Assembly (NCBI GenBank): GCA_019915135.1
Contig: JAHLMK010000051.1
Coordinates: 1 to 41,595, forward strand
Length of the DNA: 41,595 nt
Reading direction: 5' to 3'
Source of the DNA: Strobilurus pachycystidiatus
Taxonomy: Eukaryota; Basidiomycota; Agaricomycetes; Agaricales; Physalacriaceae
Position 1 is the first letter of the stretch. The number at the start of each line of letters is the position of its first letter. A model generated the notes under the pieces. It had not been told where the DNA came from. It saw only the letters and a program-made list of their open reading frames with translations, and searched no databases. A program made the position numbers and the translations under genes. Below, one piece after another: positions 1 to 41,595 of the stretch.

Positions 1-1545
1 GGATGTGCTTGCGCCTGGAGCGCAGAAGTCCCCGTCCAAATGTTGTTAATGGTGACACTAAGAGTGCAAAGGTGGGGAAGGGGTTTGGAGTAAGCTGTGG
101 AGTGCGTACAATGGAATTCCTTAATTAATGGGAGTGCCTTTGTAAGGTTGGAACTGGGTTCCCAGGTGTTTTCTGATGACGGGTAGTCCAACCACTTCAC
201 CAAATACTGAATGTTGCACTTGTTACGAGTTGGGCAAGAGTCAAGGATGGCTTCAACATCAAACTCTTCCTTGTTATCAATGAGGTCGGGCGGATTAGAT
301 GAGAAATTAGGCCCATGAGCCTTGATTTCTACAAAAGGAAGGAGGAGGGCAGCGTGGAAGACAGGGTGTATACGCCATGTGAGAGGAAGTTTGAGACGAT
401 AGTTGACTCGTCCAAGTACATCAGTGACTTTGAAAAGCTCATGATGCTTGTCTGAGAGCTTAGCTTTGGGTCGCGTTGTCTTGAGATTCTTTCCGTCAAG
501 CAACACCTTGTCACCAACTTTGAACGCAATGCCCTTCTTGGTGACATCTCCGTTGTTCCGCTTCATGATCTCTGCGGCGGTGGTAAGGCTAGCCTTGACT
601 TCCTCGCGGAGCCGTTCAAGGTTGGTCAGGCGTTCTTCAATAGTGGGAATGTTGGACGTGGAGTTAAAAGAGGGGTATAAGCGGGGTTTGAAATCGTGAA
701 GGAGTTCAAAGGAGGACTTGTCCGTGGTGAAGTGAATGCAACTGTTGTGAGAAAATTCTGCAAAGGGAAGGTATTTGACCCAGTTGTCTTGTTGATAGTT
801 ACAGAAAACGCAGAGATATTATTCAAGTTCTTGGTTATAACACTTGGTTTTGCCATCTGTCTAAGGATGGTAAGTTGTACTAAGCACAGAGGTAATTCCT
901 AGCTTAGCGTGAACGGCTTGCATGACCTTGCTTGCAAACTGGGGACCACAATTGGAGATCATCTTGTCCCAAAGACCATAGCGTCAATGAAGACCTACAC
1001 CAAGATATCAACTGTACCATCCGCATTGATGGTCTTGCGGCATGGAGATACAATTACTGTCTTGGTGAGCCAGTCAACAACACAATGGATAGCATTATAT
1101 CCTTCGCACTTGGATAGATCTGTAATAAAGTTGGTGGTGATAGTTCCAAAGAGACGCTCGGGGATCTCATTGGGTATAAGGGGAACATGTGCCGGATGAT
1201 TTCTAGGTTTTGTCATCTGACAGGTAGCACAGCCATCCACATAGTCGCAAACAAAGACAGACATGCCTGGCCCCCAGAATTCTTGACTGAGAAGTTTGTA
1301 TGTCTTGAAGCGTCCAGGGTATCCAGGGCCGAGAGAGTCATGGTATATCATGACAATGTCTCGACGTAATTGTCAATTTGTAGGTCATTGAGAACATAGA
1401 CCTTGCCACGGAAAAGAACTAGTCCATCTTTGTAGTTCCATTCCTGTAGATTTTTTACCAGCAAACAAGGACCATTGCGAAGAATGACTTCAAACGCACC
1501 ACGGACCTCAGCGTCCTCATTTGGACATTCTCAAATACGCCGTCG
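1..1545 (-). pseudogene. Decayed Ty3/gypsy integrase and C-terminal chromodomain
   Basis: Read on the minus strand from 1545 to 1. About 1351-1200 encodes an integrase zinc-binding region (CDYVDGCATCQMTK) and 1200-995 the start of the catalytic core. The core then breaks by frameshift near 960; the usual SDRG around the second catalytic Asp reads SNCG, the TYHPQTDGQTER stretch has a TAG in place of Gln, and the catalytic Glu is Lys. From about 700 to 1 the frame stays open: an integrase C-terminal region (VGDKVLLDGKNLKT) followed at about 281-130 by a chromodomain (EFDVEAILDSC, YLVKWLDYPSSENTWEP). The changes are mostly C:G to T:A. The element runs off the left edge, so its LTR is not visible. 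It is related to, but much more diverged than, the gypsy element at 2656-37677. Confidence 0.85.
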
Positions 1546-1944
1546 CAGCTCCACCTCTACCTCACGTAATCCTTAGTCACCAGACTAATCACAAGGAGGG
1601 GGGGTCGTAGTCTGTAGTCCTAAACTGCCGCAATTAATGAATCTGCCAGTCTTTTGCGAGTTACCTGACAGTTCCTATTGCCGCCCAAGTAGTAGGGTAG
1701 CATGAACTTGCACTCAGGCAGACTTAAACCGTCGGTCTTGTTATGTTTTGTGGAGCCTTCATTTCAATGATTGCTGACATCGTGATCACATCATTGTTGG
1801 GTATTGTGCGACAGTCTCATGATTGCTTTGCGACGGTCCCGTCACCATGTTGCGCTCGACGCCCGTAATTTCTCAGAATGGAAGTACATGAAGTTAAATG
1901 CACTTGATAAGGTTTAACAATGTAAATACTCTTAGGGTTTTAAA
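1546..1944. other. No gene recognised; probable host spacer
   Basis: Both strands lack a convincing coding frame. It lies between the decayed gypsy remnant and the GGTTG repeat. I see no TIR or LTR end here; the exact right end of the remnant (about 1545-1565) is not defined. Confidence 0.4.
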
Positions 1945-2395
1945 GTTGAGTTGCAACAACCGGGTTGTTTGAACAACTCAATCCAACTCAGGTTGAGGTT
2001 GTTGAAAATTTAACCAAATTCAACAACCTCAACTTGGGTTGGGTTGTAGGTTTTTATTGAAGGTGTAACTTTTAACAACCTTCAACAACTTGTGTCATTT
2101 TGGTACTCATATAATGTGTATTTAAGGTAATCTGAGACTATCAAGCTTTAAGTACAGTTGTAAATCATTGAAAAGTGACATTCTAATTGAAAAAATTATG
2201 TGTTTGAGTAAAAAAGAGACATAAACAAGTAAAGTTGAGGTTGCAACCAATTTTTGAGGATTTTTTTAAATTGTGAAGAGTTGAAAACAACCAGGTTGAG
2301 GTTGAGGTTGTTGGAAAATCATGAGTTTCAACAATCGGTTGGGTTGAGGTTGTTCACAAAATGAGCCAAAAAACCCAACCCAACTCAACTTAAGG
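1945..2395. repeat. GGTTG-rich foldback repeat, possible MITE
   Basis: The segment is built from many copies of GGTTGAGGTTG and GGGTTGGGTTG and their complements. GGTTGAGGTTGTTGAA near 1992 faces TTCAACAACCTCAACT near 2021, which can form a hairpin. The outer ends are inverted relative to each other: AAGTTGAGTTG at about 1945 and CAACTCAACTT at about 2385-2395. No clear target duplication flanks it, so assignment to a transposon class is a guess. Confidence 0.4.
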
Positions 2396-2655
2396 TTGGC
2401 GGATTGGTCGCGGTTGAATCCATGATTTCGGTGGGATCCAGGTGGGCTGGGCATGGCAGGGAAAGACAAGGTCACTCGTTCGAATCATGTTTCAGCCATG
2501 TATTTCTTGATTTCACGAATAGATTGTAAGCTGTAGACTGGGGTACTGCTCCGCAAGTGAGTTCAGGCTATATTAGCACAGATATATGTACATACTGTCT
2601 CTGACATGAGTTTTTTACGCACTGCCTTCTCCTATGTCTTGTTAGGCCCTGCAGC
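2396..2655. other. Host spacer ending in the gypsy 1 target duplication
   Basis: No coding frame is recognised. The last five bases, GCAGC at 2651-2655, are the left target-site duplication of gypsy 1; the matching copy is at 37678-37682. Confidence 0.6.
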
Positions 2656-3112
2656 TGTCAGCACTGACTTAACCACAGGGCTAAACCAGGCACCACACAG
2701 ATAATCTAACTAAAGGGAAGAGCGAGTATCGAGTCAAAGTCTGGCTAGGCCAGGTGTATAGACGAGATCGAAGCTACAGACTACACAGTAACCTACTTGC
2801 TTATATACGTGTCCACTACTGACTACCCTTTGCCCTAGCCCCTTGTCCAAACCTGTTTTCTCCAAGGATATTAAGCACTGCCTTGGTTCTATGACGCTCC
2901 AGATTCCCTCCATGTCTCTCCTGCACAACAATAGCCTGCTAGCTATGAGGTATGATGTCAGACCATGCTGCCAACATGTTGCGTGTCAAGGAGTATGAAT
3001 GATGTCACTAGGGGACGTCTCTGAGACACGGATAAGGGATAAGATATGATGAAAAGATATGATAGGTAATAAGATGTGAAGGATAAGATGAAAAGATAGT
3101 CCATTCGTAACA
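2656..3112 (-). repeat. 3' LTR of gypsy 1
   Basis: A 457-bp terminal repeat, TGTCAGCACTG to TTCGTAACA on the plus strand, nearly identical to 37221-37677. GCAGC (2651-2655) lies directly outside and a polypurine tract directly inside, so it is the downstream LTR of the minus-strand element. Confidence 0.9.
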
Positions 3113-3129
3113 TTACCCCCTCTTTAAGG
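3113..3129 (-). promoter_or_regulatory. Polypurine tract of gypsy 1
   Basis: On the minus strand this reads CCTTAAAGAGGGGGTAA and abuts the 3' LTR, the position expected for the primer of plus-strand DNA synthesis in LTR retrotransposons. Confidence 0.7.
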
Positions 3130-3159
3130 TGCAGGTTCCATTCTGCGCTAGCCTGTTTG

Positions 3160-4731
3160 CTAACGCTTCGCTTGGCATGGAACTAGGAGTGTGTCCGGTT
3201 GTGGCATGGGTCGGAAGAGATGAGTAGGAAATTGGGAAATGGGGATTTCAATGCGTGCTAGCGTGGGGGGTTTTGGCTTGTTTGGGAAACGCTTGTGGAA
3301 CTCTGCAATGGCTTCAGCAGCATGTTCCAAATTGCGCATTGGCTCCCATGTTTGCTCGTGTGCGCCATAACCCTTCCACTGCACTTTGTACCGAAATGTG
3401 CCTCGGTACTTTTCTGAATTGACTATTTCCTCTACTTCCCATTCGGGTTCCTGTCCTTCTACTACCGGTGGTGGCTGTGTGTTACGTGGCTGTGATGGAA
3501 AGTCGGGTGGATGATAAGGTGATAGTAGGGCTTCATTGAAAACCGGGTGAATGTTCTTCCACGTGCGTGGTAGTGCGAGTTTGTATGAACTCTTCCCGAC
3601 TTTCTCAACCACTTTGAATGGTCCAAAACGCAAGTCCCCCATCTTCTTTGCTGGTCTGTCCGTACTAAGATTGGTCCCTTCCAACCACATCTTTTCCCCA
3701 GGTTTGTACTCAATTGCCTCTGACCTCTTCTTGTCATAGTGCCTCTTCATGTCCTCCGCCGCCTTCTTCAACGCGGCCTCTACTTCTTCAACGCGGCCTC
3801 TACTTCTTCCCTGACCTTTCGCATTCCATCCGCAAACTCCTGAGCAGTCTGGTTCTTTGACGTCATCTTTGGCGCGGTCCCTTTGTACGGGTGACGGTCA
3901 TTGTCGGCAAAGAATGGAGTGACCTTGGTTGCCGAGTGCTCTCGGTCATTCAAGGCAAACTCTGCCGTCGGCAGCCACTGGTCCCAATTGCTCTGATGAT
4001 AGTTGACAAATAACCGTAGGAAATGCTCTATCTCCTGGTTCATCCGCTCTGTCTGCCCATTGGTCTGAGGATGGTATGCTGTTGTGAAGTTCCCCTGGAT
4101 GCCAAGTAGCCGATATAACTCCTTCATGAACTGGGAGTGATACTGGGGTCCCCGGTCATGGACTATTTTGCGTGGTAGTCCATGAATTGGAAAGATCCGA
4201 TCCCGGTAGATCCGTGCCATGCCAACTGACGTCAGGGACATGTGTGTGGGCACAAGTCGTACACGCTTGGTGAAGTGGTCCACCGTGACGCTGATGGCAT
4301 TGTATCCTCCTGACTCCGGCAACTCTCCTATCAAGTCTGTCCCAATCGTCTGCCAGGGCTCAGTGGGTGCATCGTGCGGGTGTAGAGGGCCAGTGGGCTT
4401 TGAGCGGTGTGCTTTAGTGGCTTGGCACTTCTCGCAGCCTGTGACGTAAGTGCGCACGTCTCGGCTGATCCCTGGCCACCAGTAATTCCGCGTGATGAGC
4501 TCCTGGGTTTTGTACCGGCCCGGGTGTCCTGCCAACTGGGTGTCGTGATGCGCCTGAATGATCCGTCCTCTCAAGTCCTTGTCTTTTAGTACATAAATAT
4601 GTCCCTGCCATGTAACTACTCCGTCATCTGTCTCTACCCAGTCTTTTTCTTTATTTTCTAATGCTACTTGTACGTACTTGTCTCTATTGGCTTTTCTTTG
4701 TTTGATTTTTGTAAGTAATATGTCTTCTGGT
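3160..4731 (-). pseudogene. Gypsy 1 integrase with chromodomain (3' part of pol)
   Basis: Reading from 4731 down: an integrase N-terminal zinc-binding domain (HHDTQLAGHPGRY then GCEKCQATK), a catalytic core with all three acidic residues visible (IGTDLIGEL, IVHDRGPQY, NGQTERMNQE), a C-terminal domain (YKPGEKMWLEGTNL) and a chromodomain (EWEVEEIVNSEKYRGTFRYK, VQWKGYGAHEQTWEP). The chromodomain probably guides integration to heterochromatin, as in other chromoviruses. Two things break it: the hAT insertion at 4732 separates it from RT-RNase H, and a 20-bp tandem duplication at 3764-3803 shifts the frame between EEVEAALKK and AAEDMKRHYD. Across the hAT insertion the frame is kept if one target duplication copy is removed. 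Confidence 0.9.
3764..3803. repeat. 20-bp tandem duplication that shifts the integrase frame
   Basis: TTCTTCAACGCGGCCTCTAC occurs twice in a row (3764-3783, 3784-3803). Twenty is not a multiple of three, so the integrase frame ends here and the C-terminal part continues in another frame. A single copy would give one continuous frame. Confidence 0.9.
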
Positions 4732-4748
4732 TAGAGTCCCCAACGAGT
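4732..4748 (+). repeat. hAT copy 1 5' terminal inverted repeat
   Basis: TAGAGTCCCCAACGAGT, a perfect inverted match to 12416-12432, preceded by CTTCTGGT. The same end recurs at 24020, 38578 and 40284. Confidence 0.93.
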
Positions 4749-4944
4749 GCTGCGAAAACGGGTATACCCGAGTACAACACCTCTATCCGGGTAGACCCTT
4801 ACTCGGGTGCTAAAGAATACTCGGGTATGCGACACCCGGGTACCGAGTAAGTATCGGGCCAAGAGGCTGGTCTGCCGGATACCCGTTGATACTTGCCCCA
4901 CTTTTATTAGTATTGTGAGTAGACCCAAGGCATTGTAACAAAAT

Positions 4945-5037
4945 GAACCCTACGAGAATCGAACCCGCAGAGTTCCAGCCATTTTCACGTTGAGAACCAA
5001 CAGACGAGGGCGTGTTACCATTAGGCCAAACGGCGAT
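4945..5037 (-). other. tRNA-like sequence with A and B boxes
   Basis: On the minus strand there is an A-box-like TGGCCTAATGG (5018-5028) and a B-box-like GGTTCGATTCT (4955-4965), 52 nt apart. The T arm can fold (GCGGG, loop TTCGATT, CTCGT), but the acceptor stem does not pair and the anticodon arm is unclear, so it is not a working tRNA by eye. A related block with better spacing (38 nt) lies in the small hAT at 24301-24361. It is probably a tRNA pseudogene fixed in the 5' region of this transposon family. Confidence 0.45.
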
Positions 5038-5247
5038 GAATGCCTTGCCTCCACATGCAATAAGTTATGACATTGTTCTTCTATCAAGCCATTAACAAAA
5101 AAAAAAATTCGAAAGTCCAAGATCACATGTAGTAATAATACAAATATAAATCCGCCGGCGGAGCGTAGAGGCGACGAGTATGCGTATCGTAATGGTAGCG
5201 GACCAAGAGTCAAGATATAAGTAAAAAAAAGTCTGTAAAGTGTAGTG

Positions 5248-7638
5248 TCAATCGCGGAGGCCGTGTGGTACAAGAGGTGGACGTCCAAAGATCTTATAGA
5301 AGCATCGAACGTAATGATGGGCCAGGCGGTCTTCGGCGACGAGTTGCTCTCCAAGGTCCAGCGACCTCTCCCCGAGACACTTTGTCGCTGCTTTGACCGT
5401 GGCTGCATCCATCTCGGGAACGCCACGCCACCCTCGCATCACCCGGAACAAGTCTCCGAATGCCCGTCGACGCTCCGGATGCCACTGCGAGCCGAATCCC
5501 TCGTCCTCGATGTCCTTGAAAACGCCGGGGATGAGACTGCTCTCCCAGTAACTCATGGCACCGAGTACTCGAAGTTGTCGATCCGCGTGGGAGGAGGCAT
5601 CCAAGTCGTCAAAGCTTTGGCTCTCCACATACTCTCCCGGCTCCGGTTCCCCTGCGTCGACATCGACATCCATGACGGCCTCGGCAAAGCCTTCCGGTTT
5701 GAGTGTGTAGCAGTGGCGGTCGAGGGTGAGGAGCTCAACGCGGAAATTGATCTCGAAGAGCTCCCAAAGGATCTCTTTGCCGATCCGGGGGGGTGGAACT
5801 CGATTTTGTTCCAATTCGGTCCCGCGCCAATTAACGAGGGAGTGTCTCAGGTTGGAGATGTCCACGGTACCCTGCAAAAAGATCAGGAATGATTCCGTGA
5901 GTTAGCAATTACGCACTTGAAGACCGCCCTTCTCGATGCAGTCACACAGATCCTTCTTCATCTCCTGATGTTGTACCCTCGACCGCCCTTCTCCCTCGCT
6001 TGGGTGGAGCTCAATGCCCAGAATTCGCCTCCACGCCATGGCATTCAAAGGTTCGAAGGCGTCCGACTGCATGCGATAGTGGAGGATGTGCCGAAGCCGG
6101 ACATAGGCGGTGAACATGTACCCGCGCGTGTGGTCCTTGTCGACGCCAGCGATAACGTTGGGATCGGGGAGAGCGTAGCCGGCATTGACACCCTCAGCAG
6201 GAATGACTCGCGGCGAATGGGCGGTATCCGCCTTGACGCGACCCAGAGCTGTCGTCCAACTTCCAACCGAACGGGGCATAAGAGGCGTGTGGACATCAAC
6301 GAACTTATCGCGTTGAAGGGTAGGCGGTCCTTTCGGCTTGAGGGTAGTGGGGCGCGGAGGTAGTGGATCTGCAAAGTTCGAGTTAGCTAGGTTAGCATTG
6401 AATAGATCAAGACTTACATGGTGTGTGGCTCTGGGCCGTGGATCTCAGACGCGAAGGTCCTGCAGCGGATGGCAGAGAATCGGGGACGGTGGGAGACGTC
6501 AAAGCAGGACGCGACCGAGCCGAATAAGTTCGTTTTTTGGAGGTGGTGGTGGTAGAAGATGTTGACAACGAAGGAAGAATGGCGACTCCACTCTTGTTGG
6601 AGAAGAAGTCGGGTGGTGAGGCGAGCTTTCTGATGTAGTGTGCCATGCCGCGATAACGTTCGAGAGAGGCAACACTCCCCTCGAATACGATTGGGTGGGG
6701 AGGAGTTGCATGGTTGTACGAGACGACGAAGTCCTTGGGGCGCATGTCCGGCGGGTACGTCACCCAGCTGTCGACTCTGACACCCTCTTCAGCACCAATG
6801 GGCCGACAGAGCCAGATAGGAACACCGGCCTAAGGATCAGATTAGTGAAACCCCAGACATCGACAAAAGAGACACATACTCGATACAAACTGTCCGCAAT
6901 GTCCTTCTGGTCGGTTACAGCACCGACAACATTTCGCACACCAACCCGTTTCGCAGTCACGTCGCGAAAGATGGCCCGCACTTCGAGCAGCCAAGTCATG
7001 CGCGCCTCGACCTCGAGGATGAGCCGCTGGAGCATGCACCACACCATGACTGCTTCGTCGTAACTGGAAGGTATATCGAGGCGCCCCGCAAGATACTTCA
7101 TGCGAGGGAAAACGTCTTGCAGGTACGGATCGCTCATCAGCTTGCCCTGGTCGTCGGTCCCCGCTTGCTTTGTGTTCTCCTCTGCAAGGCGCTTCTTCAC
7201 TCGCCGCCAATGATCCCTCAAAACATCGCAAAATGGGCGGTCAATGGTACCAAGACCAGACGAGGCGTCTCCCAGCTTGACGCGCTCGAAATGGGACTCT
7301 CCTGGGAGGTGCCACAGGAGTTCGTCTGTATGTTGGAGTTTGGAGGGGTGGCGGATGAGGGCTAGATGGGCGACGGAATAGTCAAATGGCTGAGGGTGAT
7401 ACAGTGGGTCGTCGTGACCAAAATGTCGGTCCCGAAGCATCATCGTCGTATGGTCTTCGCGAGGATATGGCGGGAGCTCGATGTACTCGCAATTGGGCGA
7501 GGTGATGAACATGCGTTCCGCTTCATCGAAGTAGCCCACTTTGCCCTCGTAAGACTTGAGCGGGGCGTATCTGACACGTGAAGCGCTGGCGACGGCGGGT
7601 GTGGATGATGACGCGGGATGAGATGAGGAGCTGGACAT
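5248..7638 (-). CDS. hAT-borne gene of unknown function, four exons, 748 aa
   Basis: Predicted exons on the minus strand are 7638-6880, 6829-6418, 6368-5917 and 5871-5248. They sum to 2247 nt, exactly 749 codons with the stop, and the three introns (45-51 bp) have fungal GT-AG ends (GTATGT..TTAG, GTAAGT..GCAG, GTGCGT..GCAG). The start at 7638 has a CACCATG context. The protein begins with a Ser/Ala/Pro-rich stretch, then a conserved-looking globular part (GYFDEAERMFITSPNCEYI, DPLYHPQPFDYSVAHLALI), with a Ser/Thr-rich basic linker in exon 2. No transmembrane segment, signal peptide or catalytic motif is recognised. It faces away from the transposase gene within the same TIR-bounded element, so it is probably a second transposon gene. 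A captured host gene is the alternative. Confidence 0.7.
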
Positions 7639-9060
7639 GGTGCAGCGAGTTGATAATCTAGCAGAATAAGTGTTAGTTTGAACTGCGAATTGGTGGGAGT
7701 GAAATACGCACAGAAACGGGAATATTGGTGTGGTGTGTTGAGGCCCGACTTAATATGGTCCGCCTCGGCGCCAAAGGAATGCAGTGAACTGGCAATTATA
7801 AGTTGGGTTACGGAGATGTCATTGTCAAAGACGCACCTGGCAGCAGGAGGGTACAATCTGTTCTTCGGAATATGTCCAGAGCGAGCGCGGTGTTCTGCAA
7901 TGATGAGAGGTGGGAATGAGTCCATTATTGAACGGACAATGATGCGTAAATGTACATACCAGATTGTGGGGTGGGCGCGATGGGAGCTGCAGATAGGCGC
8001 GATCGAATCAGTTGACGCCCACGCGCCCATACAGGTCAAATAGGAAAGGTACGCACCTGGATCAAAATAAGGGCCGCCCTCCGCGCCACCAATAACAGTC
8101 CGATCCCGATTGTCCGGAGAATGAGCGTCCGCGGCGGCAAAGTGACAGACGATAAGTCTGCACTGGCAATGAGCTGAACTCGGCAATGAGTCGAGTTCAG
8201 GAGCTGCAGCGAAGATAATTCGCGCAGCAATGAGAGGAATCGCCACTGGCAATAAGTCAGTGACGACGGGCGGCGTCAGCAAGGACAGAGGCGACGGGGC
8301 GGGCGGCGGGATGGTGGTGGGCAGAAACCAGAGATGGGTGATGGACCCGATTAGGACGTCCAAGTCCTGTGCACGCCTTGGCCGAAATGCCGTGCCACCA
8401 GCCACAAATTTGTTTGTGGCTGGTGGCACGGCATTTCGGCAAGCTGGACTTGAAACGTTCGAGTCCCGATCCCTTCTTCAGGCATACTCCCACCACGACC
8501 GCCCCGCCGCCCCCTTCTCAACACCTCTTGGCCCGCCACTGACTTATTGCCAGTGGTGCGTACCCTCACAGCTGCGCGAATTATCTTCGCTGCAGCTTCT
8601 GAACTCGACTCATTGCCGAGTTCAGCTCATTGCCAGTGCAGACTTATCGTCTGTTGCTGTCGGGTTCGGTTTCAAGGGCGGGAGAATTCTGGGAGGAAGG
8701 GCAGCAGGCATTGAGTGACTCGGTGGGAGGATCTGAGTAGGGGCGGGTTAGCTCGTCCAGCGGCACTTTGCGTGTCAGCGTTGGCAACTCGGTATGTGGC
8801 GCACATTGTTACTGGGACGCTCTGATCTATCTTCTAGTTATCCTTTGGCCTATCAACGCATCTGTTACCATACACCTCTCTAATCTTTGCGCGCCCTTTG
8901 GTATGTTTTTTTTTCACCGCCCGCCTCCGACTTTTCCTGACCTGCACCATAGGTCGCTCCATTCATTTCCGGACACGTTCATTCATAGACTTCTCGTTCT
9001 CATGTATGTATAACCCCCCTCGCGTATCTCTACCTGACTAAACGTACCCGCCGCAGGAAA
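7639..9060. promoter_or_regulatory. Divergent intergenic region of hAT copy 1
   Basis: This 1.4-kb stretch separates the starts of the two divergent genes and should hold both promoters and 5' leaders. A probable leader intron of the transposase gene ends at CCGCAG just before ATG 9061 (donor near 9005). The middle is a long hairpin (8145-8654). Open frames here (for example 8429-7440 minus) overlap exon 1 of the other gene in a different frame and are probably chance. Confidence 0.5.
8145..8654. repeat. Long imperfect hairpin between the two hAT genes
   Basis: Three nested inverted segments share one centre. The outer arms, 8145-8228 and 8571-8654, are 84 nt each with one mismatch. The middle arms, 8243-8262 and 8537-8556, are 20 nt and perfect. 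The inner arms, 8381-8408 and 8413-8440, are 28 nt and perfect around a 4-nt loop. The inner arms contain GCCACAAA / TTTGTGGC. It may be an embedded foldback element, a regulatory structure shared by the divergent promoters, or a source of double-stranded RNA. Confidence 0.88.
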
Positions 9061-12000
9061 ATGAAACCCTCCGCCTCCCTATCTTCCCAAAAGAAAACCT
9101 CCGCTCCTCGCGCCAAGCGGCCGGCTGCCGGACCAGCTTCAGACGCAGGATCCGACGCAGAATCCAGCGAAGAGGACCCCGACCCACCACCCGCCGCGAA
9201 ACGTAAGAAGAAGACGCTTACCGACAAAGCTGCCTCCGATCTCGAAGACGACGACACAGCGGCGCCCAGTAAAGTAAAGAAGCGCCCCAAGGCGCGCAAG
9301 AAGCGGAAGGCAACCCCCACTCCCGAACCAATCATCATACTCGAAGACGACAAAGAGGATGGAGAGACTATCTCGTCTGCGCCGGAGACTCGCGCTCAGC
9401 AGCGTGTCAAATTGGAGAAAGCAATGAGTAAGCTCTTGTCTGTCTCCCTCAAGGCTACATACTAATGTCCTCCAGAGGATGCTTCTTGGACGTCCGCCGC
9501 TTACAAGCACTTTCTTCCGAAGGAAACCGTTCTTATCCGCTGGATGAAAATTCGCGGTGACTTTGACTGGTATCAAGAATTCACCTGTCGCTAGTGCGTA
9601 TCTTTGTTTTGTATCTGACCGGCTGCTAACATACCCTTAGTGACGAGTCCACCTATGCGCATCGCAAATGCAACGACTACGGCACCTCCAATCTCCACAA
9701 ACACATCAATAACTGCCGTGCCAAGAAGACTGCAGATGCTGGCGAGACGCAGACGACGGTCGAGGCGTTTGCAAAGGGGAGTACCTTCTCCACTGGCAAG
9801 CTTCGGTGGCTGCTCGCCAAATGGGCCGCCGTCAATCATCGTCCATTTCTCATCTGCGAGGATGGTCCCTTCCGCGAGATTATCGAGATGTTCGACGCAA
9901 AGGCGGCCGCCTTGATCCCGTGCGCAACTACGGTCTCCTCGGATCTGAACGAGATCGCTCGCATGACCAAGGATGAGTTGAAGAAGTTTCTACATGTGCG
10001 TTCATCCCCCGTGCCTTCGAATGGACAATACTCATGATTTCCCTAGTCATTTGGTGGTGCGCTGCATCTGATCTTTGATGGATGGGCGGCTCCCAACGGC
10101 GGGGATGTCCTCGGCCTGCTGGTGGCGTTCTGCTACAAAGGAAAGATGACCGTAACTGGTCTTGATATGCTCCCGTAAGTATCCTGGTTCAATTCATTCT
10201 CCCCTCTCTAACATTCCCCTCAGGCTTAAGAAATCACACACTGGCGACTATCTCGCCGACGTTGCGTATGACGCGCTTGACTGGTACGAACTTCTTGACA
10301 GGGTACGCTGCTTCTCTATTCCTCTGGTCTTGTTCTTACGTTAGTTCGTAGTTGTTGAGTTCGGCGGGTGACAATGCCTCGAACAACAACACATTCGTGT
10401 CGGCCATGAACCTCAAGCTCCCAGCAAACCATATCTTTGGGTCTGACACTCGCATCCGCTGTGCTGGTCATATATGCAACCTCATCAGTCAAGCCATCTA
10501 CGGCACCTTCATCAAGACCAAAAAAGCTATCAAAGTCGACGAGCATGCTGACGCCGACACCCATCCCGACGAAGAGGATCCTTTCTCACTCTCACGCGAA
10601 GAAGCTGAGGAAGATGGCGATCAGGATGATGAAGAGGACGCTGGCGGGGAACCCAACCGCGAGGAGGATGATGAAGACGCCGTCCTCAATAGTTTGCAAA
10701 AGGCGATGCAGGATATGGCTGACGAGGAGCTCGACGATATTCTTTTTGGCCTTGAGGAGCTGCAGGATGTTGATCAGGATGAAATTGCGTATGGGAAGTC
10801 CGTCTTGACGAAGGTATGTAACCTCATCAGCGCGCTCATGCCTCACTAATTCTTGAGTAGTTGTACAAGTTTGGCCGTCGTGTTTGGAACAAGCAGGCCC
10901 TCCAGAACGAACTTGCAGAAATGTGCAAAGCGAAGCGCATTGCCGTCCTCAAGATGATCCGCGCCGTTGTCACTCGCTGGAACACCCACACCAATGTCAT
11001 TGCCCGTGCCCTTGAACTTCGCCCCGCCATTGATGCCATGTGCCAGGCTCTTCGCAAGGGCAAGGGGAAGAAGCAAGCACGCACATTAAAGCGATATGCT
11101 TTAGATGAGGAGGATTGGCACTTCCTCAAACAGCTACACACTCTCTCAAAGGTTTGTTTGTTTTGTTGTCCGTTTAACATTCTCCTCATCCTTTGACAGC
11201 CCCTCATAGATATAACGGAACGTATGTCCAAGTCCGCCGTTCCCCTCTTACACGACATCATACCTCTCATGGACGCCATGAATACCGATTACGAAGCCGT
11301 CATCGCCAATCTCAAGGGTGAATACAGGCTTGCTATTCGCTATGCGGCTATGCGTGCGCGCGCGCCATCTTGAATAAGTACTATGCTCTCACGGACGACA
11401 GCATAATGCCACGCATGGCAATGAGTACGTCTCTTTCTTTATCCCGGTTCTCAAATGCTAACTTATCTTTAGTGTTACGCCCGGACAAAAAACTTGAATG
11501 GTTCCGTGCTCACAATTGGGAGGTGGAGTGGATCGTAACTGCCTCAAACATCATGCGCGACACATACAATACGTACTACAGACCCCGCGTCACCACCTCT
11601 GCATCTGCCATACCTGCCGCCACTTCCACTGACGAGCCGCTTAGTGCTGTCGAAAAACTCCTTCGCGCAAAGCCCGCGGACACCCGATATACTGCTAATC
11701 CCGTTGAGGACTGGCTGTCGTCTCCGTGTTTCACATGTTCCGACCCGCTTCGCTACTTCTACGATCTGCTTGATCCCATTCCCGAGGAGGGTGAACGAGA
11801 GATTACACCAGGTGGTGCGTTTGCCCAGATGGCTTGCGACTTTATATCTGCTCCAGGTACGTTGTGGCCATCCTATGTCTTGCCATTGTTTGATATAATT
11901 TGTAGCTGCGTCAACTGATGTTGAACGTCTATTCTCGCACGGTGGTCTTAATGTGACGAAGAAACGCCATAATCTCAAGGAACAGACGACGGCAGCGCAG

Positions 12001-12117
12001 ACGCTGATGAACGGTTGGGTCAAGGACGGTCACGTTCCTGTCAACAAGGTTATCAAGGTACTCAATGATAAGCGTAAGCGGAAGCGTGATGACCCCGTCG
12101 TTACTGACGCTACTTAA
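9061..12117 (+). CDS. hAT transposase (copy 1, frameshifted)
   Basis: Ten exons: 9061-9427, 9476-9593, 9641-9995, 10047-10174, 10224-10302, 10352-10813, 10861-11151, 11200-11424, 11473-11856, 11906-12117, all with GT-AG introns. Without a 2-bp GC insertion near 11362-11370 (GCGCGCGCGCC against GCGCGCGCC in the other copies) they sum to 2619 nt, or 872 aa. Features in order: a Lys/Glu-rich basic N-terminus, a BED-type zinc-finger-like region (about 135-195; FTCRY, KCNDYGTSNLHKHI), LIFDGW with the first catalytic Asp (about 291), SAGDNASNN with the second (about 356), an acidic insertion, VTRWNTHTNVIARALELRPAI, and a hAT C-terminal dimerisation domain (NPVEDWLSSPCF, ASTDVERLFSHGGLNV) with the catalytic Glu at about 808. 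It acts in the nucleus by cut and paste. The C-terminus carries an NLS-like KRKRKR. Confidence 0.9.
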
Positions 12118-12415
12118 TCTCGCGCCTGTACAGACATTCTTCATATCACTACTACATTACCAGCTAAGACTTTCGTTATATATTCACGGCTTTATATCTA
12201 CTTGCACCATGTTACATAGCTGATTTTACGTGTATACTCGCCGGGTACCTGCTCTAATACTCGAGTAGGGTGATACCCGGATATATATTCATCATACTCG
12301 TTACTTACCCATACTCGTACCCGCTTAAGTTGTACTCGGGTAACGGGTATGGGTTGGGCCAGACTGTGAGTGTGTGAATCCCTTGCAGGTAGGGTATTGC
12401 GATACTCGGGTATAT
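12118..12415. promoter_or_regulatory. hAT 3' untranslated and subterminal repeat region
   Basis: About 300 bp between the transposase stop and the 3' TIR. From 12238 on it is dense in short motifs such as ACTCGNGTA and TACCCGG in both orientations, typical of subterminal transposase binding sites in hAT elements. Confidence 0.6.
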
Positions 12416-12432
12416 ACTCGTTGGGGACTCTA
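12416..12432 (-). repeat. hAT copy 1 3' terminal inverted repeat
   Basis: ACTCGTTGGGGACTCTA, the complement of 4732-4748, followed by the target duplication CTTCTGGT (12433-12440). Confidence 0.93.
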
Positions 12433-14009
12433 CTTCTGGTGCGTCTACGCTATGTGTATTTAAAGAGAAATGAATTTGTGATATAAAATACTCCGGTTTC
12501 AACAATGTGACATTCTCGTTGTCTTTCCCCCCCGGTCAAGGCCTGTCATCCTTGACAAGGCATCTGCCTTCCCCATTGTCTTCCCGGCTTGTGCGTCAAC
12601 TGGATATCATACTCCCCCAACTCTGTGACCTATCGTGCTTGCCTCCGATTCAACTTCTGGGGTTTTCTAAAGTACTGCAAGTTTTGATGGTCCGTAAATA
12701 CTTCAATCGTCTCCTTTGCTCCTAATAGATACTGTCTCCACTCCTCCATTGAGTCCATAATGGCCATCATCTCCTTGTCGTATATCTCATAATTCCTCTC
12801 TGTCTCATTCAATGCTCGTGACCTAAAGGCGACCGGTCGCCACTTCCCGTCAACAAACTGGGATAGCACTGCTCCATTTGCGTAGTCCGAGGAGTCTGCC
12901 TCCACTCGGAACTTGCTAGTCTCACGTGGGATGAGTAAGACCGGGTCCTCCGCAATCCTTCTTTTCAACTTGTCAAAAGCGTCCTGCTGCTCTTGCTTCT
13001 AGACCCACTCGGCATTGCCAGTGAGTTGGGTAAGTGGTCTAGCCACCCCGCTGAATCCTCGGATGAAGCGTCGGAAGAAATTGCAGAAGCCGAGAAAGGA
13101 CTGGACTTCCTTCTTCTTGGTTGGCTCCTTCCATCCCGTGACCGCCGACACCTTTTGGATCCATCCTGATCTTCTCGCTTCCTACAATAACTCTTAAGTA
13201 TTCTACCTTGTTTACCTCAAACTCGCACTTCTCCGGTTTAAATACAGTTTGTTCTCACGTAGTATCTCTAATACTTGTCGTACTATCTGCCTATGCTCTT
13301 CTAGAGTATCGGTAAAAATAAGAATATCGTCTAAATATACTATAACATGTCCTTCATCAATAAGCTCCTTCAAGATGTGGTTCATAAAGGACTGAAAAGT
13401 TGCCAGCGAGTTTGTGAGTCCAAAGAACATTACCAAGGGTTCAAACAAACCCCGGTTAGTTCTGAAAGCCGCCTTCCATTCGTCTCTGTCCTTGATCCGC
13501 ACATTATTAAAGCCCCATCTGACGTCCATTTTGTAAACCACTTTGCTCCCTTCAACTTGTCAATGAGCTCTTGGATCAATGGCAGTGGATATCGGTTCTT
13601 GATAGTCATATCGTTGAGTTTGCGATAGTCCTGAACCGGTCGCAAACTGCCATCCTTTTTCCGTACAAAGAAGAAAGGAGACGCCATTGGTGAGGTTGAC
13701 GACCGAATGCGTCCCGTGCAAATGTTCTCCTCCAAGAACTCATCTAACGCCTTCTGCTCTGCTGGGTTAAGGGGGTACACCTTGCAATCAATCAGTTTGG
13801 AGCCCGGGGTGAGTTTGATGGCATGATCCCACGGTCTCCGCTCTGGTAATTGATCAAAGTCCGCCTTGCTGAACACGTCGGCAAAAACTCGTTGAGATAA
13901 GGTGTCGCCGCCGGTGAAGCCTGTGTCCTTAGCTTCTGCCCCGCTGGAAAATATGTGTCCCAGTCCATCCAAAAAGCCTCTCTCCCTCCTCCAACTTCTA
14001 TTTTGCGTC
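12433..14009 (-). pseudogene. Gypsy 1 RT and RNase H fragment, duplicated and damaged copy
   Basis: This is the left-unit copy of 20182-21762. It encodes RT motifs ([30 protein letters not shown]) and RNase H motifs (VEADSSDYANGAVLSQF, FTDHQNLQYF), but the frame is cut by small indels absent from the other copy, at about 12527, 12585, 13153, 13528, 13880, 13948 and 13973. It is truncated at 14009, where the sequence jumps into hAT. If the duplication is an artefact, this whole segment is not real genome sequence. Confidence 0.85.
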
Positions 14010-15389
14010 AACTTCCAACCGAACGGGGCATAAGAGGCGTGTGGACATCAACGAACTTATCGCGTTGAAGGTAGGCGGTCCTTTCGGCTTGAGGGTAGTG
14101 GGGCGCGGAGGTAGTGGATCTGCAAAGTTCGAGTTAGCTAGGTTAGCATTGAATAGATCAAGACTTACATGGTGTGTGGCTCTGGGCCGTGGATCTCAGA
14201 CGCGAAGGTCCTGCAGCGGATGGCAGAGAATCGGGGACGGTGGGAGACGTCAAAGCAGGACGCGACCGAGCCGAATAAGTTCGTTTTTTGGAGGTGGTGG
14301 TGGTAGAAGATGTTGACAACGAAGGAAGAATGGCGACTCCACTCTTGTTGGAGAAGAAGTCGGGTGGTGAGGCGAGCTTTCTGATGTAGTGTGCCATGCC
14401 GCGATAACGTTCGAGAGAGGCAACACTCCCCTCGAATACGATTGGGTGGGGAGGAGTTGCATGGTTGTACGAGACGACGAAGTCCTTGGGGCGCATGTCC
14501 GGCGGGTACGTCACCCAGCTGTCGACTCTGACACCCTCTTCAGCACCAATGGGCCGACAGAGCCAGATAGGAACACCGGCCTAAGGATCAGATTAGTGAA
14601 ACCCCAGACATCGACAAAAGAGACACATACTCGATACAAACTGTCCGCAATGTCCTTCTGGTCGGTTACAGCACCGACAACATTTCGCACACCAACCCGT
14701 TTCGCAGTCACGTCGCGAAAGATGGCCCGCACTTCGAGCAGCCAAGTCATGCGCGCCTCGACCTCGAGGATGAGCCGCTGGAGCATGCACCACACCATGA
14801 CTGCTTCGTCGTAACTGGAAGGTATATCGAGGCGCCCCGCAAGATACTTCATGCGAGGGAAAACGTCTTGCAGGTACGGATCGCTCATCAGCTTGCCCTG
14901 GTCGTCGGTCCCCGCTTGCTTTGTGTTCTCCTCTGCAAGGCGCTTCTTCACTCGCCGCCAATGATCCCTCAAAACATCGCAAAATGGGCGGTCAATGGTA
15001 CCAAGACCAGACGAGGCGTCTCCCAGCTTGACGCGCTCGAAATGGGACTCTCCTGGGAGGTGCCACAGGAGTTCGTCTGTATGTTGGAGTTTGGAGGGGT
15101 GGCGGATGAGGGCTAGATGGGCGACGGAATAGTCAAATGGCTGAGGGTGATACAGTGGGTCGTCGTGACCAAAATGTCGGTCCCGAAGCATCATCGTCGT
15201 ATGGTCTTCGCGAGGATATGGCGGGAGCTCGATGTACTCGCAATTGGGCGAGGTGATGAACATGCGTTCCGCTTCATCGAAGTAGCCCACTTTGCCCTCG
15301 TAAGACTTGAGCGGGGCGTATCTGACACGTGAAGCGCTGGCGACGGCGGGTGTGGATGATGACGCGGGATGAGATGAGGAGCTGGACAT
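14010..15389 (-). pseudogene. 5' part of the hAT unknown gene (copy 2), truncated
   Basis: Exon 1 is 15389-14631, exon 2 is 14580-14169, and exon 3 (from 14119) stops at the duplication join. A G missing near 14070 relative to copy 1 also shifts the exon 3 frame. Exon 4 and the stop are absent. The sequence otherwise matches 6258-7638. Confidence 0.85.
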
Positions 15390-15895
15390 GGTGCAGCGAG
15401 TTGATAATCTAGCAGAATAAGTGTTAGTTTGAACTGCGAATTGGTGGGAGTGAAATACGCACAGAAACGGGAATATTGGTGTGGTGTGTTGAGGCCCGAC
15501 TTAATATGGTCCGCCTCGGCGCCAAAGGAATGCAGTGAACTGGCAATTATAAGTTGGGTTACGGAGATGTCATTGTCAAAGACGCACCTGGCAGCAGGAG
15601 GGTACAATCTGTTCTTCGGAATATGTCCAGAGCGAGCGCGGTGTTCTGCAATGATGAGAGGTGGGAATGAGTCCATTATTGAACGGACAATGATGCGTAA
15701 ATGTACATACCAGATTGTGGGGTGGGCGCGATGGGAGCTGCAGATAGGCGCGATCGAATCAGTTGACGCCCACGCGCCCATACAGGTCAAATAGGAAAGG
15801 TACGCACCTGGATCAAAATAAGGGCCGCCCTCCGCGCCACCAATAACAGTCCGATCCCGATTGTCCGGAGAATGAGCGTCCGCGGCGGCAAAGTG

Positions 15896-16405
15896 ACAGA
15901 CGATAAGTCTGCACTGGCAATGAGCTGAACTCGGCAATGAGTCGAGTTCAGGAGCTGCAGCGAAGATAATTCGCGCAGCAATGAGAGGAATCGCCACTGG
16001 CAATAAGTCAGTGACGACGGGCGGCGTCAGCAAGGACAGAGGCGACGGGGCGGGCGGCGGGATGGTGGTGGGCAGAAACCAGAGATGGGTGATGGACCCG
16101 ATTAGGACGTCCAAGTCCTGTGCACGCCTTGGCCGAAATGCCGTGCCACCAGCCACAAATTTGTTTGTGGCTGGTGGCACGGCATTTCGGCAAGCTGGAC
16201 TTGAAACGTTCGAGTCCCGATCCCTTCTTCAGGCATACTCCCACCACGACCGCCCCGCCGCCCCCTTCTCAACACCTCTTGGCCCGCCACTGACTTATTG
16301 CCAGTGGTGCGTACCCTCACAGCTGCGCGAATTATCTTCGCTGCAGCTTCTGAACTCGACTCATTGCCGAGTTCAGCTCATTGCCAGTGCAGACTTATCG
16401 TCTGT
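15896..16405. repeat. Long imperfect hairpin, copy 2
   Basis: Same structure as 8145-8654. The inner perfect 28-bp arms are at 16132-16159 and 16164-16191. No difference from copy 1 was noticed. Confidence 0.88.
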
Positions 16406-16811
16406 TGCTGTCGGGTTCGGTTTCAAGGGCGGGAGAATTCTGGGAGGAAGGGCAGCAGGCATTGAGTGACTCGGTGGGAGGATCTGAGTAGGGGCGGGTT
16501 AGCTCGTCCAGCGGCACTTTGCGTGTCAGCGTTGGCAACTCGGTATGTGGCGCACATTGTTACTGGGACGCTCTGATCTATCTTCTAGTTATCCTTTGGC
16601 CTATCAACGCATCTGTTACCATACACCTCTCTAATCTTTGCGCGCCCTTTGGTATGTTTTTTTTTCACCGCCCGCCTCCGACTTTTCCTGACCTGCACCA
16701 TAGGTCGCTCCATTCATTTCCGGACACGTTCATTCATAGACTTCTCGTTCTCATGTATGTATAACCCCCCTCGCGTATCTCTACCTGACTAAACGTACCC
16801 GCCGCAGGAAA

Positions 16812-19800
16812 ATGAAACCCTCCGCCTCCCTATCTTCCCAAAAGAAAACCTCCGCTCCTCGCGCCAAGCGGCCGGCTGCCGGACCAGCTTCAGACGCAGG
16901 ATCCGACGCAGAATCCAGCGAAGAGGACCCCGACCCACCACCCGCCGCGAAACGTAAGAAGAAGACGCTTACCGACAAAGCTGCCTCCGATCTCGAAGAC
17001 GACGACACAGCGGCGCCCAGTAAAGTAAAGAAGCGCCCCAAGGCGCGCAAGAAGCGGAAGGCAACCCCCACTCCCGAACCAATCATCATACTCGAAGACG
17101 ACAAAGAGGATGGAGAGACTATCTCGTCTGCGCCGGAGACTCGCGCTCAGCAGCGTGTCAAATTGGAGAAAGCAATGAGTAAGCTCTTGTCTGTCTCCCT
17201 CAAGGCTACATACTAATGTCCTCCAGAGGATGCTTCTTGGACGTCCGCCGCTTACAAGCACTTTCTTCCGAAGGAAACCGTTCTTATCCGCTGGATGAAA
17301 ATTCGCGGTGACTTTGACTGGTATCAAGAATTCACCTGTCGCTAGTGCGTATCTTTGTTTTGTATCTGACCGGCTGCTAACATACCCTTAGTGACGAGTC
17401 CACCTATGCGCATCGCAAATGCAACGACTACGGCACCTCCAATCTCCACAAACACATCAATAACTGCCGTGCCAAGAAGACTGCAGATGCTGGCGAGACG
17501 CAGACGACGGTCGAGGCGTTTGCAAAGGGGAGTACCTTCTCCACTGGCAAGCTTCGGTGGCTGCTCGCCAAATGGGCCGCCGTCAATCATCGTCCATTTC
17601 TCATCTGCGAGGATGGTCCCTTCCGCGAGATTATCGAGATGTTCGACGCAAAGGCGGCCGCCTTGATCCCGTGCGCAACTACGGTCTCCTCGGATCTGAA
17701 CGAGATCGCTCGCATGACCAAGGATGAGTTGAAGAAGTTTCTACATGTGCGTTCATCCCCCGTGCCTTCGAATGGACAATACTCATGATTTCCCTAGTCA
17801 TTTGGTGGTGCGCTGCATCTGATCTTTGATGGATGGGCGGCTCCCAACGGCGGGGATGTCCTCGGCCTGCTGGTGGCGTTCTGCTACAAAGGAAAGATGA
17901 CCGTAACTGGTCTTGATATGCTCCCGTAAGTATCCTGGTTCAATTCATTCTCCCCTCTCTAACATTCCCCTCAGGCTTAAGAAATCACACACTGGCGACT
18001 ATCTCGCCGACGTTGCGTATGACGCGCTTGACTGGTACGAACTTCTTGACAGGGTACGCTGCTTCTCTATTCCTCTGGTCTTGTTCTTACGTTAGTTCGT
18101 AGTTGTTGAGTTCGGCGGGTGACAATGCCTCGAACAACAACACATTCGTGTCGGCCATGAACCTCAAGCTCCCAGCAAACCATATCTTTGGGTCTGACAC
18201 TCGCATCCGCTGTGCTGGTCATATATGCAACCTCATCAGTCAAGCCATCTACGGCACCTTCATCAAGACCAAAAAAGCTATCAAAGTCGACGAGCATGCT
18301 GACGCCGACACCCATCCCGACGAAGAGGATCCTTTCTCACTCTCACGCGAAGAAGCTGAGGAAGATGGCGATCAGGATGATGAAGAGGACGCTGGCGGGG
18401 AACCCAACCGCGAGGAGGATGATGAAGACGCCGTCCTCAATAGTTTGCAAAAGGCGATGCAGGATATGGCTGACGAGGAGCTCGACGATATTCTTTTTGG
18501 CCTTGAGGAGCTGCAGGATGTTGATCAGGATGAAATTGCGTATGGGAAGTCCGTCTTGACGAAGGTATGTAACCTCATCAGCGCGCTCATGCCTCACTAA
18601 TTCTTGAGTAGTTGTACAAGTTTGGCCGTCGTGTTTGGAACAAGCAGGCCCTCCAGAACGAACTTGCAGAAATGTGCAAAGCGAAGCGCATTGCCGTCCT
18701 CAAGATGATCCGCGCCGTTGTCACTCGCTGGAACACCCACACCAATGTCATTGCCCGTGCCCTTGAACTTCGCCCCGCCATTGATGCCATGTGCCAGGCT
18801 CTTCGCAAGGGCAAGGGGAAGAAGCAAGCACGCACATTAAAGCGATATGCTTTAGATGAGGAGGATTGGCACTTCCTCAAACAGCTACACACTCTCTCAA
18901 AGGTTTGTTTGTTTTGTTGTCCGTTTAACATTCTCCTCATCCTTTGACAGCCCCTCATAGATATAACGGAACGTATGTCCAAGTCCGCCGTTCCCCTCTT
19001 ACACGACATCATACCTCTCATGGACGCCATGAATACCGATTACGAAGCCGTCATCGCCAATCTCAAGGGTGAATACAGGCTTGCTATTCGCTATGCGGCT
19101 ATGCGTGCGCGCGCCATCTTGAATAAGTACTATGCTCTCACGGACGACAGCATAATGCCACGCATGGCAATGAGTACGTCTCTTTCTTTATCCCGGTTCT
19201 CAAATGCTAACTTATCTTTAGTGTTACGCCCGGACAAAAAACTTGAATGGTTCCGTGCTCACAATTGGGAGGTGGAGTGGATCGTAACTGCCTCAAACAT
19301 CATGCGCGACACATACAATACGTACTACAGACCCCGCGTCACCACCTCTGCATCTGCCATACCTGCCGCCACTTCCACTGACGAGCCGCTTAGTGCTGTC
19401 GAAAAACTCCTTCGCGCAAAGCCCGCGGACACCCGATATACTGCTAATCCCGTTGAGGACTGGCTGTCGTCTCCGTGTTTCACATGTTCCGACCCGCTTC
19501 GCTACTTCTACGATCTGCTTGATCCCATTCCCGAGGAGGGTGAACGAGAGATTACACCAGGTGGTGCGTTTGCCCAGATGGCTTGCGACTTTATATCTGC
19601 TCCAGGTACGTTGTGGCCATCCTATGTCTTGCCATTGTTTGATATAATTTGTAGCTGCGTCAACTGATGTTGAACGTCTATTCTCGCACGGTGGTCTTAA
19701 TGTGACGAAGAAACGCCATAATCTCAAGGAACAGACGACGGCAGCGCAGACGCTGATGAACGGTTGGGTCAAGGACGGTCACGTTCCTGTCAACAAGGTT

Positions 19801-19866
19801 ATCAAGGTACTCAATGATAAGCGTAAGCGGAAGCGTGATGACCCCGTCGTTACTGACGCTACTTAA
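16812..19866 (+). CDS. hAT transposase (copy 2, intact frame)
   Basis: Ten exons: 16812-17178, 17227-17344, 17392-17746, 17798-17925, 17975-18053, 18103-18564, 18612-18902, 18951-19173, 19222-19605, 19655-19866. They give 2619 nt and 872 aa with no frameshift: exon 8 here reads MRARAILNKYYALTDDS, where copy 1 has an extra GC. Domain order and catalytic Asp/Asp/Glu are as in copy 1. The gene looks translatable, but its element has lost the 5' TIR, so it could at most act in trans. It also shows what the copy 1 gene should look like. Confidence 0.9.
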
Positions 19867-20164
19867 TCTCGCGCCTGTACAGACATTCTTCATATCACTA
19901 CTACATTACCAGCTAAGACTTTCGTTATATATTCACGGCTTTATATCTACTTGCACCATGTTACATAGCTGATTTTACGTGTATACTCGCCGGGTACCTG
20001 CTCTAATACTCGAGTAGGGTGATACCCGGATATATATTCATCATACTCGTTACTTACCCATACTCGTACCCGCTTAAGTTGTACTCGGGTAACGGGTATG
20101 GGTTGGGCCAGACTGTGAGTGTGTGAATCCCTTGCAGGTAGGGTATTGCGATACTCGGGTATAT

Positions 20165-20181
20165 ACTCGTTGGGGACTCTA
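20165..20181 (-). repeat. hAT copy 2 3' terminal inverted repeat
   Basis: ACTCGTTGGGGACTCTA, followed by CTTCTGGT at 20182-20189. The duplication is on the border with gypsy 1 RNase H. Confidence 0.9.
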
Positions 20182-21750
20182 CTTCTGGTGCGTCTACGCT
20201 ATGTGTATTTAAAGAGAAATGAATTTGTGATATAAAATACTCCGGTTTCAACAATGTGACATTCTCGTTGTCTTTCTCCCCCCGGTCAAGGCCTGTCATC
20301 CTTGACAAGGCATCTGCCTTCCCCATTGTCTTCCCCGGCTTGTGCGTCAACTGGATATCATACTCCCCCAACTCTGTGACCTATCGTGCTTGCCTCCGAT
20401 TCAACTTCTGGGGTTTTCTAAAGTACTGCAAGTTTTGATGGTCCGTAAATACTTCAATCGTCTCCTTTGCTCCTAATAGATACTGTCTCCACTCCTCCAT
20501 TGAGTCCATAATGGCCATCATCTCCTTGTCGTATATCTCATAATTCCTCTCTGTCTCATTCAATGCTCGTGACCTAAAGGCGACCGGTCGCCACTTCCCG
20601 TCAACAAACTGGGATAGCACTGCTCCATTTGCGTAGTCCGAGGAGTCTGCCTCCACTCGGAACTTGCTAGTCTCACGTGGGATGAGTAAGACCGGGTCCT
20701 CCGCAATCCTTCTTTTCAACTTGTCAAAAGCGTCCTGCTGCTCTTGCTTCTAGACCCACTCGGCATTGCCAGTGAGTTGGGTAAGTGGTCTAGCCACCCC
20801 GCTGAATCCTCGGATGAAGCGTCGGAAGAAATTGCAGAAGCCGAGAAAGGACTGGACTTCCTTCTTCTTGGTTGGCTCCTTCCATCCCGTGACCGCCGAC
20901 ACCTTCTTTGGATCCATCCTGATCTTCTCGCTTCCTACAATAACTCTTAAGTATTCTACCTTGTTTACCTCAAACTCGCACTTCTCCGGTTTAAATACAG
21001 TTTGTTCTCACGTAGTATCTCTAATACTTGTCGTACTATCTGCCTATGCTCTTCTAGAGTATCGGTAAAAATAAGAATATCGTCTAAATATACTATAACA
21101 TGTCCTTCATCAATAAGCTCCTTCAAGATGTGGTTCATAAAGGACTGAAAAGTTGCCAGCGAGTTTGTGAGTCCAAAGAACATTACCAAGGGTTCAAACA
21201 AACCCCGGTTAGTTCTGAAAGCCGCCTTCCATTCGTCTCTGTCCTTGATCCGCACATTATTAAAGCCCCATCTGACGTCCATTTTTGTAAACCACTTTGC
21301 TCCCTTCAACTTGTCAATGAGCTCTTGGATCAATGGCAGTGGATATCGGTTCTTGATAGTCATATCGTTGAGTTTGCGATAGTCCTGAACCGGTCGCAAA
21401 CTGCCATCCTTTTTCCGTACAAAGAAGAAAGGAGACGCCATTGGTGAGGTTGACGACCGAATGCGTCCCGTGCAAATGTTCTCCTCCAAGAACTCATCTA
21501 ACGCCTTCTGCTCTGCTGGGTTAAGGGGGTACACCTTGCAATCAATCAGTTTGGAGCCCGGGGTGAGTTTGATGGCATGATCCCACGGTCTCCGCTCTGG
21601 TAATTGATCAAAGTCCGCCTTGCTGAACACGTCGGCAAACTCGTTGAGATAAGGTGTCGCCGCCGGTGAAGCCTGTGTCCTTAGCTTCTGCCCCGCTGTG
21701 CAATATGTGTCCCAGTCCATCCAAAAAAGCCTCTCTCCCTCCTCCAACTT
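20182..21750 (-). pseudogene. Gypsy 1 reverse transcriptase and RNase H (5' half of pol)
   Basis: It follows the protease in the same frame after a TAG. RT motifs are clear: [31 protein letters not shown], and the catalytic YLDD at 21079-21090. RNase H follows (VEADSSDYANGAVLSQF, SRALNETERNYEIYDKE, FTDHQNLQYF), then IQLTHKPGKTMGKADALSRM and the hAT insertion. Breaks: in-frame TAG at 21751-21753, a 1-base loss near 20988-20994 (LYLN where LYLKPEKCEF is expected), TAG at 20750-20752 and TAG at 20381-20383; the last two are where Trp is expected (TGG to TAG). This copy cannot make a full Pol without repair or suppression. Confidence 0.9.
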
Positions 21751-22596
21751 CTATTTTGCGTCCTCATCTTCATCTTCTGGGGACTCATACTCAGGCATGT
21801 ACCCACAGCGTTCTGGGCAGCGATCAAATGTCAATGTAGACTCCTTCCAGTCAACATTTGGGTTGTGATATCGCAGCCAGTCTAGACCTAGGAATATGTC
21901 CGTCTTTCCCAGATTGGTAACTGCTAGCTCAATCCTTTCTGCATGGTCTCCAACCAACATCCGTACCTCTACAAACCCTTCAATCTCTCCTCCTTCATTC
22001 AAGGTACCATCAGCGTTGTAGACGGGTAACGGAAGCGCAAGCTTCTTGATCTGCAACCCTTGGGTTTCAACATAGTCCTTGTTGACACAGGACCCTGTTG
22101 CACCACTGTCTACTAATGCGTCCGCTTCGTACTGAGAGCTGGTGCCCAGGCTCTCAATGGTGACTCGGAGTTTTAAGTCCTGCCCCTTGGTTCCTCGAAC
22201 AAACTTCCTCCCACGTTTCATCTCTGACACTACTTCCACCGCTTCCTTCGCTGTCAACTTTCTGATTGCCAACACCTTCTCTTCCGTGGCCTCCTGTTCT
22301 CTTTTTTCCGGCATCCAGGCTCTCAGGATTCCAACCGCTCTGGGCAAGTCATCCTCCCTCAGCCTCTCTTCAACCCACTCAGGAGTGTAGGGTTTATGTC
22401 TCGGCTCGTCTCTCGGTTTTGCAGTCTTTGGTGGTGAAGTCGTCGATGATAAATTACATGTTTCTGCTACAGGAGTACCGGTACTTGAATAATTATTGGT
22501 AGAAACATCAGGCGACTCATCCTTGGGGGGCCCCGGCAGTGCTGCGTCTACTGCTGGGGCTTTGCAAAACCCAACTCCTCTGCCAACTTCTTTCAT
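21751..22596 (-). CDS. Gypsy 1 aspartic protease region (start of pol)
   Basis: 281 aa. An N-terminal Pro/Ser-rich linker and a charged helical part (EEVL-type, about 100-140) precede the retropepsin core at about residue 167 (EADALVDSGATGSCVNKDYV, with catalytic DSG) and the flap and second half (DIFLGLDWLRYHNP). The ATG overlaps the gag stop as ATGA (22593-22596), in a different frame. That arrangement suggests stop-and-restart coupling rather than a slippery frameshift. The frame ends at TAG 21751 and would continue as RT if the stop were read through or had arisen by mutation (CAG to TAG). Confidence 0.85.
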   Translation of the reverse strand: MKEVGRGVGFCKAPAVDAALPGPPKDESPDVSTNNYSSTGTPVAETCNLSSTTSPPKTAKPRDEPRHKPYTPEWVEERLREDDLPRAVGILRAWMPEKREQEATEEKVLAIRKLTAKEAVEVVSEMKRGRKFVRGTKGQDLKLRVTIESLGTSSQYEADALVDSGATGSCVNKDYVETQGLQIKKLALPLPVYNADGTLNEGGEIEGFVEVRMLVGDHAERIELAVTNLGKTDIFLGLDWLRYHNPNVDWKESTLTFDRCPERCGYMPEYESPEDEDEDAK

Positions 22597-23510
22597 TCAT
22601 CCTCCGTCATGGCCATCCAAAGGCCGCGGACCTGTTGCGGACGCCTTGTGGGGCAGTCTCGTCCAATGTGTCCTAATCCTCCGCATCTGAAACACGCTCC
22701 CTTGCGCCGGGCCTCGTTGATGTCCATGGGCTTGCCGGCTCCACCATAGGTGACACCGGTTGCATCCTGTTTGTCCCTGGGAACCCAGGGCTTGGGGGCT
22801 GGTTTAGCGGGCTGGGCCTGTGCAGCAGGCTGAGGTGTTGCCGGCTTGGCGTGGCTGCCAAGCTTCTTGCTCTCCTCCCTGCGTTTCCACAGTTGGTCAA
22901 GCTTGGTGATCGCGACCTTCCACTCTGCGTAATCGTCTGGAAGGCCGTACTGGGACGAGTAGATCTGGTCAATGATCCGCTCGTTGATGTTCATCTCGAG
23001 GAGCCTGATGACATAGGCGTCCTCCTTCTTGTACCCCGCTTGGGTAAGCAGAGTCTCAAACTTCTGGAAGAAGTTCTCGGCAGTGTCAGTGCCTTGGCGC
23101 AACTTCTCAATCGCAATCTGGGCCTTGCGGGCAGTGTTGGAATCAACAAAGCGCGCCGACAGGTCCTTCTTGAAGGTGGTCCAAGAGACCTCCCATTCCT
23201 CTTCGTCTTCGTCAAAGTGCTCCTCCGTGTAGTTCTGCACCCAGGTATCGACCTCGTTGCCTCGGATATAGGAAAGACAGATGTCAATCCGTTCTCCATC
23301 ATTGGCGATCTGGTTCTTGGCGTCCCTGATGTAGGTGAACACCGTGCGCCACCATGCCTTGAACTTGGTCTTGTCGCCATTGAAGACGTCAGGCTTGTTG
23401 ACCAAGGATCGGCCAGTGGAGCGGGGAGTAGGGGTGTCGGGTTCGACGTCAACGTGCGGGTTCTGCTGCGGCATGTGCTGCTGCGGCTGCTCGTTGCCGT
23501 GTTGAGACAT
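22593..23510 (-). CDS. Gypsy 1 Gag
   Basis: 305 aa. A Gln/Pro-rich N-terminus is followed by a capsid-type region (PDVFNGDKTKFKAWWRTVF, FEDEEEW-like acidic patch, ENFFQKFETLLTQAGY), a Pro/Ala/Lys linker (AAQAQPAKPAPKPW) and one CCHC zinc knuckle, CFRCGGLGHIGRDC, near the end, which binds RNA. The size and order are typical of Ty3/gypsy Gag. The frame is intact. Gag assembles the particle in the cytoplasm. Confidence 0.9.
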   Translation of the reverse strand: MSQHGNEQPQQHMPQQNPHVDVEPDTPTPRSTGRSLVNKPDVFNGDKTKFKAWWRTVFTYIRDAKNQIANDGERIDICLSYIRGNEVDTWVQNYTEEHFDEDEEEWEVSWTTFKKDLSARFVDSNTARKAQIAIEKLRQGTDTAENFFQKFETLLTQAGYKKEDAYVIRLLEMNINERIIDQIYSSQYGLPDDYAEWKVAITKLDQLWKRREESKKLGSHAKPATPQPAAQAQPAKPAPKPWVPRDKQDATGVTYGGAGKPMDINEARRKGACFRCGGLGHIGRDCPTRRPQQVRGLWMAMTEDE

Positions 23511-24019
23511 AGTGAATTGGTGGTGTAGGGGTGTGGGAGTAGATGGGGTAATGGGTGTAGAGGATGTGGTTGGTGTGATAGGTGATGGGATGGAGGTGAC
23601 GGTGAAGAGGTGGTCTAGATCAGTGAAGAGATCCAGAACCTGGTGATGTGGGGAAATAATATCGTAAAGGTATAGGTAAAGGTAAAGTAAGGGTAAGTAA
23701 GAGTAGGTAAGGTATCTACGCTAGTCTACACAACAGGTATCGGTTACGTAGTTCTACGGAGCCCAAGTACTTGCCGTACGTTCGCAGTTGCCCAGCCGAC
23801 GTCCTCTCGTTTGAGAGTAGCCGAAGTCTATCTGGGAGCAGGGGTTGGCCCGCAAACAGCTCACAGTGAAGTGAAACTGCCAAGAGTTCGTTCGCACGAA
23901 AGTGGCTACTTCGGTATGTCCGTGGGCACCTCGCTCTAGGTGTTAGCACGGGGAGACCGGGATGACCTGTGTGAAGAAAAGGCAAATGGGGATGTGATGG
24001 ATGAGAGTGTGGGTGAGGG
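23511..24019 (-). other. Gypsy 1 5' leader (part)
   Basis: Untranslated region upstream of gag. It contains a GGTAAAG/GTAAGG-type repeat on the plus strand at about 23664-23715 (pyrimidine-rich in the transcript) and no good gene. The left target duplication of the small hAT, GGTGAGGG, is at 24012-24019. The leader resumes at 37138 beyond the inserted elements. Confidence 0.7.
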
Positions 24020-24559
24020 TAGAGTCCCCAACGAGTATATACCCAGGTATTGGGATACCCACCCCGCCGGGTAATGACTTCCTGAAGGCCTGGCCCAATC
24101 CACACCCATTACCCAAGTATAGCGTGAGCAAGTACGGGTGTGGGTATCTAACAAGTATCATGTATTAACATCTGAGTATTGAAATACTCGGGTATCAAAA
24201 CAGATATGTAGCAATTTATATACTTATATCTTGTATTTTTGGGGCCCTGTTGACTTGCCATAGGTTGTATTGCTAGCACAGGTAAGGTGTTCATCGTCAT
24301 TTGGCCAAACGGTATCTCATGTGCCCAGTGAGGATGGCCTGATCTCTGCAGGTTCAATTTTCACGGGGGTCATTTTGTTCCAACCCTCAAAGGTGTGAGT
24401 ACAGCGAGTATACCCCTGAGCTTGAGGTCTGGCCCGTTACTTACCCGTTACCCGGGTATGCAATCCACGGGTATTGAGTGATAACTGAGTAAGGATCCAG
24501 GCAGATATGAGTATGGTCTACGGGTATACCCATTTTTGCGGCACTCGTTGGGGACTCTA
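24020..24559 (-). mobile_element. Non-autonomous hAT (540 bp) in the gypsy 1 leader
   Basis: It has TIR TAGAGTCCCCAACGAGT at both ends and no transposase. The right half resembles the 5' end of hAT copy 1 in reverse (ACTCGTTGGGG preceded by GGGTATACCC), and the left half resembles the 3' end of the older hAT at 38578. It is therefore an internally deleted relative. Its 8-bp target duplication is GGTGAGGG: intact on the left (24012-24019) and split on the right, with GGTGAG at 24560-24565 and GG at 37138-37139, because gypsy 2 inserted inside it. Confidence 0.88.
24301..24361 (+). other. tRNA-like block in the small hAT
   Basis: A-box-like TTGGCCAAACGG (24301-24312) and B-box-like GGTTCAATTTT (24351-24361) are 38 nt apart, close to tRNA spacing. 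The block aligns by eye with the tRNA-like stretch at 4945-5037 of hAT copy 1 (both flanked by CATCG and TCATTTTGTT). No full cloverleaf was found. Confidence 0.4.
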
Positions 24560-24565
24560 GGTGAG

Positions 24566-24883
24566 TGTGACGGGAAGCACATCAGTAAGGTTAGGGTTAC
24601 TCCCTTATACGTAGATTACCGCGCTCCGCACCTGTATTATCTTTACTATCAACACCGTTCTTGCATGCTTATCTCCTGATTCCCGTCGCGCCGGCTGAGC
24701 GCTCCTGAGACCGCTCCCCGACGACGGGTCACATCGTCTCTTTAGCCAGAGTTACAGGCCAACGGACTCCGATTACGGATATCTACATACTCGTACTCGG
24801 ACGACTACACGCGTATACGACTACGCTATCGACATCCGACCCTCTCCTGGCGAGAAGTCTTACTTATCCTGGGCCCGATTACA
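24566..24883 (+). repeat. 5' LTR of gypsy 2
   Basis: 318 bp, TG to CA ends, apparently identical to 36815-37132. It should carry the element's promoter. Confidence 0.95.
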
Positions 24884-24884
24884 G

Positions 24885-24902
24885 TGGTGGGGAAACCCGG
24901 GA
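24885..24902 (+). promoter_or_regulatory. Putative primer binding site of gypsy 2
   Basis: TGGTGGGGAAACCCGGGA starts one base after the LTR. A TGG start matches the CCA end of a tRNA, so a tRNA primer is likely; the tRNA species cannot be named from this window. Confidence 0.5.
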
Positions 24903-24992
24903 CTTCACCAAGCCAGGTGGAAGTCGGATAATACTCTCATCACAACCGCTGCACGGCAGACGTCAGCCACCGTTTGGAAAGAAATCGGAACG

Positions 24993-25124
24993 ATGGCTGC
25001 TGAATGCGCCCGTTGCGAGACGGAAGCGAATATGAGCAGAAGGTATCCTGGCTGCTGTATGCGCCGTGGTTCGGCAGCCAAGGACCCACTTCTCGCAGGG
25101 TTGCGCATTTGCCGTGGCGTTTGA
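24993..25124 (+). CDS. Upstream ORF in the gypsy 2 leader, doubtful
   Basis: 43 codons, starting ATGGCTGCTGAATGCGCC within the first copy of the 16-nt motif. The second copy (25050-25065) lies in the same ORF but in another frame. It ends before the Gag-Pol ATG. No function is recognised; it may be a regulatory upstream ORF or chance. Confidence 0.25.
   Translation: MAAECARCETEANMSRRYPGCCMRRGSAAKDPLLAGLRICRGV
24995..25065 (+). repeat. 16-nt motif, copies 1-2 (leader)
   Basis: GGCTGCTGAATGCGCC at 24995-25010 and GGCTGCTGTATGCGCC at 25050-25065, in the untranslated leader of gypsy 2. Confidence 0.9.
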
Positions 25125-25204
25125 CAGTCATTTACAAATTTGGCACGTTTCATCAGAAAATTTCAGTCTGTTACGCTCTCCCAGCTACTCCCAACTTCTA
25201 GTTT

Positions 25205-27338
25205 ATGTTTGCTGCGCGCGCGTCTACTCCCGACTCACAGCCTAACAAACAGAAAAACAGACGCGCAGTGTCAGACACCGCGGCAAATTCCAGGAGGACG
25301 AATCCGAAGAAGACGACTCCCGTCCCTCCGCAACCAACACCAGCCCCGTCCTCCTCAGACGCAGCGAGCTCGGAAAGAAAACTCTGGTCACCGTCGGAGC
25401 CGTTATCGCCTTTGACCCCGCTTCCGCACCCCAACACCCGACAGAACCCGTTTTACAAGGCGGTCACCCCTTGGACCAATCACAAAACCACCAAGTTTAC
25501 CGCGCCGCTCGGTGAATTACCCCCGTCATCTTTGAACTTCGCCAACGCGCGCGTAGGCTTAACCGTGGCGACTCCTCGCAACTTTGGTTTGGCAACGTCG
25601 ATGGGTGGGCAAGGTTCAGGGAACAGAAAGGAGGCTGCTGTAGGCGCCAAGGAGAAGAATTCGGCCGCTGAAGGCGCCGGGAAGGATGAGGGTGATACGA
25701 CGTTAGACTCCCCGACCCCGGCTCGCGTGCGTCGGGCGTCAGTGGGTAGTCGCGCTTCGGTGGCTAGCTCGGGTCTCTTAGAGGTCGAGCCGTCGGAGAC
25801 CGGGAATTCTAGCATTGTGGAAGATCTGTCTATTGATGGTGGTCTTACTAGCATTTCTTCCCAACCTAGGGAGGAGGGAGCTAGAATCTTCACCTCTGTC
25901 GGCAAGGGGTATCCAATACACAACGAGACGCTCGCGCAGTCAATCGCCCGTTGGTATAAATTCAACCTTACTCAAGATGAGGATCCCTTGGCTCGGTACG
26001 GCTTACAGGACTCATGTCTTCCGGGTCGTAGTCATCAGTCTACGCTGAACATTCGAGACGCTATCATTCGTTGGCAGTATCCTATGGAGACTGTCTGGTC
26101 CGATCTGGACCAAGGCATTGAAGACCGTCTCGACTATCGTCCAACCTCCGCGCAGCTCCGCAAATACCAAGTTCGCAATGCGAACGAGTCGGGCGCGAGG
26201 CAGGTATATTACTCTGTGGGAAAGGGTGAAAACGACCTGTGGTTGTGGGGCCATGTTGTCTTAGCTCTCTCTCAAGTGGTCGATGTTCTGAATTACGAGA
26301 TTCGCCCAGAGCATCACATTAGCTTCCGTGTAGACCCAGAATTCACGCTTCTCCGTCTGCTAGAAGCTGCCCCTTCACGCGAGATTGTATTGACGACCAT
26401 CTCAACGCTCCAGCGGCGTTTGAAGAGCGGTCGTTCCCACGTCAAACAGCTCATCAACGCCCTACGCGTAGTGCACCTCCCTCAGATACCTCTGAGCGAC
26501 GTCTCCTCGTACGACTCTACCGTCGATGAGGTGCGAGAATACGAGGCGCGTCAGCTAGGTGAACGAAGGTTGGCCAATCTCGTATTGCGTCCAGGCTATG
26601 CCGAGATCGCACAAACCTACGCGCCTGGATTCCTGGCAGAGGCGTTAGCGGCAGCTCGAGACGATAGATCAGTTCCTTCGCCTTCTAACGGGTATTATAA
26701 GCCCAAAGTTGGAGCTGACAACAGGCGCCTGCCGTCTGAGTGTCTTTCAGGCCAACATGTAGCCTTCAATGACCCGCAAGCTTCCATCACAGCGTCCATA
26801 GCGGCCAGGCATCGCCGTACGGCTGCGGAGACGCCCGCAACGCCTACCTCGGTACCTCACGCTCGCGTCGACGTGGATATGAACAACCCCTTCGTGGCAC
26901 ACTCGACGCCCAATCCCTCCGGAGCTGCCGCAGCCCAGTCAGGGCAAAGAACCACGGACCATCCTATCTCGGCCGGTCCAGGTATCTACCGCTTGAATCC
27001 TCTACCCGGCCTGGCGACGGGGACGGCTGGGGGGCCACTGAATCAGCCCGCGAAACTGAATTCCGCTTCAGGATCAGGAATGTCTAACCCTGGCGGGTTA
27101 GGTTCACAAGGCTATTGGGTTGGTGGATACCATTACCCCGTCCACGGAGGTGGCGGTGGGGGCGGCGCTGGAGGAGGCGGAGGTGGCGGAGGTGGAGGTG
27201 GCGGCGGCGGCGGAGGACCAGTGGGCGGAGGAGGTGGAGGAATCGGAGGCGGTGGAGGCGGAGCACCCCCTGGAGGGGGTGGAGGCTTGGGCGGCGGAGC
27301 CCCTCCAGGAGGTATACCTGGAGGAGGTGGAGGTGGAG

Positions 27339-27369
<31 letters not shown>

Positions 27370-30300
27370 AGGCGGCGGACCTGGGGCTGCTGTAGGCGCC
27401 TATGGTCCGGGACCCGAAGTGTGGCAGATTAATCACAAGATCAACACTAGCGCCATTCCTTCCTGGGATAGTCGGGGAAGTTCGCTCATCGCGTATCTGG
27501 TATCCATGGCGGATCTCGTGCGTCTGGGAGACGCCGTCCGCACTGCGGTAGCCGCAATTGCTCCCACGCGTTGGACGGGTAGTGCTTCCGCATGGTGGCA
27601 AGCTCTTACGGAGGCGGACAAGATTTACTTATCGAGTAGCTGGGACAACTTGTTCCGTGCTATTCGTGACCGCTTCATGCATCAGACATGGATCACGGAG
27701 AGACGTTTGGAGTTTGACTCCATCCGTTTCCGTCAGCATGGGCATGATGATGAGGAACCCGAAGCCTTCCTCATCAGGCGTCTCAGTCTTCATCCTTACC
27801 TCTTCCCCGGAGAAATGGATGGCCCCACTGTTGTTGCACGAATCCTGTCTAATGCGCCGAGTGAATGGTCCCTGTACCTCAACGTTCGCAACTGTCCGAA
27901 CGTCTATGAGTTATTGCTCACCTCGTCTTCATATCGCCAAGTGCTGATAGACTGTTATACGACCTCCTCACGCCGTTTCATCAATCGCCGGACCCCCTAC
28001 CGAAGAGATGCTAAATCGGTCAGCTTGGAGGAAGTTGAAGACCCGGAAGCTGAATTCGATCCTCGACTCAGCACAGAACAACGCGAAGTCGCTGCAGTCA
28101 ATCGTCGGAAGGAAAACGAGCGGAAACGTCTCAATCCCTCCGACTTTCCCCAAGGAAAAACCGTGAACGGTTACGAGTTTACGAGGAGGGATGACGTGCA
28201 CAGTCCACGTCCTCCAACAAATGGTGACTGCTACGTCTGTACCAGCCCAAAGCATTTCGCGAGGGACTGCCCGCACTATGGCAAATGGACCACTCTCCGG
28301 AACGCACACCTTATCGAGACGGACCGTACTTTCGAAGATGAGATGGCGGAGGAAGCGGAGTACGTAGCAATGCTTGTTGAAGCTAGAGAAGAATCAGATG
28401 CTCGTGTTTCCGCGTACGAAGAGTCGGGGAATCGTAATGAAAGGAGGAGGCGTATGTTTGAGCAAGGATCCAGAGGAAAGGGAAGGGCTGCTGAAGGCGC
28501 CTCGCATGTGGAAGAGAATTACAAGGCTGCTGAAGGCGCCTCCGTGTCGATACCTCGTCGAGTCAGACGACGTCCCAAATTTGGAGAAACTCAAAGCAGC
28601 GCTAAGAAGGTAACCTTCGAAGCGTCCTCTCATCCTTCCATTCCCTCTTCGTCCACTTCCGAAGCGCGCCCGTTCGTAACCATACATCCAGCTCGTTCGC
28701 GACCCGATGGAATGGGGGCTCTGGGAACCAAGGCATTGCATATCAAGGTTCGCCTGAGCGATCCCGAAGCGGAGGACATTGTAGGCAGACTGGATACGGG
28801 TGCCGACATAACCCTGATTTCAGAAGAGTACTGCCTGCAGCACTCCGAAATACCCAAACCTAAGGATGGGCTGAAGATGACTCTCTACCAGCTCACGGGG
28901 GACGCTAAGGTTCTTGGTTATGTCCGGATTCCTATGTTCGTAGAGACCGAGGACGGAGAGACTCTTCGTTTCCTTACAGAAGCCTATGTCGTACGAGGAA
29001 TGAAGGTCCCACTGTTGATTGGAGAGGATTTCCAATCCTCTCACGTCTTCAGTATCCTTCGTAATGCGGATGGGCATCACCTTGTCCGCGTAGGGCATAC
29101 GAAATTCCACATCCCAGCATCCTCCTCCACGGAAGTGGACTTAGGTTTCGAAATACGGCAAGCCTTCAAAGCTCAGTCTTTCGTACGGCGTCTCTCAAAC
29201 CGACGGGCCAAACGTAGAGCTGCTAAAAAGGACCTCTTCGCGGAATACCAGGATTCAGAATCGGCGGATCCTAAGGAGGTGTACGTGAGAGCCGCGCATG
29301 ATTACATCTTGCCGGCTAGCTCAGTAGTACGGATAGAGGTACGAGGTCCTCTACAGGATCGAGAGGAATGGATCGTCGAGAAGGTGGTGCTAGGACAGGA
29401 GGATGGCACGGTGCTGACCGCCCCTACAACGTTTATCTCTCCCGAGGATCCTTACCTTCCTCTGGCTAATCCGTCAACCACACCGAAGTATATTCAGGAG
29501 GGGGACATTGTGGGCTTACTGAAAGACCCTAGTGAATATCTTGACATCCCAACGACGGAAGATGAGAGAGACGCCATGATCAGTGTGGCTGTGGCTCTGA
29601 AGAGCATCGTGGATGCCAGGCTAGCAGAAGACAAGGCGAAGGGAACGGCAGCTGAATGCGCCGGCAAGAAGGGTGCTAAAGGGGGGGGGAACGCATGTAA
29701 TACGGCTGCTGAAGGCGCCGCGGGTTTGGAGGCTGGGAATGAAGCGAGTCACAAGAACGTGGCTGCTGACCGCGTCAGAGAGATGGGCAGAGATTCGGAG
29801 AATGATGAGCAATGGGGTCCGAAGGTGACTGCTCTTCCTCCTGATCCGGACGATCACCGTACCGAGGTCACTGAGCTCGTTAATTTTGGGGAAGACGTGC
29901 CGGAGGAATTCCGCGAACGCCTGAGAAACGTTATCTTGAAGAATGAGAAAGCGTTTGGGGTGGATGGACGTCTAGGAGAAGTGGATGCAGAGGCAACCAT
30001 CCCGCTGAAGGAGGGCACCAAGCCCGTCTCCCTCCCCATGTATTCTGCTTCTCCGGCTAAGAGGGAAGTCATCGAGAAACAAATGAAGGCTTGGATAGAG
30101 GCGGACGTTATCGAACCATCTGTCAGCCCTTGGGGAGCTCCCTGCGTCGTAGTATTCCGCAACGGCAAGGCTAGGTTAGCCGTGGACTATCGCAAACTTA
30201 ATGCGGCCACCGTCCCCGATGAATTCCCTATTCCACGGCAATCCGAGATCCTTCAGGCTTTATCTGGTGCCCAAGTCCTCTCTTCCTTCGATGCACTGGC

Positions 30301-33300
30301 AGGTTTTACCCAGCTGCGGATGTCGGATCCAGCTAAAGAGCGCACGGCGTTTCGATCCCACATGGGCTTGTGGCAATTCAAACGAATGCCTTTCGGGTTA
30401 CGAAACGGTCCTTCGATCTTCCAGCGATTCATGCAAGAGGTGTTGGCCCCGTACCTGTGGCTGTTTGCGCTGGTGTATATTGATGACATTGTTGTGTTCA
30501 GTAAGACCTGGGAGGAGCACTTAGAACATTTAGACGCCGTTTTGGGTTCTATTGCGAAGGCGGGAATTACTCTATCCCCTTCTAAATGTTTCGTCGGCTT
30601 CTCCAGCATCCTTCTGCTGGGGCAGAAAGTTTCGCGACTGGGATTGTCAACTCACGAAGAGAAAGTTCGAGCCATCCTCGACTTAGAGCGACCACATAAT
30701 GTCGAGACTCTCCAGCAATTCCTCGGCATGGTGGTTTATTTCTCCGCGTACATACCCCACTACGCATTCATTGCAGCCCCCTTGTTCCAGCTTCTACGGA
30801 AGGGAGTCAAGTGGGAATGGGGGGCGGAGCACGAGATTGCCTTCGATCAAGCGAAGCACGCCCTGGCCGCCGCACCTGTCCTAGGACACCCAATCATGGG
30901 CTCCCCTTACCGGTTGTATTCGGACGCGAGCGACTACGCGATAGGTGCTAGCTTGCAACAAGTCCAGCTCATACAGATCAAAGACTTGCGAGGAACTCCC
31001 ATGTATGAGCGGTTAGAAAAGGCTCATGCAGCCGGGCTAGCGGTTCCGTCACTCATAGCCTGTCATGACAAGGAGATGATAGTGAAGGAATGTCCTGCGC
31101 CGATGGTATGGGCACCCCACTTCGAGGATACTGTAGTGTACGTGGAGCGAGTAATCGCATACTGGAGTCGCTCCCTGAAGAGCGCGGAACGCAATTACAG
31201 CACCACCGAGCGCGAAGCCTTGGGGGTGAAGGAAGCTCTGATCAAGTTTCAGCCCTTCATCGAAGGAGAACTCATCACCTTGATCACGGACCATGCCGCT
31301 TTACAATGGGCCCGGGCGTATGAGAACGCGAATCGCCGTTTAGCTGCGTGGGGAGCGGTCTTTGCCGCTTATCCAGGCCTGAGGATTATCCATCGTCCCG
31401 GGCGTGTTCACTCGAATGTGGATCCGTTGTCCAGACTGCCTCGCACCCCAGCCCATTCCTCACCGTTACGATCTGCGGACTCTACTAAGCCGATCATACC
31501 GGGAGACAACACGTTGGAGAGATCTCGTCAGTTGGAGGAGGAGGAGGGACGGAGACCGGCTAAGAAAGCTGTCTTCACGGCGATGTGGATGGAAGATATT
31601 ACCGAAAGAGAGGTCAACACTAGGACACGGGAAGAGTCAAGAAGGGAGGCTGCTGAAGGCGCCAGAAGGAAGGAATTGGAAAAATTGGCCGCTGAACGCG
31701 CCGAAGACGAGGGGCTGGAAGTAGAAACTGTGGCGTCCGAACTCCCGTTCGCTCGATCCGACCCATGGACCTATCCTTTGGGCATGCAGCAGTCGGACAT
31801 ACCTTCCGCTCCTGATCTAACAGACGACGCCCACTTGCTAGTGGGAATGAGTCCCGAGTTCAAGAAACGTTTCGTTGACGGTTACGCCAGGGATCGCTTC
31901 ATGAAGACCAAGTACTACACTGAAGTCCCAAACGCTGAATCCGTCTTAACGGCCTCTCGCTTTGTGAAGGGTGAAAATGGGTTACTGTACTTCATCGACG
32001 CCGATTGGCAGTACCGGCTATGCGTCCCCAGACCCATGATCGCAGAAGTCCTCAAGCTCGTGCACGAGGAGCCATATGAGGCCGCACACGAAGGATCCCA
32101 TAAGTTTTACCTTCGAATGGCGGAAACATTCTTCTGGCCCTCTATGCAGAAGGACGTGGAGGATTTCACGCGTACTTGTGATGTGTGCCAAAAAGTCAAA
32201 GTGGATCGCACTAGGAAGATGGGTGGATTACGTCCAGCACATATTCCTAGGCGTCCGTTCTCCACAATCTCCTTGGACATGATAACCGGTCTTCCACCTT
32301 CGGGACCGGAAGGTTTTGATGCGATACTAGTAGTGGTCGACAAACTCACCAAGTACGCGGTCATCATACCGACTCATGGCTCTCTGAACCAAGTGGGCTT
32401 TGCCAAGCTGATCATGGAGAGGATAATCAATGTGTTTGGAATGCCCGATCGCATTATCGCAGACCGAGACAAACGATGGACTTCAGTGTTCTGGCAATCC
32501 GTTATGGAGCGCTACGGAGGCACCATGGCTGTGTCTACGGCTCATCATCCCCAAACGGACGGCCAAACAGAGATCGTTAACGCCACCATAGAGCAGATGC
32601 TTCGCGCCTACGTAGCAAAAGATCGGACGACCTGGGCTGCTTGGCTCAGCGAGATTGCCCGCGCCTACAACTCCTCGGTTCACTCTAGTACGGGGTATGA
32701 ACCCAACAAGCTATTGTTCGGGTATCGCCCCGCAATCCTTGGGAGTTTGGTCTTACATACTCAGGATCCAGTATCTCGTCCGTTCTTGGCTGGACAATCT
32801 GGGCGAGAGTTTGCCGAAGCCCTCGAATTCCACCGACAGGCGGCCCGAGACTCACTCGCAGTAGCTCAAGATAAGCAAGCGCGAGCGTACAACAAAGGTC
32901 GACGTCCCGTGGTGGAACTACAGGAAGGGGATTTAGTACTGGTGAATCCACACACGTTGGCTCTTGTCGACGCTCAAGGGACGGGTCGTAAGCTAATTCA
33001 GCGTACGATTGGTCCTTTTGAAGTCCTGGAGAAAGTGAACCCCTTGGTGTACCGGCTCCGCCTGCCAGACAACTACCCGATGCACCCGGTTCTCAATCTG
33101 GCGCACCTCAAGAAGTACCACCCTTCCGACGATCGTTTTGGAGAGCGAACTAAGCTTCCCCCTACTCGAGACATGAAATTGGCTTCTACTGAAGCTGAAG
33201 TGGAAGCTATATTGGGACACAAGGACGTTATCACCAGTAAGGGAGCGCAAAGGTATTACTTGGTCCGCTGGAAAGACTTTGACCCAACGGAAGACGAGTA

Positions 33301-33382
33301 CATTTCGGAGTATGCTATTCGTAACGCACCCCGGATTAGAAGGGAGTATTTACATACGATCCTCGGGGAGAAGGTAGAGTAA
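25205..33382 (+). CDS. Gypsy 2 Gag-Pol polyprotein with chromodomain, 2725 aa
   Basis: One uninterrupted frame. Residues 1-640 form a long extension: Pro/Ser-rich, then a folded-looking part at about 220-480 (LAQSIARWYKFNLTQDEDP). A poly-Gly tract covers about 648-725 and a Gag capsid-like domain about 740-925 (SASAWWQALTEADK). A CCHC knuckle CYVCTSPKHFARDC lies at 1009-1022. Protease is at about 1190-1300 with DTG at 1197-1199, RT at about 1635-1800 with YIDD at 1758-1761, and RNase H from about 1900 with first Asp 1907 and a roughly 65-residue insertion before ERVIAYWSRS. Integrase starts at about 2287 (HEEPY..H, C2325-x2-C) with catalytic D2358, D2420, E2456 (D-x35-E). A chromodomain lies at about 2655-2722 (YLVRWKDFDPTEDEY). 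All catalytic residues are present, so it looks functional. AAxxA pentapeptides encoded by the 16-nt motif separate the domains. Confidence 0.95.
25633..25678 (+). repeat. 16-nt motif, copies 3-4
   Basis: GGCTGCTGTAGGCGCC (25633-25648) and GGCCGCTGAAGGCGCC (25663-25678), starts 30 bp apart, encoding AAVGA and AAEGA in the N-terminal extension of Gag-Pol. Confidence 0.9.
27146..27379 (+). repeat. GGN repeat encoding poly-glycine
   Basis: About 234 bp of GGN codons, broken by AGG/CCA/ATA-type codons (PVGG, PPGG, IPGG). It encodes a Gly-rich linker between the N-terminal extension and the Gag capsid-like domain. Mixed third bases (GGA, GGT, GGC) show it is more than a simple trinucleotide run. 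It is prone to length change and assembly error. Confidence 0.9.
27385..27400 (+). repeat. 16-nt motif, copy 5
   Basis: GGCTGCTGTAGGCGCC, encoding AAVGA (residues 728-732) between the poly-Gly tract and the capsid-like domain. Confidence 0.9.
28486..28540 (+). repeat. 16-nt motif, copies 6-7
   Basis: GGCTGCTGAAGGCGCC at 28486-28501 and 28525-28540 (39 bp apart), encoding AAEGA twice between the zinc knuckle and the protease. Confidence 0.95.
29647..29776 (+). repeat. 16-nt motif, copies 8-10
   Basis: GGCAGCTGAATGCGCC (29647-29662), GGCTGCTGAAGGCGCC (29704-29719) and the degenerate GGCTGCTGACCGCGTC (29761-29776), spaced exactly 57 and 57 bp, between protease and RT. The degenerate copy still allows the same stem with one G-U pair. 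Confidence 0.88.
31648..31702 (+). repeat. 16-nt motif, copies 11-12
   Basis: GGCTGCTGAAGGCGCC (31648-31663) and GGCCGCTGAACGCGCC (31687-31702), 39 bp apart, encoding AAEGA and AAERA between RNase H and integrase. Confidence 0.9.
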
Positions 33383-33576
33383 GACGGGTTATTTCCGTCC
33401 GGGTCATATGATCTGAGTTGGGTACCCGGGTCTTTTACCTTCTCTGACTCCTTCATCTTCCAAGTTTTCGCGCGGACGCTCCAGTCCTAGCTCTATCGTA
33501 ATTATCGGCAGCTGAAGGCGCCTTAATATAGATTTCCTTACCTTTTTCACAGCTTAACCACCCCGGAACCCCGACT
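33383..33576 (+). other. Spacer between Gag-Pol and the first downstream ORF
   Basis: Non-coding. It includes GTCCGGGTCATATGATCTG and the 16-nt motif copy 13 at 33507-33522. Whether the downstream ORFs have their own promoter here cannot be told. Confidence 0.5.
33507..33522 (+). repeat. 16-nt motif, copy 13 (non-coding)
   Basis: GGCAGCTGAAGGCGCC, in the gap between the Gag-Pol stop and the next ORF, so its conservation here cannot be due to protein coding. Confidence 0.9.
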
Positions 33577-34641
33577 ATGGATTCAGGACGAGAGCAAGCT
33601 CGGAGATGGGGAGAAAGCGTCGAGAGGAAGAGCCAGGCTGCTGTATGCGCCATTTCGGACGGAACGAAACTCTTGGCTGCTGAAGGCGCCGAAGTCTTTG
33701 ACTTGCGAGGACTGGATGAGGGCGCAAGCGTGGTCATCACGCGGGAGCTGTATCAACGGATCGTGACTAGACGAAGCACCCCCATCGCACCCTCGCTTCG
33801 GCTCCGTTCTCCTCCACTATCCTTTCGCAGCGGGTTCTCCATGGTCCGCTATATAGGAGCAGGCCTTAGCATGCGTCTCCCGGAATTCCGAACGGTACCG
33901 AATCGGTTTGAAGCCATCTGGTCCGGAGAGGCGGGAAATTATCGCTTCTGGAGTCCGAACGCGTCGCGCTCATCGATCTGGGAAATCGACGTCCGCCCAT
34001 ACTACCCCGGTATTCGCCCTCCTAATTATCCCATCCTGCAAGACTCTCGGGCTCCCCATGACCAATTCCTCGACGGTTCTGTCGGTCCTTGGGATCCCTC
34101 CCGTGTTCCCCAACTCTTCCATGATGACTACCCGTACCTTCCTTGTATCGTCCGACCTCATAACGTCCGACGACTACCCTTCGATCAAATCCGGGTGGAA
34201 CATATACCCCTTTGCTTGGTTTGGCAAGGAGGAATAGGCATGGGCTCATGTCATCCTGACTTCATCACCGCCTTACTCGAGCGCAACACGCGTTTGGATC
34301 AGCGGATGGACGAGTTATGGGCTGCAAAGCCTGTTATGCATCGCTACAGCCGGCCGTCCTACCCACAACGGAAGGACATACATCCATTTTCGTCGGGTGT
34401 CAGACAATACGATGAAGTCCTGGGCCCCATCTCCTGCATCCAACGGGCATTGAAGATCAAGGCCGCGTGGTGTTGGTTCGCCCAATCCGCACCGTCCCAT
34501 CATCTCAAGGAGTTAGTCGGTGACTTGGAAGACGCTCCCCCCGAGGAGTGGCCGCGGTTTCGGGAGATGGTGCCGGCGGATCCTCGTTTGATAGGACTTT
34601 GGTTGCATGATTGCCCGGGGAAATCGGATTATATCTGCTGA
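33577..34641 (+). CDS. Gypsy 2 downstream ORF A, unknown function, 354 aa
   Basis: Starts MDSGREQARRWGESVER, 195 bp after the Gag-Pol stop. Residues 21-25 (AAVCA) and 34-38 (AAEGA) come from two motif copies. A Trp/Pro/Tyr-rich part follows (YRFWSPNASRSSIWEIDVRP, HIPLCLVWQGGIGMGSC). No signal peptide, membrane span or enzyme motif is recognised; in position it is where env would be, but it does not look like an envelope protein. The last 30 nt overlap ORF B in another frame, so A and B may be one protein joined by a frameshift or split by one wrong base. Confidence 0.75.
   Translation: MDSGREQARRWGESVERKSQAAVCAISDGTKLLAAEGAEVFDLRGLDEGASVVITRELYQRIVTRRSTPIAPSLRLRSPPLSFRSGFSMVRYIGAGLSMRLPEFRTVPNRFEAIWSGEAGNYRFWSPNASRSSIWEIDVRPYYPGIRPPNYPILQDSRAPHDQFLDGSVGPWDPSRVPQLFHDDYPYLPCIVRPHNVRRLPFDQIRVEHIPLCLVWQGGIGMGSCHPDFITALLERNTRLDQRMDELWAAKPVMHRYSRPSYPQRKDIHPFSSGVRQYDEVLGPISCIQRALKIKAAWCWFAQSAPSHHLKELVGDLEDAPPEEWPRFREMVPADPRLIGLWLHDCPGKSDYIC
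33636..33690 (+). repeat. 16-nt motif, copies 14-15
   Basis: GGCTGCTGTATGCGCC (33636-33651) and GGCTGCTGAAGGCGCC (33675-33690), 39 bp apart, near the start of ORF A. Confidence 0.95.
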
Positions 34642-35510
34642 ACTTCATACGGGCGCCGGCTTTCGTAGTAGAAGCGTTAAGGGAGATTCCAGCCGACAAA
34701 GAGGTACACGCAGACGCCTATGCCATGGCCGGTCTCGTAGCCGACGAAAGCCCAGCCAACAACGTCTTCGTATCTGAGACCCTTTTCTCCGTCCCCGTTG
34801 ACTCTAATGTTCGGGTTCGATTCCCTCACCCTCCGTTCCGAACTTTGGAACACTACGGGGAAGAACAAGAGCATATACGCGCCCGAGACGAGGCGTTGAC
34901 TGAGGCTCGTCAGAAATGGGACGCCAAGCAATCCCGCGACCCCGCTCGTATTCCTAGCTCTGTCATCCTGGATCCACTGAGAGTGCCATGGATCAATCCA
35001 CCGCCCATTGCCGCCGCTCACCCTGGCACGCTCTCATACTGGAATCAGGAAGAAGATGACAATCAGTGCTTTGCACAGATCATGAAAAGCCATCGGGGCC
35101 AGTCAAACCGCAATCTGGTGTTCGACCGAGCTAACGGCCGTCGTCTTGGCCTAATCGAGTCGATACCCATACCGAGAGGCGTGCTGATGTCCGAACAGTT
35201 TGGATTCCCAGCTCCGGCCGAATGGGAGTTCTTCAGCTTTGGGCGGGGGCATAAAGTTCTACCCGTGCGAGAACGTCAGCGAGTCGAAGCCTCCACTTGG
35301 CTTTACTTCTCAGAACACCCAAAGAAGGGCTACCCCGCCGGAACCATGATGGAGGAGCCTCGGAAGGAAGATCTACCGTCGCGGTACGATCCGCCACCCG
35401 CGCAGAGCGAAGATGAGTACGACGAGGTGGATTGGGGTGATGAACCTTGGGCAGGAGAAGCTAATGATGTGCAAACGGAGGCTCCAACCAAGGGGGTGCC
35501 GAACGAATAG
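34611..35510 (+). CDS. Gypsy 2 downstream ORF B, unknown function, about 299 aa
   Basis: The frame opens just after a TGA at 34608-34610 and has no good ATG at its start (TTG first), which suggests it is the continuation of ORF A after a shift within TTGCCCGGGGAAATCGG (34611-34627). It contains RAPAFVVEALREIPADK, a charged helix (EQEHIRARDEALTEARQKW) and an acidic C-terminus (EDEYDEVDWGDEPW). It ends in TAG (35508-35510), and the same frame reopens at once into ORF C. No family is recognised. Confidence 0.65.
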   Translation: MPGEIGLYLLNFIRAPAFVVEALREIPADKEVHADAYAMAGLVADESPANNVFVSETLFSVPVDSNVRVRFPHPPFRTLEHYGEEQEHIRARDEALTEARQKWDAKQSRDPARIPSSVILDPLRVPWINPPPIAAAHPGTLSYWNQEEDDNQCFAQIMKSHRGQSNRNLVFDRANGRRLGLIESIPIPRGVLMSEQFGFPAPAEWEFFSFGRGHKVLPVRERQRVEASTWLYFSEHPKKGYPAGTMMEEPRKEDLPSRYDPPPAQSEDEYDEVDWGDEPWAGEANDVQTEAPTKGVPNE

Positions 35511-35528
35511 GCGCCCGAGGAAGAAGCG

Positions 35529-36797
35529 ATGAGCGTCGAGGATTACTCCAGACCCCGAGGAGAGGAGAACATAGAGACCGAAGAGGTCGAAGACGCGCGA
35601 GGGGATTGGACGGACAACGGGCTGGCCGCTGAATGCGCCAAAGTGGGGAAGGAAGTTACGCCAGAAGTGCCCGTGGAGCGACGAGTGACGGCGCCCGAAC
35701 ACCACACTTCGATAGTCGTCTCTGATTCTGTGGATATGGTACCCGCTGGGCCTTCCGAGCAGGATATGGCCGCCTTAGACGAGTCTCGTCGCGAAACGGC
35801 CCAAGCCTACGATTCGTCTCGACGCAAGAGGAGTAGACGCCGGAAGGTTGTAGACATAGACACTAAGCCTGTCTACGGGTACAAACCCAAAGACAACGCG
35901 ACTGTCTTCGACGGGGGCGCGAACTATAATCTCCCGGATGACCTTCTCTGGAATCACGATCGTCCAAGGGAGGGCCAATCAACCGCGCCTTCCTCGGTGT
36001 TGCGACTACAGACGGTCCCTTCGATGACTGCGTCTATCAAGATTGAGGACGTTCTCGCAATCCTCACGCACTGCGCCGCGCAGGCAGACGTGAAATTCAC
36101 CACTAACAGGGCTTGCCTATCCGCTCTGCGCACGGAAAGTGGAGCGTTGCTCTCAGCTCCAGTAGCCTATTTCGAAGCAGCGGGCAGTAACAACGCCGCC
36201 ATACTCCGCGGGCTCATGGGAGGTTATGTGGGTGAGGGAAAGCCTGGCAGTCGATATGTAGTGGCGGTTTCCTGGGTTACACCCACGCATTTCGAGGAGA
36301 CGTGGCGAGCTTGCCCGGTCGAATTTCGCCACGGAGAGAGGATCCGTCACCAGCCAGCCAAAGACTCTGCGAGAGCAGCCTTGTGGGATCCAAACTCCTT
36401 GGCGGCCCAGGAATGCAGGTTCCGCGTTAAGGAATGGGCATCGCCATTCGTACCGCCCGTTATCCTGCATTACGAGGATACGGTCAGCTATCGGGGTACT
36501 AGAGCTGGACATCAAGTGCGTTCCCGCCGCAACCAGCCATACCCGGTCAACAACCAAGGGCCTCCGTCGTATTATCCCTCCCCGCATCAAGGATACTACG
36601 AGGCGTCCTCGCGTGGTCCACGGACCCTCCCATCATCGTCGATCCCTCTGATGAATCGTCTAGGGATCCCTCCGCCTTTAGCCGATCGTCTAAGTGGTTC
36701 CGTCTCGAAAGATCCCAGCACATCGGCACAAGCGTCGTCATCGGCGCCGTCGTCATCCCGACTTCCACCCACGGGGCCGCGCGCCATGCGGAAGTAA
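35529..36797 (+). CDS. Gypsy 2 downstream ORF C, unknown function, 422 aa
   Basis: The ATG lies 18 nt after the ORF B stop, in the same frame, so a single TAG separates the two. AAECA (residues 33-37) comes from motif copy 16. A basic NLS-like cluster (RRKRSRRRK) at about 98-106 is followed by a globular part (IKIEDVLAILTHCAAQADVKF, AILRGLMGGYVGEGKPGSRY) and a Ser/Pro-rich tail ending before the polypurine tract. It is possibly nuclear. No known domain is recognised. Confidence 0.72.
   Translation: MSVEDYSRPRGEENIETEEVEDARGDWTDNGLAAECAKVGKEVTPEVPVERRVTAPEHHTSIVVSDSVDMVPAGPSEQDMAALDESRRETAQAYDSSRRKRSRRRKVVDIDTKPVYGYKPKDNATVFDGGANYNLPDDLLWNHDRPREGQSTAPSSVLRLQTVPSMTASIKIEDVLAILTHCAAQADVKFTTNRACLSALRTESGALLSAPVAYFEAAGSNNAAILRGLMGGYVGEGKPGSRYVVAVSWVTPTHFEETWRACPVEFRHGERIRHQPAKDSARAALWDPNSLAAQECRFRVKEWASPFVPPVILHYEDTVSYRGTRAGHQVRSRRNQPYPVNNQGPPSYYPSPHQGYYEASSRGPRTLPSSSIPLMNRLGIPPPLADRLSGSVSKDPSTSAQASSSAPSSSRLPPTGPRAMRK
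35624..35639 (+). repeat. 16-nt motif, copy 16
   Basis: GGCCGCTGAATGCGCC, encoding AAECA near the start of ORF C. A half-motif (GAATAGGCGCC, about 35504-35514) spans the ORF B stop. Confidence 0.88.
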
Positions 36798-36799
36798 TC

Positions 36800-36814
36800 T
36801 AACCTGGGGGGCTC
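36800..36814 (+). promoter_or_regulatory. Polypurine tract region of gypsy 2
   Basis: TAACCTGGGGGGCTC lies directly before the 3' LTR; the G6 run is the likely plus-strand primer region. It is short and not purely purine. Confidence 0.5.
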
Positions 36815-37132
36815 TGTGACGGGAAGCACATCAGTAAGGTTAGGGTTACTCCCTTATACGTAGATTACCGCGCTCCGCACCTGTATTATCTTTACTATCA
36901 ACACCGTTCTTGCATGCTTATCTCCTGATTCCCGTCGCGCCGGCTGAGCGCTCCTGAGACCGCTCCCCGACGACGGGTCACATCGTCTCTTTAGCCAGAG
37001 TTACAGGCCAACGGACTCCGATTACGGATATCTACATACTCGTACTCGGACGACTACACGCGTATACGACTACGCTATCGACATCCGACCCTCTCCTGGC
37101 GAGAAGTCTTACTTATCCTGGGCCCGATTACA
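36815..37132 (+). repeat. 3' LTR of gypsy 2
   Basis: 318 bp, apparently identical to 24566-24883, followed by GTGAG (37133-37137), the right target duplication. Confidence 0.95.
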
Positions 37133-37137
37133 GTGAG

Positions 37138-37220
37138 GGTAGGTGTAAGGGGATGTCAAACGGTAGCGTGCCGAGCGACAGGGGTGTGTGGTGGGTGGTA
37201 AGAGGGTAGCTTCGATCTTC
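37138..37220 (-). other. Gypsy 1 5' leader, part next to the LTR
   Basis: The remaining 83 bp of gypsy 1 leader between the gypsy 2 insertion and the 5' LTR. It begins with GG, the last two bases of the small hAT's target duplication, and holds the primer binding site at its right end. Confidence 0.8.
37206..37218 (-). promoter_or_regulatory. Self-priming primer binding site of gypsy 1
   Basis: On the minus strand AGATCGAAGCTAC lies 2 nt inside the 5' LTR. It is the exact complement of GTAGCTTCGATCT within the LTR itself (37330-37342). It does not start with TGG, so tRNA priming is unlikely; this matches the Tf1 type, where the start of the transcript folds back to prime. It predicts transcription starting at about 37343. 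Confidence 0.75.
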
Positions 37221-37677
37221 TGTCAGCACTGACTTAACCACAGGGCTAAACCAGGCACCACACAGATAATCTAACTAAAGGGAAGAGCGAGTATCGAGTC
37301 AAAGTCTGGCTAGGCCAGGTGTATAGACGAGATCGAAGCTACAGACTACACAGTAACCTACTTGCTTATATACGTGTCCACTACTGACTACCCTTTGCCC
37401 TAGCCCCTTGTCCAAACCTGTTTTCTCCAAGGATATTAAGCACTGCCTTGGTTCTATGACGCTCCAGATTCCCTCCATGTGTCTCCTGCACGACAATAGC
37501 CTGCTAGCCATGAGGTATGATGTCAGACCATGCTGCCAACATGTTGTGTGTCAAGGAGTATGAATGATGTCACTAGGGGACGTCTCTGAGACACGGATAA
37601 GGGATAAGATATGATGAAGAGATATGATAGGTGATAAGATGTGAAGGATAAGATGAAAAGATAGTCCATTCGTAATA
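37221..37677 (-). repeat. 5' LTR of gypsy 1
   Basis: 457 bp, about seven differences from 2656-3112. Its outer end reads CGTAATA instead of CGTAACA (one C to T), followed by the target duplication GCAGC at 37678-37682. It looks like a solo LTR until matched with the left one. Confidence 0.88.
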
Positions 37678-37682
37678 GCAGC

Positions 37683-37930
37683 GCACCAAAGTCACACATG
37701 TGTGACTCAAGTGACAATGTGGCGCGGTCGGTTTGTTTTCTCCATATTTGCGGGTACTGTTGCACAAGTGAGTTTATGAATTGAATCAACTTATATAGTG
37801 CCCAGAAACGTTTATAAGCAGTATCAAATGCACAGGCTCAACTGACAACCAACTAGGTGCGCAGGATATAGTCACATTCACATGTGCTAGGTAAGAGTTG
37901 CTTATTGTACTAGGTAGGTGTTCCAACTTA
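37683..37930. other. Host 3' flank of the alpha-kinase gene
   Basis: No gene is seen. It holds a perfect 16-bp palindrome GTCACACATGTGTGAC at 37691-37706 and should contain the 3' UTR of the kinase gene. Confidence 0.5.
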
Positions 37931-38577
37931 TCACGTGTCGCTCTCTTCCATGTCACTCTCACTGTCTTTGCGCTTTTCCACCTGAAGTGGCTGCAATCCT
38001 AAGCGAGCACACCTTGGAACACATCTATGCTTATCTTTGAAGACGGTCAAACCTTGCTCGCCATGATTGCCAACAACACTGTCTCTGTTACTCGATCAGA
38101 AGAGCTCAGAGTGTACAGAAACCATCTCACCCATCTTGTGTATGTGTCATGATATCAAACAGTATCTCCTTGTTGTTGAAGTTCAAAGCTATGTAAGAAC
38201 AATCAGGCTCATTTTCACAAGCAGAGATAGTGACTCACTCTGTATATTGGCTAGGACGACCGTGTGTCCAGAGATGTCGAACACATAGTGGGCAAATGTG
38301 TTCATGATGTTTCCCAACTTAGAATCAGTATGAGTGGGATAGTCATTTGTTCCACTCCATTTCTGGCAAGCCTTAGTGCACTGTTTCTCCAGAAGCCAAG
38401 TCGTACACCACTGTGGTCGGCCAGTACCCAGAGACAGCACGTCCTCAAACTGCTTTTGCATAACTCCGGAAGCGGGGGAAGCGGGCGAGGCAGATGAGGA
38501 TTCCGAGTCAACGACCTCATACACCAGTAGAAAATCAGCGACGGCAAGGCCTTTTGGATACAAATTAGTGACTGAGG
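37931..38577 (-). pseudogene. Alpha-kinase family gene, C-terminal exons, cut by hAT
   Basis: Three exon parts on the minus strand: 38577-38239, 38188-38131 and 38084-37931 (stop TGA 37933-37931), with introns of 50 and 46 bp (GTGAGT..ATAG, GTGAGA..ACAG) that keep the frame. The translation shows alpha-kinase hallmarks: CTTWLLEKQCTKACQKWSGT, FAHYVFDISGHTVVLANIQ, LFDIMTHTQDGDSVVGNHGE and the C-terminal zinc-binding pattern KHRCVPRCARLGL. It ends in an acidic tail. The older hAT element inserted at 38578 (duplication GACTGAGG at 38570-38577) removes the upstream part from this window; the rest may exist beyond the right edge. It is the only clear host gene here. Confidence 0.82.
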
Positions 38578-38775
38578 TAGAGTCCCCAACGAGTATATAC
38601 CCGGGTATTGCAATACCCACCCCACCGGGTAATGACTTTCTAATGGTCTGGCCCAATCCACACCCATTACCCGAGTACAGCATAAGTGGGTACGGGTGTG
38701 GGTATCTGACGAGTATTATGTATTAACATCCAAGTATCAAAATACTCGGGTATTGAAGCAGATATGTAGCGAGTA

Positions 38776-39589
38776 TGTCATATCCATGCGTCATGACACA
38801 GGATCGGACCGGATCTCCGACTTACTCAGCCAGTCACGCGTCTCCTCGTGACCCCATTAATCATCCATCCTCGCCAAGTCTTGCCAAGTCCAGCCGGGCC
38901 GCTCGGACCTCCGCACGTGATCCTTTACTCAGCATCTCTACCGCCAAACTTGCCATACCCTTGACCCAGACCATGCTGCCCTTTGCCCAATACATGTGGA
39001 CCTCCGCTTGTGATCTTACTTATCTCCTTATGCATCTATCTACTCAGTCCAGTATTTAAGCGCTTGTACTTTACCTATGTTTCCTCAGTTCGAATATCAA
39101 CTTAGACGCTCCAGTCTAGTCTTCATCTCTTCTTCTTGTCTGAACTCAACTTGCGGAACTCCGCTCGTTGGCTAAGACTTACATTCTCCAACTTGCGTTG
39201 TCCTTACGGACCTCCGAGCTCATCTCTTGTCTCCTTCCTCCGGGTTTGCTCTTCCTTGGCGGACCCCCGGATTCAAGGCTCGACTCAAGGGACCAACCTG
39301 CTGAACGCAGGCAGCCCTGGTTCCGGACCACCGACAATCCTCAAGACCGGGCCCCCTGCAACTCTCACCACAACCGAGGGATAGCCGGACTACCGCTTGA
39401 CGAGGATCCATAGGGTTGCAGGTGTGGAAACACGTGCCAATACAGAATAGGTAAACCTTTTACCTTTTCTTTCTTTTAAACACTTCTACGCTTATTCTTT
39501 CACAGGCTCGGAGCACCGCTTGTGCTGTGCTTACCGAGAAATCCGGTTTCGGACATCCGCTTGACTTGGTCTGGGGCACGGTCTTAACA
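38776..39589. mobile_element. Solo LTR, 814 bp
   Basis: It begins TGTCATATCC, ends GGTCTTAACA, and is flanked by the 5-bp duplication GAGTA (38771-38775, 39590-39594). A TATA-like GTATTTAAG lies at about 39052-39060. It contains many repeats of the type GGACCTCCGC and no coding frame. It is unlike the LTRs of gypsy 1 and gypsy 2, so it marks a third LTR family; the inner part was probably lost by LTR-LTR recombination. Strand is not determined. Confidence 0.8.
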
Positions 39590-39651
39590 GAGTATGTGTA
39601 TAATAAGTATACTAAGTCCGTGGATGTATTTTAAGTACTGTGAGTAGAATA

Positions 39652-40283
39652 TCAAGTAATCTCTATAACATCAACCCGCTTGCGCTTGCGTTTATTGTTG
39701 AAGTTTTTCACAACTTTTGCAACGGGGACATGACCGTCCTTGACCCATCCGTTGAGTAGAGTTTGAGCTGCTGTTGATTCTGCCTTGAGATTGTGGCATT
39801 TTTTCAATACATTGAGATCGCCATGCAAGAACAGATGCTCTACATCGGTTGAAGCAGCTGATAAGGTGTTGGAATATGAAGAAGCAATGCATCTCCAAAA
39901 CTTACCTGGAGCAGATATAAAGTCACAGGCCATCTGTGCGAATGCACCAGCAGGTGTGATCTCCCGTGGCCCGTCTTCGGGAGTCGGATCAAGACGGTCA
40001 TAGAAATAGCGGAGCGGATCTGCATACATAAAACAAGGTGACGAAAGCCAGTCCTCAACAGGATTGGCAGCATAACAATTGCCTGCAGGCTTGGCGCGGA
40101 GGAGTTTTTCAACAGCGCTGAGGGGCTCATTGGTCGCGCTGGGAGCAGGCGTGCAGGACGCAGATGCAGTGACAAGGGGTTTGTAATATGTGTTGTACGT
40201 GTCGCGCATGATATTGGAAGCGGTGACGATCCACTCAACCTCCCAATTGTGCTCGCGGAACCATTCGAGTTTTTTGTCGGGAC
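39652..40283 (-). pseudogene. Older hAT transposase, C-terminal exons
   Basis: Exon parts 40283-39906 and 39857-39652 are separated by a GTAAG..CAG intron. It encodes WEVEWIVTASNIMRDTYNTY, a hATC domain (NPVEDWLSSPCF, GAFAQMACDFISAP, ASTDVEHLFLHGDLNV) and an NLS-like NKRKRKR. Compared with copies 1-3 it has many replacements but an open frame and the catalytic Glu. It is cut at 40284 by hAT copy 3. Confidence 0.85.
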
Positions 40284-41595
40284 TAGAGTCCCCAACGAGT
40301 ATATACCCGAGTATCGCAATACCCTACCTGCAAGGGATTCACACACTCACAGTCTGGCCCAACCCATACCCGTTACCCGAGTACAACTTAAGCGGGTACG
40401 AGTATGGGTAAGTAACGAGTATGATGAATATATATCCGGGTATCACCCTACTCGAATATTAGAGCAGGTACCCGGCGAGTATACACGTAAAATCAGCTAT
40501 GTAACATGGTGCAAGTAGATATAAAGCCGTGAATATATAACGAAAGTCTTAGCTGGTAATGTAGTAGTGATATGAAGAATGTCTGTACAGGCGCGAGATT
40601 AAGTAGCGTCAGTAACGACGGGGTCATCACGCTTCCGCTTACGCTTATCATTGAGTACCTTGATAACCTTGTTGACAGGAACGTGACCGTCCTTGACCCA
40701 ACCGTTCATCAGCGTCTGCGCTGCCGTCGTCTGTTCCTTGAGATTATGGCGTTTCTTCGTCACATTAAGACCACCGTGCGAGAATAGACGTTCAACATCA
40801 GTTGACGCAGCTACAAATTATATCAAACAATGGCAAGACATAGGATGGCCACAACGTACCTGGAGCAGATATAAAGTCGCAAGCCATCTGGGCAAACGCA
40901 CCACCTGGTGTAATCTCTCGTTCACCCTCCTCGGGAATGGGATCAAGCAGATCGTAGAAGTAGCGAAGCGGGTCGGAACATGTGAAACACGGAGACGACA
41001 GCCAGTCCTCAACGGGATTAGCAGTATATCGGGTGTCCGCGGGCTTTGCGCGAAGGAGTTTTTCGACAGCACTAAGCGGCTCGTCAGTGGAAGTGGCGGC
41101 AGGTATGGCAGATGCAGAGGTGGTGACGCGGGGTCTGTAGTACGTATTGTATGTGTCGCGCATGATGTTTGAGGCAGTTACGATCCACTCCACCTCCCAA
41201 TTGTGAGCACGGAACCATTCAAGTTTTTTGTCCGGGCGTAACACTAAAGATAAGTTAGCATTTGAGAACCGGGATAAAGAAAGAGACGTACTCATTGCCA
41301 TGCGTGGCATTATGCTGTCGTCCGTGAGAGCATAGTACTTATTCAAGATGGCGCGCGCACGCATAGCCGCATAGCGAATAGCAAGCCTGTATTCACCCTT
41401 GAGATTGGCGATGACGGCTTCGTAATCGGTATTCATGGCGTCCATGAGAGGTATGATGTCGTGTAAGAGGGGAACGGCGGACTTGGACATACGTTCCGTT
41501 ATATCTATGAGGGGCTGTCAAAGGATGAGGAGAATGTTAAACGGACAACAAAACAAACAAACCTTTGAGAGAGTGTGTAGCTGTTTGAGGAAGTG
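40284..41595 (-). mobile_element. hAT copy 3, 3' part, inserted in the older hAT
   Basis: TIR TAGAGTCCCCAACGAGT at 40284, then a 3' region nearly identical to copy 1 in reverse (about one difference noticed in the subterminal part). The 8 bp before it, GTCGGGAC (40276-40283), should recur at the other end outside the window. It is a separate insertion from copies 1 and 2, so the family has moved recently. Confidence 0.88.
40599..41595 (-). CDS. hAT transposase (copy 3), exons 7 (end) to 10, partial
   Basis: Exon parts are 41595-41563, 41514-41292, 41243-40860 and 40810-40599. The frame is intact and lacks the GC insertion of copy 1 (reads MRARAILNKYY). It includes the hATC domain with ASTDVERLFS. 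The 5' part lies beyond the window, so whether the whole gene is intact is unknown. Confidence 0.9.

Follow-up and report, generated by a model that had tools for sequence, protein, structure and literature searches.

A sense-only array of a 16-nt motif in a Ty3/gypsy-type retrotransposon as a candidate dispersed RNA signal

The window analysed in our study, a stretch of 41,595 nucleotides from a host that is likely a mushroom-type fungus, contains a Ty3/gypsy-type LTR retrotransposon on the + strand (24566..37135). The element is bounded by a 5' LTR (24566..24886; 321 nt shared, 318 nt by its TG...CA ends) and a 3' LTR (36815..37135), the latter being a 321-nt direct repeat identical to the former. 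The gag-pol ORF (25205..33382, +) encodes 2725 amino acids. A Pfam profile search placed RVT_1, RNase H, Integrase_H2C2 and SH3_Tf2-1 above the cut-off in gag-pol, the rve and Retrotrans_gag matches being below the Pfam cut-off and a Chromo match at residues 2665-2711 reaching 22.2 bits, below its cut-off of 25.1. With an LTR pair around gag-pol and the domain order RT, RNase H, integrase, the element belongs to Ty3/gypsy, where it is putatively chromovirus-like. A third ORF (33577..36797, +) lies in three pieces, A (33577-34641), B (34611-35510) and C (35529-36797), which form one open frame in the C19 and C17 copies (1088 amino acids in C19 and 1092 in C17). No database homologues of pieces A and C were found, and AlphaFold models, built from two sequences each for an N-terminal Gag region and for piece A, had a mean pLDDT of 33 and were useless.

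An exact pattern scan of the window found the 16-nt motif GGCNGCTGWANGCGCC in 15 exact copies, to which one degenerate copy is added, all on the + strand with 0 exact matches on the - strand. The copies are confined to the internal region of the element and span its positions 430 to 11059, about 10.6 kb; neither LTR contains the motif. Two exact copies stand in the leader, copy 1 (24995..25010) inside a short upstream ORF and kept in the C17 relative and in a C26 fragment, and copy 2 (25050..25065), which was followed in the C17 comparison and in the leader alignment of the C26 fragment. Ten of the 16 are in gag-pol, where they fall outside the best Pfam stretches, in linkers between domains. 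These are copies 3 (25633..25648) and 4 (25663..25678); copy 5 (27385..27400), ahead of the capsid region and with C at column 9 in C17; copies 6 (28486..28501), past the zinc knuckle, and 7 (28525..28540); copies 8 (29647..29662), ahead of RT, and 9 (29704..29719); the degenerate copy 10 (29761..29776), with two mismatches; and copies 11 (31648..31663), in the RNase H/integrase interval, and 12 (31687..31702). Copy 13 (33507..33522) occupies the interval between gag-pol and the third ORF, and the third ORF holds three copies, 14 (33636..33651) and 15 (33675..33690) in piece A and 16 (35624..35639) in piece C, the last of which is also exact in a C28 fragment. All except copy 10 are exact.

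These coordinates are the ones listed in the earlier note, and all 16 were correct. Its description of a motif in sense orientation only, inside one element and nowhere else in the window, held in a rescan at up to two mismatches, where 29761 was the sole additional match. The recount also returned its neighbour spacings of 39 nt three times and 57 nt twice. Three further statements needed amendment. The three copies called non-coding are indeed outside the main ORFs, but the one at 24995 is within the short upstream ORF. Ala-Ala-x-x-Ala, said to be the reading of every coding copy, is the translation of 12 of the 13 copies inside ORFs, the degenerate copy reading AADRV. The copy assigned to the start of ORF C in fact lies within the longer open frame seen in C19 and C17, since the third ORF of the window is broken.

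Such an array was not reproduced by shuffling. Dinucleotide-shuffled sequence gave 0 exact matches in 100 shuffles against 15 in the real sequence, and in the shuffled-codon control that had been proposed earlier, protein-preserving synonymous shuffles (n=1000) gave a mean of 0.056 and a maximum of 2 against the 12 exact ORF copies. Moreover, 7 of the 15 gaps between neighbours are 70 nt or shorter; random placement gave a mean of 1.4, and clustering of this degree in 1 of 10000 trials.

The whole-genome search, likewise proposed earlier, found the motif to be uncommon in host sequence. The 51.8-Mb genome contains 50 exact matches, 46 in this element family and 4 isolated, and this concentration in the family points to an element-coded reader. 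Allowing one mismatch added 40 sites, of which the family accounts for 2, whereas a reversed-pattern control gave 47; on these two counts a motif of host genes was rejected. Rfam had no match to the window or to the surroundings of the four isolated sites, and no relatives were found among viral contigs with the pol protein as query. Both the motif and the AAxxA pattern are absent from the nine closest database relatives, so the array, placed in linkers between domains, appears to be a lineage-specific invention. Several copies sit in stretches that relatives lack. The case that would have counted against a nucleic-acid signal, AAxxA kept with freely varying third bases, was not found in these relatives, nor was the other one named earlier, equal abundance of the motif in unrelated host genes, seen in the genome.

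The C17 relative, whose gag-pol shows 79% amino-acid identity to that of the window element, carries the array at corresponding positions. Its 16 copies were gathered by a stem-demanding pattern, and 15 of the window's 16 sites were matched to them independently by the aligner; copy 10 was aligned with C17:221562, which is also degenerate, and copy 9 was paired with C17:221538 by order and not by the aligner. Between the two elements, four-fold sites outside the motif are alike in 440 of 1389 cases and the bases flanking the copies differ in 91 of 180. When the 15 matched sites are compared, none of the 195 cells in the 13 fixed columns has changed, against 20 of the 45 cells in the free columns 4, 9 and 11. 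As C17 keeps the fixed letters while their surroundings have changed, the motif is likely under selection as a signal. Further, among the motif's six codon third positions one is free and five are fixed, and changes in columns 9 and 11, which are free, alter the amino acid. Hence the constraint evidently falls on the nucleic acid and not on the peptide, as was argued earlier from the same pattern of variation, and both the C17 columns and the synonymous shuffles agree with that argument. Copies outside the main ORFs are conserved too, in the leader and intergenic region in C17 and in the leader also in the C26 fragment. The 24995 copy lies in a short upstream ORF in both window and C17, and the reading frame of the second leader copy differs between them. 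The window element has 15 sense and 0 antisense sites, and 36 kb of C17 have 16 and 0, even though the antisense form would bring no stop codon in any of the frames. Of the two copies in the C26 fragment, one no longer matches at one fixed letter, which fits the expectation where selection has ended.

The secondary structure of the motif is less clear. The bulged hairpin proposed in the earlier note, GGC-(N)-GC-[UGWAN]-GC-GCC, leaves every free column unpaired, and in the two worn copies it is loop letters that have been lost, with the stem still paired; the G-U pair said to preserve the stem of the degenerate copy was confirmed. The suggested covariation check, however, returned no covarying pair in the window and C17 copies, four of the five pairs being invariant and the fifth having one G-U. 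The stem pairs hardly vary, so that pairing has no test in these data. Isolated exact hairpins fold at -4.4 to -5.1 kcal/mol. In natural flanks the hairpin probability exceeded 0.5 in 5 of 32 copies, with a mean of 0.22 against 0.19 in shuffled flanks, and no thermodynamic support above the shuffled-flank level was found.

The best explanation for the array, which we advance tentatively and with slightly less than even confidence, is a dispersed cis-acting signal in the sense RNA, predicted to be read by a protein of the element itself for packaging or condensation. The multi-site RNA signal suggested previously gains from the sense-only orientation in two diverged elements and from the nucleic-acid constraint; its hairpin is a putative one. 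The Gag nucleocapsid or the third-ORF product would be the candidate reader, through which the genomic RNA would be selected and condensed into the virus-like particle, and which might act at export, packaging or dimerisation. Each copy may work as a small bulged hairpin, in which the free bulge would open the groove and make the fixed G-C pairs and the loop U, G and A readable base by base, and clusters of two or three copies may allow cooperative binding. Relatives that lack the peptide pattern nevertheless have the N-terminal Gag region, at 24-32% identity, which weakens its case as a co-occurring reader. A point against the predicted signal is that a hairpin binder usually tolerates pair-keeping stem changes, and zero such changes were seen. 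Packaging signals of retroelements are usually located in the leader; here the leader holds two copies and the LTRs none.

Comparable systems are known. In the packaging signal of phage MS2, a 5' bulge and loop letters are the recognition features (PMC6281560, PMC8472981), and the dispersed packaging signals described for MS2 and other RNA viruses likewise occupy many places in one RNA and have a recognition motif in common. Around their short motif the viral sites are variable, and their stems differ. The copies studied here belong to a retrotransposon, and at 13 of the 16 letters all except two of them agree; their binding by a protein is a prediction. In Ty1 and Ty3, cis-acting RNA brings the LTR-retrotransposon genome into the particle (PMC4974528, PMC5454406); the determinants in the passages cited are mainly RNA ends and single structures, with no dispersed identical array described there. 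Most of the internal sequence of Ty3 (nt 429-4979) is reported to be dispensable in cis (PMC4974528), hence elements of this type do not in general depend on signals scattered through their interior. Among the literature matches listed, no title names an array of this kind in Ty3/gypsy elements.

Two live rivals have to be weighed against the RNA signal. An unlikely one is that the self-complementary copies act as RNA-RNA stickers, pairing within or between genomic RNAs and zipping, dimerising or condensing them without a site-reading protein. All copies must then share one code, and thus stem letters would never change, even by pair-keeping changes, as observed. The clustering of the copies also suits this mechanism, and close neighbours pair in the lowest-energy fold of 6 of 8 tight segments, judged by eye. 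On the other hand, the neighbour duplex exceeded 0.5 in 3 of 14 pairs with 20-nt flanks, in 1 with 60 nt and in 0 with 150 nt; the neighbour-duplex sites differ between the two lineages, and no conserved cis pairing between neighbouring copies was found in window against C17. Stickers alone also leave the fixed loop letters and the sense-only orientation unexplained.

The second live rival, which is quite improbable, is an array of duplex-DNA sites, e.g. an insulator or regulatory array to which a protein of the host or the element binds. A DNA site would be expected to have a fixed sequence and no covariation, and LTR retrotransposons with repeated DNA motifs exist. Plant Sireviruses (Ty1/copia) have 8 to 32 copies of a short palindromic motif per element (PMC2829016), and the Drosophila gypsy insulator has 12 Su(Hw) DNA sites within 340 bp of the 5' untranslated region (PMC2374998). 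The Sirevirus motifs are described as symmetric, mostly with a CGG-CCG core, and are located in the LTRs, upstream of env and, in a few cases, at the env start. Here the motif is asymmetric, with one extra 5'-side base and GGC...GCC ends, and its copies are sense-only and 13/16 coding in a Ty3/gypsy element with empty LTRs. The Su(Hw) array is alike in being, as predicted here, a site array for one factor inside a Ty3/gypsy element, but the present copies form no dense non-coding cluster. The DNA reading is further opposed by the sense-only orientation in both elements, by the spread over 10.6 kb of mostly coding sequence, by the presence of only 4 isolated exact host sites, and by the two worn copies, whose kept stem and lost loop letters are unpredicted for a DNA site.

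The peptide and recombination-seam ideas are not live rivals. It is very unlikely that an Ala-Ala-x-x-Ala linker or protease site at domain boundaries is what is kept, with the nucleotide likeness as a by-product. The coding copies do share one frame and lie in interdomain linkers, but that frame is the only sense frame open to all 32 motif spellings, five third positions are fixed where amino-acid-changing columns vary, copies outside ORFs are kept, and synonymous shuffles never gave more than 2 of the 12; together with the nine relatives without AAxxA, this disfavours the peptide reading. A functionless mobile or duplicated mini-repeat, left as a seam or insertion footprint, is more improbable still. 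Copies in stretches that relatives lack, and the origin of many copies in one lineage, would suit it, but the copies have no common flanks, which leaves the recombination seam of the earlier note unsupported; all 195 fixed cells were kept over near-saturated divergence while neighbouring bases changed, and the C26 fragment lost a fixed letter as expected once selection ended. Ribosome pausing at domain boundaries through small G-C-rich hairpins, to which the interdomain position and single frame might point, is equally improbable, as leader and intergenic copies are equally kept, the isolated hairpins are weak and exact loop letters would not be required.

Returning to the protein-read RNA signal, a possible but doubtful extension is an RNA zip code, in which some 16 near-identical bulged hairpins through the leader, gag, pol and the lineage-specific third gene would have co-evolved with that gene; the tag would be read by its product or by Gag, and the 12-kb RNA would be a multivalent assembly scaffold. 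If true, among known retroelements it would stand as the clearest case of a dispersed packaging system coded in sequence. RNA self-selection by LTR retrotransposons is poorly defined, and Ty packaging sequences are, according to a review, not precisely defined (PMC4974528). The near-identical sites, with free and fixed columns in the same codons as a built-in control, make the predicted signal testable with short RNAs and protein pieces. The array also shows strong nucleotide-level selection within polyprotein linkers, and as the signal appears to have arisen in one lineage, its origin can be placed by comparison with relatives that are without it.

No motif array was found at a distant homologue of the third ORF on C28 (L027; 27% identity). 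Of 13 further loci related to pol, 9 were scanned at the DNA level, several of them only over 10-kb stretches; two on C4 and those on C43 and C14 were outside this set. No dispersed array like the present one was found at the nine. Hairpin families of at least four copies occurred at two of them, as LTR-internal repeats (C5) and as a low-complexity tract (C10, L029).

Exact matches to GGCNGCTGWANGCGCC were found 15 times in the window, on the + strand every time, and none were found in 100 dinucleotide shuffles; allowing up to two mismatches added one extra site, at 29761. Every copy lies between the LTRs of a single gypsy element (24566-37135), which confirms the 16-copy, sense-only array described in the earlier note, with 29761 as its degenerate member. 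Thirteen copies are borne by ORFs and share one common reading frame. These had been described as reading Ala-Ala-x-x-Ala, which holds for 12 of the 13 and fails for one. The shuffled-codon control also speaks for the array, as 12 exact ORF copies were observed, whereas 1000 synonymous-codon shuffles with the proteins kept averaged 0.056 and never exceeded 2. The first leader copy (window 24995-25010; from 2240 in L011, the C17 stretch) starts within the ATG of a small upstream ORF, both in the window element and in its diverged relative on contig C17, and the remainder of this short ORF differs between the two.

A search of the genome (51.8 Mb, 61 contigs) gave 50 exact matches, with 15 in the window element, 15 in a near-identical copy on contig C19 which carries an insertion, 14 in the C17 relative and a single one in each of two element fragments, on C26 and on C28. 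The other four are isolated (C3, C8, C17:340097 and C30), and no element similarity was found in their 10-kb surroundings. The one-mismatch search added 40 genome sites, two of them in the family by position (C17:219177 and C26:384714), and its reversed-pattern control gave 23 and 24. The motif is therefore a property of this element family and not of the host, and with four isolated exact sites outside the family, the host-wide commonness that would have counted against the earlier note was not seen. The C17 relative (G000:C17:204833-237901, G000 being this genome) has two interruptions, the first of which contains a further pol-related element (208789-213363) that lacks the array.

The gag-pol frame of the C17 relative has 79% amino-acid identity to the window element (2526 aligned residues), and nucleotide identity over aligned columns is 81% in the leader, 73% in gag-pol and 71% in the tail. 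The LTR pair matches at 321/321 nt in the window element and also at 321/321 nt in the C17 relative, and such matching pairs point to recent insertion in both lineages. Outside the motifs, the two elements agree at 440 of 1389 four-fold sites, which is near saturation, and the ungapped flanks of six bases on each side differ at 91 of 180 positions. In the 13 fixed columns of the motif no difference was found in 195 cells over 15 matched sites, a count to be read with caution because the C17 sites were gathered by pattern; the free columns differ at 9/15 (column 4), 3/15 (column 9) and 8/15 (column 11) of these sites. A pattern-blind aligner placed 15 of the 16 window sites onto a C17 site, the copy at 29704 being paired by order and not by the aligner, and the pair 29761/221562, degenerate in both elements, was excluded from the column counts. 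Split into codons, the motif is xxG GCN GCT GWA NGC GCC, with five of the six codon third positions fixed (columns 1, 7, 10, 13 and 16) and column 4 free, and the free columns 9 and 11 are both amino-acid-changing. Fixed third bases together with free amino-acid-changing columns are the reverse of protein selection, and the proposal that selection acts on nucleic acid rather than protein is supported. Conservation between the window and C17 is just as strict for the leader copies and for that at 33507, and in the C26 leader fragment one fixed letter is lost in one of two copies.

The free columns 4, 9 and 11 all fall among the columns left unpaired (4 and 7-11) in the proposed bulged hairpin, GGC-(N bulge)-GC-[TGWAN loop]-GC-GCC, and the worn copies at window 29761 and C17 221562 have altered loop letters with intact stems. 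Over 32 copies (16 in the window and 16 in C17), four of the five stem pairs are invariant and the fifth has one G-U; no covarying stem pair was found among them. The three exact spellings folded in isolation are weak (-4.4 to -5.1 kcal/mol), hairpin probability exceeds 0.5 in only 5 of the 32 copies with 60-nt flanks, and its mean is 0.22 in natural versus 0.19 in shuffled flanks. The hairpin thus agrees with the free columns and the worn copies, but gains nothing from covariation or from fold probability. An invariant stem can also mean that the copies must pair with one another, and neighbouring copies do pair in the lowest-energy fold of 6 of 8 tight segments (judged by eye); however, of 14 neighbour pairs a duplex above 0.5 was found in three at 20-nt flanks, one at 60 and none at 150, and the duplex sites are not in matching places between the two lineages. 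This inconsistent cis pairing and the fixed loop letters speak against copy-to-copy pairing, and the predicted folding does not decide among hairpin, such pairing and absence of structure.

Stem-pattern sites are 15 sense and 0 antisense in the window element, and 16 sense and 0 antisense in C17 (36 kb). The antisense motif has no stops in any of the three frames in all 32 spellings, and therefore coding would not have prevented antisense copies. In the sense direction, Ala-Ala-x-x-Ala is the one frame without a stop in any spelling, and this can explain why the copies have a frame in common. The strand bias favours reading on RNA; recognition of duplex DNA could likewise keep the stem invariant, but this bias and the LTRs without copies are against it. 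In the best reading, the array would be a dispersed cis-acting RNA signal for packaging or assembly, with the Gag nucleocapsid or the third-ORF protein as its predicted reader. From what is generally known of arginine-rich motif recognition, fixed G-C pairs next to an unconstrained bulge would be expected of a site whose pairs are read by a peptide through an opened groove. C17 conserves stretches rich in Arg, both close to the zinc knuckle and within piece C of the third ORF, although these may be nuclear signals.

The many-sites principle is common to the array and to the dispersed packaging signals of RNA viruses, although the viral sites vary in sequence (PMC6281560; PMC8472981). The nearest repeated LTR-retrotransposon motifs found are those of Sireviruses, which, unlike the array, are palindromes tied to the LTR and env, mostly with a CGG-CCG core (PMC2829016). 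The gypsy insulator is a cluster of 12 DNA sites (PMC2374998). The packaging sequences of Ty elements lack a precise definition and were mapped mainly to the RNA ends; a large part of the Ty3 interior is dispensable in cis, although UTR or POL sequences are reported to be needed for localising and packaging Ty3 RNA (PMC4974528). No comparable array in a Ty3/gypsy element was named in the titles listed by literature search.

All ten copies in the gag-pol ORF (window 25205-33382) lie outside the best Pfam stretches. The peptide at these sites is absent from all seven database relatives aligned, four of which do not cover the N-terminal sites, and sites 28525, 29647 and 29704 are in stretches missing from the aligned relatives. 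Relatives keeping AAxxA with free third bases would have counted against an RNA or DNA signal, and the nine closest (46-56% identity) have no such peptide pattern; it occurs at most twice per protein among 108 proteins. No second dispersed array was found in the DNA of 9 of the 13 other related loci of the genome. With relatives and other loci lacking it, the array looks like the invention of one lineage, placed in linkers. Among named pol relatives the nearest comes from Hypsizygus marmoreus, an agaricomycete (54% identity), and the host therefore probably belongs to this class as well. A long poly-glycine tract with internal repeats is present in the gag-pol ORF at window 27100-27384, directly before copy 5.

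The third ORF (window 33577-36797; pieces A, B and C) has no Pfam match, and no database homologue of piece A or C was found by word-based search. An uninterrupted frame of 1088-1092 aa is present in both the C19 and the C17 copy, whereas the window copy is broken twice, by a frame change from piece A to piece B and by a stop that separates B from C. Homologues of piece A in this genome are limited to the window, C19, C17 and the C28 fragment, all motif carriers; piece C has the same homologues and one 27% match on C28 without the array. This co-occurrence of array and third ORF is weak evidence, because every carrier belongs to one lineage.

Elsewhere in the window, 6257-13975 and 14009-21727 have long direct repeats in common, about 7.75 kb apart and mostly 100% identical in the listed pieces, which apparently represent a tandem duplication or tandem elements. 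A near-perfect 60-nt palindrome is present in two copies (8381-8440 and 16132-16191), and 18870-20181 and 40284-41595, the latter reaching the window end, form an inverted repeat whose 1312-nt arms are 100% complementary. Further, 37220-37675 and 2655-3110 are direct repeats with 98.7% identity over 456 nt, one copy being just beyond the 3' LTR of the element.
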